64,000 bases of DNA from Permianibacter fluminis (GTDB taxonomy: Bacteria > Pseudomonadota > Gammaproteobacteria > Enterobacterales > Permianibacteraceae), in NCBI RefSeq assembly GCF_013179735.1, contig NZ_JABMEG010000001.1, positions 2,170,001 through 2,234,000 of the forward strand, read 5' to 3'. Position 1 is the stretch's first letter. Every line of letters begins with the position of its first letter. Shown here in pieces: positions 1-64,000 of the stretch. The notes below the pieces were generated by a model. The model was not told the origin of the DNA, did not search any database, and was given only the letters and a program-made list of their open reading frames with translations. A program made the translations under genes and the position numbers.

Positions 1-2
1 GC

Positions 3-308
3 CTGCGCACCGATGGCGACAGCTCGACCGCTGCGATTCAGCCATTGCTCGACAAGATGGTCGATGGTTTTGGCGAGCAATTCCGGGCGCTGTCGTTTGC
101 CGACATTGGCAGCAGCGCCATGCAGTCGGGAGCGTTTGCCGGTGTTGCCAATGGCACGGTCGTCTTTTGCATGCCGGGATCGCCATCCGCCTGCGCCCTG
201 GCCTGGACGCAATTGATCGCGCCACAACTGGATGCCCGCACCCGGCCGTGCAGTTTTGCTGCCGCGCTGAAGGGCAATAGTGGCCGCTGCGCGTCAGTTT
301 CTGGCTGA
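3..308 (+). CDS. moaB: MoaB, molybdenum cofactor biosynthesis protein B (3' part)
   Basis: This is the C-terminal part of a MoaB/MogA-type protein; its start lies left of the window. The visible residues match the end of MoaB: the LLDK.VDGFGE.FR segment, the ANGTVVFCMPGSPSA loop and the terminal LDARTRPCSFA. MoaB-type proteins bind molybdopterin and take part in its adenylation before molybdate insertion in the cytoplasm. The reading frame is open from base 3 to a TGA at 306-308. No terminator is visible after it, and the next gene follows about 180 bases later in the same direction. Identification rests on recalled family motifs. Confidence 0.85.
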   Translation: MRTDGDSSTAAIQPLLDKMVDGFGEQFRALSFADIGSSAMQSGAFAGVANGTVVFCMPGSPSACALAWTQLIAPQLDARTRPCSFAAALKGNSGRCASVSG

Positions 309-467
309 ACTGGTAATTCTGCACTTGCTTTTTTGATGCAGGCCAGCATCTGGCCCTTGACGCTTGCGCCGGGGCTGTTATGTTGGCTGTGAAAACCTGA
401 TGGCCACGGAAGCAATCGGGATGAAAGCAGGTTGGCAGATGGCGAGGATGCGTAACGCTGGTGCCGA

Positions 468-488
468 CCCACTTCGGGGGATAGTGGG
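468..488 (+). promoter_or_regulatory. Small hairpin holding the ribosome binding site of the 489 gene
   Basis: CCCACT (468-473) can pair with AGTGGG (483-488), leaving a nine-base loop that contains the G-rich Shine-Dalgarno-like stretch CGGGGGA. The GTG start at 489 follows directly. The arrangement could modulate translation. The stem is short and this is only a structural observation. Confidence 0.3.
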
Positions 489-1193
489 GTGAGTAGCAAT
501 CGCAATGCAGATGGCCTGCTGTCGCGGATAAAGCCGATGCTGGCCATGGTGCTGGCACTGGTGGCCACCGCGTCGGTATCAGCCGATGATCAGGTCAATA
601 CCAATACGCTGGCCTCGGGGGCCGAGGTCGTACTGAACGGCGTCGGAGAAGCCCGCGAGCTGACCGGCAGCCTTTATCTCGGTGCGCTGTATCTGGAGCA
701 CCGCAGCAACAATCCGGAGGTGGTGGCCACCTCGATCTGGAGCAAGCGCATCGCCATGCGCATCAGCGCCGAGAAATTGTATGGGCGGCGGCTGGGGCAA
801 TTGTGGCGCGAACGCATTGCCATCAATTCGGACCGTAAACTGGTCACTGATCTCGGCAAGGAGATCATGCAGTTTGTTGATGCCTTCAAGGATACCTATA
901 TCAAGGGTGATGAAATTGATATCGATTTCACCCCGGATAAAGGCACAACGATCAGCGTCAACGGCACCCAGATCGCCAAGATCAAGAAACCGGAGCTCTA
1001 TGAAGTGCTGCTGCGGGCGTGGGTGGGGGACAAACCGCCGACCGCCCAGTTCAAGGTCGGGGTGATGGGCAACGCGGACGATGCGACGGCCATTGCGCTG
1101 CAGCAACAGTTTGCGGCGTTGAAGCCAACAGCCAAGCGCATTGCCGAGACCAGTACCTGGGCCAAAAAAGCGGAAATCGCTTCAGGCGGCTGA
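489..1193 (+). CDS. Secreted chalcone isomerase-like protein
   Basis: This 234-residue protein has a lysine/arginine n-region followed by a hydrophobic stretch and a VSA cleavage site near residue 32, so it is probably periplasmic. The rest resembles the chalcone isomerase-like family of bacteria (Chalcone_3). It opens with a GVGEARELTGSLYLGALYL strand pair, continues with the ISAEKL.R.W.E motif region, and has a domain length of about 170 residues. Members of this family have no proven enzymatic role in bacteria. GTG at 489 is chosen because it has a GGGGGA site 6-7 bases upstream and supplies the charged n-region; ATG at 537 in the same frame is the alternative. A strong terminator follows at 1215. 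Confidence 0.7.
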   Translation: MSSNRNADGLLSRIKPMLAMVLALVATASVSADDQVNTNTLASGAEVVLNGVGEARELTGSLYLGALYLEHRSNNPEVVATSIWSKRIAMRISAEKLYGRRLGQLWRERIAINSDRKLVTDLGKEIMQFVDAFKDTYIKGDEIDIDFTPDKGTTISVNGTQIAKIKKPELYEVLLRAWVGDKPPTAQFKVGVMGNADDATAIALQQQFAALKPTAKRIAETSTWAKKAEIASGG

Positions 1194-1214
1194 TTCTGCT
1201 CCCGGCAAGCCAAA

Positions 1215-1247
1215 AGCCGTGTCGACATCGTCGACACGGCTTTTTTT
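1215..1247 (+). terminator. Rho-independent terminator after the chalcone isomerase-like gene
   Basis: AGCCGTGTCGA (1215-1225) pairs perfectly with TCGACACGGCT (1231-1241). The loop is CATCG and a run of T residues follows. Confidence 0.9.
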
Positions 1248-1412
1248 CTGGCTCTGCAACCCCGACGCTTGACCCGATTGACCTGGCAGGGCATACAGTT
1301 GGTGCAAACAACGACTATTGTGTAGGCGGTAGTGATTGTCCCAAATCCTTATCGCACCAGCGGTCGCCGCAAAAAACGCGATCGTCGCCAAAAATAACAA
1401 GGAGCGTGCTTG

Positions 1413-4007
1413 ATGTTCGTGCAGTCGTCGGAGCGGGGACTGCTTACAGGTCTGTTGCTGAGCCTGGTGTTGGCCGCCTTGCTGCCGTGGCTGCCGATTC
1501 CAGTCTCTTTGCTTGTGCTGCGCATCATCAGCGCCGGCTTGCTGCTGCTGGCCATGGTTCTGCTGTGGCTATTGCTGCGTTCGCTCAAACAGCGCCATTC
1601 CCAGCGCCGTTTTGTTGAAGACTGGAATCGCGGGCCCGACGTCGCTTCCGCTGCTCTATTGGCCGACATCAAGGGCCAGGTGCTGGCACAGCGGGTGACC
1701 GTCTCCCATCTGCTTGATATCAGCAGCGAACAGCTGTCCACCACGCCGCTCGACCGCTCGGTCTTTGCCACGACCCCCACCGCTTGGCCGGAATTGAAGC
1801 AACGCTGCCTGGAAGGACGCAGTTGGCAGGGGCTGATCGAGGCTGATGGCCGTCGGCTGTCGATTTTCGCCTATCCGGTTGCGACCGAAGCCAGCGGCTT
1901 TGGCCAACTACTGGTGCTGGAATTTTCCGAGTCGCAAGGGGTTGCGCCGGATACCGCGGCGGCACTGCTGGCGCGGTTGCCGGTCGGCATGCTGGTGCTG
2001 CGCGGTCGCCGGGTCGTTCAGGTCAATGACAGCTTTTGCCTGTTGTTGGGTGCAACCCGCGAGCGGGTCGAGAACAAGACCACTGCAGAAGTGTTCGGCG
2101 CGGCCAGTCCGTTTGAACAGGCCTTGCTGCAAACCTTGCCCAAGCTGATGCAGAACGCCCAGGTCGAAACGGCGGTGGAATTGCAGCGGCACGACGGCCG
2201 CAGTTTCTGGTGTGAACTGGTGTTTTCTGCCCTCGAGCCGGGCCAGCCGCAAGCCGGCTTGCTGGTGCTGTTGGCCGATGCCAGCGAAGCCAAGCGCCGT
2301 GAAGAAAGCCTGCGCCAGGCCGCTGTGGTGTTCGACGCGGCGTCTGACATCATTCTGGTGCTGGATGCCGAGCGCCGCATCCGAATGGCCAACGGCGCTT
2401 TTGCCCGCATCACCGGCTACGTGACCAATGACGTTATGGCCAAGCCACCGCGGCTGCTGTTTTCCAGCAAGCAGCCAGCCGAGTTGTACGAGCACATTTT
2501 TGCCCAGGTGCAGAAACAGAATGTCTGGCAGGGCGAAATCTGGTGCCGGAAAAAAGATGGCACCGTCTATCCGCAATGGACCAGCATCAATGCGGTGCGC
2601 AATGATGCCGGCCACATCGTCGAATATGTGTTGATCGCCTCCGACATCACTGAACGCAAGCGGGCCGAAGAGCGGCTCAATTATCAGGCCAATTATGACG
2701 CGCTGACCGAGCTGCCGAATCGAACCTTGTTTGTTGATCGCCTGCGTCAGTCGATGTCGCGGGCGCGCCGCGAGGGAACCAATCTGGCGCTGCTGTTTAT
2801 CGATTTGGATCGGTTCAAGAACATCAATGACAGCATGGGCCACTCGGCCGGTGACAAATTGCTGGTGTCGGTGGCCGACGCACTGCGCAGTTGCGTCCGC
2901 GAGAGCGACACCATCGCCCGCTTTGGTGGCGATGAGTTCGCCGTGATTCTGTCACCGATTTATGGCGCCAAGAATGCCGGCACGGTTGCCCAGACCCTGC
3001 TCAAGGTGCTGTCGCGGCCCATCAATATCGATGGTTACGACTGTCTGGTCGGTGGCTCCATCGGCATCAGTATTTTTCCCGGCGACGGCGATACCCCGGA
3101 AGATTTGATCCGCAATTCCGATGCGGCGATGTACCGAGCCAAAGACAGCGGCCGTAATACCTACGAGTTTTTCACTGCGGAAATGCAGCAGCAGGCGTTG
3201 GCGCGCATCGGCATGGAGCGCGATTTGCGCTACGCCATCGAGCGGCAGGAATTTGTCCTGAACTTTCAGCCGCAGCTCGGGCTGGCCACCGGCGATGTGA
3301 TCGGCATGGAAGTGCTGGTGCGCTGGGAGTCCGGCACCCGTGGTTTGGTTTCGCCGGGGGATTTCATCAGTCTGGCCGAAGAGAACGGCCAGATTCTGGC
3401 GCTGGGCGAGTGGGTGCTGAAAGAGGCTTGCCGGCAATATGTTATCTGGCACCGCGAAGGCATTGCCCCGAGCTATATCGCAGTGAACGTATCGGGCCGG
3501 CAATTCCGCACGTCGCAGTTTCCCAAGCTGGTGCAGAGCATTCTGGAAGAAACCCAGATGCCGGCAACCGGGCTGGAGCTCGAACTGACCGAAAGCTTTT
3601 TGATGGAAGACGAAGAACATGTGATGCGCACGCTGGGCGAGTTGCGTGCGATGTCGGTCAAGCTGTCCATTGATGATTTTGGTACCGGCTATTCGTCACT
3701 CAGCTATCTGAAGCGCTTCCCGATCTCTACCCTGAAAATCGACCAGAGCTTTGTTCGCGATATCCCGGGCGATGATGAAGATGTCGCCATTGTCTCCGCC
3801 ATCATCCGGATGGCGCACGCCCTGAAACTGGACGTGGTCGCCGAAGGCGTGGAAACGGCTGAGCAGCAGCGTTTTCTGCATGAGCTGGGCTGTCACATCA
3901 TTCAAGGCTTTCATTACAGCCGACCACTCAGCGTTGCCCAGTGCAGTGAATTTCTGCGCGAGCAATTCGAGCGCAGGCAGGCAATCGCTACTGTCGAACG
4001 TGCCTGA
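1413..4007 (+). CDS. Membrane-bound PAS-GGDEF-EAL cyclic-di-GMP enzyme
   Basis: This 864-residue protein starts with two transmembrane helices (about residues 10-58) and then has two PAS-like sensor regions (about 185-300 and 305-425). The GGDEF domain is at about 430-595 and the EAL domain at about 605-855. GGDEF is intact at 505-509, and an RESD inhibitory-site motif lies five residues before it, so diguanylate cyclase activity with product inhibition is plausible. In the EAL domain the signature reads E-V-L (633-635), which keeps the metal-binding Glu. DDFGTGYSS, the LKIDQSF lysine, the AEGVET glutamate and the QGFHYS glutamine are all present, so phosphodiesterase activity is also plausible. 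ATG 1413 is preferred over the TTG three bases earlier because AAGGAG lies at the right distance. Which activity dominates cannot be read from the sequence. Confidence 0.93.
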   Translation: MFVQSSERGLLTGLLLSLVLAALLPWLPIPVSLLVLRIISAGLLLLAMVLLWLLLRSLKQRHSQRRFVEDWNRGPDVASAALLADIKGQVLAQRVTVSHLLDISSEQLSTTPLDRSVFATTPTAWPELKQRCLEGRSWQGLIEADGRRLSIFAYPVATEASGFGQLLVLEFSESQGVAPDTAAALLARLPVGMLVLRGRRVVQVNDSFCLLLGATRERVENKTTAEVFGAASPFEQALLQTLPKLMQNAQVETAVELQRHDGRSFWCELVFSALEPGQPQAGLLVLLADASEAKRREESLRQAAVVFDAASDIILVLDAERRIRMANGAFARITGYVTNDVMAKPPRLLFSSKQPAELYEHIFAQVQKQNVWQGEIWCRKKDGTVYPQWTSINAVRNDAGHIVEYVLIASDITERKRAEERLNYQANYDALTELPNRTLFVDRLRQSMSRARREGTNLALLFIDLDRFKNINDSMGHSAGDKLLVSVADALRSCVRESDTIARFGGDEFAVILSPIYGAKNAGTVAQTLLKVLSRPINIDGYDCLVGGSIGISIFPGDGDTPEDLIRNSDAAMYRAKDSGRNTYEFFTAEMQQQALARIGMERDLRYAIERQEFVLNFQPQLGLATGDVIGMEVLVRWESGTRGLVSPGDFISLAEENGQILALGEWVLKEACRQYVIWHREGIAPSYIAVNVSGRQFRTSQFPKLVQSILEETQMPATGLELELTESFLMEDEEHVMRTLGELRAMSVKLSIDDFGTGYSSLSYLKRFPISTLKIDQSFVRDIPGDDEDVAIVSAIIRMAHALKLDVVAEGVETAEQQRFLHELGCHIIQGFHYSRPLSVAQCSEFLREQFERRQAIATVERA

Positions 4008-4226
4008 AATTTGCTGAACCTCAGTCAGTTTCTTTCGTGTTGCGATGCAGCAAAATGGCGATTTTCTGGCCGAAAAATGCCCTTTTTCTGGCAAGAGGTC
4101 GGGCCGCTTGCGACACCTCCAACCTGTTGTTAGTATCGGCCGTGCGTTTTCAGGCCTCGCTGGTCTGCGCAGTTTCGCCGGCCAGCGGCGAACCACTCAT
4201 CCAACACATCTCGGGGAAGGTTCACA

Positions 4227-6128
4227 ATGACAAAAACAGGGGAAAAGCAAACGATGTCTGCTCGTCTGCATAAGTTGACTGCCGTAGCCAGCGGTGTGTT
4301 GTTGAGCATGGCGGCCGCCCAACCGGCCAAAGCCGTGGATATTTCGGCCGGTAATTGGGAAGGCAGTTTCGACTCCACCTTCACCGTCGGCGCCGGCTGG
4401 CGGATGGAAGACCGGGATGAGGCCAAAATTGGCAAAGCCAACGGAGGTACCGCTTGGTCGAACAATAATGATGATGGCAACCTGAACTTTGATAAGGGCG
4501 AAACCTTCTCGAAAGCGATCAAGGGCCTGCATGAGCTTGATCTACATCATGCTGATGGCTACGGTATTTTCGTTCGCGGCACTTGGCTCTATGACTATGA
4601 GCTGATGCGCGATGACCGCGAATTCAAGGAATTGTCGGATGCGGCCCTAGACCGTCAGGGCGAAGATGCTCGGTTACTGGATACCTATCTCTATTTGGGC
4701 GGCAACCTGTTCGAGAGGCCTTTCCAGGTCCGGATTGGTGAGCAGGTCTTCAACTGGGGTGAAAGCACCCTGATCCAACACAGTATTTCCGAAGCCAACG
4801 CGCTCGATCTGGCCAAACTACGGGTTCCGGGAGCCGAACTGAAGGAAGCCTTTATCCCGGCCAAAGCTATCTGGGCTTCATATCAGATCGCCGAAAACGT
4901 TGGCGTCGAGGCCTATGCCCAGTTCGAGTGGGAGCCGGTAGTGTTTGATTCGCCAGGCACCTTCCTGTCGACTCAGGACTTTGTCGGCGATACCGAAATC
5001 AATGAAGATGCCCAGCTTCTGACTCCTGGCGGTTTGGTGACGGTACCGAGTGCCTGCAATGGTTCGCTTGGCATGGTTCATTTGTTGTTTGGCCAAGTGC
5101 CGGAAAGCAACGCGACCACACAAGCCTGCCGGACAGCTGATCGTGATGCCTCTGACCATGGCCAATTCGGTGTCAAGCTGAGCTGGTTGTCAGAAATGCT
5201 GGGTGACACTGAGTTTGGCTTCTACTACATCAATTACCACAATAAACGGCCGGTGATTTCGGCGAACGCTCACAACGGTACGCTTGTCGAAGGCTTCTTT
5301 GAGTATCCGGAAGACATCAAGTTGCTGGGTATTTCGTTCAATACTTCGACCGATAGCGGCTGGTCGATCGCCGGTGAAGTGTCGCAGCGGCAAGACGAGC
5401 CGCTGCAGATCGATGATGTCGAGTTGCTGTTTAAAACCTTGGAACCAGTTGGCTTGATTGCTGCTGGTACGAGCCAGATTACGCCGGAACGCGCGGCGCT
5501 ACCGGGTCAGGAAATTTCCGGCTATCGCCTGTTCGATACCTACCAAGCACAAATCACCCTCACCAAGTTGTTCGGTAGTTTGATCGGGGCCGACCAGTTT
5601 ACTTTCCTGACCGAAATTGGTGGCAACTGGATTCCGGATTTGCCGAGTCAGGATGAGCTACGTTTCGAAGTCGCCGGCACCTCCCGTTCGGGAAATCCGG
5701 ACCGAGCAGGTTTTGGTTTGGGCTATGCCGCAGGCACCCACGGATTCACCTGCGTGCAACGAAACGTACGCCCAGATCTCTATCCCACTACCGGTGCATT
5801 TGGTGAGTGCGAAGGTACTGAAACCAATGAGTTTGCCACGGCTAACTCTTGGGGTTATCGGATGATCGTGCGGGCCGAATATAACGACGCGTTTTGGGGT
5901 GTCAACGTGACCCCGCGCCTTGTTTTCCAGCATGACGTTAAAGGCTATACCCCGGCGCCGATCAGCAACTTCATGGAAGATCGGAAGGCCGCGACGTTTG
6001 GCGTGACCTTTGATTATCTACAGAAGTGGCGCTGGGATATTAGCTATTCCGCGTTCTTTGGCAATGATGATCAGGATCCGCTGTCGGATCGTGACTTCAT
6101 CTCCGCTTATTTGAGCTACTCCATCTAA
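4227..6128 (+). CDS. DUF1302 family outer-membrane protein
   Basis: This 633-residue exported protein belongs to the DUF1302 family. After a signal peptide ending near QPAKA it has the family's opening on a barrel-like strand, the RIGEQVFNWGESTLIQ stretch and many alternating aromatic/polar strands to the C terminus. DUF1302 proteins are predicted outer-membrane barrels that almost always sit next to a DUF1329 gene, as here. ATG 4227 has GGGGAAGG six bases upstream. ATG 4254 is an in-frame alternative that gives a shorter n-region. It is the first gene of a four-gene cluster ending at 10,993. Function is unknown; transport of hydrophobic compounds is inferred from the RND partner. Confidence 0.85.
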   Translation: MTKTGEKQTMSARLHKLTAVASGVLLSMAAAQPAKAVDISAGNWEGSFDSTFTVGAGWRMEDRDEAKIGKANGGTAWSNNNDDGNLNFDKGETFSKAIKGLHELDLHHADGYGIFVRGTWLYDYELMRDDREFKELSDAALDRQGEDARLLDTYLYLGGNLFERPFQVRIGEQVFNWGESTLIQHSISEANALDLAKLRVPGAELKEAFIPAKAIWASYQIAENVGVEAYAQFEWEPVVFDSPGTFLSTQDFVGDTEINEDAQLLTPGGLVTVPSACNGSLGMVHLLFGQVPESNATTQACRTADRDASDHGQFGVKLSWLSEMLGDTEFGFYYINYHNKRPVISANAHNGTLVEGFFEYPEDIKLLGISFNTSTDSGWSIAGEVSQRQDEPLQIDDVELLFKTLEPVGLIAAGTSQITPERAALPGQEISGYRLFDTYQAQITLTKLFGSLIGADQFTFLTEIGGNWIPDLPSQDELRFEVAGTSRSGNPDRAGFGLGYAAGTHGFTCVQRNVRPDLYPTTGAFGECEGTETNEFATANSWGYRMIVRAEYNDAFWGVNVTPRLVFQHDVKGYTPAPISNFMEDRKAATFGVTFDYLQKWRWDISYSAFFGNDDQDPLSDRDFISAYLSYSI

Positions 6129-6147
6129 GTCAGACGGGATCAGCAAC

Positions 6148-7518
6148 ATGCAGACACTGAATAAGAAAACGCTCGTCCTTTCCGCTCTGCTGGTGGCATT
6201 TGCCGGCAGTGCGGCTGCAAAAGTCAGCCCGGATCAGGCTGATCGGCTGGGTAAGGATCTGACTCCGACCGGCGCTGAGCGCGCCGGCAACCGGGATGGC
6301 ACCATCCCGGCGTGGGAGGGTGGTATCACCAAGCCGCCGGCAGGTTTTGTCAAAGGCAAGCACATGGTTGATCCGTTCCCGAACGACAAAGTGTTGTTCA
6401 CGATCACCAGCAAGAATGCCGATCAGTACAAAGATCAGCTTTCGCCTGGCGTGCAAGCGCTGCTGAAAACCTACCCGGACACATTCAAGATGAATGTGTA
6501 TCCGACCCGGCGTTCGGCAGCATCACCGCAATACGTCTATGATGCCATCAAGCGCAATGCGACGACTGGTGAACTGCTGGCCAGCGGCAACGGTTTCAAG
6601 GGCGCCGCCATCGGCGTGCCGTTCCCGATTCCGGCCAACGGTACTGAGGCGATCTGGAATCACATCACCCGTTTCCGCGGTGTGACCGTGACCCGCGATA
6701 CCGGCCAAGCCGCCGTGATGCCGAATGGTGCCTACACGCTGGTGAAATTCCGTGATGAGCTGGATCAAGCTTACATGCGGCCGAACATGACGCCGGAAGA
6801 GCTGGAGCGTGACAACCTGTTGTTCTTCTTCAAACAATGGGTGACTTCACCGTCGCGTCTGGCCGGTACGGCCTTGCTGGTTCATGAAACCCTGGATCAG
6901 GTGGCCAAACCGCGTCAGGCCTGGACCTACAACACCGGTCAGCAACGGGTGCGTCGCGCACCTAACGTGGCTTACGATGCGCCGGGTACCGCCGCTGACA
7001 ACCTGCGTACGACCGACGATTTCGACATGTTCAACGGCTCACCAGACCGTTACAACTGGAAGCTGATCGGCAAGAAGGAAATGTACATTCCGTACAACTC
7101 CTACAAGCTCGACTCGAACCAGCTGAAATACGATCAGATCCTGAAGGCCGGTCACATCAATCAGGATTACGTTCGTTGGGAGCTGCATCGGGTTTGGGTC
7201 GTCGAAGCCACGCTCAAGGACGGCATGCGTCACGCCTACAAGAAGCGTGTGATGTTCCTCGACGAAGACAGCTGGCAAGTCTCGGTTGCTGACATGTATG
7301 ACGATCGCGATGTGCTCTGGCGCGTGTCGGTTGCCCATGCCATCAACTATTACGAGCTGCCGGTGCAATGGTCGACGCTGGAGGTCATTCATGACCTGCA
7401 GTCGCGCCGTTACCTGGCTGTCGGCCTCGACAACGAAGACGAGCCGTACGACTTTGATGCCAAGCGGACGGCGTCTGACTTCACCCCGGACGCGCTGCGA
7501 CGTCAGGGCCGGCGTTAA
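6148..7518 (+). CDS. DUF1329 family periplasmic/outer-membrane protein
   Basis: This 456-residue protein has a Sec signal peptide (SALLVAFAGSAAA) followed by the DUF1329 signature DRLGKDLTPTGAERAGN and PAWEGG. The fold of this family is related to LolA/LolB-like lipoprotein carriers (family knowledge), which suggests binding of a lipid or other hydrophobic ligand. It starts 19 bases after the DUF1302 stop and is surely co-transcribed with it. A 12-bp perfect stem-loop just after its stop separates this pair from the next two genes of the cluster. The substrate is not known. Confidence 0.85.
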   Translation: MQTLNKKTLVLSALLVAFAGSAAAKVSPDQADRLGKDLTPTGAERAGNRDGTIPAWEGGITKPPAGFVKGKHMVDPFPNDKVLFTITSKNADQYKDQLSPGVQALLKTYPDTFKMNVYPTRRSAASPQYVYDAIKRNATTGELLASGNGFKGAAIGVPFPIPANGTEAIWNHITRFRGVTVTRDTGQAAVMPNGAYTLVKFRDELDQAYMRPNMTPEELERDNLLFFFKQWVTSPSRLAGTALLVHETLDQVAKPRQAWTYNTGQQRVRRAPNVAYDAPGTAADNLRTTDDFDMFNGSPDRYNWKLIGKKEMYIPYNSYKLDSNQLKYDQILKAGHINQDYVRWELHRVWVVEATLKDGMRHAYKKRVMFLDEDSWQVSVADMYDDRDVLWRVSVAHAINYYELPVQWSTLEVIHDLQSRRYLAVGLDNEDEPYDFDAKRTASDFTPDALRRQGRR

Positions 7519-7539
7519 GTTCTGCCCGCGCTGTACTGC

Positions 7540-7569
7540 GGCAGCGGCCGGTGCGAACCGGCCGCTGCC
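7540..7569 (+). terminator. Intercistronic stem-loop, possible partial terminator or mRNA stabiliser
   Basis: GGCAGCGGCCGG (7540-7551) pairs perfectly with CCGGCCGCTGCC (7558-7569), with loop TGCGAA. Only a short ATTTCC follows, so full termination is doubtful. It separates the DUF1302-DUF1329 pair from the downstream genes. Confidence 0.55.
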
Positions 7570-7618
7570 ATTTCCGGTCGGCTAAAATGGCCATACTGTT
7601 GTTTTCGATTTCCCTGCT

Positions 7619-8587
7619 GTGAGCACAACCGTGATCCGAACTCTTTCCCTCATCGCCGTTGGCGTGCTGGCGCTTGCCAGTCATGCCAATGAGGCGGAGC
7701 TGGCGCCGCGTGCGACCAAGAGCTTGATGCTCAACCTGACCGAACTGGCCGACGGCCGTTATGTGGCGGTTGGTGAGCGCGGCCATATTCTGCATTCGGA
7801 TGATCAGGGCCAAACCTGGCAACAGGCACCGGCTCCGACCCGTGCCACGCTGACTGCGGTCGCTCGCAGCAATGGCCATGTATTTGCCGGCGGCCACGAT
7901 GGCGTGCTGCTGGTCAGCAACGATCGCGGTGACAGCTGGAATGTGCTGCGGTCAGAGCCCAGCAGCGATCAGGACAATCCGATTCTGGACATTCATTTCA
8001 GCACCGAATCGATTGGCTATGCAGTCGGCGCTTATGGCTTGTTTTTGCATACCAACGATGGCGGCCAGACCTGGCAGCAGGAAGAGGTGGCGGCCTTCGA
8101 TTTGCCCGATTTTGGCTTTCCGCATCTGTATCGGCTGATCACCCTGCGTGACAACAGCTTGCTGGTGGTGGGTGAGGCCGGCTTCGTCGCCCGCTCCACC
8201 GATCAGGGAGCGAACTGGACCCGTTTGAATGTGCCGTATGAAGGTACGTTTTTCACCGCCCGGCAAACCGCGTCAGGTGCGCTGATTGTTGCCGGCATGC
8301 GCGGCAATCTGTTCCGCTCGGCCGATAACGGCGCCAGCTGGAGCCATATCAATACCGGAGTCCATTCCGGACTGAACGATATCGCCGTGGGCACCGGTGA
8401 AGTCATTGTTGTTGGCATGGACGGCATGATGCTGATCAGCCGTGACGATGGCCTGAGCTTTGCCCGCCAGCAGCGCAGCAACCGCAAAGCCATTGCGGCC
8501 GTCGAGCTGGTGGGTACCGAACAATTGTTGATCGCCGCCGAAGATGGCGTATCCGTGCAGTCGCTGGCTGCCGAGCAAGCGAAGTAA
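7619..8587 (+). CDS. Exported YCF48-like Asp-box beta-propeller protein
   Basis: This is a signal-peptide protein of about 320 residues. It carries six Asp-box repeats of the form S/T-x-D-x-G-x-S/T-W/F: SDDQGQTW, SNDRGDSW, TNDGGQTW, STDQGANW, SADNGASW and SRDDGLSF. They are spaced as in YCF48/photosystem II assembly factor-like and BNR propellers. In proteobacteria such proteins are found beside DUF1302, DUF1329 and RND exporter genes, as here, and they probably act as periplasmic partners of the exporter (inference). GTG 7619 gives the longest frame; GTG 7631 is equally possible because neither has a good ribosome binding site. The RND gene starts nine bases after its stop. Confidence 0.8.
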   Translation: MSTTVIRTLSLIAVGVLALASHANEAELAPRATKSLMLNLTELADGRYVAVGERGHILHSDDQGQTWQQAPAPTRATLTAVARSNGHVFAGGHDGVLLVSNDRGDSWNVLRSEPSSDQDNPILDIHFSTESIGYAVGAYGLFLHTNDGGQTWQQEEVAAFDLPDFGFPHLYRLITLRDNSLLVVGEAGFVARSTDQGANWTRLNVPYEGTFFTARQTASGALIVAGMRGNLFRSADNGASWSHINTGVHSGLNDIAVGTGEVIVVGMDGMMLISRDDGLSFARQQRSNRKAIAAVELVGTEQLLIAAEDGVSVQSLAAEQAK

Positions 8588-8596
8588 GAGGTTGCC

Positions 8597-10993
8597 ATGC
8601 AGACAGGTTCCACCAATCAACAAGCGGGTTCGCTGAGCGGCGTGGTCAAGTCGCTGTTTGATGCCCGCAAGATCGTACTGGCCGTATTCGGCCTGATTAC
8701 GCTGTACATGCTGTGGTCGGCGGCGCATCTGAAAATCGATGCCGGATTCAAGAAAAACGTGCCGCAAGAGCACGAATACATGCAGACCTATTTCCAGTAC
8801 CAACAATCGTTTGGCGGCGCCAACCGGGTGTTGATCGCGCTGGAAGCGGTCGGCGATGACACTGGCAAGGCCGGTGATATTTTCACCCCGACCTTTTTCG
8901 AACGGCTGGAAGCGGTCACCAAAGCCGTACAGTCGGTAAAGGGCGTCGACCCGTCGCAGGTTTCCTCGCTGTTCACCCCGAATACTCGGTTCACCGAGAT
9001 CACGGAAGAAGGCTTTGAAGGCGGACCGGTAGTGCCGGCCGATTTCAAACCGGTACCGGAAGATTTGGAGCGGGTACGTGAAAACGTACTCAAGGCCGGC
9101 ATCATCGGCCGGCTGGTTGCCAATGATTTCTCGGCGGCGATGATCAGCGCCCAGCTGCTGGAAAATGATCCGCAAACCGGCGAGAAGCTCAATTACATCG
9201 AGTTTGCCAAGGCGCTGGAAGCCGATATTCGCGGCAAATTCCAGGATGACAAGGTCAAGGTCCATATCATTGGCTTTGCCAAGGTCATGGGTGATGTCAG
9301 CGACGGCGCCAAAGGTGTGCTGGCGTTTTTCGCCGTTGCCATCCTGATCACGGCGGTGCTGCTGTTCATTTTCACTCGCTCCGGCAAGCTGACGGCGTGG
9401 TCGATTGTTTGTTCCTTGATCGCGGTGATCTGGCAGCTGGGCTTGCTGACCACGTTCGGTTTCGGCATCGACCCGATGTCAATCCTGGTGCCCTTCCTGG
9501 TGTTCGCGATCGGGGTGTCGCACGCCGTGCAGGTGGTCAACGTGTTTGCCACCGAATTTGTCGGCGGTAAAACTCCGCTCGATTGCGCCAAGCTTGCCTG
9601 CGAGCGGCTCTGGGTTCCGGGTACTGCCGGTTTGCTGGCCGAGATGCTCGGCTTCCTGACCTTGCTGCTGATCAAAATTGACATCATTCGCGAGTTGGCC
9701 ATTACGGCGGCGATTGGTGTCGGCGTGGTCATCTTCACCAATCTGGTGTTGCTGCCGCTGCTGCTCAGCTGGACCCGTCCGGGCAGCGGTTTCGCTGCGG
9801 CATTTGCCCGCCAGCAGGCCATTCAGGGCAAGTTCTGGGATTCGATTGCCGGCTTCGCCCGCCCCGGTCGCGCCGCACTGACCATTGTGGTGGCGTTGGT
9901 GCTGTTCGGTGTCGGCTTCTGGGGCTCGCAAAAACTGTATGTCGGTGACTCGCAAGCTGGAGCGCCACAGCTGCGGCCGGATTCGCGCTACAACAAAGAC
10001 ACTGCGTTCATCACCAGCAAATTCTCGATCGGTGTCGATCTGATTTCGGTCATTGTTGAGGTCAAGCAGCCGCCGGAAGGCAGTGAAGAGGCCGCCAACG
10101 GTATCCAGGAAGCCTGTTCGAATTTTGACCGGCTCAATGCCATCGACGAGTTCGCCTGGCACATGAGCAACGTCGAAGGTGTGCAATCGGTGGTCAGCTT
10201 GGCCGATATCGCCAAGATCGTGAACTCGGCAACTTCCGAGGGCAACTTGAACTGGCGGGTGCTGTCGCGCAACCAGGACGTGTTGGCGCAGGCGACCCAG
10301 CGCATCCCGTCCTCGACCGGTCTGCTGAACAGTGACTGCAACGTCGTGCCGGTGATGATCTTCACCCAGGATCACAAAGCCGACACCATCAGCCGGGTCA
10401 TCGACGAGGTCAAACGCTATACCAAGGCCAACAGCCGCGACGATTTGACCTTCCGGCTGGCAACCGGCGCCGTCGGCGTCATGGCCGCGACCAACGAAGC
10501 GGTGGCCGCCGCCAAGTGGCCGATGCTGCTCGGTGTTTATGCCGCCGTGACTCTGTTGTGCCTGATTGCTTTCCGCAGCGTTCGCGGCACCATCTGCGTC
10601 ATTCTGCCACTGGTGCTGGTGTCGTTCCTGGCCGAAGCATTGATGGCCGGGCTGGGTATCGGTCTGACCGTGGCGACGTTGCCGGTGGTGGCGCTCGGCG
10701 TCGGCGTCGGGGTCGACTACGGCATCTACATCTTCTCGCGCATGCGCGGCCTGCTGCGCGCCGGCCAGAGCGTCGAGTCGGCCTACCGGGAAACCCTGCA
10801 CGTCACGGGCAGCGCGGTGTTCTTCACCGGCCTGACCCTGGCCATTGGCGTGGCCACTTGGATGGTCTCGGCGCTACAATTCCAGGCCGACATGGGCAAG
10901 CTGCTGACCTTCATGTTCATCGTCAACATGATTGGCGCAGTGCTGTTGTTGCCGGCACTGGCTGCGTATCTGTTCCCGCGCAAGAAAAAGTAA
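8597..10993 (+). CDS. RND superfamily exporter (MMPL/HAE3-like)
   Basis: This 798-residue inner-membrane protein has the duplicated RND layout: one N-terminal helix, a periplasmic loop, a block of helices at about 240-400, a second loop, and a second block at about 640-795. The GVSHAVQVVNVFATEF and GVGVDYGIYIFSRMRG segments are typical of the MMPL-like/HAE3 branch. That branch moves lipids and other hydrophobic molecules, driven by the proton gradient. Its length is close to that branch and shorter than AcrB-type pumps. An AAGAGG site precedes ATG 8597. It closes the DUF1302 cluster and a very strong terminator follows. The substrate is not deducible. Confidence 0.88.
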   Translation: MQTGSTNQQAGSLSGVVKSLFDARKIVLAVFGLITLYMLWSAAHLKIDAGFKKNVPQEHEYMQTYFQYQQSFGGANRVLIALEAVGDDTGKAGDIFTPTFFERLEAVTKAVQSVKGVDPSQVSSLFTPNTRFTEITEEGFEGGPVVPADFKPVPEDLERVRENVLKAGIIGRLVANDFSAAMISAQLLENDPQTGEKLNYIEFAKALEADIRGKFQDDKVKVHIIGFAKVMGDVSDGAKGVLAFFAVAILITAVLLFIFTRSGKLTAWSIVCSLIAVIWQLGLLTTFGFGIDPMSILVPFLVFAIGVSHAVQVVNVFATEFVGGKTPLDCAKLACERLWVPGTAGLLAEMLGFLTLLLIKIDIIRELAITAAIGVGVVIFTNLVLLPLLLSWTRPGSGFAAAFARQQAIQGKFWDSIAGFARPGRAALTIVVALVLFGVGFWGSQKLYVGDSQAGAPQLRPDSRYNKDTAFITSKFSIGVDLISVIVEVKQPPEGSEEAANGIQEACSNFDRLNAIDEFAWHMSNVEGVQSVVSLADIAKIVNSATSEGNLNWRVLSRNQDVLAQATQRIPSSTGLLNSDCNVVPVMIFTQDHKADTISRVIDEVKRYTKANSRDDLTFRLATGAVGVMAATNEAVAAAKWPMLLGVYAAVTLLCLIAFRSVRGTICVILPLVLVSFLAEALMAGLGIGLTVATLPVVALGVGVGVDYGIYIFSRMRGLLRAGQSVESAYRETLHVTGSAVFFTGLTLAIGVATWMVSALQFQADMGKLLTFMFIVNMIGAVLLLPALAAYLFPRKKK

Positions 10994-11344
10994 GTAGCCG
11001 GGTTGCCCCGGAAAACGACAAAGCCGACCCTGTGGTCGGCTTTGTCGTTTCTGCAGCCCCGATCAGCGCATGACCAATCAGCGCTGCACCCAGCAGTTTT
11101 TCCCTTCGGCACGACCGAGCATAAAAACGCAGAGTGTTGACTAGACTAAGCAAGCGTTTTGCGCGGGAAAATTGCTCATATTTATGCGCACCACTGTGGT
11201 GCGATGAGTTGCACCAAACCGTGTATTTCCACCGCCAATGGCCTAGAATTGCCGGCATTTTACGGGCCGGCGCCAGTTGGCCGTTTTCTGCTCATCTGCA
11301 GGGTTGTTGTCAGACCCAGATGTTCTTACACCGAGGTTGTCTCC
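10994..11344. other. Intergenic region between the RND exporter and glutamate dehydrogenase genes
   Basis: These 351 bases hold the terminator at 11,013-11,050, then a more AT-rich stretch around 11,110-11,190 that probably contains the promoter of the glutamate dehydrogenase gene. No convincing -35/-10 pair, small gene or RNA is visible. Confidence 0.6.
11013..11050 (+). terminator. Rho-independent terminator after the RND exporter gene
   Basis: A 17-bp perfect stem, AAACGACAAAGCCGACC against its complement at 11,034-11,050, encloses the loop CTGT. Both flanks carry A or T runs, so it can work in either direction. Confidence 0.92.
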
Positions 11345-14300
11345 ATGCCGCAAGCAACGTCAGCAAATTCATCCGCTCAATCGAATGTCGTCATCGACGG
11401 TGTCATTCAGGCACTCAAGGCGCGCTTGCCCGCCAAACAAGTGGCGCTGGCGGGAGATTTTGCCCGGCTGTTCTACAGCTCGGTATCGGAAGAGGATCTG
11501 GCGCGGCGCAGCGCGGCCGATTTGGCGGCGATTGCCGCCAATCTGTGGCAATACTTGCAGGACTATCAGAGCGGCCGCGCAGCCGTTCGGGTCAGTAATC
11601 CGAGCCAGAGCAAAGAAGGCTGGCAGACCCGCAACACGGTCATCGAACTCAATGTCGATGACATGCCTTTTCTGGTCGACAGCGTGCGCATGGAGTTGAA
11701 CCGTCTGGGCTTGACGGCCCATCTGCACGTGCACCGGCCGATGCGGATTCAGCGCGGCAAAGACGGCCGCATCGAGAAAGTCGAAAAGATCACCACGCTG
11801 TCCGGCGCCGGCTGTGAAACGCCGATGTTTATCGAGATTGATCACATTGCCGACGCCGGCGAGCGCAAGCAACTGGAGCAGGATCTGCTGCGGGTACTCG
11901 GCGATGTCCGCCTGACCGTCAGCGGCTACCAGTCGATGCGGGAAAAACTGGACAGCATCAACGACGAGCTCAGCAAGAATCCGCCCGCCATTGCGCCGGC
12001 CACCGTTGCCGAAGCGCGTGACTTCCTGAAATGGCTGCTCGACGATCATTTCATCTTCATGGGCTACCGCGCCTACGACGTGGAAAAAATCAAAGGCGAT
12101 TACAAACTGAACCCGGTGCGCAAATCGAGCCTTGGCTTGCTCAGCAAGGACGATGCGAGCGCGCAACCGGTAGTGTTGTCGACGCTGTCGCCGGACGCCC
12201 AGAAAGTGGCCTTGAACAACGAAGAGCTGGTGGTGCTGACCAAGACCCGCACGCTGTCGAGCGTGCACCGGCCGGGCCAGATCGATTACATCGGCATCAA
12301 GCGTTACAACGACAAAGGCGATGTGGTGGGCGAACACCGCTTCTTTGGTCTGTATGCCTCGACGGTGTACAACCGCAGTCCGCGCAATATTCCGGTCATG
12401 CGCAAGAAAATTCTCGAAGTTGTCGAGCGTTCCGGCCTGGTGCCGAACAGCCACGATTTCAAGGCGCTGCGTGACATCATTGAAACCTTCCCGCGCGATG
12501 AACTGTTCCAGATGTCGTCAGAAGAATTGCTGGCGATCGGCATGGGCGTGCTCTACATCAAAGAACGGCCAATTGTCCGCTTGTTCGTTCGTCGCGATCC
12601 GTATGGCCGCTTCTTCTCCTGCTTTGTCTATGTGCCGCGTGAACTGCACAACACCAAGTTGCGGTTGAAAATGCAGGCCATTCTGGCCAAGCATCTTGGC
12701 GCCAAAGCCGACGAAATTCGGTTCAGCACCTGGTTCTCCGATTCGATTCTGGCGCGCGTACATTTTGTCGTACCGGTCGAGAACGCGGGTCGGGTCAAAT
12801 ACGATGTCAAAGCCATGGAAACCGAACTGCGTGATGCATCGGTATCCTGGGATGAGCAAGTCAAAGAAGCCGTCGTCGCCCAGTACGGTGATGCTGAAGG
12901 CAAGAAGCTCGCAGCCAAATATCAGGATGCTTTCCATGTCGGCTACCAGGATGAGAACAGTGCCGCGGTCGCCCTTGAAGACATCAAGCATCTCGAATCG
13001 CTGTCCGACAGCAATCCGCTGGCGATGCAGCTGTATGCAGCGCCGAATGCCGAGCAGGGCGCGCTGCGCTTCAAGCTCTATCAACGGCTGAATCCGGCGC
13101 CGTTGTCGGATGTCCTGCCGATGCTGGAAAACATGGGCCTGACCGTTATCGGGGAGACCCCGTATGAGGTTGAGCGCAAAGACGGCAGCGTCTGCTGGAT
13201 TATGGATTTTGGTTTGCAGCCGCAAAATGCCGCAGCCTTGGATCTGAATGCGGTCAAGGATGTGTTTCAGCAGGCCTTTGCCGAAACCTGGGCCGGCAAA
13301 ACGGAAAACGACGGCTTCAACCGCTTGGTGCTCACCGCCGGCTTGAATTGGCGCGAAGTCAGTGTGCTGCGCGCCTTTGCCAAATACTTCTGGCAGATCG
13401 GTTTCACTTTCAGCCAGAGCAGCATCGAGCAGACTCTGGCGGCTTATCCGCAAATCGCCCGCAAGATTGTTGAATGGTTCAACGCCCGCTTCGAACCGGG
13501 CAAAGCCAACGAGAAAAAGGCGCACGCCCTGCTCGATGAAATCAAGGCCGAGCGCGCCAAAGTCGCGACGCTGGATCAGGATCGCATCGTCAGCCGGTAT
13601 CTCGATGTGATCAACGCCACGCTGCGAACCAACTTCTTCCAGCCGGGCAAGGACGGCGAAGCCAAGGCCTATATCTCGTTCAAGCTGAAACCGGCAAAAA
13701 TTCCGGATATTCCGAAGCCGGTGCCGATGTTTGAAATTTGGGTGTACAGCCCGCGTGTTGAAGGCGTGCATTTGCGCTTCGGCAAGGTTGCCCGTGGCGG
13801 TCTGCGCTGGTCTGATCGCCGCGATGACTTCCGCACCGAAGTGCTTGGTCTGGTCAAAGCTCAGCAGGTCAAGAACACGGTGATTGTGCCGAACGGCGCC
13901 AAAGGCGGTTTCTTCTGCAAGCAGATGCCGAAGACAACCGATCGCAAGATCATCCAGGCGGAAGGCATTGCCTGCTATCAGATGTTCATCCGTGGCTTGC
14001 TCGATATCACTGACAATATCGTTGCCGGCAAAATCATTGCGCCGCACCAGGTGGTCCGGCATGACGAGGCGGATCCGTATCTGGTGGTTGCGGCCGACAA
14101 AGGCACTGCCACGTTCTCCGATATCGCCAATGCCATTTCGCTGGAGTACAACCATTGGCTCGGCGATGCCTTCGCCTCCGGTGGCTCGAACGGCTACGAC
14201 CACAAAGGCATGGGTATCACTGCACGCGGTGCCTGGGAGTGCGTCAAGCGCCACTTCCGTGAAATCGGCAAGGACATTCAAAACGAAGATTTCACCGTCA

Positions 14301-16405
14301 CCGGTGTCGGTGACATGTCGGGCGATGTGTTCGGTAACGGCATGCTGTTGTCGAAGCACATCCGACTGCTGGCGGCGTTCGATCACCGGCATATTTTCCT
14401 CGACCCGAATCCGGATGCCAGCAAGAGTTTTGTCGAGCGCCAGCGGCTGTTCAATCTGCCGACCTCGAGCTGGGATGATTACGACAAGAAGCTGATCTCG
14501 AAAGGCGGTGGCGTGTTCCCGCGCAGCGCCAAGTCGATTCCGCTGTCGGCGGAAGTGCAGGCCATGCTGGGCGTCAAGCAAAGCGAAATGGCGCCGCCGG
14601 AATTGATGCACACCATCCTGAAAATGGAAGTCGAGCTGTTCTGGAATGGTGGTATCGGCACTTATGTGAAGGCAGCCAGCCAGCGCCACAACGAAGTCGG
14701 CGATCGCGCCAACGATGCCATTCGGGTCGACGGCCGCGAACTGCGGGCGAAAGTCGTCGGTGAAGGCGGCAACCTCGGCATGACCCAGCTCGGCCGTATC
14801 GAGTACATGCTGAATGGCGGCCGCGGCAACACCGACTTCATCGACAACGCCGGTGGCGTCAACACCTCCGACAACGAAGTCAACATCAAGATCCTGCTGA
14901 ATGCGCTGGTGACCGATGGCAGCATGACCGAGAAGCAACGCAACAAATTGCTGGCGGACATGACTGATGATGTCGGCAGCAATGTGTTGAAGGACAACTA
15001 TCGCCAGAGCCAGAGCATTTCGGTGACCGAGTCGCGCGCGGCCAGCATGGTGAAAGAACATATCCGGTTCATTCATCAGCTGGAGCGGGAAGGGCGTTTG
15101 GATCGGGCGCTGGAATACCTGCCGAGCGATGATGAGATGCAGGAGCGGCTGGTCAAAGGCAAGGGCCTCACCCGGGCTGAGCTGGCGATTCTGACTTCGT
15201 ACGGCAAGATGAGTCTGAAAGACCAGCTCAACGTGCCGGAAGTGGTCGAGGACGTGTTCTATCGCGACATGTTGGCGAGCTATTTCCCGCCGCTGATGCG
15301 CAACAAATACGCCGAGCCGATTCTGCAGCACCGCCTGAAGAATGAAATCATCGCGATGCAGTTGGCCAATGACATGGTCAACTTCGGTGGCGCCAATTTC
15401 GCTCACCGGATGGTCGATGAAACTGGCGTCAGTTTTGCCGAAGTCGCTTCCTGCTTTACCTTGGCGCGGGAAGTCTTTGCCGTCGACAAGTTCTGGGAGC
15501 AGCTGGAAGCACTCGACAACAAAGTGCCGGCGGCTTTGCAGCTGGATGCGATGCACGAATCGCAACGACTGATCCGGCGCGCGGCGCGCTGGTTCATGCG
15601 TCAGCGGCGCAAAAATGCCGGTCTCGCTGAAGAAATTGCCCGCTTCAAACCGGCGGTTGATGTGCTGCGCACACAGCTGCCGAAATTGCTCGAAGCGAGT
15701 GAAGCGGCCGATCTGGCCGGCGACAGCCAACGCTATATCGAACGCGGCTTGCCGAAGAAGCTCGCCGAAGAACTGGCGTTCATGAGCACTTTGTTCTCAG
15801 CGCTGGACATTGCCGAAGTGGCAGAAGAGCTGCAGCAACCCGTCGCGCTGGTTGCAGAAACCTATTTCAAACTGGGTTTCCGCACCGATCTGCATTGGTT
15901 CCTCAGCCAGATCGTTCGCCAGCCAGTCGAGAACCATTGGCAGGCCTTTGCCCGTTCGGCGTTCCGGGAAGAGCTGGATTGGCAACAGCGCCAGCTGACC
16001 GGTGCCGTGTTGAAGTTGACTGGCAAGGATCTGGATGCCAACAGCCGGTTGGAAAATTGGCTGCAGGACAATGCCGAGGCCAAACGCTGGCTGCAATTGC
16101 TGACCGAATTCCGGACCAGCAGCGCCCATGAGTTCGCCAAGTTCTCGGTCGCGCTGCGCGAGCTCGGCATTCTGGTGCAAAGCTGCCAACGGCAGGTCAG
16201 CGCGGGGGTCAAGGTCAAGGCCGCCAAGGCGACCGGCAAACCGGCTAGCAACACTGCAAGTAAAGCGGCTTCGCCCAGCAAGTCCGCTGCCGCTAGCAAA
16301 AAGGCACCGGCAAAAGCGGCGGTGACGAGCAAAGCAAAATCCGGCAAGGCCAGCACCGGCAGCAAGGCCAGCGCGAGCAAGAAGAAGGGCGATTTCCGGC
16401 GTTAA
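11345..16405 (+). CDS. NAD-specific glutamate dehydrogenase, large (about 180 kDa) type
   Basis: This 1686-residue enzyme catalyses NAD-dependent oxidative deamination of glutamate to 2-oxoglutarate and ammonia. Its length and order match the large bacterial NAD-GDH family: a long N-terminal region with ACT-like segments, then the catalytic core with RGGLRWSDRRDDFRTEV (GGLRW from residue 818) and VKNTVIVPNGAKGGFF, then the nucleotide-binding region with VVGEGGNLGMTQLGRIE. ATG 11345 is chosen because it fits the family start and has a GAGG site; an upstream extension to 11,159 is unlikely. Oddly, residues 1623-1686 form a tail made almost only of Lys, Ala, Ser, Thr, Gly and Pro, like histone H1 or AlgP tails. 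It is transcribed alone between two terminators. Confidence 0.95.
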   Translation: MPQATSANSSAQSNVVIDGVIQALKARLPAKQVALAGDFARLFYSSVSEEDLARRSAADLAAIAANLWQYLQDYQSGRAAVRVSNPSQSKEGWQTRNTVIELNVDDMPFLVDSVRMELNRLGLTAHLHVHRPMRIQRGKDGRIEKVEKITTLSGAGCETPMFIEIDHIADAGERKQLEQDLLRVLGDVRLTVSGYQSMREKLDSINDELSKNPPAIAPATVAEARDFLKWLLDDHFIFMGYRAYDVEKIKGDYKLNPVRKSSLGLLSKDDASAQPVVLSTLSPDAQKVALNNEELVVLTKTRTLSSVHRPGQIDYIGIKRYNDKGDVVGEHRFFGLYASTVYNRSPRNIPVMRKKILEVVERSGLVPNSHDFKALRDIIETFPRDELFQMSSEELLAIGMGVLYIKERPIVRLFVRRDPYGRFFSCFVYVPRELHNTKLRLKMQAILAKHLGAKADEIRFSTWFSDSILARVHFVVPVENAGRVKYDVKAMETELRDASVSWDEQVKEAVVAQYGDAEGKKLAAKYQDAFHVGYQDENSAAVALEDIKHLESLSDSNPLAMQLYAAPNAEQGALRFKLYQRLNPAPLSDVLPMLENMGLTVIGETPYEVERKDGSVCWIMDFGLQPQNAAALDLNAVKDVFQQAFAETWAGKTENDGFNRLVLTAGLNWREVSVLRAFAKYFWQIGFTFSQSSIEQTLAAYPQIARKIVEWFNARFEPGKANEKKAHALLDEIKAERAKVATLDQDRIVSRYLDVINATLRTNFFQPGKDGEAKAYISFKLKPAKIPDIPKPVPMFEIWVYSPRVEGVHLRFGKVARGGLRWSDRRDDFRTEVLGLVKAQQVKNTVIVPNGAKGGFFCKQMPKTTDRKIIQAEGIACYQMFIRGLLDITDNIVAGKIIAPHQVVRHDEADPYLVVAADKGTATFSDIANAISLEYNHWLGDAFASGGSNGYDHKGMGITARGAWECVKRHFREIGKDIQNEDFTVTGVGDMSGDVFGNGMLLSKHIRLLAAFDHRHIFLDPNPDASKSFVERQRLFNLPTSSWDDYDKKLISKGGGVFPRSAKSIPLSAEVQAMLGVKQSEMAPPELMHTILKMEVELFWNGGIGTYVKAASQRHNEVGDRANDAIRVDGRELRAKVVGEGGNLGMTQLGRIEYMLNGGRGNTDFIDNAGGVNTSDNEVNIKILLNALVTDGSMTEKQRNKLLADMTDDVGSNVLKDNYRQSQSISVTESRAASMVKEHIRFIHQLEREGRLDRALEYLPSDDEMQERLVKGKGLTRAELAILTSYGKMSLKDQLNVPEVVEDVFYRDMLASYFPPLMRNKYAEPILQHRLKNEIIAMQLANDMVNFGGANFAHRMVDETGVSFAEVASCFTLAREVFAVDKFWEQLEALDNKVPAALQLDAMHESQRLIRRAARWFMRQRRKNAGLAEEIARFKPAVDVLRTQLPKLLEASEAADLAGDSQRYIERGLPKKLAEELAFMSTLFSALDIAEVAEELQQPVALVAETYFKLGFRTDLHWFLSQIVRQPVENHWQAFARSAFREELDWQQRQLTGAVLKLTGKDLDANSRLENWLQDNAEAKRWLQLLTEFRTSSAHEFAKFSVALRELGILVQSCQRQVSAGVKVKAAKATGKPASNTASKAASPSKSAAASKKAPAKAAVTSKAKSGKASTGSKASASKKKGDFRR

Positions 16406-16430
16406 TGCGCTGCGAGTTGCCGGACCGGGG

Positions 16431-16463
16431 AGGGCGGTATCTGTTGCGGATACCGCCCTTTGT
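16431..16463 (+). terminator. Rho-independent terminator after glutamate dehydrogenase
   Basis: AGGGCGGTATC (16,431-16,441) pairs with GATACCGCCCT (16,449-16,459), with loop TGTTGCG. A short T-containing tail follows. Confidence 0.85.
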
Positions 16464-16637
16464 CATTTTCGGGCGCGATAATCGCACCGAACCGCTTGCA
16501 GGGGACCGGTCCGTTTTGCGGAGCAACATACAATCTTGTGAAAGTGAGCGCTACCAAAGGGAAATTTCGCGGTAGACTCGGGTCAAAATCCGCACCAACA
16601 AAAAAACACCTGAGCTGCAGTTCAACGTGAGACCCAC

Positions 16638-17318
16638 ATGGAAGTCGTGACCCAAATCGCTCCACCCCGGGAGCGTCAGGCAGCACGGGCCACCGTTGCC
16701 GCCCGCATTGAACAATTGCCAACGCTGACGGCCATGCTGGGCCGGGCCTTCGTCGATGATCCGCTGATCCAGTTTATTGAACCCGATCCGGTGTGGCGGC
16801 AGAAATTGACGCCGGTGCTTTACGGCGCGGTGCTGCGCTATTGCCTGCGTTACGGTCAAGCCGACATCACCAGCGATGCCAGTGCGGTTGCCTGCTGGCT
16901 GTTGCCGAGTCATTGCCAACCGTCACTGGTGCGGGAATTGCGCAGCGGCATGTGGGCGTTGCCGTTCCGCGCCAAGACCAATGCGCTGCGTCGGCTGCTG
17001 CGCTTTGATGCGCTGGCAAAGGCGCTGCGTGCCGAATTCGGCGGCAGCAATCACTGGTATCTGTGGAGCCTCGCCGTTGATCCGAGCCAGCAGCGCAAAG
17101 GTCACGCCAGCACCTTGATGCGCTCGGTGCTGACCCGTGCTGATCGCAGTGGCGAAGTCTGTTATCTGGAAACCCAGAATCCGGTCAACGTGCCAATCTA
17201 TCAACGCTATGGCTTTGTCCTGGCGGCCCGCGCCGAACTCGCTCCGGGCGTGATCATCCACGCGATGCGGCGAGAACCACAGGCCGCGCAAGCGCCGAGC
17301 CGACGCACTTCGGCCTAA
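16638..17318 (+). CDS. GNAT family N-acetyltransferase
   Basis: This 226-residue cytoplasmic protein has the GNAT fold. The acetyl-CoA loop is visible as LAVDPSQQRKGHASTLM (about residues 146-162), followed by a helix and the ETQNPVNVPIYQRYGF motif B region typical of single-domain GNATs. The substrate cannot be told. ATG 16638 is used; its ribosome binding site is weak. The gene stands alone: it is preceded by the glutamate dehydrogenase terminator and followed by a bidirectional terminator shared with the convergent protease gene. The C-terminal 15 residues are rich in Ala, Pro and Arg and are probably disordered. Confidence 0.8.
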   Translation: MEVVTQIAPPRERQAARATVAARIEQLPTLTAMLGRAFVDDPLIQFIEPDPVWRQKLTPVLYGAVLRYCLRYGQADITSDASAVACWLLPSHCQPSLVRELRSGMWALPFRAKTNALRRLLRFDALAKALRAEFGGSNHWYLWSLAVDPSQQRKGHASTLMRSVLTRADRSGEVCYLETQNPVNVPIYQRYGFVLAARAELAPGVIIHAMRREPQAAQAPSRRTSA

Positions 17319-17350
17319 AAAAAAGGACGCCACATGGCGTCCTTTTTTTC
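17317..17350. terminator. Bidirectional terminator between convergent genes
   Basis: GGACGCC and GGCGTCC flank an ACAT loop, with an A run on the left and a T run on the right. The stem extends through the A/T pairs, so it serves both the GNAT gene (+) and the protease gene (-). Confidence 0.92.
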
Positions 17351-17365
17351 TGCTGCTGCCAACGT

Positions 17366-18457
17366 TCAATTGACCCGAATCGGAATATAGGTCGCATTGT
17401 TGGCTTCACTGATTTCGCCAATGGCACCCGAGCGGTCAATCACTGCACCGAGCCAGTAGTTGGTTCCGGACACCAGATTGTTTGGGATCACCAGATTGAC
17501 CTTGAAGGTGTGCACACCGTCGCGGCTCAGCGTCAGCGAACCGGTGCCAATCAGCGTGTCGGCGGTGCTGATCAGATCATTGGTCGAGACATAAAAGCCC
17601 AGATCCGCGGTCTGCGTGTTGGCGCCGTTGTTCTCGGCGGACAATTCGAACTGAACTGTCTGGCCCTTGTTGACGGCGTAGCGGCGGGCACCTTCAAAAC
17701 TGGTGCCGGACAATTCGACGCCGCTGGTGTTGTACAGCTTGGTGCGTTGATGGGTGCTGTACTCGCCGCTGGCACCAAGGTATTTCCACTGGGTCAGCGC
17801 GACATCTTCACCACTGCCGAGGCCATACAGAGACACGGCTCCGGAACTGGCATCCTCGCCAAAATACGCACGGGCGACGCCACCGTTGGCATGAATGTGG
17901 GTCCAGTCCTGACCCATGATGTTGTACTCGGTGTTGACGTGATTCAAACCCAGCGCATGACCGATTTCATGAATGGCTGTTGTCTGAATCGGTCGCGAGC
18001 TGCCGCCATAGGGCCACAACGCGGTTGGCGTGGTGCTGGTGGTATAGGCAGTGCCGTTGTAGAAAACGATATCGGTTTCATCGATCGAAGCGTGATAGCC
18101 AAAAAGCCAGTAGCAGGTTGACCAGGTGTAGGTCACTGCCGGGCTGTAGGCCGAGTCGCTGCTGAACCAGATCTCGTTCTGGCCGTTGTCGAAACCGACA
18201 CTGGTATCACCCGAACTCAAACTGAAATTGAACGGGCTCGGATTGTCGTTGACCCGCGCCACTGCAGTGCTCAATGCGCTGAGCCAGCTGCTGCCGGCCG
18301 GAAAGCCGACCGACGACGAGCGCAGCGTGATGCTGTTGGAACCCCATTTCACTTTCTGATCGCCACATTCATTCCAACTGGCGGCGTGAGCCATGGAACT
18401 GGCGCCGGCGAGCGCGCCGAGCAGCGCGAGGCTGCGGAATAATTGACTCGATTTCAT
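17366..18457 (-). CDS. Secreted matrixin-type zinc metalloprotease
   Basis: This 363-residue protein has a signal peptide ending MAHA-A. The extended zinc motif HEIGHALGLNH is at residues 163-173, and the Met-turn candidate YNIMGQD comes soon after, so it is a metzincin of the matrixin (M10) group. The C-terminal 110-120 residues look like a beta-sandwich of the CARDB type with NNGANTQTADLGFYVS strands, often used for cell-surface binding. ATG 18457 is fixed by AGGAG seven bases upstream; an in-frame GTG at 18490 lacks one. The gene lies 112 bases downstream of another secreted-protein gene in the same direction and may be co-transcribed. Substrates are unknown. Confidence 0.88.
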   Translation of the reverse strand: MKSSQLFRSLALLGALAGASSMAHAASWNECGDQKVKWGSNSITLRSSSVGFPAGSSWLSALSTAVARVNDNPSPFNFSLSSGDTSVGFDNGQNEIWFSSDSAYSPAVTYTWSTCYWLFGYHASIDETDIVFYNGTAYTTSTTPTALWPYGGSSRPIQTTAIHEIGHALGLNHVNTEYNIMGQDWTHIHANGGVARAYFGEDASSGAVSLYGLGSGEDVALTQWKYLGASGEYSTHQRTKLYNTSGVELSGTSFEGARRYAVNKGQTVQFELSAENNGANTQTADLGFYVSTNDLISTADTLIGTGSLTLSRDGVHTFKVNLVIPNNLVSGTNYWLGAVIDRSGAIGEISEANNATYIPIRVN

Positions 18458-18569
18458 GTTGCCACTCCTGTGCAAATCGGTATTGATCACGTCATGACAT
18501 CCGTTCGTTGAACGCGATCAAATGGATTGGTGATGCAAAACGGTTGCAGGTGAAAACCGGCGCGAGCAT

Positions 18570-19403
18570 TCAGCGCTGCGGTTTGCCTGACCCGGTGATG
18601 ACCGGGTTGCCGCCGTTTTTGCTGAGCTGTTCCGCTTCCCATTGATCAAATGCCGAGCCTTTGCCGGCGCCGCTGGCACTGAGTACGGCAGGTTGTTTGG
18701 GGGCTGCTTCGGCGATGGCGCGTGGGCCGTTGAACGCGGCGGCGGGATCGGCGCTGGCGACTGTTGCAGCGGTGCTCGCCGGCTGCTTGGCGATGATGTC
18801 GCGAACATGGGCAACAAAGCTGGCCGGATCGAACGGGCTGATTTTGGCGGCCGCAACCGCATCAGTGGCGGGCAGGCCATGGTCGCCATGTTGTTCTGGC
18901 GCCGTGCTCTTGTTCGGGTTGATGGCAAAGCGAACATTGCCTTTGTCATCGCGGCCCAGGGTATTACCGGCGCCATCGCTGACATAACCGGCGTCAAGCT
19001 GGAACCGGCCTTCGGCGCAGCGAACCAGCGGGCAGATGCGCTTCTGGTTGCCGTTGACCATCAGCACGTCCTGCGCACCTTGAATAAATTCTGGAACGCC
19101 GGAAACCTGCAACCGTCGCTGTTTGTCGCCGGCTTGCATGACGCCGCCAATGAATCGCAGCGTGATGGTTTTGCCGGGGGCTTTGCCCTTCAAAACATCC
19201 TCGATCTGATAGGTGACAAAGGTATGCGGCAAACCTTCAATCGAGTTTTGATAACGGACATCGATCACCTTGCCTTGAAAGATCAATTCGGCATCGCGGC
19301 TGAGATCGGAAATGGGGGAAGCCAGTGCCGGCAAATGCGCTTTGACAGCAGCGCTGGCAGCCAGCAGGGCGATGGGCAATAGCAGTCCTTTACAGGTATC
19401 CAT
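18570..19403 (-). CDS. Secreted protein of unknown function
   Basis: This 277-residue protein has a good signal peptide (LLLPIALLAASAAVKA). The first 110 mature residues form a beta-rich domain (AELIFQGKVIDVRY, FVTYQIEDVLKGKAPGKTITLRF) that resembles small OB-like or inhibitor-like export domains. It is followed by a Cys pair (CPLVRC). The last 120 residues are low-complexity, rich in Ala, Pro and Lys. I do not recognise the family with certainty. An AAGGAG site fixes ATG 19403. It sits directly upstream of the metalloprotease gene, so a partner, substrate or inhibitor role is possible but not shown. Confidence 0.65.
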   Translation of the reverse strand: MDTCKGLLLPIALLAASAAVKAHLPALASPISDLSRDAELIFQGKVIDVRYQNSIEGLPHTFVTYQIEDVLKGKAPGKTITLRFIGGVMQAGDKQRRLQVSGVPEFIQGAQDVLMVNGNQKRICPLVRCAEGRFQLDAGYVSDGAGNTLGRDDKGNVRFAINPNKSTAPEQHGDHGLPATDAVAAAKISPFDPASFVAHVRDIIAKQPASTAATVASADPAAAFNGPRAIAEAAPKQPAVLSASGAGKGSAFDQWEAEQLSKNGGNPVITGSGKPQR

Positions 19404-19740
19404 ACCTGAGCTCCTTGATTACACGTTGAGAGAAGTGCTGTGGATCGACGTGATACAGGCGGGGTACGGGTTGACCGTGTAACGACCACGACGGCTCGTC
19501 CATGAGCGTGGTCAGTATGGCGAGGGCGATTCACCTTGACGATATCGGATGGCCGTCAGTCCGTGGCTGTCACTGTCTCCAGTCTGTGTGCGTTTTGGCG
19601 CACACGCTGTACGACAGCTTTCCGCCTTGGGATCGTGACAAATCAGCAAATTTCAGCACGGGCGCGGCATAGCGGCTGAAACGAATATACCGTTTAGCTG
19701 CTGCGGCAATCATGACGACACGCAGCAACGCTGCAGCCTC
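19404..19740. other. Gene-free region downstream of the cytochrome operon
   Basis: This 337-base gap holds no coding frame I would support. It contains two inverted repeats: GACCACG/CGTGGTC (19,484-19,490 and 19,507-19,513) and GTGTGCG/CGCACAC (19,586-19,592 and 19,599-19,605, loop TTTTGG). Neither is followed by a clear T run. The left part must contain the promoter of the leftward secreted-protein gene. Confidence 0.55.
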
Positions 19741-21036
19741 TCAGTCGCCGTAATGGGTCTCTACGCTGATGCCCAACTGCTTCAACAGTCCGGTTGGCAG
19801 TTCACCACCGATGCAGACAATCACACTGTCGGCACGCACCCGTTTCTCGCCACCCTGATAGTTGAGCAGCACATCATTGGCGCCGATGTCCTTGATCTGT
19901 GACCCCAGTACTGTGCGCAGTCGGCGTGGATCCGCCGCCTGCAAGCGATCGCGATTTTTCCCTTTCAGCCGCTGAAAGGCGTCGCCGCGATAAGACAGTA
20001 TCGCGCGCGTGTTCGGTTGCTCACTCAGTGCCAGCGCCGCCTCCACCGCACTGTCGCCGCCACCGATCACCAGTACCTGCTGGCCGCGATATTGTTCGGC
20101 GTCGAGCAGCCGATACACCACATGCGCCTGTTCCTCGCCTGGCACGCCGAGTTTGCGTGGTGTGCCGCGGCGGCCGATGGCGAGCAGCACGGATTTGCTG
20201 CGATAGCGGCCACGGCTGGTTTTGACGTCGTGATGTTCTGGCGTGCTCTCGATGCTTTCAAGGCGTTCGCCAAAATGCACCGGCAACGGATGCTTCTGCA
20301 TGGCGCCCTGCCAAATGCCAAGCAACGATTCCTTGCTGATTTCGCGCACCTGAATCTTGCCTACCAACGGCAATTGCATCGGCGCGGTCATCGCCAGCTT
20401 GTTGCGCGGATAATGAAAAACCGTGCCGCCCAGTGCCGGTTCCTGCTCGATGGTCAAGAAACGCAAGCCGGCCTCCTGCGCGGCCAGTGAGGCGGCAAAA
20501 CCGGCGGGCCCGGCGCCAACGATGATGACATCGTATTCCGCGTTGCCGCGTGGCCGCTGCCGAATCGCCTCAATGGCTTTCTTGCCTTGCTCGACGGCTT
20601 TCCGGATCAGGCCCATGCCGCCAAGTTCGCCCGCGATAAACAAACCGGGCACATTGGTTTCGTAGTTGGGCGCAACCTGCGGAATGTCGATGCCGCGCTT
20701 CGCCGTGCCAAATACCAACCGAATGGCCGACATCGGGCAACTGGCTTCACAGGCCCCGTGACCGATGCAGGCGCTGGGATTGATCAGGCTGGCTTTGCCA
20801 TCGACGATGCCGATCGCTTGTTCGGGACAGCTGCTGACGCAGGCTCCCGAACCGATGCACAGATTGGGATCAATAACCGGATGCAGTGATGGCGGTTCGA
20901 GCAAGCCATCGGCAGCCGATTGGGCATAGGTTTCGCGCGCCTGTTGCTCGCGTTTGTGCTGACGCAGCCACCACCACAATCCGGCAACGAGCAGCGGCGA
21001 CAGATAAATCAGCAGCAGTATCGATGAGCCTGACAC
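19741..21036 (-). CDS. Membrane-anchored FAD/NAD(P)-dependent oxidoreductase with ferredoxin-like domain
   Basis: This 431-residue protein has one N-terminal membrane helix followed by RQHKREQQAR, which by the positive-inside rule puts the body in the cytoplasm. Next is a bi-cluster ferredoxin-like domain whose motifs read CIGSGACVSSCP and CIGHGACEASCP, so the usual second Cys is Ser or His in both. Then comes a thioredoxin-reductase-like fold with FAD (VGAGPAGFAASLAA) and NAD(P) (VIGGGDSAVEAAL) sites. It has no CXXC active site, so electrons should go to Fe-S centres rather than to thioredoxin. GTG 21036 lies three bases after the preceding stop. It is the last gene of the multiheme operon and is the likely electron entry point (inference). 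Confidence 0.82.
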   Translation of the reverse strand: MSGSSILLLIYLSPLLVAGLWWWLRQHKREQQARETYAQSAADGLLEPPSLHPVIDPNLCIGSGACVSSCPEQAIGIVDGKASLINPSACIGHGACEASCPMSAIRLVFGTAKRGIDIPQVAPNYETNVPGLFIAGELGGMGLIRKAVEQGKKAIEAIRQRPRGNAEYDVIIVGAGPAGFAASLAAQEAGLRFLTIEQEPALGGTVFHYPRNKLAMTAPMQLPLVGKIQVREISKESLLGIWQGAMQKHPLPVHFGERLESIESTPEHHDVKTSRGRYRSKSVLLAIGRRGTPRKLGVPGEEQAHVVYRLLDAEQYRGQQVLVIGGGDSAVEAALALSEQPNTRAILSYRGDAFQRLKGKNRDRLQAADPRRLRTVLGSQIKDIGANDVLLNYQGGEKRVRADSVIVCIGGELPTGLLKQLGISVETHYGD

Positions 21037-21039
21037 GGA

Positions 21040-23595
21040 CTAAAACTCCCAGACATAACCGACTGACCACAATTGCCGACTCAGTTGATCGGATGTGCTG
21101 TCGGTTTCACTCAGGCTTTGCTCGCCGTCATATTGCAATTCCAGCACCATGTGCTGACTGAACTGGTAACGCAGCCGCAGCGTCGGCGTCCAGCGCGCCA
21201 GCGTGGCACCGCTTTCGTCTTTCTGATCGTAGTAACGCAGGCTGGGTTCGACGGTCAGACTATCGGTGGCCGGCCACAGCAACGTGTAAGCAAGCGACCA
21301 GCCATCATAGCGTTCGCCCTGAATCTGGCTCACTGACCAGACGTGGGCATCGCGACTGGCGAACAAGCCGTTGCCAATCACTTGCGCACCGACGGTGACG
21401 ACATTGCCGGTGCCCGGTGACGCCGGCAAACTGCCGCTCGCGGGCAGCTCGCCAATCTTGTAGCTGCGCACATCCATGCCGATTTGCCAATTGCTGGCCA
21501 GCGGATAGGTCAGGTTCAGCGATGCCCCGTCCGCGTCGGCGGTGCGGTCGCGGGCATATTGCATGACGGTGTCTTCACCAAGCAGGTCGATCAACTCGGC
21601 AAGCGATTGCACCGGCTCGCCGATCAATGCGTTGCCCAGATCAATCACCGGCGTTTTGCGCCGATCCATTAGCCAACTGAGATAACCGCCGCTGGTGTAC
21701 TGCCAGCTGCCCTGCAAGGTGGCAATGTTCAGTTCACCAAACAGCGAGTCGTAGTCGACCATGCCATACCAGGTGGTGGTTTGACCGATATAGCTCAGCA
21801 CATCACCGAACGCTTCGCGTGTGGTGATGCCGCCGCTGCGATCATTGCGCACGACATAGACCTGATTGCTGAGTCGCTGCTCCAACAGACGTTGTTCGGC
21901 AAAGAGCGCGGTGAACTGCGATTTTTCGTCAACGCCGGTGTCCGCCGGTTGGCCAACGACGATGCCGATTTTCTGATTGCTGAAACCGTCGTAATTGGTT
22001 TGCAAACCGTCAAAGCGGCCGAGCACGCCACCGACCTGACTGCTTTGCCGGCCGAGTCTGGCCGACCAGCCGAGACCGCGGTCGCGATAATCCCAGTAAG
22101 CGGCGTACAGTCGATTGCGATCATCGGTGTTGTCGAGATAGCTGGCGAGGTAAGCGTCACGGATGACCCAGCGCTGTTCGGTGCTGCCATTGCGCCGGCG
22201 AAAATTGATATCGACACTGCTGAGCAAGCTGCGCTGATCCTGTAGTGACAACGTGCTGCGGTCGATGGTGTTGCCAAGCGGATTGCTGGTTTCGGTGTCG
22301 ATTTTGCTGCTGCCTTCGAACCAGGTTTGCAGCACGCTGCCGTAGACATCCTGACTGATATCGGCTTTCGCTGCGCTGCTGTCGGTGGCGATTTTTGGCG
22401 CCGCATTCGCTTTCAACTGGCTCAGTCGCTGTTCCACCCGGTTACGGCGTTCGCTGGTCGGATAGAGCCGCAGGAACAATTCGTATTCGATGATCGCCCG
22501 ATCACGCTCGCCGAGTCGTTCGCGGGTAACACCGATCAATTCCTGCGCATCTTCCGATTGGGCATTGGGCGGCAGGTTCAACAGCTGATTGAGCAACTCC
22601 AGAGCCTTGCTCTGTTCGCCAGCCGTCATCGCCGCCAGAGCGGCCTGCATCAGATCGGCCGCATAACTTTCAACTTGTGCGCTACTGTTTAGCGCCGGCG
22701 CAGCACTTGCCATGTCACTTGATGTTGAAGGTACTGCGGTGGACGGTGTTGGCGTGGTTGGAAGGTCGGCTGCCGCTGGCAGCGGGGGAGTAGCCGCACT
22801 GACGACGGGGCTGGTGGCGGCAACGGGCAACTGCTCGCCATTGTCCGGTGCAGCTGTTGTTGCTGGCGCAGTGATTTCCGATGCAGGACTGGCCGGAACA
22901 TCGCTGACGAGTCGCCATTCGCCGTCGGACTCGCGAGCCAGCAAGGCCGCGGTCGGCTGAACAGCACGGACCTGATACAAAATGGCTTGCGCTTGTTGAG
23001 CATCGGAAAACTCGCCCAGCTCCAGCCATTGTTCGCCGTTGCCTTGATCAATCTGTCGCAGTGGCAAGCTTTGCAGAGCGGTCGGCAATGCCACCGCGCG
23101 GCCGCTGCGGGAAAGCAGAATGCGCCAGCCGGGCTGGCTGTCCTGTTGGCCCGTCGCAAAGAAGCGAACGCGCAGACTTTGCTGATCGCGGCCCGGGGAG
23201 ATTTGAAAGTGGCTGTTGCGGGCAAACGTCAGGGTCAGACTGTGCACGCCAGCCGCATCGCGACCATTGTGGACAACTGTCGTTGCCGGAATGGAACCAC
23301 CGCCCAGTACCCGACGATATTCCTCGCGCGACAATTCGCGCAAATCCGGCCGCAGCAACTGAAAATACACCTGCACCAGACTGCCTTCGTCGCGCGGGCT
23401 GTGCCGCTGATAGACGATGGCTTGCTGGAAGCGAATTTCCAGTGCTTCGCCCTGACCGTCACCATCGTTGACCAGATACACGTCATCTAGCAGATCGGCA
23501 CGAGCCGCCGCCGTGGCCAACATGCAGAGCACGAGCCAGCCGATCGTGCGCCGCAGATGAGCTGACCAGCGTTTAGAAATCGCCGTCAGTGGCAT
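21040..23595 (-). CDS. Outer-membrane beta-barrel protein with N-terminal SPOR/TPR-like region
   Basis: This 851-residue exported protein has a signal peptide ending AAARA. A beta-rich N-terminal region of about 170 residues comes next, then a SPOR-like stretch (QQAQAILYQVRAVQPTAALL) and a Pro/Thr/Ala linker. Two or three TPR-like helices follow (AGEQSKALELLNQLL, ERDRAIIEYELFLRLYPTS). The last 400 residues are long alternating strands ending in WEF, a typical barrel C terminus. ATG 23595 is chosen because GGGAGAG precedes it; it overlaps the end of the upstream cytochrome gene by 23 bases, which suggests translational coupling. In this setting it could be the outer-membrane sheath of a porin-cytochrome complex (inference). 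Confidence 0.75.
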   Translation of the reverse strand: MPLTAISKRWSAHLRRTIGWLVLCMLATAAARADLLDDVYLVNDGDGQGEALEIRFQQAIVYQRHSPRDEGSLVQVYFQLLRPDLRELSREEYRRVLGGGSIPATTVVHNGRDAAGVHSLTLTFARNSHFQISPGRDQQSLRVRFFATGQQDSQPGWRILLSRSGRAVALPTALQSLPLRQIDQGNGEQWLELGEFSDAQQAQAILYQVRAVQPTAALLARESDGEWRLVSDVPASPASEITAPATTAAPDNGEQLPVAATSPVVSAATPPLPAAADLPTTPTPSTAVPSTSSDMASAAPALNSSAQVESYAADLMQAALAAMTAGEQSKALELLNQLLNLPPNAQSEDAQELIGVTRERLGERDRAIIEYELFLRLYPTSERRNRVEQRLSQLKANAAPKIATDSSAAKADISQDVYGSVLQTWFEGSSKIDTETSNPLGNTIDRSTLSLQDQRSLLSSVDINFRRRNGSTEQRWVIRDAYLASYLDNTDDRNRLYAAYWDYRDRGLGWSARLGRQSSQVGGVLGRFDGLQTNYDGFSNQKIGIVVGQPADTGVDEKSQFTALFAEQRLLEQRLSNQVYVVRNDRSGGITTREAFGDVLSYIGQTTTWYGMVDYDSLFGELNIATLQGSWQYTSGGYLSWLMDRRKTPVIDLGNALIGEPVQSLAELIDLLGEDTVMQYARDRTADADGASLNLTYPLASNWQIGMDVRSYKIGELPASGSLPASPGTGNVVTVGAQVIGNGLFASRDAHVWSVSQIQGERYDGWSLAYTLLWPATDSLTVEPSLRYYDQKDESGATLARWTPTLRLRYQFSQHMVLELQYDGEQSLSETDSTSDQLSRQLWSVGYVWEF

Positions 23596-24832
23596 GATGC
23601 TCTCCCGAACGGCTGCGGCGAATCTGGGTGAACGTGCCATCCGTGTATTCATGGCAGCTGCCGCTGCAGTTTTTCAACTCGCCGACCGTGTACAGAATTT
23701 TCGGCGTATCAACTTTCTTGTGTTCTCCCGCTTTGAAATCACCGGCATGACAGCCGGCACAGTCCGGGGCATAAGCGCCAAACTTCCAGGCGATCACTTC
23801 GTTGTTGGTGGTGTGGCAATCGGTGCAGATCACGCTGGATCGGTGCGCCTTGTAATACGGCGAGCTGTGACTGTAGGTCAGCGTTGGCGTCCAGGCGGTG
23901 GTGCGGTGACAGACATCACAGCTGCGCGTGGTGACAAAGTGATTGGGACCGCGACCGGTCGCTTGGCTACCGTTATGGCAACTGTTGCACGTGCCCGGTG
24001 TCACGCTGCTGTGGCTGAATGTCGCTGGCACCCAGGCGGTGGTACGGTGACAGACATCGCAGGATTGGTTGGTCGGTAAATGCGATGCGGGTTTGCCTTC
24101 GGCAGTGCTGCCGTTGTGACAGGATACGCAGGTGCCGGGTAGCACGCCGTTGTGGCTGAAGCCAGCTGGCAGCCAGGCGTTGGTGCGATGGCAAACATCG
24201 CAAGATTGGGTGGTGACCACATGATTGGCCGGTTTGCCGGCGGCGGTGCTGCCGTTATGGCAACTGGCGCAGGAACCCGCCGTCACATTGCTGTGATTGA
24301 ACGAGGCCGGCGTCCACGACACCGTGCGATGGCAGCTGTCACAACTGGCGCCAGTGACGACATGGCGAGCCGGTTTGCCACTGGCCATGCTGCCGTTATG
24401 ACAGGTCTGACAGCTGCCGGGAAACACGCCCTGATGTTTGAAGCGTGCGCCCGCCCAGAGATTGTCGTTGTGGCAACTGTCGCAGCGATCCTGAGTCGGC
24501 ACATGATTGGCCGGTTTGAAACTGGCACCGGTCGGGCTGCCCGCAACGTGGCAGGCTTCGCATTGATTGGGTGTGCCCTGAAACAGGTTGTTGGCATGGC
24601 AACGATCACAACTGACCCGGCTATGGGCGCCGTGCAAGGGAAGACCGGTGCGGGCATGCTCGTTGATGGTCATGTCGGCGGCGCGTGCCGGCTGCGGTGT
24701 CAGCATCAGCAAGCCAAACAGCAATACCGCCACCAATACCGCCAGCAGTGCAGCCAGCGAAAAGCCAGCTTGCGGAGAAACAGGCAGCCGTACGTCGGCA
24801 TCCTGCATCGCGTTACCGGTCGTTAGCTTCAT
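23573..24832 (-). CDS. Multiheme c-type cytochrome, about 14 hemes, doubled-CXXCH repeats
   Basis: This 419-residue protein has a long n-region, one hydrophobic segment (about 24-46) and an ARA cleavage site. I count thirteen CXXCH motifs and one CX3CH (CSGSCH near the C terminus). The core is built of roughly 46-residue diheme units of the form CDVCHRT.AW.PA.F.H....PGTC.SCHNGS...GKPANH. Each unit carries two extra His residues that could be distal haem ligands. ATG 24832 is fixed by GGGAG eight bases upstream. It is exported and may stay anchored by the N-terminal helix if not cleaved. It lies between the 24-heme cytochrome gene and the barrel gene and overlaps the latter. Confidence 0.92.
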   Translation of the reverse strand: MKLTTGNAMQDADVRLPVSPQAGFSLAALLAVLVAVLLFGLLMLTPQPARAADMTINEHARTGLPLHGAHSRVSCDRCHANNLFQGTPNQCEACHVAGSPTGASFKPANHVPTQDRCDSCHNDNLWAGARFKHQGVFPGSCQTCHNGSMASGKPARHVVTGASCDSCHRTVSWTPASFNHSNVTAGSCASCHNGSTAAGKPANHVVTTQSCDVCHRTNAWLPAGFSHNGVLPGTCVSCHNGSTAEGKPASHLPTNQSCDVCHRTTAWVPATFSHSSVTPGTCNSCHNGSQATGRGPNHFVTTRSCDVCHRTTAWTPTLTYSHSSPYYKAHRSSVICTDCHTTNNEVIAWKFGAYAPDCAGCHAGDFKAGEHKKVDTPKILYTVGELKNCSGSCHEYTDGTFTQIRRSRSGEHHATDGDF

Positions 24833-24887
24833 TGTTGCAACTCCCATGCTGTTGCAGTGGCGAATGCCGTCACGTTCAGCCATCGCG

Positions 24888-24916
24888 TTTTGCTGTCTGA
24901 CTCCGTAACAGCAAAT
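24888..24916 (-). other. Inverted repeat between the two multiheme cytochrome genes
   Basis: TTTGCTGT (24,889-24,896) and ACAGCAAA (24,908-24,915) can form an 8-bp stem with an 11-base loop in the 108-base gap between the cytochrome genes. No U run follows on the transcribed strand, so it may be a processing or stability element. Confidence 0.35.
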
Positions 24917-24940
24917 GCTTAATGGCGACTTAAAGCCGGT

Positions 24941-26773
24941 TCAATTCGAAGCGGCCAATTTGCGGTTCATGATCCACATCACGATATCTTCATCTTTCAA
25001 ATGCTCCAGGCTGACCTTTTCGTTAGCGGAGGTCTTGATCACCTGTTGCCAATTTTCACTGCGATGACAGCGGCCACAGTCACTGCCAAAGCGGCCATCG
25101 TGACGGTCATCGGATTGGTGGCAGCTACCGCAGCTGCTGGCGGGTTGGCCGGCGCGGACGTGGCATTGCTCGCAGGCCAGCTGGCGATGCTTGCCGGTCA
25201 GGGCAAACCGGGTTTGTTTGTCATGATTGAAATCGGCGAGCCGCCAGTCACGGGCGTTATGGCATTGCTCGCAGCGGCTGCCGAGCGCGCCCTTGTGTTT
25301 ATCGGTTTTGCCGTGACAGCTGCTGCATTGCGTGCTGGTGCCTTTGAACAGCGCGTCGCTGTGGCATTTTTTGCAACTGAGCGCCAGATGCTGGCCGAGC
25401 AAAGGAAAGCCGGTCAGCTGGTGATTGAACCGGGTTTGCTGCCAGCTGCTTTCGCTGTGGCAACTGTCGCAGTTGGCGCCGAGTTTGCCTTTGTGTGGAT
25501 CGGTTTGTTGATGGCAGCTGACGCAGCGGCGGTCCAGCTTGGGCTCGGTCAGGGTTTTGCTGTGGCATTGCTCGCAGCGTAATGGTTGGTGTTTGCCGAG
25601 CAGGGCATAGCCGGTCAGTTTGCCGTGGTCAAAGCCGCGCGGTTTCCAGTTGCTGCTGTCGTGGCAGCTTTGACACTGCGAACCAAACCGGCCTTTGTGG
25701 ACATCATTTTTCTGATGGCAACTGGCGCATGCGGTTTGGGTGTCGGCAAACAACTGGCTGGCATGACACTGCTTGCAGCTGGCTTTGCTGTGCGCGCCGG
25801 TCAGCGCAAAGTCGGTTTTGCTGTGGTCAAACGGCAGCCCCTTCCATGCATCGGCACGGTGGCAGGACTGGCATTGCGTGCCGAGCTTGCCTTGGTGGAC
25901 ATCATCGGACTTGTGGCAACTGACGCAGGTATTCGGTAGCGGGTCGGTAATTGCGCCGGTGTGGCAGCTTTTGCAGCTGGCGCTGGCATGTTTGCCAGTC
26001 AAGGCGAAGCCACTGACGGCACCGTGGTCAAAGCGGGTTTTCTTCCAATCAGACGCCTGATGACAGCTGGCGCAGTCGTCACCGAATTTGCCCTTGTGGG
26101 CATCGTCGGTGCGATGGCAGGCAACGCAGGTTTGCGGCAATGCCGGGCTGGCACCGGCCTTGTGGCAGCTCTCGCATTTGGCGGTCAGGTGTTTGCCATC
26201 CAAGGCGAACCGGGTTTGGCTGTGATCAAACTTGCCGTTCGGCCATTTGTCTTCGGCGTGGCAGCGCTGGCAGTCCGATCCCAGCGCCGCTTTGTGATGA
26301 TCATCCGCACGATGGCAGCCCTCGCAGCGATTGGGCGCTTCGCGAAAAGCATGCTCGCTCTGATGGCATTGCTGGCAGCGAAGCGGCGGACTCTGGTGGG
26401 CACCACGCAAGAGAAAGTCGGTCTGCTTGTGATCGAAGCCGGCCTGATCGAATTTCACCATGTCGGCATCACGGCCGCGGTGTTCAAGGTGGCAGGCGCG
26501 GCAAGGCTGCGCTGGCAGGCGGCCATGAAAACCGGTCTTCTGCTTGAAGTCGGCGGCGACCGGTTTGTGACAGCCCAGGCATTGACCATCCTGGGCGTTC
26601 TTGTTGAATTTGACGTGGCACTGAGCGCAATCGGCTTCGAGTTTGGCATGACCAGCAATGACCGGTCCCGGCATCAGCGCGGTTTCCAGCGAGTCAGCCG
26701 CGCTGGCTGCTTTGACCATCGTCAGCAGCAGCAACATCAACAACGGAACGATGGCAAGCGGAACAGCGCGCAT
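24941..26773 (-). CDS. 24-heme c-type cytochrome built of tri-heme tandem repeats
   Basis: This 610-residue secreted protein (signal peptide ending VKAASA) has twenty-four CXXCH motifs. After five leading motifs there are six tandem units of about 65 residues, each with three CXXCH. The unit form is CXXCH....W....FDH..T.FALTGKH....CXXCH.......TCVSCH..DD.HKGKFG. A half unit with one motif ends the array. Every unit also has His in F[DN]H, G[KQA]H and D.H, three per unit, which would suit bis-histidine ligation. ATG 26773 is 14 bases after the upstream stop with a GAGCGAGATCGAG leader; longer in-frame extensions lack a signal peptide. It is a candidate periplasmic or surface electron wire. Confidence 0.93.
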   Translation of the reverse strand: MRAVPLAIVPLLMLLLLTMVKAASAADSLETALMPGPVIAGHAKLEADCAQCHVKFNKNAQDGQCLGCHKPVAADFKQKTGFHGRLPAQPCRACHLEHRGRDADMVKFDQAGFDHKQTDFLLRGAHQSPPLRCQQCHQSEHAFREAPNRCEGCHRADDHHKAALGSDCQRCHAEDKWPNGKFDHSQTRFALDGKHLTAKCESCHKAGASPALPQTCVACHRTDDAHKGKFGDDCASCHQASDWKKTRFDHGAVSGFALTGKHASASCKSCHTGAITDPLPNTCVSCHKSDDVHQGKLGTQCQSCHRADAWKGLPFDHSKTDFALTGAHSKASCKQCHASQLFADTQTACASCHQKNDVHKGRFGSQCQSCHDSSNWKPRGFDHGKLTGYALLGKHQPLRCEQCHSKTLTEPKLDRRCVSCHQQTDPHKGKLGANCDSCHSESSWQQTRFNHQLTGFPLLGQHLALSCKKCHSDALFKGTSTQCSSCHGKTDKHKGALGSRCEQCHNARDWRLADFNHDKQTRFALTGKHRQLACEQCHVRAGQPASSCGSCHQSDDRHDGRFGSDCGRCHRSENWQQVIKTSANEKVSLEHLKDEDIVMWIMNRKLAASN

Positions 26774-26787
26774 GGGCTCGATCTCGC

Positions 26788-27579
26788 TCAGTACATGTGC
26801 ACGGAAATGATGTGCAGAATGGTGCTGATGACCAGCGTGAATACCAGTGGCACATGCAGGATGTGCCACCAGCGAAACAGCCGTTCGTAGAGCCGGAACC
26901 GGGCCGCAGCCCGCAAATGAACAAAGCAAAGGTGCAGCGCGCGCAGCAGGTCTTTCTGCTGCGTCGCATGGTGTTGTGCCCGCATTTGCCGCTCGGCGTG
27001 GCGCAGCCGCAAAGGCAGCCACAACAGCTGCAGGAAGGAGCTGTTGGCTGCCATGGCCTGCTGTTCCCACTCCTGCAAGCGCTGTCGCAAGTCCGGTGAC
27101 TGGCCGGCCATGCGGGCGATATCGGCGTCGATGTGCTCGCGCCATTCGCGCAATTGCATGCCACGACCGAATAGACCGTGATGGATACGGGTGTAAATGA
27201 AACGACCGATGATGCCGCTGCCCGCGACCACCAGCATGGAATAGAACGCCACCGCCGCATTCAATGAGCCGGTCTGAAAGCGCGAATGCAGCAGAATCAG
27301 AAATGGCCCGCCGATGCCCAGCCACATGTGTGACTGGAACCAGAATTTCATCTGGCCGAGCCGGTCAAGAAAACGGACATGCTTGCGCAGCGGATACAAG
27401 AACAGCAGCAGCATCAGGCTGGCGCCGACCACACCCAGCCAATAATTTTGCTGTGGCGTTAAACGCCAGGATTCGACGCGAGTCCAGAAAAAACCGGCAA
27501 ACAGGGCCAGCGACAGCCCGAGCAGCAGGGGCCAGAGCCGATCCGGTTTCGACGATGCAGTAGCAGATGGCGTCGCCAC
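26788..27579 (-). CDS. Membrane b-type cytochrome-like protein (ferric-reductase-like)
   Basis: This 263-residue inner-membrane protein has about five helices: residues 15-34, 44-63, 83-100, 107-130 and 238-260. A long charged helical loop spans about 135-235. Histidines lie in or beside the helices in HMWLGIGGPFLILLH and HILHVPLVF...ILHIISVH, as expected for two b haems in ferric-reductase-like or cytochrome b561-like proteins. It could carry electrons from the cytoplasmic side or from quinol to the periplasmic cytochromes. GTG 27579 has AAGGGA about seven bases upstream. It is the first gene of the leftward operon that runs to 19,741. Confidence 0.75.
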   Translation of the reverse strand: MATPSATASSKPDRLWPLLLGLSLALFAGFFWTRVESWRLTPQQNYWLGVVGASLMLLLFLYPLRKHVRFLDRLGQMKFWFQSHMWLGIGGPFLILLHSRFQTGSLNAAVAFYSMLVVAGSGIIGRFIYTRIHHGLFGRGMQLREWREHIDADIARMAGQSPDLRQRLQEWEQQAMAANSSFLQLLWLPLRLRHAERQMRAQHHATQQKDLLRALHLCFVHLRAAARFRLYERLFRWWHILHVPLVFTLVISTILHIISVHMY

Positions 27580-27640
27580 AGCGACATCCCTTTGGTTGTG
27601 GGTTGAAATGACCCAGCAAGTGTAGGGAATAGTGTTGCGG

Positions 27641-27676
27641 CAATCCTTAAGGCAGGCTTGGCTACCTCAAGGATTG
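27641..27676. promoter_or_regulatory. Imperfect palindrome upstream of the multiheme operon
   Basis: CAATCCTTAAGGCAG (27,641-27,655) and CTACCTCAAGGATTG (27,662-27,676) are inverted copies with two mismatches around a six-base spacer. It lies 62-97 bases before the operon's GTG start. No T run follows on either side, so an operator is more likely than a terminator. It could also be the end signal of the 27,726 gene. Confidence 0.4.
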
Positions 27677-27725
27677 TGCTGCAGATCACGCGCTTGTTCG
27701 CAAAACCTGCGGCGCGTGTGGCTGG

Positions 27726-29303
27726 TCAGAACAACCCTTTCTTGCCGCCCAGCATCGAACCGAGAATGCCTCTCAATACGCGACGGCCAAGCTCCGAGCC
27801 AATGGCGCGCGCCGCACTCTTGGCGAACGCTTCGGTGGCGGTTTCGCGGCTACGACTTGGCTTGGCTGCGTCTTCTTCTTCATCGCGCTGATTGCGCGCC
27901 GTGGGTGCGGTCGGAATCCGCGGCGCAGGAATGCGCATGTTCAGATCATCGTCGCCTTTGTTCGCTTGCCGCACTGATCCGCTGCTGCTTTTGTTGTTGC
28001 TGTTCTGGCTGGCGGGCTCTTCGTCATTGCGGCGCTGTTTCAGTCGCTCGAATGCCGATTCGCGATCGAGCACTTTTTCATACTGGCCATAGACCAGCGA
28101 ACCGGTGATGGCCTGTTGCCGCTCGTTTGGTTGCAGCGGGCCGATGCGCGAGCTTGGCGGCAAAACAAAGCCGCGTTCGACTGGCGTTGGTCGGCCTTTC
28201 TCGTCCAGAAAGGTCACCAAGGCTTCGCCGACACCGAGCTCCATGATCGCGGTCTCGGTATTCACTTTCGGATTTTGTGGCAGGGTTTCGGCAGCCGCCT
28301 TGACCGCCTTTTGATCGCGCGGAGTGAAGGCGCGCAGCGCATGCTGAACCCGGTTGCCAAGTTGGCCGAGCACGCTGTCTGGAATGTCCAGCGGGTTCTG
28401 GCTGACAAAATAAACACCAACACCCTTGGAGCGAATCAGCCGCACAACCTGCTCGATTTTTTCCAGCAGAGCCGCTGGCGCTTCCTTGAACAGCAAGTGG
28501 GCTTCATCAAAGAAGAACACCAATTTGGGTTTGTCGCGATCGCCGACTTCCGGCAGGTTCTCAAACAGCTCGGCCAGCAGCCAGAGCAGGGCGGTCGCGT
28601 ACAGCCGTGGCGAGTTGAACAGTTTGTCGGCAGCCAGAATGTTGATCACGCCGCGACCCTGATCATCGGTCTGCATCAGATCGGCGATGTTCAGCATGGG
28701 CTCGCCGAAGAACTTGTCACCGCCCTGTTCTTCCAGCGTCAGCAGGCCGCGCTGAATGGCGCCAATGGATGCGGTCGAGATATTGCCGTATTCGGTGGTG
28801 TAGTCGCGGGCATGTTCGCCGACGTACTGCACCATGGCGCGCAGATCTTTCAGGTCGAGCAACAGCAGGCCATTGTCATCTGCGATCTTGAACACCAGTT
28901 GCAAGACGCCTTCCTGGGTCTCATTGAGATTGAGCAGGCGGCCGAGCAGCAAAGGCCCGAGATCCGACACGGTGGCGCGCAGCGGATGGCCTTGTTCGCC
29001 AAAGACATCCCACAACTGCAGGCTGAATTGCGCCGGTGCCCAGTCGGTGATGCCGAGCGCGCTCAGGCGCTTGTCCAGTTTCTCGCTGTGGCTGCCGCTG
29101 GCGCCGAGGCCGGACAGATCACCTTTGACGTCGGCCAGGAACACCGGCACACCGGCCGCGGCCAATCGTTCCGTGATGACTTGCAGCGTGATGGTTTTGC
29201 CGGTGCCGGTGGCGCCTGTGATCAAACCATGACGGTTGGTCAGGGCGGGCAGCAACGCACAATCGGCATCGGCGGAACGGGCAATCAGCATCGGGTCGGC
29301 CAT
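27726..29303 (-). CDS. YjgR-like ATPase (DUF853, HerA-related)
   Basis: This 525-residue cytoplasmic protein matches the YjgR/DUF853 family. It begins MADPMLIAR and has [16 protein letters not shown] with the Walker A loop at residues 28-35, then [13 protein letters not shown] Walker B-type strand [12 protein letters not shown] lies near residue 265, followed by [28 protein letters not shown]. These proteins are HerA/FtsK-related ATPases whose cellular role is unclear. ATG 29303 is chosen by comparison with the family start; ATG 29312 is also possible. About 100 C-terminal residues are a low-complexity, charged linker and a small helical end. Six 14-bp repeats lie just upstream. Confidence 0.88.
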
Positions 29304-29334
29304 GATCAGCATCCAGAGCGAAGAAAACGGTTTC

Positions 29335-29418
29335 AATAAAACAGGGGCAATAAAACAGGGGCAATAAAACAGGTCTAGTAAAACAGGTTTAATAAAACAG
29401 CTGCAATAAAACGGCCAG
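29335..29418. repeat. Six tandem 14-bp repeats upstream of the YjgR-like gene
   Basis: Six head-to-tail units start at 29,335, 29,349, 29,363, 29,377, 29,391 and 29,405. The first two are identical (AATAAAACAGGGGC). The others keep the A[AG]TAAAAC[AG]G core and vary in the last bases. They lie 32 bases before the ATG of the YjgR-like gene and after the stop of the ABC permease gene. The unit length is not a multiple of three. No spacers are present. Confidence 0.9.
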
Positions 29419-29496
29419 CAGATTATGCCAGTGCCGGCCGGCAAGAAAAATCGCCGCAGCGATGCGGCCCCGATACCAACCAGCCAGCGATTATCT

Positions 29497-30723
29497 TCAA
29501 CCGGCTTGCCGCGCCCATTGCCAGATTTCTTTCCAGCTGGCTTCCTTGCCGTAGAACAGCATGCCGGCGCGGAAGATGCGGCTGGCATAGCGGCGCAGCA
29601 GCAGAATGCTGGCGACCAGCAGCACGAACGAACCGAGCACCTGCCACCACGGCACGATGCCATGCGCGAGCCGGGCCGGCATGGCAGCCATCGAGGACAT
29701 CGGCAGCCACGACAGCACTTGCATCACGACATTTTCTGGTGCGTCGAGACCGGGAAACGCGACCATGAAAAACAGTGTCGGCAGAAACATCAGCGAGCCG
29801 CGGGTTGAGCTGTTCGGATCATCGATGGAGGCGGCAATGGCGGCCATTACGGTGTTCCAGAACAACATCCCACCAAGCGCGAACAGCAGCGCCATCAGCA
29901 CCAGGGGCCACGACACGGCCGCCAGCAAATCATTGCTGCCATCGCTGAAGCGGCTGACTGCCAGCAAAGCAAGCCAACCATACAAACACCAGGTCAGCAT
30001 GGTTTTCAGGCCATGCCCGGTCAGGCCAAGCAACTTGCCATCAATCCAGGTTTGATACGGAATGGCCGACACCACCAGTTCGGAAACGCGCTGCTGTTTT
30101 TCACTGGTGATGCTGACAAAGAAATAGGCAAAACAGGTCATCACACCCATCAGCGAAAACACGGTCAGCGCCATGGCGATTACCCGGCTGCCGCCACTGG
30201 CGGGTTTGCGCGCATTGGGGCTGTAGCTTTGCGTGATCGTCGGCGCTTGTTGCCACTGTTCAAAATCATCGTGGGCGATGCCACGCTGAACCAGCTCGCG
30301 CTCCAGCCGGGCCGTTGTCAATTGGTCACCGAGTTCGTTATTCCAGGTTGGCTCGCGATTGACCAGCAAGGTGGCGGTGTTGTCGCTGGCGATTTCGAGC
30401 AAGCCGTCGAGCCGACCGGCATCGACATCGGCGGCGCGGGCATCGCGCTCTTTGCTGTCAGCGCGCAGCAAGGTCAATCGACCGTCATCGCCATACGCCA
30501 GCGGCAGGGCATTGGCATCGATAACCGCCACTTCATAATGCTCGCGTGCTTTTGCCCATTGCATCATCGCGCCGCCACCCTGGACCAGCGCAGTCAGCAC
30601 GATCAGGATCACGATGTTGATAAGTTCGTGTTTCCATTTGAAATAGCGCAGGAATTCAAAGCGCGCCACGGTCCACAAACTGACCGGATTGATACTGTGC
30701 ATATTTTTCCGTGGTTGGCTCAT
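29497..30723 (-). CDS. ABC-2 type exporter permease (NatB-like)
   Basis: This 408-residue inner-membrane protein has one helix at about 38-56, a periplasmic region of about 130 residues, and then a C-terminal block of five or six helices from about residue 185. The [28 protein letters not shown] segment is characteristic of the NatB/ABC-2 family. Its start overlaps the stop of the ATPase gene by four bases (ATGA type), so the two form one unit. Such pairs export sodium, drugs or lipids; the substrate cannot be read here. Confidence 0.86.
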
Positions 30724-31661
30724 CGTGCCGCCTCCTGATACGGGTTACCGACGGCACGCAGGTAAATGTCGTGCAGGCCAATGGCTTCGCTGTGGACGCT
30801 GCGCAGCGTCGGGCCTTCGCCCAGCCTTCGCAGCAGGTCATTGAGCGCGGCATCGCTGGCCAGAATCAGTTGACGATTGTTTTCGCCATCGGCTTGGACA
30901 TCGACAACACCGGTCTGACGCAAGCTTTCAATGGTGGGCGCCGGGCCGCTGTATTCCAGCCGCAAGCTCAGTGCCAAACCAGATGCCGCGCGCAGTTCGC
31001 TCATGCTGCCGAACAGCACGCGGCGACCACGATTCATCAACAGAATGCGGTCCGCTAGCCGTTCGACCAGCGCCATCTGATGCGCTGACAGCAGAATGGT
31101 CGTGCCCTGACTGCGCAATTCCCGCAGCAGCTCCAGCACCATTTCCTGATTGACCGGGTCGAGGCCGGAAAACGGTTCGTCCAGTACCAGCATGCGAGGC
31201 TGATGTTGCAAGGCGGCGATCAACTGTACTTTCTGCTGATTGCCTTTCGACAGCGCCGAGACTTTTTCCTTGGCCCGGTCCGCCAAGCCGAAACGCTCCA
31301 ACCACGGCAATGCCGCGGCCCGCGCATCGCTGCGGCGAACACCGCGCAGCTGCGCCAGATAAATCAAGACATCGATGATTTTCTGATCTTGATAGAGCCC
31401 ACGCTCTTCCGGCAAATAGCCCAGCTCTTCGGCCGGAATCTGCGCCAGCTCGCCCCGTTTGGATTGGTAGGCAATCTGGCCGCGGTCGGGTTCGGTCAGC
31501 CCAATCAGCATCCGTACCGTGCTGGTCTTGCCGGCGCCATTGGGGCCGAGCAGGGCAAAAATTTCACCGGGTTCAACGCTGAAGTTGATGTCATTGACCG
31601 CGTGGGTGGTGGCGTACTGCTTGTGCACGCCAGAAACGGAAAGCAAGGGCACGAAAGCCAC
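30720..31661 (-). CDS. ABC transporter ATP-binding protein (NatA-like)
   Basis: This 313-residue protein has Walker A GPNGAGKT at about residues 39-46, a signature region ALSKGNQQK, Walker B MLVLDEPFSGLDP and an H-loop LLSAHQM. This is the NatA type, with an extra C-terminal domain of about 90 residues. It energises the permease encoded directly downstream. The stop and the permease start overlap. No regulator gene is adjacent. The 131-base gap to the right contains the terminator of the neighbouring operon and presumably this unit's promoter. Confidence 0.9.
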   Translation of the reverse strand: MAFVPLLSVSGVHKQYATTHAVNDINFSVEPGEIFALLGPNGAGKTSTVRMLIGLTEPDRGQIAYQSKRGELAQIPAEELGYLPEERGLYQDQKIIDVLIYLAQLRGVRRSDARAAALPWLERFGLADRAKEKVSALSKGNQQKVQLIAALQHQPRMLVLDEPFSGLDPVNQEMVLELLRELRSQGTTILLSAHQMALVERLADRILLMNRGRRVLFGSMSELRAASGLALSLRLEYSGPAPTIESLRQTGVVDVQADGENNRQLILASDAALNDLLRRLGEGPTLRSVHSEAIGLHDIYLRAVGNPYQEAAR

Positions 31662-31701
31662 TCCCTGTGGACGGCAAGAAGAATGGAAACAAATGGCGTT
31701 G

Positions 31702-31737
31702 AAAACGTCACCGCCAGCATATTAGCTGGCGGTGACG
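31702..31737 (-). terminator. Rho-independent terminator of the 35.4-31.8 kb operon
   Basis: CGTCACCGCCAGC (31,706-31,718) and GCTGGCGGTGACG (31,725-31,737) form a 13-bp perfect stem with loop ATATTA. On the minus strand it is followed by TTTTC, so it ends the leftward operon. Confidence 0.88.
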
Positions 31738-31792
31738 GATGAAAGAAATGCTAAATAGAATTTCGCGAGATAAACCTCATCAAAAAGCAGGT

Positions 31793-32995
31793 TTAGTAAG
31801 TGACAGTCAAAAAGAGTCGTGCGACATCGGCGGAAAATGCATAGAGTGGCTCGGTTCCAGCATTCAACCCCTTTCCGCCTGGCACATCGCGGAAATCATC
31901 GTAATCAAATTCAAAATGATCTACGTACAAATTCAGTTTAAATTGCTCAAATGGGCCGAGGCTAAAGCCTGTGAAGCTGTAACTTGCACCAATACCAATA
32001 GAACGTGATGTATAAGTTGACATTTCCTTGTCTCGCGCCAAGAAGTTGAACGCACTTTCACGAGGAAATAGATCGCTGTAGAAGTCAGCTTTTGTTTGAT
32101 CGTATTGTCTAACTTTGAATTCAAAAAGCCAATTATCATCCCAAGGATGAACATAGCGCACTTCTACGCTGGTTGCCTCTATTCCCCAAGTGTCCGTGAA
32201 ATAGCGATATTCACCGCGTATCGACGCGCGCCAAGGAAGGTAATAAATGCCGCGCAAAGCAACGGTATCGGAGGTTCGCGTTTCTGGATACTTCTCATTC
32301 TGTAATGTGAAGTTGATGCCGTCATCATTTAAGTAACGGACTTGTCGGTATGGGTTGTTTAAAAAGCCTTCATCGCTGATTGTCTCGAAGCCAAGATTCA
32401 TAACGAAGTTTTTTGTCAAAATTTGAGAGAGGTTAAGACGATAGTTCTGACGATTAACGTCACCTTTGTGGGTGGTACTGGTAATGACATGGCCTGTGTA
32501 ATTATTTTGACTCACTTCGTCATTGCCTTGACTATATCCAAGCGAAATCGAGGTGAGATCGCCGAAAAAGTCTTGGCTTACACCAAAAAAAGCCGTTGTC
32601 GCGTCGTAATCGCTCTCTTTACTGGTTGTATACCCCATGCTCATCGTAGTTTTGTTATTGAGGTAATCAACACCGATTGATTGTTCCTTACGCTGCTCTG
32701 AATAGCGACTGGCACCAGAGATAAATTGAACGTCAACCGACGCCGAGCTGACATTATCAACATAGTAGTTGGCGCTGACCGAGAGTTTCTCAAGGAAGTT
32801 TTTTCGGACCAATAGACTGGGACCAGTGATGTCCATACCACCACCTTGATAGGAGTGGTACATCAGGTCGGTACGTTCTTCCGGCAACACGCTACCGAGC
32901 GCCGGCAAGCAGGCCAGGCCGGCAAGCAGCGCCAAAGACTGCGCCACGCTGATGAGCGTGGCGCGGGAGAACCCTTTGAATTTAGTTGCAGCCAC
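31793..32995 (-). CDS. DUF3570 family outer-membrane protein
   Basis: This exported barrel of about 400 residues has the DUF3570 opening PEERTDLMYHSYQGGGMDITGPS followed by VRKNFLEKLSVSANYYVD. Strands continue throughout to the terminal LFLTVTY. The gene start is difficult: GTG 32995 overlaps the DUF4266 stop by 14 bases and uses the G-rich end of that gene as ribosome binding site, giving a signal peptide ending near LPALG. The base composition is strikingly AT-rich compared with all neighbours (for example, 20 G+C in the 60 bases from 32,401), which hints at separate ancestry. DUF3570 and DUF4266 genes typically occur together; their function is not established. Confidence 0.85.
   Translation of the reverse strand: MAATKFKGFSRATLISVAQSLALLAGLACLPALGSVLPEERTDLMYHSYQGGGMDITGPSLLVRKNFLEKLSVSANYYVDNVSSASVDVQFISGASRYSEQRKEQSIGVDYLNNKTTMSMGYTTSKESDYDATTAFFGVSQDFFGDLTSISLGYSQGNDEVSQNNYTGHVITSTTHKGDVNRQNYRLNLSQILTKNFVMNLGFETISDEGFLNNPYRQVRYLNDDGINFTLQNEKYPETRTSDTVALRGIYYLPWRASIRGEYRYFTDTWGIEATSVEVRYVHPWDDNWLFEFKVRQYDQTKADFYSDLFPRESAFNFLARDKEMSTYTSRSIGIGASYSFTGFSLGPFEQFKLNLYVDHFEFDYDDFRDVPGGKGLNAGTEPLYAFSADVARLFLTVTY
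32941..32964. repeat. Perfect inverted repeat inside the DUF3570 signal-peptide region
   Basis: GCGCCACGCT (32,941-32,950) and AGCGTGGCGC (32,955-32,964) are a perfect 10-bp inverted pair around GATG. It lies in coding DNA near the gene start and could fold in the mRNA. Confidence 0.5.
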
Positions 32996-33221
32996 AGCCA
33001 CCACCGCCACCACCTTCGGCGCCGCGGGCGCCTTCGCGAGCCTGATAAACGTGATTGATGTAGGCCGTTTGCACCGCATCGCGTTCAAACGCCATGATTG
33101 GATCGGCAAGGTTTTGCCGCTCATACGGCTTCAGCCAGGGCTCGACGCTGCAGGCGCTGAGCGACAGCAAACCTGCAAGCGTTGCCACGCGCAGCAAAAA
33201 TTTGCCGGATCGGTTCATCAT
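32982..33221 (-). CDS. DUF4266 small lipoprotein ending in a Gly-rich GCGCN tail
   Basis: This 79-residue protein has a lipoprotein signal (LSLSAC). The mature body contains the family's YERQNLADP and an Ala-rich region, followed by a run of glycines and the terminal Cys-Gly-Cys-Asn. Those two cysteines could bind metal or be oxidised by the TlpA-like protein encoded just upstream (inference). The ATG overlaps the TGA of the TlpA-like gene, and the stop overlaps the DUF3570 start, so three genes are translationally coupled. DUF4266 function is unknown. Confidence 0.85.
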   Translation of the reverse strand: MMNRSGKFLLRVATLAGLLSLSACSVEPWLKPYERQNLADPIMAFERDAVQTAYINHVYQAREGARGAEGGGGGGCGCN

Positions 33222-33730
33222 TCGCGCACCAGTTTTTTGATCTGCTCTTCGTATTTGGCTTCGTAGCCCGGCTTGTAGCCACGGTGCAGGAAGCGCATGT
33301 TGCCGTTGCGGTCGACCATGACGGTGCTGGGCATCGCATCGACGTTATAGATTTCGCTGAGCTTGTTTTCGCTGTCGAGCAAGACCGGGAAGCTGACGGT
33401 GATGTCCTTCAGCAGCTTCTCGGCCAGTTTCGGATCATTGTCGACGTTGACGCCGAGCACGGTGAAACCGAGATCCTTGTAGCGTTTGTAAATGTCTTCG
33501 ATCAGCGGCATTTCCTGACGGCAGGGACCGCACCACGATGCCCAGAAGTTGATCATGACCACTTCGCCACGCAAATCGGCCAGCCGGACGTTACCACCGG
33601 CCCGATTCTTCAGCGTGAAATCCGGGGCAGGGCCTTTCAGCTCTTCCGCCTGTACGGAACTGACCACCACGCCACTGATGAAGAGCAGCAGCAGCAGGCC
33701 GGTGGCAAGCAAAGCGCGACGTTGATTCAT
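33218..33730 (-). CDS. TlpA-like periplasmic thioredoxin-fold protein
   Basis: This 170-residue protein has an N-terminal signal or anchor helix, then the AhpC/TSA-Redoxin type core with FWASWCGPCRQEMP holding the WCGPC active site and the cis-proline region AMPSTVMVD. It is a thiol-disulfide reductase or oxidase of the TlpA/ResA type, facing the periplasm. ATG 33730 has GGAGT at a good distance; a TTG 15 bases earlier is not needed. The gene is coupled to the DUF4266 gene, whose Cys-rich tail is a possible substrate. ResA-like proteins also reduce apocytochrome c, which could matter in this haem-rich region, but that is speculation. Confidence 0.9.
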   Translation of the reverse strand: MNQRRALLATGLLLLLFISGVVVSSVQAEELKGPAPDFTLKNRAGGNVRLADLRGEVVMINFWASWCGPCRQEMPLIEDIYKRYKDLGFTVLGVNVDNDPKLAEKLLKDITVSFPVLLDSENKLSEIYNVDAMPSTVMVDRNGNMRFLHRGYKPGYEAKYEEQIKKLVRE

Positions 33731-33856
33731 GACAACAGACTCCAACTGATTCAGTTAATCGGCAACGGCTCAAGCTTAATGCAGCTGCCTGACAGTTATC
33801 TTCAAATGGCGTCGCAAAAACGCCACCGATGTTTCCTGCCTCAAAAGTTTCCTGCC

Positions 33857-34516
33857 TTAAAAAAAGACAGTAATGCCGGTCGAGAACTCCAGGTTATGCG
33901 ACTGGATGGTTTCGCCGAGAATTTCGTGCTCGAAAATATGGTCCTGAAAATCGATGCTGACAGCCAGCCAGTCCCACGGCACAAAGCGATAGCCGGCACC
34001 GAGATGCCAGGTGAAGTAATCATCCTCGGCAAACGAGGTGCTACCAACGCCGGCCAGCAGGTAGAAGCTGGTATTGATGGCATGGCCTTCGCCGATAAAG
34101 GCTTCACCCGGAAACAGGTTATAACCGAGATTCAAGCCATAGTATTCATACTGGCGCTGATCATCGGTCAGCAGGCTGGCGCCGCCGGACAGTCGCTCGT
34201 AGCTGGTTTGGCCGGCCTCGCTCTGGGCGAAGTTGGCGGTGAAAAAGAAGTCTTCGCTGATGTGATATGTCAGCTTGGCGCCGACCACGCTGTTGCTGCC
34301 GAAATCTTCGATGCTCAGCACGCCGAAGGTCAGCCCGATCTCGATGTCGTTGACATCAATCAGGTCTTCATCAATGGCGCGACGTTCCACTTCCGGATCA
34401 TAGACCGGTTCGTTGTCGGCATCGGCAGCGGCGGCCTGAGCGCCAAAGCCAAGGGCAAAGCAGACACCGGCGAGCCGGAGTGTGCTCAGAAAAAGAGGCT
34501 GAATCCTGCTTTCCAT
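33857..34516 (-). CDS. Outer-membrane beta-barrel domain protein
   Basis: This 219-residue protein has a signal peptide ending AAAA. An acidic stretch (NEPVYDPEVERRAIDEDLIDVNDIEIG) comes next, then an eight-strand type barrel that ends in GITVFF. It resembles the small outer-membrane barrel family that accompanies SH3-barrel proteins, such as the one encoded just upstream. The first 31 bases of the gene overlap the end of that gene. No enzymatic motif is seen. It may form a pair or hetero-complex with its upstream neighbour. Confidence 0.75.
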   Translation of the reverse strand: MESRIQPLFLSTLRLAGVCFALGFGAQAAAADADNEPVYDPEVERRAIDEDLIDVNDIEIGLTFGVLSIEDFGSNSVVGAKLTYHISEDFFFTANFAQSEAGQTSYERLSGGASLLTDDQRQYEYYGLNLGYNLFPGEAFIGEGHAINTSFYLLAGVGSTSFAEDDYFTWHLGAGYRFVPWDWLAVSIDFQDHIFEHEILGETIQSHNLEFSTGITVFF

Positions 34517-35394
34517 TCTTCAACTTTCTCGTTGTCGTTGCGATCGGTCAGCACGACGTAGTTGTTGTATTCGACCCGGAAGACAAAGCGCCGGGTCAGG
34601 TAGGTGCGAGCGCCAACGCCAACGTGGGTCAGCTGCTCGCTGCGATCTTCAGTCTGGACAATGGTGGCGGCGGGGTCGGTCTGAATATAACCGGTCCCGA
34701 GTTGAAAGTAAGGTGAAATCCACCATTCCGGGAACGGCTGGTGGGTCAGGTGCAGCGTCGCATATTTGGCGTTGGAAAAATTGCCCAGCACATGGCCCAG
34801 GGTCAGTTCCAGCGACAGGTTTTCGGTGAAGCCCCAGGCACCATACATGCTGATGACCGACGCGCTTTCAAACTCGCCGGACATGACGCCGAATTCCCAG
34901 GTGCGGTTGGCAAACTGGTCCTGAGTGACTTCGGTGATCTCGACCTGCTCGCCTTCTGGCGTCAGGGTCCGAATCAACTGGTCACGGTTGACCCAGCCTT
35001 CATGGCCGCGTGGTGTCCGGACCAGAAACCAGTCAGTACGGCGCTTGAGCAGCTGAATGAGGCCGCCGCGTTCGACAATCTGGAATTTCGGAAAGCCACG
35101 CCCCGGACCGGTGTGCAAATCGATGAACGGATCGGCCACCCGCACTTGCGGCAGCGGCGGCTCGGAGTCTTCATCCGCAGCGGCCGGCGCGGTAACCGCG
35201 CTGTCTGCCGAGGCGGCCGCATCCAGTGCGGCCTCGGCTACAGGGGCCGCGGTATCGTCAGCAGCGGAAGCGGCTGACGAATTGGCGTCCTGATCTGTCA
35301 AACCGGTCGCCGCTTCGATACTGGCGGGTTCTGCCGCGTAGGCGGCACTCGCGAACGCCAGCGGCAACAAAACGAACAACAACCGTGGCGTCAT
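34486..35394 (-). CDS. SH3-domain outer-membrane beta-barrel protein
   Basis: This 302-residue exported protein has a signal peptide ending AAYAA and an Ala/Asp/Ser-rich linker to about residue 85. A bacterial SH3 domain follows (VADPFIDLHTGPGRGFPKF ... GHEGWVNRDQL), and then a barrel of about 150 residues ends in GFSLFF. The SH3 part may bind peptidoglycan while the barrel sits in the outer membrane. ATG 35394 has AGGAAA nine bases upstream. It is the first gene of the five-gene leftward operon (35,394 to 31,793), whose members are all envelope proteins. Confidence 0.8.
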   Translation of the reverse strand: MTPRLLFVLLPLAFASAAYAAEPASIEAATGLTDQDANSSAASAADDTAAPVAEAALDAAASADSAVTAPAAADEDSEPPLPQVRVADPFIDLHTGPGRGFPKFQIVERGGLIQLLKRRTDWFLVRTPRGHEGWVNRDQLIRTLTPEGEQVEITEVTQDQFANRTWEFGVMSGEFESASVISMYGAWGFTENLSLELTLGHVLGNFSNAKYATLHLTHQPFPEWWISPYFQLGTGYIQTDPAATIVQTEDRSEQLTHVGVGARTYLTRRFVFRVEYNNYVVLTDRNDNEKVEEWKAGFSLFF

Positions 35395-35470
35395 GCGACG
35401 GGCTTTCCTGTAGCAAAAAGGTAAAAACAGCAAAAGTGGGACGGATTCTACGTCAGCTCTGTCCGCGCTG

Positions 35471-38191
35471 TCAGTTTACCGGGGCCTCAAACGGGTTGTT
35501 GTAATACTGGGCGCCAACATCCAGCCACTCCGCAATCAGTTTCAACTCGGCATCGCTGAGCCGGCCGGCATGACTGCCACCCGCGGCAAAGACCTGGAAG
35601 AAACGGCTGTTGAGGGCGTCGCCAACACGCATGACCGGGGACGGCGCGTTGACCGGGGTGGTGATGACACATTCTGGCGGCGGGCCCGGATCCAGCACCC
35701 CTTCGGTGCAGACAAAGGTGCCGGAACCAACGGGCTCTTCCACCGCGGGGACGCGTGTCGTGATGTTGTCATCGACCAGCACGCCACCGCCGTTCAGGCT
35801 CTGGCTCGTATCCTGAATGAACAACTCAACATAACTGGTGTTGAAGTCGATGTTGTCGACCGACTGGGCTGCACGCAGATCCAGTTGCGCTGCCGGCACC
35901 CGCGCGACGTCGTTGGTATCGGCAACGTTGTGGCAGTTGGTGCAGGTTTCGTCGTCGGCCGGATCCATCAGGTCTGCGCCGGGCCGGTCTTTGCTCCAGA
36001 GTGGCTGGATATGCGCGTCGTAATTGATGGTGACCCGGCACAGGCTGCTCCAGGTACTCACGCAGGCCAACGAGGTCGGCAGTGGCGTGGTGAAGCTGAC
36101 GTCATCGAAGCGGGCGCTGAAGTCCGGGTCTTTGGCCCGGGCGGCCGGATCGGTCCAGTCGTCATGAAACTCCAGGTTCAGATTCGGTGTGCGCGGGCCA
36201 TGATTGTCGATGCGGGACCAGACCTGGGCCATGGTTTCGCCCATGTCGGCAAACAAAGCCGGTTCGGTATTCGGGAACGCTGAACCGGTGGTCGGCGCGC
36301 CGGGGTTGGCCGATGCGGCCTCGGCGTCAGCGCGGCCGTGTGGCAGCACACTGTTGCCGGTATGACAACCATTACAGACCCGAACTTCACCGGGTTTGAC
36401 GGTCATCCAGTTGTTGTGGCGCTGGCTGACCCGTTTGCCACTGCCATCCAGTACCGAGATGGCAAACGCGACGTTGGCGGGCACCTTGAACTGGGCCGAA
36501 CCATCCGGCTCGACCGGCACATAGCCAAGAATTTCCCGCATGCCGCCGCCACGACCGCCGAAACCGAAGGCGCTGTTGTCGATGTCGCGGACGTCATCGT
36601 CGGGCTGGGAAACGGCTTTCTCAATCCGGATGAAACGGGCAGGGCGCTGGGCTGCAGTGGCAATGAGCGGGTCGCGAACTGCCGTGATGCCGCCTGGCGC
36701 CGTGTCGACGCCATCAAAGTCATAAACGCTCTTGATATCGAGCACGCCCACCCCTTCGCTGACCAGATCCTGGTCCAGGTCGACGCCGGCGACGCCGTCG
36801 AGAATGACGGCCGGCCGTGGCCGCGGCGACAGCGAGACGGCATCGGTGTAGTAGGCGCCTTCTTCCGGCGTGAACAGCGGGATTTGGGTCCGCGCATCCG
36901 GGTTGTAAACGTACAGGCTGAACAGCGGATTGGCCTCGACCACGGCCGGGTCAGCCAGCCGCTCCGGCGTGCACGGAACGATCCGTTGGTTCGGTGTGTT
37001 CGGCTGATCCAGCACCCGGCATTGGCTCCAGCTGACCAGCATGCGATTGGTGCCATCGGCCATTGGAAATGCACTGCGGTAACGGCCGGCCGGTGATGGC
37101 AGATCGTCGGTGCGGACGCCGGTTGGGGCGATGGATACCTGTGCCGGACCGGTCAGACCGGCCATGCTGGCGACGGGCTGAGTGTTGTCGATGTAATCGG
37201 TGGTGTTGATGGCCAGCAGATCGCCACCTTCGTACAGGCTGTCAAACGGCCGCAAAATGGTCAGGATGCGACCGTCCGGCAGCGCTTTAGGCCGCAAAAA
37301 TTGCACTTCGGCGCCGTCGGTGCCGGTGTCATGGCTGCGCTTGCCGTAATACAGGCTCAGATCGCTGCCATCCGGTTTCATGGTGTACAGGTGCATGCCG
37401 CGGCGCTGGCCGATGTTGTCCCAACGGGTGAAAACAATGCGGCCATTGGGCAGCACGTCCGGGTCCATGTCGTGGCTCTGGTTGAAGCTGATCTGGTGAA
37501 TGTCGCTACCGTCGGAATTCATCACATGCAGGCTCAAGGCATGGACGTTGTCGTCTTCCTCCTGATGGGCGAATTGCGGCTTGCCCTCATCCAGCAGGAT
37601 GGCCTTGGCCTGACGCTGGCGGGTGGACGCGAACACAATGCGACCGTCCGGCAGGTAATGCGGGCTGATGTCCTGACCGGCCTCGGCGGTGATGTCCGAC
37701 GGAATGACGCGGCGCAGCACTGCGCTGACGGTATCGTATTCCCAGATATTCCAGGTTGGCTGATCTTCCGGATCGGCATTGGGGATTTCCGGAAACCGCA
37801 GCGCGAACAGCAACTTGGTGCCGTCGTAGGAGACGGTCAGATCGCGGACGTCATACTCAACCGGAGGCTCGCCTTCGGCTGGCGGCGGGAACAGGCCTGA
37901 AGTCAGATCGGTTTCGGGGGCAGACGGGCTCGCCCGGTCGCGCAGCATCAGCTTGGCGCCACCCGGACGTTCGAAATCCATGTCGTAGGGTTCGCGAACG
38001 TCACCACCCACCAGCACACCATCTTCGTCCAGCGGCAGGCTGCGCTTGATATAGGCGACCTTGAAATCCAGTACGACCGGGTCAGGCTGCTGATCTTCGC
38101 TGCCACCGCCGCAGCCGGCCAGATTGGCGACCAGCACCAGCCCCAGAATCCGGACCGACCAGTTCAGAGCAGACATCTTTTTCGAGTTCAT
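35471..38191 (-). CDS. Diheme lipoprotein with TolB/HZS-alpha-like propeller
   Basis: This 906-residue protein is a lipoprotein (lipobox LAGC near residue 27). The middle is a TolB/PD40-like propeller with repeats such as SHDMDPDVLPNGRIVFTRWD and ISPHYLPDGRIVFASTR. It resembles the middle domain of hydrazine-synthase alpha-like proteins found widely in planctomycetes and proteobacteria. Two haem motifs are present, CNGCH at about 610 and CTNCH near 755. It should lie in the periplasm or at the outer membrane. ATG 38191 is used; ATG 38176 is possible. It is transcribed away from the three-gene plus-strand set that starts at 38,407. Confidence 0.78.
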   Translation of the reverse strand: MNSKKMSALNWSVRILGLVLVANLAGCGGGSEDQQPDPVVLDFKVAYIKRSLPLDEDGVLVGGDVREPYDMDFERPGGAKLMLRDRASPSAPETDLTSGLFPPPAEGEPPVEYDVRDLTVSYDGTKLLFALRFPEIPNADPEDQPTWNIWEYDTVSAVLRRVIPSDITAEAGQDISPHYLPDGRIVFASTRQRQAKAILLDEGKPQFAHQEEDDNVHALSLHVMNSDGSDIHQISFNQSHDMDPDVLPNGRIVFTRWDNIGQRRGMHLYTMKPDGSDLSLYYGKRSHDTGTDGAEVQFLRPKALPDGRILTILRPFDSLYEGGDLLAINTTDYIDNTQPVASMAGLTGPAQVSIAPTGVRTDDLPSPAGRYRSAFPMADGTNRMLVSWSQCRVLDQPNTPNQRIVPCTPERLADPAVVEANPLFSLYVYNPDARTQIPLFTPEEGAYYTDAVSLSPRPRPAVILDGVAGVDLDQDLVSEGVGVLDIKSVYDFDGVDTAPGGITAVRDPLIATAAQRPARFIRIEKAVSQPDDDVRDIDNSAFGFGGRGGGMREILGYVPVEPDGSAQFKVPANVAFAISVLDGSGKRVSQRHNNWMTVKPGEVRVCNGCHTGNSVLPHGRADAEAASANPGAPTTGSAFPNTEPALFADMGETMAQVWSRIDNHGPRTPNLNLEFHDDWTDPAARAKDPDFSARFDDVSFTTPLPTSLACVSTWSSLCRVTINYDAHIQPLWSKDRPGADLMDPADDETCTNCHNVADTNDVARVPAAQLDLRAAQSVDNIDFNTSYVELFIQDTSQSLNGGGVLVDDNITTRVPAVEEPVGSGTFVCTEGVLDPGPPPECVITTPVNAPSPVMRVGDALNSRFFQVFAAGGSHAGRLSDAELKLIAEWLDVGAQYYNNPFEAPVN

Positions 38192-38406
38192 TGGGCACCG
38201 TAAACGTCGTCGCCGCGTGTTTTGACGCGTTGATCACAATTATCCCGACCAACGGTATGGGTTTCTGAGTAGGCAGTCACGAAAGCAGTTGAGCCACAGG
38301 TCTAGAATTCAACTTGGCCCGGTGTGGATGTTGCGGACGTATTTGCCTGCGAGCAAGCCCGAAATCTCCAGCTACCGCCGACAAGCTTAGAACAGGATGA
38401 TTCGCC
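38192..38406. promoter_or_regulatory. Divergent promoter region of the secreted cytochrome locus
   Basis: These 215 bases separate the leftward diheme lipoprotein gene from the rightward three-gene set, and both promoters must lie here. The first 100 bases are AT-richer. I cannot identify exact -35/-10 elements. Confidence 0.5.
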
Positions 38407-39672
38407 ATGAAGACTGTTGCCGCGCCCACCCCCTCAGCCAGTTTCTGGAAAAGAAACCTCGGCTCTGGTCTGTGCGCTCTCGCTTTGACTGCCTTGAGTA
38501 TAGCCTCGTCAGTCGCCGAAGCCGGATCCCGGGAACAAGCCAAACGGATTTTTGACCGTCTTGCCGGCGTACCAGCCGACGAGGCCACCATCGATGCGCT
38601 GCAAGCCGCCATCGATGGCGGTGGTGGCAGCGATGCCGCCAAAATTGCCGCAGCCATGCAGGCCATGAACAACCCTGCCTTCTATAGCGTGACGCTGAAG
38701 AACTTTGTCACGCCGTGGACCAATCGCGATGCCAACGTGTTTGCGCCGTTGAATGATTACACCGCGACCATTATCGGCATGGTTCGTGACGACATCGACT
38801 TCCGCAAAGCACTTTACGACGACATCATCTATGTCGCCCAAGGCGTGCCGGGTGCCCCTGCCTACTCGAACAGCAACAACGATCACTACGAATACCTGGA
38901 AAACAATCACGCTGACCTGAAGGCCAGTCTGGTGCAGCGCACGCAGTCCGCAACGACCAGTCTGCGTGCCGAAGCCACCGCCGGCATTATGACCACCCGT
39001 GCAGCGGCAAAAGCCTTCTTCATCGATGGCACCAACCGCGCGATGTTCCGTTACACCCTGCTGAACCATCTCTGCAACGATTTGGAGCAGGTCAAAGACA
39101 TTACCCGGGTGTCGGATCGCATTCGTCAGGACGTGACTCGCAGCCCGGGCGGCGACAGCCGCTTGTTCAACAACACCTGTATCGGTTGCCACAGCGGCAT
39201 GGATCCGATGGCGCAGTCCCTGGCCTATTACGACTTCGTGCACACGGTGGACGATGAGCTCGGCGACGCCGGCAGCCTGTCGTACAACGATGTTGGCATG
39301 ACGGATCCGTTCACCGGCACTCGCGTCAAAAAGAAATACCACATCAACGAAAACAACTTTAAGTATGGTTTCGTGACCCCGGACGACAAGTGGGACAACT
39401 ACTGGCGTGCCGGTCAGAACCAGGTGCTTGGTTGGGACCCGAACCTGCCGGGCAGCGGCAGTGGTGCCAAGTCGATGGGGCAGGAGCTGGCCTATTCCGA
39501 AGCCTTTGCCGAGTGCCAGGTCAAGAAAGTGTTCAAGGCGGTCTGCTTGCGCAATCCGGTCGATTCGGCCGATCGCAATCGCATCGACAGCATGACCACC
39601 AGTTTCAAGAACAGCGGTTACAAGATGAAGCAGGTTTTTGCTGAAACCGCTTCGTACTGTGCTGGCAATTGA
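38407..39672 (+). CDS. Exported monoheme protein resembling DUF1588/DUF1592-type planctomycete cytochromes
   Basis: This 421-residue protein has a signal peptide ending AEAG and a single haem motif NNTCIGCHSGMDPMAQSLAYYDF near residue 258. That segment, together with the preceding GIMTTRAAAKAFF and FRYTLLNHLCND, resembles the C-terminal part of DUF1592/DUF1588 planctomycete-type proteins, where the haem motif is followed by MDP. The protein is shorter than those, and only part of the family architecture is seen. It is the first of three rightward genes separated by gaps of 23 and 14 bases. Function is unknown; a role in extracellular oxidation is possible. Confidence 0.65.
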   Translation: MKTVAAPTPSASFWKRNLGSGLCALALTALSIASSVAEAGSREQAKRIFDRLAGVPADEATIDALQAAIDGGGGSDAAKIAAAMQAMNNPAFYSVTLKNFVTPWTNRDANVFAPLNDYTATIIGMVRDDIDFRKALYDDIIYVAQGVPGAPAYSNSNNDHYEYLENNHADLKASLVQRTQSATTSLRAEATAGIMTTRAAAKAFFIDGTNRAMFRYTLLNHLCNDLEQVKDITRVSDRIRQDVTRSPGGDSRLFNNTCIGCHSGMDPMAQSLAYYDFVHTVDDELGDAGSLSYNDVGMTDPFTGTRVKKKYHINENNFKYGFVTPDDKWDNYWRAGQNQVLGWDPNLPGSGSGAKSMGQELAYSEAFAECQVKKVFKAVCLRNPVDSADRNRIDSMTTSFKNSGYKMKQVFAETASYCAGN

Positions 39673-39695
39673 GCGGACAGGCTCGGAGAACGAAC

Positions 39696-42206
39696 ATGAA
39701 GAATCAAGTTGTCGTGTCGACCCTGCGCACGCTCAAACCGGCAGTAAAAAGCCTGTTTGCCGCCGGCCTGTTGGCCGTGCTGGCCGCCTGTAGTGGCGGC
39801 GGTGCCGGGACCGAAGAAAACGTCACCACGCCACCGAATCCAGGTGGCAATTACAACGGTCCGCCGCCGGCATCTGACGATGTTCAGCGCTTCAAGATCA
39901 ATCTGTGGGACAACATTGTTGGCACTGACAAATGTGGTGCCTGCCACGTTGCCGGTGGTCAATCGCCGGAATTTGCCCGCAGCGACGACATTAATCTGGC
40001 TTATGCCGCAGCCAACACGGTGGTCAATCTGACCGAGCCGGACAAGTCGCGGATGGTGGAAAAAGTCGGTGGTGGTCACAACTGCTGGCTGGGCACTGCC
40101 CAAGCCGAGCTCAATGCCTGCGCGGAAACGCTGACCCGCTACATCACCAACTGGGCCGGTGGCTCGGTTGGCGGCGGTGCCAACGAAGTGAAGCTGGATC
40201 CGCCGGTTGAACGTGAGCCGGGCAACAGCCGGACCTTCCCGTCCGACACTGCCGATTTTCGCGACACCGTGTACCCGTTGCTGACCGAGTACTGCTCGCG
40301 TTGCCACAGCGACACGGCCGATAACGCCCAGTCGCCGTACTTCGCCAGCGCCGACATCAATGTGGCCTACGCGGCCGTCCAGAGCAAAATCAACCTGGAT
40401 AACGTCGATGCCTCGCGGTTGGTGGTGCGGCTGCGCGAAGAGTCGCACAACTGCTGGGACAACTGCACCGCGAACGCGCAGGAGATGCAGGACGCCATTC
40501 AGGCTTTTGTCGATGGCATTCCGCTGACCGAGGTGGATCCGAATCTGGTCATTTCCCGCTCGATGCGCCTGATTGATGGCGTGGTGGCCAGCAGTGGCGG
40601 CCGTTACGAAGCGAACGTCATTGGTCTGTATCAGTTCAAGGAAGGTTCGGGTTCGGTGGCATTCGATACCAGCGGTGTCGAGCCGGCTGCACAATTGAAC
40701 TTGAGCGGTGGTGCCGAGTTTGTCGGCGGCTGGGGCGTGCAGTTTGCCGGACCCATGGCAAAAGCGCAGGCCTCGACTCTGTCGTCGAAGAAGTACCATG
40801 ACCTGATTAAAGCAACCGGTGAGTACTCAATCGAAGCCTGGGTTGCCCCTGCCAACGTGACGCAAGATGGTCCGGCGCATATCGTCAGTTATCTCGGTAG
40901 TGCCGATTCGACCAACTTCACACTGGGCCAGACCCTGTACAACTATGACTTCCTGATGCGTCATAGCGGTACCGGTGCAGATGGCAATCCGGCTTTGTCT
41001 ACGGCCGATGCCGATGAACGCTTGCAGGCGACGCTGCAGCATGTGGTCGTGACCTATGATCCGATTCGTGGTCGCCGCATCTACGTCAATGGTGAGTTCA
41101 CCGGTGACGTCGACAACACCCCTATCGGCAACCTGAATGACTGGGACAACACCTTTGCCTTCGTGCTCGGCAATTCGCCGGCGCTGGATCGGCCATGGGC
41201 CGGCATCATCAAGTTGGTGGCGATTCACAATCGCGTGCTGACCGATGAGCAAATCGTCCAGAACTTCAACGTTGGTGTTGGTGAGCGCTATTACCTGATG
41301 TTCAGCGTCTCGCACCTGCTCGACAATCCGGCCTGCTTCCTTGGTACGCCTGCCGTGTCGCAGTGCTATCTGGTGGTCGAAGTCAGTCGCTATGACAGCT
41401 ACGGTTACCTGTTCAACAAACCGTTCTTTGTCAGCCTGAACGATGCCGCAACCTTTAACGGAATTCCGTTCCAGGGCATGCGCATTGGTATCAACGGCCG
41501 CGAAGCACCGGTTGGCCAGTCCTACGCCAAGCTGGATACGACCCTGACGGCAAGTAATCAGGTGTTGTCGCCGCTCGGTACCGTGATTGGTTTGGAAAAA
41601 GGCCCGGCCAGCGACGAGTTCTTCCTGACATTCGAGCGGATCGGTACCCATACCAATGTCTATCTGGAGCCGACACCGCCACCGCCGGGCATTCCGTCGG
41701 ATAGCAATCCGGAATCGGCAATCGGCGTCCGTACGTTCGACGAGATCAATGAAAGCCTCGCCGAGATTACAACCGTGTCGCCGAATTCGAGCTCGATCAA
41801 AACGCTGTTTGCGCAGATCCGTCAGGCACTGCCAAGTGTCGAAACCATCACCGCGTTCAACTCGGCGCAGCAGATGGCCGTGACTCAGCTGTCGATTGCC
41901 TACTGCAGCGCACTGGTCGATGACGCTACCAAACGCGCCAGCTATTTCCCGGGCGTCAATTTTGCGGCCGGTCCGACGGTTGCGCTGGATGCCACTGGCC
42001 GTAACAACGTGATCAATCCGCTGATTGCCCACGTCATGGCCAGCAACGTGACCAGCCAGCCGAATGTGGCGGACGTGCAAACGGAAATGAATGCGCTGAT
42101 CACCCGGTTGGCGGCGTCGGGCGGCAATACCTCAGCTCGAACCATCACCATTGTCAAATCCGTGTGTGCCGCGACTGTCGGTAACGCCGCAATGCTCGTG
42201 CAGTAA
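39696..42206 (+). CDS. Diheme LamG-domain lipoprotein
   Basis: This 836-residue protein is a lipoprotein (LAVLAAC, acylated Cys near residue 31). Haem motifs CGACH (about 89) and CSRCH (about 207) sit in two similar halves that also share [HN]NCW motifs, so the N-terminal 300 residues look like a duplicated cytochrome-like domain. A LamG/concanavalin-like domain follows at about 305-530 (IGLYQFKEGSGSVAFDTSG, TGEYSIEAWVAP, RIYVNGEFTGDV). GGAGAA precedes ATG 39696. The LamG part suggests binding of carbohydrate or another surface ligand. The gene stands between the monoheme gene and the Tat-exported protein gene of the same set. Confidence 0.82.
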   Translation: MKNQVVVSTLRTLKPAVKSLFAAGLLAVLAACSGGGAGTEENVTTPPNPGGNYNGPPPASDDVQRFKINLWDNIVGTDKCGACHVAGGQSPEFARSDDINLAYAAANTVVNLTEPDKSRMVEKVGGGHNCWLGTAQAELNACAETLTRYITNWAGGSVGGGANEVKLDPPVEREPGNSRTFPSDTADFRDTVYPLLTEYCSRCHSDTADNAQSPYFASADINVAYAAVQSKINLDNVDASRLVVRLREESHNCWDNCTANAQEMQDAIQAFVDGIPLTEVDPNLVISRSMRLIDGVVASSGGRYEANVIGLYQFKEGSGSVAFDTSGVEPAAQLNLSGGAEFVGGWGVQFAGPMAKAQASTLSSKKYHDLIKATGEYSIEAWVAPANVTQDGPAHIVSYLGSADSTNFTLGQTLYNYDFLMRHSGTGADGNPALSTADADERLQATLQHVVVTYDPIRGRRIYVNGEFTGDVDNTPIGNLNDWDNTFAFVLGNSPALDRPWAGIIKLVAIHNRVLTDEQIVQNFNVGVGERYYLMFSVSHLLDNPACFLGTPAVSQCYLVVEVSRYDSYGYLFNKPFFVSLNDAATFNGIPFQGMRIGINGREAPVGQSYAKLDTTLTASNQVLSPLGTVIGLEKGPASDEFFLTFERIGTHTNVYLEPTPPPPGIPSDSNPESAIGVRTFDEINESLAEITTVSPNSSSIKTLFAQIRQALPSVETITAFNSAQQMAVTQLSIAYCSALVDDATKRASYFPGVNFAAGPTVALDATGRNNVINPLIAHVMASNVTSQPNVADVQTEMNALITRLAASGGNTSARTITIVKSVCAATVGNAAMLVQ

Positions 42207-42220
42207 GGGGAGTTGCCAAC

Positions 42221-43834
42221 ATGACCAAACGCATTCGCTCGAGCAAACGCATGCAGCATCTGCAACCTGATGCACCGCTGTTGTTTGCTGATCACGCCGC
42301 GCCGAAAACCCGTCGCGACTTCATTCGTCAGGGCCTGATGACTGGTGGCGCCGCGGTAATGGGTAGTGGCTTGCTAGGTTTGCTCGGCAACCGCACCGCG
42401 CAAGCGGCCTTGTCGCCGGATTTGACGGCGCTGCTGGATGATTGCGGTATTCGCACGGCGGGTGCCGGCAAGATTCCGTTTATTTGCTTCGACTTGGCCG
42501 GTGGCGCCAACATAGCCGGTTCCAACGTGTTGGTCGGCAAGCAAGGTGGCCAGCTCGATTTTCTGTCGACTGCCGGATACAGCAAACTGGGCATTCCTGG
42601 CGACATGATTCCGCCGGTGGCGGATGCACAAGGTGTCGATCATATCGACAGCTCGCTCGGTCTGTCTTTCCATAGGGACAGCGCTTTTCTGCGCGGTATC
42701 AAGACGGTATTGAGTGACGAAGCGGCGTTGTTGATTAACGGTGCTGTTATTGCTGCCCGCTCGGAAAACGACACCGGCAACAATCCGCACAATCCGATGT
42801 ACGCGATCAACAAGATCGGGGCTGATGGCCAACTGCTGACGCTGATTGGTTCGCAGAGTTCGGATTCCGGCGGCAACTCGATGGCGCCATTGGCGATGAT
42901 CGATTCGACCAAGCGCCCGACCAAGATTGATCGGCCGAGTGATGTGCTTGGTCTGGTCGACGCAGGCGATCTGAGTGCCTTGGGTGGCACCCAGGCTGAT
43001 GCGGTCGCGGTGATGGAATCAATCTATCGGGTCACCGACAAGAAGATGGCAAACGTCAGCACTGGCCTGCCGACTTCTGGTCAGGCACTGACCGATGCCG
43101 TGGTCAAGGATCTGGTTCGCTGCGGCTATTTGAAAAGCGCGGCCTTGTATGACCGCTTTGGCAACCCGGCCGAGCTGAACGTCGAACTGGATTCGGATAT
43201 TGTCGGCGGTATTTTCACGCCGCAGCAATTTACCGACGGCGAGTTCCGCAAAACGGCTTCGATCATGAAACTGGTGATCAATGGTTATGCCGGTGCCGGT
43301 ACCGTCACGATGGGCGGTTTCGATTACCACACTGGCGATCGCTCGACCGGCGAGCTGCGCGATTTCCGCGCCGGCGTCTGCATGGGCGCCTGTTTGGAAT
43401 ATGCGCATCGCAAGCAATTGCCGTTGATGCTCTATGTGTTCAGCGATGGTGCGCTGGCGTCCAACGGCATGGTCGACAACTCTGAAGAGGGCCGTGGCAA
43501 GGGCCAATGGACCGGCGACAACCAGTCCACTGCCGCGACGTTCTTCCTGGTGTACAACCCGAACGGCAAGCCGCAGCTGATGGGGGCGACGCCGGCGGCG
43601 CAGGCGCAAAGCCAGCAGATCGGCTATTTCCGTGACAGCGGCGATGTCGAAACCTCGTCGAGCCCGGCCGGCAACAACGTCAATCTGCTGGTGGAAACCG
43701 TTGCCTTGAACTATCTGGCTTTGCATGATGAGCTGGGCCGGTTTGATGCGCTGTTCCCGGGTTCCGGTCTGGGTAGCGGCGCTGTCCGGGACGCTCTGGT
43801 TGCGTTCCAGCCGATCGTCAGCGGGACCATATAA
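42221..43834 (+). CDS. Tat-exported DUF1501-like protein
   Basis: This 537-residue protein has a twin-arginine signal (KTRRDFIRQG, then a hydrophobic stretch ending AQAA near residue 66). The body resembles the DUF1501 family, which has an alkaline-phosphatase-like fold: FICFDLAGGANIAGSN, DSSLGLSFHRDSAFL, TMGGFDYHTGDRSTG and PLMLYVFSDGALASNG. Tat export means it folds in the cytoplasm, often with a cofactor or metal. In planctomycetes, DUF1501 genes regularly accompany haem-containing DUF1592/DUF1588-type genes, and here it ends the three-gene set. A terminator follows about 110 bases later. No activity is established. Confidence 0.75.
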   Translation: MTKRIRSSKRMQHLQPDAPLLFADHAAPKTRRDFIRQGLMTGGAAVMGSGLLGLLGNRTAQAALSPDLTALLDDCGIRTAGAGKIPFICFDLAGGANIAGSNVLVGKQGGQLDFLSTAGYSKLGIPGDMIPPVADAQGVDHIDSSLGLSFHRDSAFLRGIKTVLSDEAALLINGAVIAARSENDTGNNPHNPMYAINKIGADGQLLTLIGSQSSDSGGNSMAPLAMIDSTKRPTKIDRPSDVLGLVDAGDLSALGGTQADAVAVMESIYRVTDKKMANVSTGLPTSGQALTDAVVKDLVRCGYLKSAALYDRFGNPAELNVELDSDIVGGIFTPQQFTDGEFRKTASIMKLVINGYAGAGTVTMGGFDYHTGDRSTGELRDFRAGVCMGACLEYAHRKQLPLMLYVFSDGALASNGMVDNSEEGRGKGQWTGDNQSTAATFFLVYNPNGKPQLMGATPAAQAQSQQIGYFRDSGDVETSSSPAGNNVNLLVETVALNYLALHDELGRFDALFPGSGLGSGAVRDALVAFQPIVSGTI

Positions 43835-43941
43835 GCGTTAGCGTAAAATCGGCCAGCGTCAGCGCAGTACCGGCACGGGTCAGTCTGGTACTGGGTTTGC
43901 GTTGGCAGTCTTGAAGTTGTTGCAGTACCTTGGGGTAGCAC

Positions 43942-43973
43942 ACCGCACCGGCAACACCGGTGCGGTTTTTTTT
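43942..43973 (+). terminator. Rho-independent terminator after the DUF1501-like gene
   Basis: CCGCACCGG (43,943-43,951) pairs with CCGGTGCGG (43,957-43,965), with loop CAACA. Eight T residues follow. Confidence 0.93.
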
Positions 43974-44059
43974 GCCTATGGCGCAGCGAAGCTGAGGCTG
44001 CGCAGGGGGCCGCGGGATTGCTATCCTGTCGCACCTGAAAATCTCGGCGTCCGCCTGTC

Positions 44060-46453
44060 ATGAAGCGTCTGTTGCGACCGTTCCTGCTGTCTTCCCTGTT
44101 GATTCTGGTCCTGGCCGGCGCGGCCCTGCTTTGGGCGTATTGGCAGCTCGACGCCAGTCTGCCCTTGCTCGATGGCCGCTTGCCGGTCAAGGGCTTGCAG
44201 GCCGAAGTCAGCATCAGCCGCGACGCGCTTGGCACGGCAACACTGCGTGGTCGCGATCGGGTCGATGTCGCCCGGGCACTGGGCTTTGTTCATGCTCAGG
44301 AGCGCTTCTTCCAGATGGATTTGCTGCGTCGGCGCGCGGCGGGCGAATTGTCGGCGCTGGTCGGCAAAGCGGCGTTGGATGTCGATAAATCGGTGCGCCG
44401 GCATCGCTTGCGCTGGCGCGCCGAACAGATTGTCGCCAGCTTGCCGCCGGATCAGTTGCCGATTCTCAATGCCTATGTTGATGGCGTGAATGCCGGCCTC
44501 GACACGTTGGCCGAAAAGCCGTTTGAGTATTTCCTGCTGGCCAGCACGCCGCAGCGTTGGCAAGCCGCCGACACCATTCTCGCCGCTTACGCCATGTACC
44601 TGACGCTGCAAGCCTCCGATGGCGAGGTGGAGCTGACGCGTTTGCAGGCAAAGCAACATTTGCCGGCCGCGCTGTATAACTTTTTGCGGGCGCCGGGCAG
44701 TGACTGGGATGCGCCACTTTTTGGCGAGGCGCTGCAAGCCTCGCCACTGCCGGACGCGGCCTCGTTGGCCAATTGGCAAGCCAGACTGGATACGCCGATC
44801 TGGGATGCGCAGCGTCCCGATGCGGTGTTTCCGGGCAGCAATAATTGGGCGGTGGCCGGCCAGCTGACCCACAACGGCGCTGCGATGCTGGAAAATGACA
44901 TGCATCTGGGTTTGCAGGTGCCGAATATCTGGTTCCGTACCCGTCTGCAATACGGCAGCGCAGAGGGCGAGCGTGATGTGGTCGGCGTCAGCCTGCCCGG
45001 CACCCCGATGATGATCGTCGGCAGCAATGGCCAAGTTGCCTGGGGCTTCACCAATAGCTACGGCGATTACAGCGACGTGATCAGTCTGGAGCAACCAGAC
45101 CCGGCGCATTACCAAACGCCCGAGGGTTTGCACGAGCTGGCAATCGTCAAAGAAACGATCGCTGTCAAAGGCGAGCAGCCGGTTGCGCTGACCATTGAAG
45201 AGACGATGTGGGGCCCTGTGATTCATACCGACGCAGATGGCAAGCGCTACGCGTTCCGCTGGGTTGCACATGACACGACACAAGCGGTCAACTTTGGTCT
45301 GCTCGAAATCGAGCGCAGTCAGAATGTGTTGCAGGCGTTGCAATTGGCGAAGCAGGCGCGCGTGCCATCGCAGAATTTTGTCGCAGCGGATCGCGATGGC
45401 AACATCGGCTGGACCATCATCGGCGCCATTCCGCGCCGGATCGGTTTTTCCGGCACAGAACCGGTGTCCTGGGCCAGCGGCGGCTATCGCTGGGACGGCT
45501 ACCGCGAGCCCGATGAATATCCGGAAGTGTTGAACCCGCTGGATGGCCGGATCTGGACTGCCAATGCCCGCGTGGTCAGCGGCGATGCCCTGAACGTGCT
45601 GGGCGATGGTGGTTATGATTTTGGTGCGCGCGCCAAACAGATTCGCGATGACTTGCGATCGCGGCAGCAATTCTCCGAAACCGATCTGCTCGACGTGGCG
45701 TTGGATGATCGGGCGCCAGTGCTCGATCGCTGGCAGCAACACCTGCTGACCGTGCTTGATGACGCGGCAGTGCAGGGCCATCCGCTACGGGCCGAGGCCC
45801 GCGAGCAAATTGCCAAGTGGCGGGGCAGGGCAACGGCAGACAGTGTGGATTACCGGTTGGTGCGGGGGTTCCGTTATCTGCTGCGCGATGCGCTCTATCG
45901 AGCCTGGTTGCATGAGCTTTACGCGATCAACCCCGAGCTCAAACCCTCGGCATTGTCCAATCATTGGGAAGGGTTGGTCTGGCAGGTGTTGCAACAACAA
46001 CCGCCGCAATTTTTGCCGCAGGGCTACGCCAATTGGCACGACTTCGAGCTGGCCGTTGTGGATGCCTTGCTTGGTGGCCTGACCGCAAACGGCCATGCGC
46101 TGACCGAGCGCGATTGGGGCGACAAGAATACCGCCGCGATTCGCCATCCGTTGAGCCGGTTTGTCCCCTTGGTTGGCCGCTATCTGGATGCTCCGGCTGA
46201 GCCGTTGCCGGGTGATGCCAATATGCCGCGTGTGCAAGCGCCAGCGTTTGGATCATCCGAGCGAATGATCGTGTCGCCGGGCCATGAGGCCAATGGCCTG
46301 TTCCACATGCCCGGTGGCCAGAGCGGTCACCCGCTGTCGCCGTTTTATCTGTCAGGTCATGAGGCCTGGGTAAAAGGCCAGCCAACACCGTTGTTGCCGG
46401 GCGAGCCCGTGCACACCCTGGTGCTGCAGCCGGAAATCGGAATGCGGCCGTGA
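44060..46453 (+). CDS. Penicillin acylase family amidohydrolase (Ntn hydrolase)
   Basis: This 797-residue protein has an N-terminal hydrophobic signal or anchor (residues 7-30). The alpha part of penicillin acylase-like proteins follows (RDALGTATLRGRDRVDVARALGFVHAQERFFQMDLLRRRAAGELS). A PGSNNWAVAG motif places the predicted N-terminal nucleophile at Ser260 after autoproteolysis. The beta part has NDMHLGLQVPNIWF and PGTPMMIVGSNGQVAWGFTN. Family members hydrolyse acyl amides such as penicillin G, acyl-homoserine lactones or lipopeptides in the periplasm. The acyl specificity cannot be told. purT follows 40 bases later with its own leader. Confidence 0.9.
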   Translation: MKRLLRPFLLSSLLILVLAGAALLWAYWQLDASLPLLDGRLPVKGLQAEVSISRDALGTATLRGRDRVDVARALGFVHAQERFFQMDLLRRRAAGELSALVGKAALDVDKSVRRHRLRWRAEQIVASLPPDQLPILNAYVDGVNAGLDTLAEKPFEYFLLASTPQRWQAADTILAAYAMYLTLQASDGEVELTRLQAKQHLPAALYNFLRAPGSDWDAPLFGEALQASPLPDAASLANWQARLDTPIWDAQRPDAVFPGSNNWAVAGQLTHNGAAMLENDMHLGLQVPNIWFRTRLQYGSAEGERDVVGVSLPGTPMMIVGSNGQVAWGFTNSYGDYSDVISLEQPDPAHYQTPEGLHELAIVKETIAVKGEQPVALTIEETMWGPVIHTDADGKRYAFRWVAHDTTQAVNFGLLEIERSQNVLQALQLAKQARVPSQNFVAADRDGNIGWTIIGAIPRRIGFSGTEPVSWASGGYRWDGYREPDEYPEVLNPLDGRIWTANARVVSGDALNVLGDGGYDFGARAKQIRDDLRSRQQFSETDLLDVALDDRAPVLDRWQQHLLTVLDDAAVQGHPLRAEAREQIAKWRGRATADSVDYRLVRGFRYLLRDALYRAWLHELYAINPELKPSALSNHWEGLVWQVLQQQPPQFLPQGYANWHDFELAVVDALLGGLTANGHALTERDWGDKNTAAIRHPLSRFVPLVGRYLDAPAEPLPGDANMPRVQAPAFGSSERMIVSPGHEANGLFHMPGGQSGHPLSPFYLSGHEAWVKGQPTPLLPGEPVHTLVLQPEIGMRP

Positions 46454-46493
46454 TGGCTTTCAGTAGCAATTTTTTTGCAGAGAGTGAGCGCAA

Positions 46494-47717
46494 ATGATGT
46501 CGATAGCAATTGGAACTCCCCTGACCGCAACGGCGCGCCGGGTGCTGATGTTGGGCGGTGGTGAGCTTGGCAAGGAAGTCGTGATCGAATTGCAACGGTT
46601 CGGCTGCGAAGTGATTGTGGTCGACCGCTATGCCAATGCGCCGGGCATGCAGGTTGCCCATCGCCATCATGTGATCAACATGCTCGATGGTGCTGCGCTG
46701 CGCGCTGTCATCGAGCAGGAAAAACCGCACCTGATCGTGCCGGAAATCGAAGCCATTGCGACCGATACCCTGGTTGAGCTGGAGCGTGAAGGCTATACCG
46801 TGGTGCCGACCGCGCGCGCGGCCAAGTTGACCATGAACCGCGAAGGCATTCGTCGCTTGGCGGCCGAAGAATTGCAGTTGACAACGTCGCCCTATCGCTT
46901 CGCTGATGATCTCGACAATTTTCGCGCCGCCATCGCTGCGATTGGTATGCCTTGCGTGGTCAAGCCGATCATGAGCAGTTCCGGCAAAGGCCAGAGCGTG
47001 GTGCGCAGCAGTGCCGATATCGACAACGCCTGGCATTATGCTCAGGAAGGTGGTCGTGCTGGCAAAGGCCGGGTCATCGTCGAAGGCTTTGTCGATTTCG
47101 ATTATGAAATCACGCTGCTGACGGTGCGCACGCGTCAAGGCACGCAATTCTGCGCGCCGATTGGTCACGTCCAGATTGATGGCGACTACCGCGAATCCTG
47201 GCAACCGCAACCGATGCATCCGGTGGCGCTGGCGCACAGCGAGCATATCGCCCGCACCGTCACCGATGCCTTGGGCGGTTATGGTTTGTTTGGGGTTGAA
47301 CTGTTCATCAAAGGCGAGCAGGCGATTTTCAGCGAAGTCAGTCCGCGTCCGCATGACACCGGTTTGGTGACACTCATTTCGCAAGATTTGTCCGAATTTG
47401 CCTTGCATGCGCGCGCCATTCTCGGTTTGCCGATTCCGCTGATTCGCCAGCTGGGTCCGTCAGCATCCTGTGCGCTGCTGCTGGAAGGCGACAGTGAATC
47501 GGTCTGCTTTACTGGCGTCGATGCCGCGCTGGCCGAGCCCGATACCCAGCTGCGCTTGTTCGGCAAGCCAGCCGTGCATGGCAAGCGCCGGATGGGGGTG
47601 GGACTGGCGCGCGGCGAGAGCCTGCAGCAGGCCCGCGACAAGGCGGTGGCCGCCGCGACCGCGGTTCAGATTGAGGGCACGGCCGTTCGTAACGTCTCGT
47701 TACCGAGCAAACGCTAG
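46494..47717 (+). CDS. purT: Formate-dependent phosphoribosylglycinamide formyltransferase PurT
   Basis: This 407-residue cytoplasmic enzyme uses ATP and formate to convert GAR to FGAR in purine synthesis. The family is recognised by [54 protein letters not shown] and the ATP-grasp segments [14 protein letters not shown] and [14 protein letters not shown]. The length is normal for PurT. The start codons ATG-ATG at 46,494 and 46,497 follow an AGAGAGTGAG leader; either may be used. The link with the upstream acylase gene is probably only positional. Confidence 0.96.
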
Positions 47718-47908
47718 ATCGCGGCTGCGTCAATGCTATGGTGCCGCCACTATGCGCACGAGCACGGGCGGCAAACTGGTTGAAAAACAGCCAATTGCAG
47801 CCCTGTCTTCCGCCATCTTGTGCGATGGATTCAGTTTTCGTTCAGTCCTTTGCGGCACAATGCCCGCCGCTTGGCCTCCCATTGGGGGTGACGTTTATGG
47901 AGATAATC

Positions 47909-48463
47909 ATGAAGAAGATTTTCCTTGCTACCGCCATTCTGGCTGCCAGCTCCGCCACGTTTGCGGCTGGCCCGAACTACAACTACCTGCAAGGTCAATG
48001 GCAAGAGTCCGAGCTGGACGGCAGCAATGCCGAGCTGGATGGCTTCGGTCTGGCCGCGAGCATTGATCTGAACAAGGAATTCTTCGCTTTCGGTCAATAC
48101 GCCAGTATCGATGACCGTGGTGTCGATGCCGACCGCTTCGCCGTGGGCGCGGCTTACAAGATGCCAATCGGCACTTACACCGATCTGAATTTCGGTGGCG
48201 GTATCGTCAGCTACGATTTCAAGAATTTTTCGCTGGATGGTGATGACAGCGACGAAGGCATCATGCTGACTGCCGGCATTCGTTCGTTGCTGAACAAGGA
48301 GGTTGAGCTGGGTGCCGGTGTGACCTATGAAGACGCGTTTGATTTCGACATGCTGTTCAATGTCTACGGTGCCTATCACTTCAACAGCCAGATCTCGGCT
48401 GGTGTCTCACTGACCACCGGCGATGTCGACACGACCGCTTTGTACGTCCGCGTCGCGTTCTGA
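47909..48463 (+). CDS. Small outer-membrane beta-barrel protein
   Basis: This 184-residue protein has a clear signal peptide (MKKIFLATAILAASSATFAA). The mature part is about 165 residues of alternating strands, with DGFGLAASIDLNKEFFAFGQYA and LYVRVAF at the end, typical of an eight-strand outer-membrane barrel. I do not recognise a named family. ATG 47909 has GGAG six bases upstream; longer in-frame extensions lack a signal. It is transcribed alone, with a strong bidirectional terminator behind it. Role unknown. Confidence 0.78.
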   Translation: MKKIFLATAILAASSATFAAGPNYNYLQGQWQESELDGSNAELDGFGLAASIDLNKEFFAFGQYASIDDRGVDADRFAVGAAYKMPIGTYTDLNFGGGIVSYDFKNFSLDGDDSDEGIMLTAGIRSLLNKEVELGAGVTYEDAFDFDMLFNVYGAYHFNSQISAGVSLTTGDVDTTALYVRVAF

Positions 48464-48498
48464 TCGGCAGCAGCTGATCCGGCCATGCCGGGGCAGAA

Positions 48499-48528
48499 AA
48501 AAAGGCCAGCGAAAACGCTGGCCTTTTT
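48499..48528. terminator. Bidirectional terminator between convergent genes
   Basis: AAAAAGGCCAGCG and CGCTGGCCTTTTT form a perfect stem with loop AAAA. It serves both the barrel gene (+) and the lipoprotein gene (-). Confidence 0.93.
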
Positions 48529-48554
48529 CATGGCGGGTTATTTTACCCGGCCAC

Positions 48555-49085
48555 TTACTGCAGCCAGCCCATCTGCTTGTTGAAGTTCAGCGCGTCATAG
48601 TAGTCGCCTTGATAGGCAATTTTGTCGCCTTGCAGGCGAATGAAGCTGACGCCGTTGAAGCTGAAACTCTTGCCGGTGGCGGGCGTGTCCGGACCCCAGG
48701 CGCCGGTATTGGTGCCGGAGAATGTCCACTCAAAGGCAATGCCGTCCGCGCTGACAATCGGCGCGCCATTACGCACCCAATGACAATCCGGCACTGCGGT
48801 CATGAACACCTTGATGACGTTGTCGCGAGCGGCATCACGACCTTGCTGTGGTGTACCGACCGAGGCATCCAGATAGGTCACGTTGTCAGCGAAATGGCTG
48901 GCAGCTGCGTCGGCATTGTGGCTATTCCACGCCGCCATATAGTCGTCAATCACTTTGACCGGATCCACCGCCGGCGCTTTGGCTGCTTCCGCCACCGGCG
49001 CCGTTTCGGCCGGAGGTGTTGACTGACCGCAAGCGGCCAACACCAGACTGGCCGCCATGACGAAACCCATGACCTGTTTTTTCAT
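48555..49085 (-). CDS. NTF2/SnoaL-like lipoprotein
   Basis: This 176-residue protein has a lipobox (LVLAAC) and an Ala/Pro-rich linker. An NTF2-like cone-fold domain of about 130 residues follows: VDPVKVIDDYMAAWNSHNADAAASHFADNVTYLDAS, then GRDAARDNVIKVFMTAVPDCHW and FEWTFSGTNTG. This is the SnoaL-like/ester-cyclase-like group found in many secreted proteins of unknown activity. It should sit in the periplasm on a membrane. It lies 83 bases upstream of, and convergent with, nothing functional that would reveal its role; the polyamine operon ends just to its right and is transcribed in the same direction. Confidence 0.8.
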   Translation of the reverse strand: MKKQVMGFVMAASLVLAACGQSTPPAETAPVAEAAKAPAVDPVKVIDDYMAAWNSHNADAAASHFADNVTYLDASVGTPQQGRDAARDNVIKVFMTAVPDCHWVRNGAPIVSADGIAFEWTFSGTNTGAWGPDTPATGKSFSFNGVSFIRLQGDKIAYQGDYYDALNFNKQMGWLQ

Positions 49086-49168
49086 GATGCTGTTGCCTCC
49101 GTTGCTGCGCTACCGTTTTTATTAATCACCAAACCGCGATCTGCCCGGCACTCATTTTCAACTCACCA

Positions 49169-50605
49169 TCAATGCTTGATCATCACATGACGAACGGCGG
49201 TGTAATCCTCAAGTCCGTACATCGACATGTCCTTGCCGTAACCGGATTGCTTCAAGCCACCATGTGGCATTTCACTGACCAGCATGAAATGGGTGTTGAC
49301 CCAGGTGCAGCCGTATTGCAACTCGGCCGACACTTTCATGGCGCGGCCGACGTTGCCAGTCCACACTGACGAGGCGAGTCCGTAGTCGCTGTCATTGGCC
49401 CAGCCGATCGCTTGTTCGGTGTCGTCAAAACGGGTGACTGAAACCACCGGACCGAACACTTCCTTGCGGACGATCTCATCCGTTTGCCTGGCGCCGGCAA
49501 CAACCGTTGGCTGAAAGAAGAAACCACTGCCGCTGCCAACTTTGCCGCCGGTGGCAATCTCGATGTGTTTTTGGCTGGATGCGCGCTCAATAAAACCCGC
49601 GACTCGATCACGCTGTGCTGCGGAGACCAGCGGGCCGAGCTCGACACCGGCTTGCTCCTGGCTGCCCATCTGTATCGTTGCCACGGCGCTGCTCAGGTCG
49701 GCAACCAGTTTGTCGTAGATCTTGCTGTGGGCATAAATGCGACAGGCGGCAGTGCAATCCTGGCCGGCGTTGTAGAAACCGAAGGTGCGAATACCGGCGA
49801 CCACTTCGTCAAGATTGGCGTCGTCGAACACAATCACCGGCGCTTTGCCGCCCAGCTCCAGATGTGTGCGTTTCAAGGTGCGCGCTGCCACTTCCAGCAT
49901 TTTCTGGCCGGTGGCAATGGAACCGGTCAGTGAAATCATCCGCACCGGGTTGGATTCCACCAGCGGCGCGCCAACGCTATGACCCCGACCGTGAACCACA
50001 TTCAAGACGCCGGCCGGTAGCAGGTCGGCAATCAGTTCGGCAAATCGCAGAGTGGTCAGCGGCGTGATTTCTGATGGTTTGATCACGACCGTGTTGCCGG
50101 CCGCAAGCGCCGGTCCGAGCTTCCACGCGGCCATCATCAGCGGATAATTCCACGGCGCAATCGAGGCAATGACGCCGAGCGGATCGCGCCGAATCATGCT
50201 GGTGTGACCCGGCAGAAACTCATTGGCGGCGGAGCCGTGCAGGCAGCGGGTAGCACCGGCAAAAAAACGGAACACATCGGCAATGGCCGGAATTTCGTCA
50301 TTGCGTGCCGCCGGATACGGTTTGCCGCAGTTCAGCGATTCCAGTTTGGCCAGTTCATCACCGTGCTGCTCGACGCGGTCGGCAATTGCCAGCAGTACTG
50401 TCGCCCGATCTTTCGGCGTTGTCCGTGACCAGCCCGGAAACGCCGCTGAGGCCGCGTTCACTGCCTGTTGAATTTGCTCGGTGCCGGCTTCGGCGATTTT
50501 GACCAGCACGTCACCCGTGGCGGGATTCAGTACCGCGAGTGCTTCACCGGTGCCTGCTTGCAGCTGACCGTTGATCAGCATTTTGGTTTGCATTTGCGCG
50601 CTCAT
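49169..50605 (-). CDS. patD: Gamma-aminobutyraldehyde dehydrogenase PatD (YdcW-like)
   Basis: This 478-residue cytoplasmic enzyme oxidises 4-aminobutyraldehyde, formed from putrescine, to GABA with NAD. The ALDH signature [11 protein letters not shown] with the general-base Glu lies near residue 250, and the catalytic Cys284 is in [11 protein letters not shown]. ALDHs are widespread, but the position right after a ydcSTUV-like transporter set matches the Escherichia ydcSTUVW/patD order and decides the call. ATG 50605 is fixed by GAGGAG seven bases upstream. The gap to the preceding permease gene is 71 bases, so it is probably the last gene of that operon. A betaine-aldehyde dehydrogenase role is the alternative. 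Confidence 0.88.
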
Positions 50606-50676
50606 GAGGTTCTCCTCGATTGTTCTGTTGTAGCAAGTTTTCTGTTGTAACAAGTGGAATGGCGATGAAAGTCGGT

Positions 50677-51504
50677 CTATTTCCCGCTACCGGCAACCGC
50701 ATCGGTGTCACGGGTCAGCCGGTAGGCAAGCAGAATCGGAATAAACGTTAGCAGCATGACAAATACCGCCACCACATTGGTCACCGGCCGATTGCGCGGT
50801 CGCACCAGCTCATTGAGCATCCAGATCGGCAAGGTTTGTTCGTGGCCGGCGGTAAATGTGGTGACGATCACTTCATCGAACGACAAGGCAAACGCCAGCA
50901 TGCCGCCCGCCAGCAAGGCAGTGGCGATCTGCGGCAGCAACACATAGCGGAAGGTCTGAAAGCCGTCAGCGCCCAGATCCATCGAGGCTTCCAATAGCGC
51001 CGGTGAACTGCGGCGCAGGCGCGCCACCACATTGTTGTACACCACGACCACGCAAAAGGTGGCGTGACCAATCACGATGGTCCAGAAGCTGAACGGAATA
51101 TCGGTTACCGCGATGGCCGAGCGCAGCGCGATGCCGGTCACCACGCCGGGCAGCGCGATGGGCAGGATCAGCAGCAGCGTGATGGTTTCCTTGCCAAAAA
51201 AACGGCTGCGTGCCATCGCCGCGGCGGCGAGGCTGCCGAGCACAATCGCCATGAACGTGGCGATGGCGGCCACTTTCACCGACAGCAGCAGTGCGGCCCA
51301 GACATCCGGCCGCTGCGCGGCAACGCTGAACCAATCCAGCGTGTAGCCGGGCAACGGAAACCGGTAGCTCTTGTCGTCAGTGGAAAAGGCATACAGCACG
51401 ATCAACGCCAGCGGCAGATGCAGAAACAGCAAGCCACCAGCGGCGGTGATCTTCAGCAGCCACGGTGCTTTTTTTCGGTTGAGGGCAGCGGATTTAGAGC
51501 GCAT
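50677..51504 (-). CDS. ydcV: Polyamine ABC transporter permease YdcV
   Basis: This 275-residue inner-membrane protein has six helices in the PotC-like layout. The cytoplasmic EAA loop is [24 protein letters not shown] at about residues 175-198. It forms the translocation channel with YdcU. ATG 51504 overlaps the ydcU stop by 11 bases and has GGGAG seven bases upstream, which supports it over longer forms. Fourth gene of the operon. Confidence 0.9.
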
Positions 51505-52444
51505 CGAAAGCTCCCATTCGCTTGGCGATAACCAAGTACACGGCAATGATCACGACCGGCAATACCGAGAACGCCGCGGCGAGCGGAATGTTGCCGCTGG
51601 CTCCTTGCAGCACATAGACCGCCTGACCAATAAAAAAGGCTGATGTACCGACCAGATACGGCACCACGTAATCACCGAGCGTCAGCGAGAACGTGAAAAT
51701 GGAGCCAGCAATCACGCCCGGCAGTGCCAGCGGCAGCAGCACCGTGCGGAAAGTTTGCGCTGGTGTTGCACCGAGATCGGCACTGGCATGCAGCAGCGAT
51801 TCCGGCACCCGCTCCAGTGCGGCCTGAATCGGCAGAATCATGTACGGCAACCAGAGGTAGCTGAACACCAGAAACATGCCGAAGTAGGACGTGGAAAGCG
51901 TCTGGCCACCAATGCCGGGTGTGGCCAGCAGCGCTTGCAACAAACCATCCAGACCCAGTTGCTGCGCCGTCCAGGCGATCACGCCTTCCTTTGCCAGAAT
52001 GATTTTCCAGGCATAAACCCGGACCAGATAATTGGCCCACAGCGGCAACATGATGGCGAGGTAGAAGAAGGCTTTCACTTTGCCGCTGGCATAGCGCGCC
52101 ATGTAATAAGCGATCGGAAACGCCATCAGCGCGCAGGCAATGGTCACGGCCAAGGCCATGCTTGCCGTGCGCAGTACGATATCGAGATTGGCCGGCGAGC
52201 TGAGCAGATCGCGCCAGGTTGACAGCGTGAACTGCGGGACAACCTGACCGCTGAAATCATCGAGCGCGTAAAAGCTCTGCATCAGCAGCGCGAACAGTGA
52301 ACCGAGATAGACGATGCCGAACCAGAGCAGCGGCGGCAACAGCAACAGCAATAAATACAGATTGCGGCGGCGATACAGCGCGGTTGACAGCGCTTGCCGC
52401 AGTCTGGCCCAAGCCGACGGGGCCGGTAACACGAGCGTGCTCAT
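51494..52444 (-). CDS. ydcU: Polyamine ABC transporter permease YdcU
   Basis: This 316-residue inner-membrane protein belongs to the PotB/YdcU type. It has an N-terminal extension with basic residues, six helices, and the EAA loop [29 protein letters not shown] near residue 215. The ATG overlaps the ydcT stop by four bases, so translation is coupled. It pairs with YdcV to form the membrane channel for putrescine or a related polyamine. Confidence 0.9.
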
Positions 52445-53502
52445 GTGCTGGCCTTCCCCGTGCTGTCTTTTTCTTTATGGGTCGCCCCAGTATTCGCGGT
52501 GACGCCAGCATCCAGCGCATGCAGGGCCGAGAACGGCACGCTCAGCGCGACTTTGGCTCCCACCGCGAATTGGGCATCCTCGTTGGCGCCGACCACGACA
52601 ACGAGTTCATGCTGTTGTACCCGCACCGTGTAGCGACTGCTGGCGCCGTGAAATTGTCGGTCGATGATGTCGCCTTGCCAGCGCAAATCGTCGCTGCTGC
52701 CTTCGCCGATTCGGATGCGCTCCGGTCGCAGCGCAAAATGGCCAGCGCGGCCGAGCAACTGCTCGGCCATCGCGCCGTGCAGGACATTCGCCGTGCCGAC
52801 AAATTGGGCAACGAATGGCGTGCCCGGTTCGGCGTACAGCTGTTGCGGCGGTGCCAGCTGTTCGATCCGGCCCTGGTTGAATACCGCCACCCGATCCGAC
52901 ATGCCGAGAGCTTCTTGCTGATCATGGGTGACGTAAACAAAGGTGATGCCGAGTTTTCGTTGCAGGGCTTTCAGCTCGCCTTGCATCTGTTCGCGCAATT
53001 TCAGATCAAGCGCGCCGAGCGGCTCATCGAGCAGCAGCACTTGTGGCTCGTTGATCAGCGCGCGGGCGAGCGCGATGCGCTGGCGTTGACCGCCGGACAG
53101 TTGGCCCGGTTTGCGGCTGGCAACGTGTTCGAGCTGCACGGTTTTCAGCATGGCCTGCGCGCGCTGCTCGCGCTCGCGCCGATTGACGCCCTTGACCATC
53201 AGACCGTAAGCGACGTTGTCGAGGATCGACAGATGCGGAAACAGCGCGTAATCCTGAAACACGGTATTGACGTTTCGCTGATACGGCGGCACGCCGGAGA
53301 CATCTTTGCCGGCAATGACGATCTGGCCACTGTCAGGCAATTCGAAACCCGCCACCAGGCGCAGGCAGGTGGTCTTGCCGGAACCAGAAGGACCCAGCAT
53401 GGAAAAGAATTCGCCTTCGCGAACGGCAAAGGACACGTTGTCCACAGCGCGGACATCGCCAAATTGGCGAACAACGCCATGAAACTCAATCGCGGTCGTC
53501 AT
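52441..53502 (-). CDS. ydcT: Polyamine ABC transporter ATPase YdcT
   Basis: This 353-residue protein has Walker A GPSGSGKTT at about residues 37-45, signature LSGGQRQRIALARAL, Walker B VLLLDEPLGALD and H-loop YVTHDQQEAL, followed by a TOBE-type C-terminal domain as in PotA/YdcT. It energises import. The ribosome binding site is weak, and a strong hairpin with a T run lies between this gene and ydcS. The rest of the transporter may therefore be made in smaller amounts than the binding protein. Confidence 0.92.
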   Translation of the reverse strand: MTTAIEFHGVVRQFGDVRAVDNVSFAVREGEFFSMLGPSGSGKTTCLRLVAGFELPDSGQIVIAGKDVSGVPPYQRNVNTVFQDYALFPHLSILDNVAYGLMVKGVNRREREQRAQAMLKTVQLEHVASRKPGQLSGGQRQRIALARALINEPQVLLLDEPLGALDLKLREQMQGELKALQRKLGITFVYVTHDQQEALGMSDRVAVFNQGRIEQLAPPQQLYAEPGTPFVAQFVGTANVLHGAMAEQLLGRAGHFALRPERIRIGEGSSDDLRWQGDIIDRQFHGASSRYTVRVQQHELVVVVGANEDAQFAVGAKVALSVPFSALHALDAGVTANTGATHKEKDSTGKAST

Positions 53503-53540
53503 AAGTCATTTTTCTTTGTGTGTGTGCAGGTGAATAGGCG

Positions 53541-53583
53541 TGAAAAAACGCCCTCGCGCTATCGAGGCATAGCGCGAGGGCGT
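53541..53583 (-). terminator. Intercistronic attenuator hairpin between ydcS and ydcT
   Basis: A 15-bp perfect stem (53,548-53,562 with 53,569-53,583, loop CGAGGC) lies 20 bases after the ydcS stop. On the transcribed strand it is followed by six T residues, so it looks like a partial Rho-independent terminator inside the operon. Confidence 0.85.
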
Positions 53584-53602
53584 AACAGCGTTCAGGCGCG
53601 GG

Positions 53603-54847
53603 CTAGCGACCGCTCATGATGGCGATATAGTCCGTGCTCCACTGCGCGTAGGGCACACAATTGCCGTTCTGTGACACGCAGGCTTTGACCGGTGTGCGCC
53701 AGAATCTGATCTGGTCAAACTGATCCATGCCATTGGTCTTGCAACCATCTTTGCCGAGCAATTCGCTGGCATCGCAGGCCGCCGGCACGGCCGGCAACGA
53801 ACCGAACCAGGCCGAAACATCACCCTGTACTTTCGGATTCAGCGACCACTCCAACCACATATAAGCGCAGTTCGGGTGCTTGGCCTCGGCATGCAGCATG
53901 GTGGTGTCAGCCCAACCGGTAGCTCCTTCCTGCGGCACGACTGATGCGATGGTTTGGCCGTTGGCTTTCAGCGTGTTGACCTGATACGGCCACGAACCGG
54001 AAGCGACCACGCCTTCGTTGGTGAAGTCCTGCACTTGCAAGGTGGCGTCGTGCCAGTAGCGATGCACCAGCTGCTTTTGCTGACGCAGCAGAGCCAGCGC
54101 TTCGTTGTATTGCGCTTCGGTCAGTTCATACGGATCAACAATGCCGAGCGCCGGATTCTTGTGCATCAGATACAGCGCCGCATCGGCGATATGGATCGGG
54201 CCGTCAAAGGCCTGCACGCGGCCTTTGTTCGGTTTGCCATCGGGCAGATTTTGCGGCTCGAACACCACGCTCCAGCTGGTCGGCGGCGTTTTGAACACGC
54301 TGCTGTTGTACATCAGCACGTTCGGGCCCCATTGATACGGCGCGCCGTAATGCTGACCATCCACGGTGTGCCACGGCGCATTCTGCAAACGCGGATCGAT
54401 ATTTTTATAGGACGGAATCAAGTCGATATTGACCGGCTGGACTTTCTTGCCGGCAATCAGCCGCAGACTGGCATCACCGGACGCGGTGACCAAATCAAAC
54501 CCGCCCTGATTCATCAGCGACACCATTTCGTCGGACGAGCCGGCGGTTTTGATATTCACTTTGCAGCTGCTCTGGGTTTCGAAGGCGGTGACCCAGTCAT
54601 AGGCCTTGTCGGTTTCGCCGCGTTCGATGTAGCCGGGCCAGGCCAGGATGTCGACTTCGCCTTCACCGGCGCCGACCGAAGTCGGCAGGCTGCTGGCAGG
54701 GGCGACGGCGGCCGTGGTGGTGTCCGCCGGCGCCGGTGCCGGCTCTTCACTGCAGCCCGCCAGCAACGCTGCCAGTACCGCGGCGGTCAGTGCCGAACTG
54801 AACGAAAAACGACCAGGAACAGAAGGGAGTGCCAATTTACTAGACAT
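53603..54847 (-). CDS. ydcS: YdcS-like polyamine-binding lipoprotein
   Basis: This 414-residue protein is closely similar to Escherichia YdcS along its length: LAWPGYIERGETDKAYDWV, SSDEMVSLMNQGGFDLVTASG, APYQWGPNVLMYN, HIADAALYL, RYWHDATLQVQDF and TDYIAIMSGR at the end. It captures putrescine or a related polyamine for YdcTUV. YdcS has also been linked to polyhydroxybutyrate complexes in Escherichia. Unlike that protein, this one has a lipobox (LLAGC, Cys32), so it should be membrane-tethered. ATG 54847 has GGAGAAT eight bases upstream. It is the first gene of the operon. Confidence 0.93.
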   Translation of the reverse strand: MSSKLALPSVPGRFSFSSALTAAVLAALLAGCSEEPAPAPADTTTAAVAPASSLPTSVGAGEGEVDILAWPGYIERGETDKAYDWVTAFETQSSCKVNIKTAGSSDEMVSLMNQGGFDLVTASGDASLRLIAGKKVQPVNIDLIPSYKNIDPRLQNAPWHTVDGQHYGAPYQWGPNVLMYNSSVFKTPPTSWSVVFEPQNLPDGKPNKGRVQAFDGPIHIADAALYLMHKNPALGIVDPYELTEAQYNEALALLRQQKQLVHRYWHDATLQVQDFTNEGVVASGSWPYQVNTLKANGQTIASVVPQEGATGWADTTMLHAEAKHPNCAYMWLEWSLNPKVQGDVSAWFGSLPAVPAACDASELLGKDGCKTNGMDQFDQIRFWRTPVKACVSQNGNCVPYAQWSTDYIAIMSGR

Positions 54848-55108
54848 ACCGATTCTCCGTTGGGTGGCTGCCGACAGCCAGGATCGGCTGCACTGTTTTG
54901 GCAGGAATGCGTTATTTTTCTCAGGCAAAGTAGCCATTTTTGGGCAAAGAGAACGACACTGCAGAACGCCATTCCGGCGGTACGAAGGGCGCAGGGCCGC
55001 CAGCCGAAATGTTGAGGATATTAACCACTTGTCGGACAGCGCCGTCAACGCAGCCGTCCACTATTTCCATGCTGCGGAGCAGCAGAAGGGCACAGTCGAG
55101 CGTGTGAC
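54848..55108. promoter_or_regulatory. Upstream region of the ydcS operon and end of the msh cluster
   Basis: This 261-base gap must hold the ydcS promoter. It contains a direct repeat GGCAAAG at 54,924 and 54,943, 19 bases apart, which could be an operator. No terminator for mshQ is visible. Confidence 0.4.
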
Positions 55109-58100
55109 TCAGGGCACGACCGGCAATTGTTCGCGCCAGTAGATCACCCGGTCCGAGCCGCGATAGCGACCAAAGGTGGCCCGGGCTTTCGGGGCGTCAT
55201 CCTGTTGGCCGTCGTTATCCCAATCGAACTGCAACCAGCCCGGCAAGTCGGCGGCGTTGTATTGGATGTCGATGCTACCGCTGCTGCCATCGCTCGGTGC
55301 GCTCAATTGCAGCGTGCTGGTCAACGCGGCGCTGCCGCTCACCACAGTGGTAGCGCTGTTGGGTCGATTGATGCTGGTCACTGCCGGATTCAGGCCGCCG
55401 CTGACGGCGACCAGACTGGCGCGCGTTTTCAAATAATCCGTGCAGGAGTCGAGGCTATTTTTCTGCCAACGGGTGCCGTCGAAATATTCCAGTCGCAAGG
55501 GAATCGGCAACGCCAATTGCTCCGGTCCGTAAGCGTTTTCGAGCACCATGCGGCCGAGCCGAAATGCCCGGGCGACGGTGCTGTCGGTGCCGGTGGTGCT
55601 GTCAGCATCGGTTGCGGTGAGCGTGGCGATAATATTGACCGGCGCATTGTTGGCAGCCGTGTTGCCGAGGTTGTACAGGTATTGCAGCGTAGTCAGCGCG
55701 TTGCTGCTGATGCCGTTGACGAAGTTATAGGTGTCGGTCGCGGCGAGCTTGAACACGCCGTTGGCGGCCGGTGTCGCGGTCAGCGGCAAGCCGACGCCTT
55801 GCAAGCGGGCGTAACTGACGGGGACTCCGGCGGTGTCAATGACACTGCCGGAATAGTTCAGCGTGGTACCAGCCGGGCTCAGTGCATTGATGGCGCGAAT
55901 GCTGGCATTGAGCGGAATCGGCTGACCCGCTTTGCCGGTTGTCGTGCCGCCATCGGTGACACCGGCGTAAGTGAATTGACCGCTGCATGCCGCCAGATAA
56001 CTGGTGGTGTCGTCCAGCGTCACGACAAAGGCGTCCGGCACAAAACGGCCGAACACTGCACTGCGACTGGCGGCATTGGCATTCAATGCCGCGACATTGA
56101 CGCCGAGGTAGCTGCTGGTATTGGCCACACCAACGCGAAAACGGCCAACTTCACTCAGCGTTTGATTGGCGATGGTGGTCTGGCCGCCGCTGTTGATCGC
56201 CAATGCACTGACACCGAGCACACCATTGCTGATCTTGCTGGCTTCGACCATTGTTGAGGCCAGCGTGTAGCTGGTGGTCGCATCGGTAGTGCGAAAGTTT
56301 GGCGTCACCGCGTTATCGCAAAACGCCTCGTCGGTTTCGCTGTCGCTGACCCATTGCATTGCTTGCACCTGCAACGGAAAGCTGCGCCCTGCACGCTGAT
56401 ACACCGCGCAGCTGGCGATGGTATTGCAGCTAGCGGAGTAGGGCGTGGTTGGGCTGAGCAATTGCATCGGCCGCAGGCAGTAACCGGCGGGCAGGGAAAT
56501 GAAATTGCCGGCGCCGGCCAGCGCGACGCCGCTATCACCGGTGCCAGCGCTGCCGGTGTAGCTGGCGTTCAGCGTCATCTGACCGGCATCCGGATATTTC
56601 AATTCCATTTGCGCGACGCCGGAATTATTGAATGCCAGCGCGATATCGGTGCCGGGGCTGGCGGTCGCAATCGTCGTGAAGCCACCGGCCGCTGCCGGCC
56701 GCAGCGCAACGGTTTGCGTACCGGTATTGGGCGTGGCGTAAGACGAATAAAACTTCAGCGTCCGACTGACGTTCTGGAATGCCGGCACGCACAGCAGACC
56801 GTTGTCGCTTTTTCGCACCGCACTGACATTGAACAACCCGGACGGCTTGTTGGCGGTGACATTGGGCGCACTGATCAAAAAGCCGCTGTCGCTGAACAAC
56901 AGATTGCAGGCGATCTGCGTACCGCCGTTATAGCAGCGGTTGGTGGCCAGCGGCTTCAGTGCCGGGGTGCTGGCGGTGACATTCAACGCGACGGTGCCGG
57001 GCGTGCTTTGGGCAAGCGTCAACGTCGTGCTGCCGCCGGTAAAGCTAATCGGATTGCCACCACCCCAGGTGTTGGCCGGCGTCAGCGTTACCGTGGTCGA
57101 TCCGGTGTATTGGGTCGTGCAATTGCTGTCGAGGCAAGCCTGAATGGTGATCGATTCCGGATTGCAGGTCAGCGCCTGGCCATCAGTCAAAAACCGGAAA
57201 TGATCAATCTGCACACCGACCGGATTCAGGTCGGTGGCACAAACCGACAGCTCATCAATTTCATGGATGTTGTTGGAGCCGCCGGTCGAACCGGTCAGTG
57301 ACAAATAGAAATCATTGGGAATGGCGGTCTGGTTGGCGACGTTTTTGACATCGGCAATGCTCAGCAGCGTGGTGTAGCTGGTGCCGCCGGTGGTATCGCG
57401 TTCGATAGTGACCGGAATGGCGGTGTCGCTGCGGGCATCGATAGTGACGCGATAACGGTGACCGCTGGCTGGCGTGCCATCGACACCGGGGCTCAGCGTG
57501 TTGGTGGCGCCGAGACAGCGATAGCCGATGAGTCCGCTGCCGGAACCGCGCACCGAAACGCTGTCGGGTCGTAGCGTGCTGTTGTTGTTGCAACTGGCCG
57601 CCGGCGTACCGGAGCCGTTGCCGCGACCTTCACCGGTGTTGAGAAAATTGCCGTACTCATCCAGACCGACGCCGAGCCAGCCGCCGGCAAAACCGTTCTT
57701 TGAAGTCGCGGTGAGTTGGGCGTAACCGAGCGAGCCACCGTAACCGCCGGGCTGCGGCGTCACCGTGGCGTCGGACAAGATCACCGCAATACCGTCGGCG
57801 CCGTTGCCGCCGTAATCGTGCAACAGAAAGGACAACTGAACAAAGTTGCCGTCAGCGGGAAACAGCCGTTGCAGCGTGGCAGCAGTGGCAACGTTGCCGC
57901 TGGCATCGGTCATTCGCAACCGGTTGTTGACGATCACCGGCACGCCGAAACTGCCGTTGCTGGAGCTGGTGGCCCAGTCACTGCCAAGGCCGCTGCTGCG
58001 ATTGAAACTGTCACTGAAACAAACCTGTGAACTGGGGCTGATGATCAGCGTCGCTGCCAGCCAGGCATTGTTGCTGTAGGACGTCGCGGTCGTGCCGCTG

Positions 58101-58723
58101 CTGCCGGTATTGGCAGCGCGATAGAGCGCAGCGCCAGCAATGCCGTTGGCGGTGCCGCCGGTACTGTTGAACGACCATGCGGGGGAGCTGCTTGGACTGG
58201 CGTTGACGAAGGCGGTGTCGCCATCGGCGCCGGCAAACAGCGCCAGCACATAGCTGCCGTCATTGGCAACCGGGCGGGTCGGCGCGGTCGCGGTGGTGCC
58301 GGTGCCGCTGGCTACACCAAAGGCGGAGATTGGATTGACGGTGTCGGCACTGCGCAAGGCGATCATGCCGGCGACGGTGCGGGAATTCCCGGAGAACGTG
58401 AAGGTCTGTGAGCCGAGCCCGCCAGTGGGAATGAAGCGATAGAACACGTAATAGCGCGCGTTGCCGTTGGTTGTTGGGCCCAGCAGCACACTCCAGCCAC
58501 TCGGCGTCGTCACGGTAACGGAACTGCGCACGGCAATGTGGGTGATCAGCAAATCGCCGGCGGCACTGTTCACCGGCGGTACGATGGCGATGTTATTGAC
58601 GGCGGTGGTCTGGACATTGGTCCGGGTGTTGACATAGCTGACATCGGCCCAGCAGTCATCCGCTACCAATAGTGCCAGCAGTAGCGTGATCCAGATTGCC
58701 GATTTTGCCCACCATGCGCGCAT
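55109..58723 (-). CDS. mshQ: MSHA biogenesis protein MshQ with lectin-like domain
   Basis: This 1204-residue exported protein has a signal peptide ending CWA and a first beta-sandwich domain of about 200 residues. An L-type lectin-like domain follows (about 240-480; PGGYGGSLGYAQ, LGVGLDEYGNFLNTGEG). The DUF6701 region typical of MshQ runs to the C terminus (RFRVGVANTSSYLGVNV, GRFVPDAFVVT, GRMVLENAYGPE, LPLRLEYFDGTRW). It is likely a large surface or tip adhesin-like partner of the pilus. ATG 58723 has GAGGA upstream; a TTG at 58765 overlapping mshP is less likely. It is the last gene of the msh cluster here. Confidence 0.9.
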   Translation of the reverse strand: MRAWWAKSAIWITLLLALLVADDCWADVSYVNTRTNVQTTAVNNIAIVPPVNSAAGDLLITHIAVRSSVTVTTPSGWSVLLGPTTNGNARYYVFYRFIPTGGLGSQTFTFSGNSRTVAGMIALRSADTVNPISAFGVASGTGTTATAPTRPVANDGSYVLALFAGADGDTAFVNASPSSSPAWSFNSTGGTANGIAGAALYRAANTGSSGTTATSYSNNAWLAATLIISPSSQVCFSDSFNRSSGLGSDWATSSSNGSFGVPVIVNNRLRMTDASGNVATAATLQRLFPADGNFVQLSFLLHDYGGNGADGIAVILSDATVTPQPGGYGGSLGYAQLTATSKNGFAGGWLGVGLDEYGNFLNTGEGRGNGSGTPAASCNNNSTLRPDSVSVRGSGSGLIGYRCLGATNTLSPGVDGTPASGHRYRVTIDARSDTAIPVTIERDTTGGTSYTTLLSIADVKNVANQTAIPNDFYLSLTGSTGGSNNIHEIDELSVCATDLNPVGVQIDHFRFLTDGQALTCNPESITIQACLDSNCTTQYTGSTTVTLTPANTWGGGNPISFTGGSTTLTLAQSTPGTVALNVTASTPALKPLATNRCYNGGTQIACNLLFSDSGFLISAPNVTANKPSGLFNVSAVRKSDNGLLCVPAFQNVSRTLKFYSSYATPNTGTQTVALRPAAAGGFTTIATASPGTDIALAFNNSGVAQMELKYPDAGQMTLNASYTGSAGTGDSGVALAGAGNFISLPAGYCLRPMQLLSPTTPYSASCNTIASCAVYQRAGRSFPLQVQAMQWVSDSETDEAFCDNAVTPNFRTTDATTSYTLASTMVEASKISNGVLGVSALAINSGGQTTIANQTLSEVGRFRVGVANTSSYLGVNVAALNANAASRSAVFGRFVPDAFVVTLDDTTSYLAACSGQFTYAGVTDGGTTTGKAGQPIPLNASIRAINALSPAGTTLNYSGSVIDTAGVPVSYARLQGVGLPLTATPAANGVFKLAATDTYNFVNGISSNALTTLQYLYNLGNTAANNAPVNIIATLTATDADSTTGTDSTVARAFRLGRMVLENAYGPEQLALPIPLRLEYFDGTRWQKNSLDSCTDYLKTRASLVAVSGGLNPAVTSINRPNSATTVVSGSAALTSTLQLSAPSDGSSGSIDIQYNAADLPGWLQFDWDNDGQQDDAPKARATFGRYRGSDRVIYWREQLPVVP

Positions 58724-58766
58724 TGCTGTCCTCAACGCTCCGTCAGTTTTGATCCCGTTAGCCAAC

Positions 58767-59246
58767 TCAATTCACCAGATTGTGCGCCGCGACCTGAACA
58801 ACGCGACTGGCGCGCAAGTTGCCCGCCGTGCAAGTGGCGGTGCTGGTCAGGGTGTAATGGGTGTCGGCGTTGACCACTTGACTGCTGCACACCAGATTGA
58901 CGGCACAATTGTTGAAACCGGATCCGGTCAAGGTCTGGTTGATGCCAGCACCGCCGGTGCAAGCGCTTACGGCGGCGTTGATCGGGAACAATCGCATCAT
59001 GCCCGCCTGGGCGCCGCTGTCAGCGGCGAGAAACGCGCGCGCCGACAAAGCCTCCTGGGCAACGCTGAGATTGCCGATGGCGATCGTCCGGTACAGTACC
59101 GCCGCCAGCAAGCCGAGCACCACCAAAATAAATAATGCCAATGGCAGCGAGAATCCGCGCGGCGTGTTTTGGCAGCGAAGCAGCGCGTGCGTTGTTACGA
59201 ATTTGGTGTGCGCCGCTGTCGGCAGCGTAGCGAAATCAGGGCACAT
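58767..59246 (-). CDS. mshP: MSHA biogenesis protein MshP
   Basis: This 159-residue pilin-like protein has a long leader of about 31 residues, then GFSLPLALFILVVLGLLAAVLYRTI. The prepilin cut site is G/F, and Pro replaces the usual Glu5 neighbourhood, as in MshP/PilX-like minor pilins. It has four Cys in the C-terminal half. The start overlaps the mshO end by 11 bases. Its position between mshO and mshQ confirms the call. Confidence 0.88.
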   Translation of the reverse strand: MCPDFATLPTAAHTKFVTTHALLRCQNTPRGFSLPLALFILVVLGLLAAVLYRTIAIGNLSVAQEALSARAFLAADSGAQAGMMRLFPINAAVSACTGGAGINQTLTGSGFNNCAVNLVCSSQVVNADTHYTLTSTATCTAGNLRASRVVQVAAHNLVN

Positions 59247-60036
59247 TGCGGATCAACACCTCGTGTGCGTAACGCAGGGTTTCCGTGCCGGCGCTGAGCC
59301 GCAGCTGCAGGCTCAGCACGGCATTGCGTTCGAGTGAGCCACTGGTATAGCGAAAGGCGGTGTTGCTGACATCGCTGACCTGGACATTTTCGGCCAGCAG
59401 CGTGCCGCCACTCAAATCGTTTTTGGTTGGTTGAACAACCGTGCTGGCGTAGCCGGTGTAGCGGCGGATCTGGTTGGCAGCAGTGACACAAAAACTGACC
59501 GGGGCACCGACAATGAAAAGGCGCCGGCCCGGTGAGCTGCGCGGAAATTGTTTGGCCGCCGTCAGCGTGATGCTGACCATGTTGTTGGCATCCGGCGCGC
59601 CCACACTGGCAATGCCGGCCGTCGCGAGTGGGCTTGGCCCATACATGTCGGAGCTGCTGCCATTGCCGGTCAGCAGAGGCATCACCGACAACGACCAGCT
59701 GCCAGCGGGCAGCGTAAACGCCGCGGCAGTAACGGTGCTGCTGGCACTGGTCAGTGGCAGATCAACATAGGTGCTGCCGAGTTGTACCGGCCGAAACTCG
59801 ACGCAATCGCCATCGCTGGTGACGCGGATGCTGTTGGGCAGGGCATTGCGCAGTTCCCGGCTCAGACGTTCAACGGCAAAGCGGGCGCTGGCGCTGAGCT
59901 CGGCGCGCAAATTGGCTTCGACGTACTGGCGTATGCTGGTGGTGTAAATGGAAATGAGACCAACGCCAATGACGCCCAGTATGGCGATGACAATCACCAG
60001 TTCAATCAACGTGTAACCGCGTGCGCGCGTGACCAT
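59236..60036 (-). CDS. mshO: MSHA biogenesis protein MshO (minor pilin)
   Basis: This 266-residue minor pilin starts with the short leader MVTRARG and then YTLIELVIVIAILGVIGVGL, a normal type IV prepilin helix with Glu5. The size and order (after mshD, before mshP) fit MshO, the PilW/GspJ-like subunit. It overlaps mshD by one base and mshP by eleven. It is probably part of the pilus-tip priming complex. Confidence 0.9.
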   Translation of the reverse strand: MVTRARGYTLIELVIVIAILGVIGVGLISIYTTSIRQYVEANLRAELSASARFAVERLSRELRNALPNSIRVTSDGDCVEFRPVQLGSTYVDLPLTSASSTVTAAAFTLPAGSWSLSVMPLLTGNGSSSDMYGPSPLATAGIASVGAPDANNMVSITLTAAKQFPRSSPGRRLFIVGAPVSFCVTAANQIRRYTGYASTVVQPTKNDLSGGTLLAENVQVSDVSNTAFRYTSGSLERNAVLSLQLRLSAGTETLRYAHEVLIRNVP

Positions 60037-60608
60037 CAGAAGTTGCCCCGGTACGCGGCAAAGACAAAGCTGCCACCGATCGGCGCGGTCACTGTCACCG
60101 TGATTTTTTTCAGCGCCGGTTGCAGCAGGCCGAAACCGGCGTTGAAATCGCTACCAGCGTAGCCGACGCTGATTTGCACCCGGAAGCCGTCGTAATTGCT
60201 TTGCGCGGTACCGAGCGCATTGATGGGCGGCGACTCATTCAGGCCGTGATAATCATCGACATCATCATAGTTGGCGCGGGTTTCGCCGGCTTCGGCACCG
60301 AGTGTGACGGTGCAGGCAGGCTGGCCGGTTTCACCGCAGCGGGTGACGCCGCCCGAGGCATTGTTTTCGTCAAAGCGCTTGCTGAGAATTTCATCCAGAT
60401 AGGCTTGCGCCAATGTTGCGGCGCGCATGCTGACAATGGGGTCGGCGCTGTTGCGGCTGGCGGTCAACAAACCAACACCGAGCGCGGTCAGGGCAATAGC
60501 GGTGACCACGATCGTGACGATCAATTCGATCAGACTGAAGCCGGTCGACGTTTTGCCAAGCCGGCCGCGCGGTTCAACAGGCATGGGCGTATCCACTGGC
60601 TTCGACAC
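60036..60608 (-). CDS. mshD: MSHA biogenesis protein MshD (minor pilin)
   Basis: This 190-residue prepilin has a 23-residue leader ending in G, then FSLIELIVTIVVTAIALTALG with Glu5. One Cys pair (CGETGQPAC) lies near residue 94. It resembles the GspI/PilV-like MshD subunit. GTG 60608 is used, overlapping mshC by 35 bases; ATG 60584 gives a shorter leader and is possible. Its place between mshC and mshO supports the call. Confidence 0.87.
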   Translation of the reverse strand: MSKPVDTPMPVEPRGRLGKTSTGFSLIELIVTIVVTAIALTALGVGLLTASRNSADPIVSMRAATLAQAYLDEILSKRFDENNASGGVTRCGETGQPACTVTLGAEAGETRANYDDVDDYHGLNESPPINALGTAQSNYDGFRVQISVGYAGSDFNAGFGLLQPALKKITVTVTAPIGGSFVFAAYRGNF

Positions 60609-61026
60609 AGACTTGCCAGCTGTCGCTGGCCGTCAGCACAAACGTGGTGGCACTGGCGTTGCCAAGCCCGTCGTAGGTCAGGGTTGTGGTCGGGCTCAAG
60701 CTGACATCACTGGGCAGTGCGCGTGGGTAGTTGCCACCGCCTTCCGGCAGCGACAAATTAACGCCATCCGCAGTGATGCTGTAACTGTTGCTGGTCGGCA
60801 CAAAACGGATGGCGCGGGTGGCGTCGGACATGGCCAGCTGCTGGGCATAGCGCAGCGCCGCCAACACCTCGTCGCGCGCGGCGCGGGCGGCCACATCGCT
60901 GCTGCGGGGCAAGCGCGGCAACACGGTCACCGCCAGAATGCCGAGCAGGATCATGACAATCACCAGCTCCAACATGGAAAAGGCAGCTACCCGGGGGAGC
61001 TGCCTTTTCGGTGGCGTACCTGGCAC
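60574..61026 (-). CDS. mshC: MSHA biogenesis protein MshC (GspH-like minor pilin)
   Basis: This 150-residue prepilin-like protein has a basic leader (PGTPPKRQLPRVAA) and the helix FSMLELVIVMILLGILAVTVLP with Glu5. The residue before the presumed cut is Ala, not the near-invariant Gly. The body has the GspH/MshC pattern: AARAARDEVLAALRYAQQLAMSDATR. It ends with a Cys pair (CVEASGYAHAC). GTG 61026 is the only suitable start. Gene order mshA-C-D supports the call. Confidence 0.85.
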   Translation of the reverse strand: MPGTPPKRQLPRVAAFSMLELVIVMILLGILAVTVLPRLPRSSDVAARAARDEVLAALRYAQQLAMSDATRAIRFVPTSNSYSITADGVNLSLPEGGGNYPRALPSDVSLSPTTTLTYDGLGNASATTFVLTASDSWQVCVEASGYAHAC

Positions 61027-61045
61027 GGGGTAAGCCTGCGCTAAT

Positions 61046-61564
61046 TTAGCAACCGGTGGTGGTTTGGGTAATCACCGGTGCGGCACCCGGACCGGCGGCA
61101 GAGGCATACACCAGTTGGCAGCTGGCCGGTGTCGTTGCCTTGGTCAGCTGGATGGTGCCGGTACCGGCATTCACGGTGAAATCCGATGCCGGATTCAAGG
61201 TCAGCAGGCTGGTGATATTGGCAGTGGTCGGGTAGCCGTACACCACATCAAAACCGGCCTCGCCGGCATCACCGGTATCACCATCATTGTTCAAATCCAG
61301 ATCGATGTCGCCGGTTGCGCCGAGCTGGCCGGCAATGGCGGCCTTGGCATAGACCATGGTTGCCGCACTGCGCATTGAGGCATCAACGCCCTGCAGCACG
61401 GCCTTGTTGGCATCGCCTTTCAGATTGACGAACAGCGGTGCGGCGGTGGCGGCCAAAATGCCTAGGATCACCAGCACGACGATTAGTTCGATCAAGGTGA
61501 AGCCCTGTTGTCTATTGGTGAACTGCTGATTATTGGTGAGCTGCTGCTTACCTGTAAATTTCAT
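61046..61564 (-). CDS. mshA: MSHA major pilin MshA
   Basis: This 172-residue prepilin is the likely major subunit of the pilus. The leader is 21 residues long with repeated Gln-Gln and Thr-Asn (QQLTNNQQFTNRQQG), and the cut is at G/F before FTLIELIVVLVILGILAATAAP. The conserved PLFVNLKGDANKAVLQGVDASMRSAATMVYAKA follows as in MshA, and a C-terminal disulfide loop is formed by C...GC. ATG 61564 has TGGAGTG eight bases upstream, which excludes longer forms. A 257-base leader region lies upstream. I see no separate mshB, so this could also be called MshB-like; order and sequence favour MshA. Confidence 0.88.
   Translation of the reverse strand: MKFTGKQQLTNNQQFTNRQQGFTLIELIVVLVILGILAATAAPLFVNLKGDANKAVLQGVDASMRSAATMVYAKAAIAGQLGATGDIDLDLNNDGDTGDAGEAGFDVVYGYPTTANITSLLTLNPASDFTVNAGTGTIQLTKATTPASCQLVYASAAGPGAAPVITQTTTGC
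61513..61548. repeat. 18-bp imperfect tandem duplication in the mshA leader-peptide codons
   Basis: TATTGGTGAACTGCTGAT (61,513-61,530) is followed by TATTGGTGAGCTGCTGCT (61,531-61,548), differing at three positions. It is in frame and encodes the two QQ..TN copies of the prepilin leader. Confidence 0.85.
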
Positions 61565-61821
61565 GGAAAACACTCCAGTCAAAGCGGATGGGATAGCCGA
61601 GTTTGTTTCCCTTACGGCGCTGCCGAGGCCCATACCTACACCGGCGGCGGTATCACTGCTTTTGTCCATCCGGCCATTTTGCTGCGTCGGCGGTACGGAC
61701 CAATCCCTCGTGATGCCATAAAGCGTAGGCCGAAATGGCACGATTCGCCAGTCAGGTATTCTCAATTGCTGCGGGCGCTGCGTGCCCTGCAAGCCAGTCG
61801 AGTCGGTACCGGTCCAGCGGT
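61565..61821 (-). promoter_or_regulatory. Long leader region upstream of mshA
   Basis: This 257-base stretch separates mshF-like from mshA and should contain the strong pilin promoter. It is open to translation in frame with mshA, but the upstream codons have no pilin features. Segments CGGATGG (about 61,666-61,672) and CCATCCG (about 61,584-61,591, read on the minus strand) could close a long-range stem. I recognise no known riboswitch. Confidence 0.4.
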
Positions 61822-62421
61822 TCAGAACTGGACGTCTGCATTGACCTCGCCGGTGTCCGGAAAGTAGCGAATCGTCATCTCGCCGGCGCGCAGGTAGCGA
61901 TAGCTGCAGCCCAGACCCCGCTGCGCATCAAACAGGGTTTGCACCCGAAAATCGGCCTCGCCAACAATGGCCGCTGACGGCGGCAGACCACCGAGCAGGC
62001 CGTACCACAGCGACAGGCAGTCGCGGGTTTGCAGCGGCCGTTGTTCGGCGGCCTGCCAGTCGCTGCCAATCGGATAACCCTGTTCGTTCAAATCCAGGCT
62101 GCCATTGCCGAAGCCAGCGACATCAATGAATTGCGCCAGATGGCCCGTGTGCACAGTGCGGTTGGCGGTATGCGCAATCAACTGATGCTTGGCCGCGACC
62201 AGTGTCAGGCTGTCGCGAAATGCAACGGCCGTTTGCCGGACCACGGTTTCATGGGCGAATTTCAAACTGCCACCAATGCTCGGCAAAATCGCGTACACCA
62301 CCGCAGCCAAAATCATGACTACCAAGGCAAACTCCAGCAGTGAAAATCCCGACTGGGGTTTCAACGCGCGCTTCGATTGGCGTTTCGTTTGCTGCTGCCC
62401 CGTGCCGCGGTGTTTGCTCAT
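61822..62421 (-). CDS. mshF: MshF-like pilin-related protein
   Basis: This 199-residue protein has a basic leader of 24 residues (SKHRGTGQQQTKRQSKRALK) and then SGFSLLEFALVVMILAAVVYAILP, a prepilin-type helix with Glu5. The C-terminal part is globular with two Cys (DCLSLWYG, GLGCSYRY). It lies 16 bases after mshG and before mshA, which is the mshF position in vibrio and shewanella clusters (mshE-G-F, then A/B). Sequence similarity to MshF is weaker than for the other msh genes, so MshB-like is a possible alternative. Confidence 0.65.
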   Translation of the reverse strand: MSKHRGTGQQQTKRQSKRALKPQSGFSLLEFALVVMILAAVVYAILPSIGGSLKFAHETVVRQTAVAFRDSLTLVAAKHQLIAHTANRTVHTGHLAQFIDVAGFGNGSLDLNEQGYPIGSDWQAAEQRPLQTRDCLSLWYGLLGGLPPSAAIVGEADFRVQTLFDAQRGLGCSYRYLRAGEMTIRYFPDTGEVNADVQF

Positions 62422-62437
62422 TGCTGGTCAATTCTGC

Positions 62438-63664
62438 TCAATGGCCGCCGGCGACTGCTGCCAGTTTCCACATCGGCATGAAAATGCCGAGCGCCAATAC
62501 CAGCACCATGGCGCCCATCGCGACAATCAGGATCGGTTCGATGTTCTGCGCCAGCCGTTTCAGGTCGTAATCGACTTCCCGTTCGTAGAAATCGGCGACC
62601 TCATCAAGCAGCTTGTCGAGTTGGCCGGTTTCTTCGCCGACCACCAGCATCTGCAGCACCAGTGGCGAAAACATGCCGGTGTTGTGCGCCGTTCGGCTGA
62701 TGTTCTCGCCGCGCTCGACGCCTTCCCGCATTTTCTTGACCAGCACGGCGACTTTGGCATTGTCGACCGCATTGGCCACCACTGCCAGCGAGGTCGATAT
62801 TGGCACGCCAGAGCGCTGACACATGGCAAACGAGCGAGCAAAGCGTGACAACAGCGCCCGGTAAATGATCGTTCCGATAATCGGAATTTTCAGCTTGAAA
62901 CCATCCCAGGCCAACTTGCCCGGCTCTGATTCGCGCCAGCGGAAGAAAAATATGACACTGCCGATAATCAGCACCAGCAGATGCGGCCAGTAATGCACGA
63001 AGAAATTGGAAGTGAAAATCAGGATGCGGGTTGGCAGCGGCAGTTCGGCCCGGAACGAGGCAAACAGCGAGGCAAAGGCTGGCACGACAAACAGGTTGAT
63101 CACGGTAATGGCGATCGCCATCGCGATCATGACGATGGTCGGGTAACGCAGCGCCTGCTTGATGCGCTGCTGGGTATCCAGCTCGAGTTCCAGATAGCGG
63201 CCAAGCTGCTCGAATGCCAGATCCAGTCGGCCGGTGTTTTCACCGACGTGAATCATGCTGACGTAAAGCGCAGAAAACACATGGCCCTGACGGCCCATCG
63301 CCGCGGCGAGTTCGATACCGGAGGTCAGGTCATCGACCACGGCAGTCAACGCACTTTTAAGTTCGGCACTGGGGCTGGTTTCGGCGAGGCCGGAAATGGC
63401 GCGGATGATCGGCACGCCGGCCTTGGTCAGCGAATACATCTGCCGGCTGAACATGATCAGATCCGGCAGCGAGGCTTTCTTGCGGCTAAACAGTTGCAAG
63501 GGCCGCTTGGATTTCGGCACCGCCGCCAGCTGCTCTTCGATGCTGGTCGGCATGATGCCATCAGCCATCAGCCGTGAGGCCAGCATGTCAGCCGTCCCGG
63601 ACTCGCTGCGGCCTTCGATCAATTCGCCGCTGCTGTTGCGGCCTTTGTAGTAATACATCGGCAT
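62438..63664 (-). CDS. mshG: MshG, inner-membrane platform protein of the MSHA pilus
   Basis: This 408-residue protein has the PilC/GspF fold with two T2SSF domains. The start MYYYKGRNSSGELIEG is typical, with helices at about 168-190, 215-235 and 375-400. RKKASLPDLIMFSRQMYSLTKAGVPI and RSGVPISTSLAVVANAVDNA mark the two repeats. It is the membrane platform on which the MshE ATPase acts. It is 34 bases from mshE and 16 from mshF-like. Confidence 0.93.
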   Translation of the reverse strand: MPMYYYKGRNSSGELIEGRSESGTADMLASRLMADGIMPTSIEEQLAAVPKSKRPLQLFSRKKASLPDLIMFSRQMYSLTKAGVPIIRAISGLAETSPSAELKSALTAVVDDLTSGIELAAAMGRQGHVFSALYVSMIHVGENTGRLDLAFEQLGRYLELELDTQQRIKQALRYPTIVMIAMAIAITVINLFVVPAFASLFASFRAELPLPTRILIFTSNFFVHYWPHLLVLIIGSVIFFFRWRESEPGKLAWDGFKLKIPIIGTIIYRALLSRFARSFAMCQRSGVPISTSLAVVANAVDNAKVAVLVKKMREGVERGENISRTAHNTGMFSPLVLQMLVVGEETGQLDKLLDEVADFYEREVDYDLKRLAQNIEPILIVAMGAMVLVLALGIFMPMWKLAAVAGGH

Positions 63665-63698
63665 GACGGTTGGCCTTCAGCGCTTGGGTCGGGTGAGC

Positions 63699-64000
63699 TC
63701 AGTCATCCAGCAATGCCACTTCGCTGACCCGGGTCACTTCGTCCAGTGAGGTCAGGCCGTCGCGTGCGTAATCGAGTGCAGCAAGCCCGAGCGGACGGTA
63801 GCCCGGCGCGCGCTTGGCCGCGTTGACGAAGGCATTCTGATCCTGGCGGCGCAAGGCTTCGGCCAGCTCGTCGTTGATCACCAGCAGTTCGAATACGCCG
63901 AGCCGGCCGCGATAGCCGGTCTGGTTGCAGTGATTGCAGCCGCGCGCGGTTTTGAAACCGCTCAATTCGGTCTGGCCTTGCTGGTGCAGCCAGCTTTTTT
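63699..64000 (-). CDS. mshE: MshE, pilus extension ATPase (C-terminal part)
   Basis: Only the last 100 residues are in the window; the gene continues past base 64,000. The visible GCNHCNQTGYRGRLGVFELLVINDELAEAL is the zinc-binding tetracysteine-type end and C-terminal domain of GspE/PilB-like ATPases. The position before mshG makes it mshE. MshE powers pilus assembly and, in vibrios, its N-terminal domain binds c-di-GMP; that part is not visible here. Confidence 0.9.
   Translation of the reverse strand, partial: KSWLHQQGQTELSGFKTARGCNHCNQTGYRGRLGVFELLVINDELAEALRRQDQNAFVNAAKRAPGYRPLGLAALDYARDGLTSLDEVTRVSEVALLDD

Follow-up and report, generated by a model that had tools for sequence, protein, structure and literature searches.

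Organization of the locus

The window analysed here is a 64,000-nucleotide stretch of Permianibacter fluminis DNA, to which all coordinates refer. The list of its open reading frames (ORFs) contains all five genes of the original prediction, on the minus strand and in the order given there. The first, recognized from the ORF list and its motifs, encodes a di-haem cytochrome b-like inner-membrane protein (IMP; 26788..27579, 263 aa). It is followed by genes for a 24-haem cytochrome of periplasmic type (24941..26773, 610 aa), a 14-haem cytochrome (23573..24883), an outer-membrane protein, hereafter porin (21040..23652), and a flavoprotein (19741..21036). The ORF of the 24-haem protein is listed as 24941-27325, with a credible ATG at 26773, and the 14-haem protein may start further downstream, at 24847, 24832 or 24808. 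Judged by the coordinates, 14 nt separate the IMP stop from the 24-haem start, and the 14-haem and porin ORFs overlap at the end of the former. Since neighbouring genes overlap or lie almost end to end and the flavoprotein starts 3 nt after the porin stop, the flavoprotein gene is very probably co-transcribed with the other four here. A promoter and terminator scan of the locus gave numbers near those of shuffles and added nothing. In Pfam, both cytochromes match cytochrome C7/c3 families, the barrel protein matches TPR below the cut-off and the flavoprotein matches Pyr_redox and 4Fe-4S, while no family was matched by the IMP.

The first four genes match the PCC3 cluster

PCC3 is an uncharacterized candidate for extracellular electron transfer that has been discussed as a possible iron-oxidation system. 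The cluster described by He et al. (2017) comprises a porin, an extracellular and a periplasmic multihaem cytochrome and an IMP, the latter with two WX3HX13H motifs, an SGXXG motif and five transmembrane helices (PMC5566968). The window IMP carries W80x3H84x13H98, S121G122xxG125 and W238x3H242x13H256, and five hydrophobic segments are discernible by eye. Because this signature matches and haem counts of 24 and 14 are also known from a PCC3 copy of Sideroxydans CL21 (PMC12442390), genes 1-4 of the window are, by sequence, PCC3. Shared features are the IMP motifs, two repeat-built multihaem cytochromes, the porin and the gene order. An undescribed gene combination is therefore ruled out, and the earlier statement that no functional description of it was known has to be corrected: the first four genes form a published cluster, whose function is itself putative (PMC5566968). 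In the text of that source available to us, PCC3 consists of four genes and is modelled, as a hypothesis there too, as a route from an outside donor to the quinone pool, whereas the window operon has a fifth gene, for the flavoprotein, which accompanies PCC3 generally. What is new here is thus the recognition of the fifth component. No flavoprotein is mentioned in the PCC3 descriptions found (PMC5566968, PMC10734462, PMC12442390, PMC8788666, PMC12016527, PMC13386937), as far as their accessible text goes; where gene content is given, it is four genes or products, and the figures or supplement of He et al. may draw the flavoprotein. Literature on the flavoprotein, neighbouring gene tags, the permutation described below and quinone independence yielded no description of it either.

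The invariant histidines of the IMP, four in number, are present in 70 of the 70 aligned sequences. Its long loop, residues about 130-230, lies between the last two hydrophobic segments and is taken as cytoplasmic from the positive-inside rule, applied by eye. When the IMP alignment profile was compared with PDB sequences, the ten matches (best E 1.4) included no cytochrome b, and hhalign against 20 PF01794-type proteins gave no match. PF01794 itself was found in one of 70 IMPs with a weak E of 0.02; the histidine spacing is similar.

Two other known systems resemble the locus. PCC4 also has a porin, multihaem cytochromes and an IMP with the same histidine motifs, and He et al. record further redox proteins beside the IMP for PCC4 and some other clusters (PMC5566968). 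In PCC4, however, the cytochromes are three periplasmic proteins with 4, 5 and 10 haems, and an extracellular cytochrome is absent, according to the accessible text (PMC5566968); the two window cytochromes of 24 and 14 haems rule out membership. In MtrCAB and MtoAB, as proposed for the present locus, haem proteins are joined via an outer-membrane barrel. MtrCAB is fed by quinol via CymA-type proteins. Unlike these systems, the locus has no decahaem MtrA/MtrC: the DmsE model reached 32.4 of 192.2 bits and the OmcA/MtrC model 29.9 of 209.3 bits. With decahaem models this far below cut-off and haem counts of 24 and 14, membership in MtrCAB is ruled out, and the idea of a multihaem conduit distinct from MtrCAB stands.

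Cytochromes and the predicted outer-membrane barrel

The 24-haem protein has 24 CxxCH motifs, as predicted, and a Sec-like signal by eye. Its sequence is built of eight three-haem modules, with a period of 66-67 aa over most of its length. The count of 14 for the second cytochrome holds only if one CX3CH motif is included, there being otherwise 13 CxxCH. A lipobox was searched for in the first 60 residues of this protein and was not found. It is related to the second cytochrome of PCC3 loci elsewhere. For these comparisons, loci were collected by scanning genome contigs with the IMP alignment, and the best 80 of 243 (L051-L130) were analysed; haem counts are from complete genes, the remainder of the 80 being cut off or not placed. 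In the first cytochrome after the IMP, the number of haems is divisible by three in all 66 complete cases: 9 in one, 18 in two, 21 in 21, 24 in 41 and 27 in one. Counts of 21, 24 and 27 have been given for PCC3 cytochromes before (PMC10734462). The number of haems in the second cytochrome is not constrained in this way and ranges from 7 to 48 in 35 complete cases. It is possible that the module of about 67 residues, mostly repeated 7 or 8 times, serves as a ruler for the width of the periplasm.

The outer-membrane protein combines an N-terminal beta/SPOR-like part with TPR helices (residues 324-415; 22408..22683), recognized by Pfam and in the model, and a C-terminal barrel (residues 433-869; 21046..22356). 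The original prediction had left the barrel fold to structure prediction, and the AlphaFold2 model contains one, with 22 strands and pLDDT 88-97 except in one ten-residue block. Forty-nine of the 50 best Foldseek matches are named as outer-membrane barrel proteins, and the title of the other (9j9p) is silent on this. VIA-align listed no Mtr-type barrel among the matches for the porin, which excludes nothing. The window porin is related to the porins of PCC3 loci, 35 of which were aligned; 38 of the best 80 of 243 loci yielded a porin, many contigs stopping before the porin gene. SPOR is a peptidoglycan-binding domain. It was found by Pfam in 15 of 36 porin relatives, where it may attach the barrel to the cell wall; in the window protein Pfam gave no SPOR match.

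Domain architecture of the flavoprotein

The model of the flavoprotein (mean pLDDT 84.2), taken together with Pfam matches, shows an N-terminal helix, which would be an anchor, a two-cluster ferredoxin-like domain and an FAD/NAD(P) reductase domain. In the model, residues 2-42 form a single long helix; its first half is hydrophobic and is followed by RQHKR, which suggests that the body of the protein is cytoplasmic. Pfam places the two-cluster ferredoxin-like domain at residues 48-106. Its second Fe-S motif, CIGHGACEASCP (20734..20769, minus strand), contains CIGHGAC, with His93 in place of the usual Cys. Conservation was assessed in an alignment of 85 different sequences (86 rows, one doubled), in which L131 is the window's own genome again and some near-duplicate loci occur (L058/L063, L101/L104). 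All 84 rows that have a residue at position 93 have His there, the remaining one being gapped. At position 63, 52 rows have Ser, 26 Cys, 4 Gly and 1 Ala. The second cluster is therefore probably His-ligated throughout, and the first cluster probably variable. A redox Cys pair was looked for in the alignment and is absent, conserved cysteines being the six of the Fe-S motifs and Cys408 in 62 of 84 rows. HdrA was not among the matches that VIA-align listed for the flavoprotein, which excludes nothing.

Residues 166-430 match the fold of YpdA (7a76_D; Z 21.3, rmsd 4.9, 261 aligned), and the GGGDsA motif is conserved among the flavoproteins. YpdA is an NADPH-dependent family. The PCC3 flavoprotein shares the FAD and NAD(P) domain fold with YpdA and other thioredoxin-reductase-like flavoenzymes and differs from them in the N-terminal anchor and Fe-S domain, in the missing redox dithiol and in the order of the FAD domain. 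The FETNVPGLFIAGELGG-type segment (residues 106-163; 20548..20721, minus strand), defined by a segment profile, precedes GxGxxG, whereas in such folds it normally comes after the NAD(P) domain. In six of six relatives (L042-L046, L048) the matching segment is C-terminal to the FAD core (segment profile i-E 2.4e-10 to 4.6e-9). From this difference in segment order we conclude that the FAD domain of the PCC3 flavoprotein is circularly permuted.

These relatives come from loci with weaker IMP homologues: seven of nine fetched loci (L042-L048) encode an IMP relative and a 10-haem protein, with the gene for a flavoprotein of the same FAD core next to them. Unlike the PCC3 proteins, these FAD-cNMP-FeS flavoproteins have an FAD domain that is not permuted and no N-terminal Fe-S domain, and the 15.5-20 kb fetched around them gave no match to a PCC3-type porin. 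By eye, three of the sequences appear to contain two cyclic-nucleotide-binding domains and several Fe-S motifs, and because of the former the path in these loci may be nucleotide-regulated.

Co-occurrence and linkage of the flavoprotein with PCC3

The distribution of the IMP and the flavoprotein was compared in two draws of genomes. Among the 398 genomes of the phylum draw, which includes the window's genome, a strong IMP group of six (G000, G077, G180, G275, G392 and G394; E <= 3.7e-33) is separated from 27 genomes with weak matches (E >= 2.0e-13). Flavoprotein matches with E <= 2.5e-134 occur in exactly those six genomes; in G077 and G394 the flavoprotein gene is on a different contig. A further match, in G008, has an E-value of 1.3e-41 and 33% identity and is confined to residues 119-425. 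The second draw consisted of 300 genomes from the order of G394. Here 30 genomes have any IMP match, 17 of them strong (E <= 6.7e-70, the next best being 1.3e-23), and flavoprotein matches with E <= 2.3e-147 are found in the identical 17 genomes, which fall in 11 genera. No full-length match to the PCC3 flavoprotein occurs in the genomes whose IMP relatives are all of the weaker kind (27 and 13, respectively). That the same genomes were drawn for both searches is taken from equal numbers and handles. If genomes were independent, the chance of identical sets would be about 2e-13 (phylum) and 4e-28 (order); these are not significance levels, because the matching genomes are related and the counts are not independent events, the draws share G275, G392 and G394, and the thresholds of the strong groups were set afterwards, at gaps visible in the matches.

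Of the best 80 of 243 PCC3 loci, 52 have the flavoprotein gene within the fetched stretch. Relative to the IMP it is divergent and upstream in 45 (including L086, where its called start overlaps the IMP), upstream on the same strand in three, downstream on the same strand in two and downstream on the opposite strand in two. The divergent gap has a median of 250.5 bp in 44 loci and exceeds 6 kb in two, both named Nitrospira, with PCC3 genes in between. The arrangement of the window, with the flavoprotein last and in the same direction, recurs in G275 (L037). In the other 28 loci the gene is not in the fetched stretch. The genome was searched for 26 of these (L075, from the same assembly as L072, and L098, whose contig equals contig C5 of G394 in length, being left aside) and the flavoprotein was found elsewhere in 25, the assembly of L096, named Candidatus Methanoperedens, having given none. 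Since three of 26 copies away from the IMP adjoin a PCC3 porin and three a PCC3-type cytochrome, some of them are located at the distal end of a broken or a second cluster. A TPR neighbour is present in 16 of the 26 stretches with such copies (L138-L163), and of four tested, two pass the cut-off of CcmI, a cytochrome maturation protein, and two fall short of it. The loci carry the names Gallionella, Sideroxydans, Thiobacillus, Burkholderiales, Nitrospira and others; all titles shown are of metagenome assemblies, and some names may be wrong. The original prediction had proposed to look for co-occurrence of the five families across genomes, and conserved linkage indeed held in both draws and in the loci, which rules out the flavoprotein as a chance neighbour. 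We consider it highly probable that the flavoprotein is a functional component of PCC3, making PCC3 a five-part system. Its assignment to the system in the original prediction is borne out by this co-occurrence, the NAD(P)H type being read from fold and motifs.

The five genes are missing at the corresponding place of a genome of the same genus (G001), which has no IMP match at E <= 0.001. There (L166), the gene that precedes the block in the window, presumably glutamate dehydrogenase by its size, and a relative of the permease gene 29497-30723 are no more than about 130 bp apart. As the flanking genes are nearly adjacent in G001, the stretch of about 16406-29496, with all five genes and near neighbours, is missing there as one block, and was gained or lost as a unit, or in steps with the same result. 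The HerA-like neighbour was followed in G001 and G002 and was found in neither.

Proposed route and direction of electron flow

On balance we lean towards a five-component PCC3 in which electrons are exported from NAD(P)H. Cytoplasmic NAD(P)H would reduce the FAD of the anchored flavoprotein, whose two Fe-S clusters, one probably His-ligated, would hand single electrons to the haem on the cytoplasmic side of the IMP. The haem on the periplasmic side would then reduce the 24-haem wire, which would span the periplasm. From this wire electrons would reach the 14-haem cytochrome, located in or on the 22-strand barrel, and finally an acceptor outside. Overall, NAD(P)H would drive extracellular reduction, giving the cell an outlet for electrons for which quinones are not required. 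The bound cofactors, contacts, sidedness, direction and acceptor are placed here as we infer them, and NAD(P)H use and specificity as suggested by fold and motifs. In NADPH oxidases, ferric reductases and MsrPQ with Fre, electrons pass from cytosolic NAD(P)H via flavin and two haems b to the outer face, and the proposed PCC3 route would work alike. It would differ from them in placing Fe-S clusters between flavin and haem and in continuing through a haem wire across two membranes; sequence homology with the IMP was not detected.

Judged by the redox potentials, electrons would run downhill from NAD(P)H to the outside, aided by the membrane potential, whereas Fe(II)-driven reduction of NAD(P)+ along such a chain would not be favourable. 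Profile searches of the window's genome covered PF01292, RuBisCO, Cytochrome_C7 and PF01794 (the last within a class draw), and RuBisCO was not found. In ES-1, PCC3 is down on Fe(II) (PMC8788666), and the extracellular cytochrome Slit_1448 stands at 0 in all eight columns of the proteome table (PMC12016527), as far as these sources are accessible. Export is favoured on account of these four points. The main competitor is the published model, in which electrons from an outside donor, e.g., Fe(II), pass via the cytochromes to the IMP and the quinone pool, with the flavoprotein as an accessory tapping or resetting the IMP. PCC3 was discovered in iron oxidizers and modelled inward, and, in line with the proposal of He et al., quinones could be redox partners of the IMP (PMC5566968); loci from Gallionella- and Sideroxydans-named assemblies fit this lineage pattern, and the IMP gene of PCC3 copy 2 of CL21 is up during iron oxidation (PMC12442390), which likewise speaks against export. 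Near-perfect co-occurrence with an NAD(P)H-type flavoprotein does not sit well with an inward route, nor do the ES-1 data and a genome without RuBisCO, and we regard the published model as rather unlikely. Evidence against the five-part route itself is that the flavoprotein is missing from the fetched stretch in 28 of 80 loci and was not found in the L096 assembly, and that the IMP has no detectable ferric-reductase homology.

Alternatively, the flavoprotein might serve c-type cytochrome maturation or thiol supply for haem-rich proteins instead of electron transfer to the IMP. Its closest folds are thioredoxin-reductase-like, and the TPR neighbours of copies away from the IMP, with their CcmI matches, would agree with this role. 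Such a function is improbable, as the protein lacks a redox Cys pair and has an Fe-S domain, its gene adjoins that of the IMP in most of the best 80 of 243 loci and flavoproteins with the same core also accompany weaker IMP relatives. Flavin-based bifurcation or confurcation, with NAD(P)H electrons split between the high-potential haem wire and a low-potential carrier, e.g., ferredoxin, would suit an FAD with two clusters of altered ligation and an Fe-S part that matches ferredoxin domains of HdrA-type enzymes, but it is very unlikely for a YpdA/TrxR-like FAD core.

Returning to NAD(P)H-driven export, a near-constant NAD(P)H-type fifth component would alter the predicted direction and role of PCC3, towards an electron outlet, redox balancing and reduction outside the cell. 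It provides PCC3 with an entry enzyme open to direct testing, and it warns that the presence of PCC3 genes should not by itself be taken to indicate iron oxidation. In its broadest form, which we put forward tentatively, the proposal is that PCC3 may be a widespread NAD(P)H:extracellular-acceptor oxidoreductase, in which a membrane-anchored flavoprotein with a permuted FAD domain and a His-ligated second cluster would drive a di-haem b protein and a periplasm-long haem wire without quinones, reversing the published inward direction; the two clusters might even bifurcate.

Other redox genes near the locus

Further candidate redox genes are found in the neighbourhood. A cluster on the minus strand of the window, at 31793-38191, contains genes for a DUF3570 protein and a TlpA-like thioredoxin, together with two small proteins of barrel type. 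It also encodes a 906-aa protein that has two CxxCH motifs and a PD40 repeat as well as a hydrazine synthase alpha middle domain (HZS_alpha, E 2.3e-17). Close to PCC3, this cluster is possibly a second redox system of the envelope. At L169:3583-4784, about 7-8 kb before the window, a four-haem and a two-haem protein are encoded that by eye resemble NapC and NapB, respectively, which suggests periplasmic nitrate reduction in this organism.
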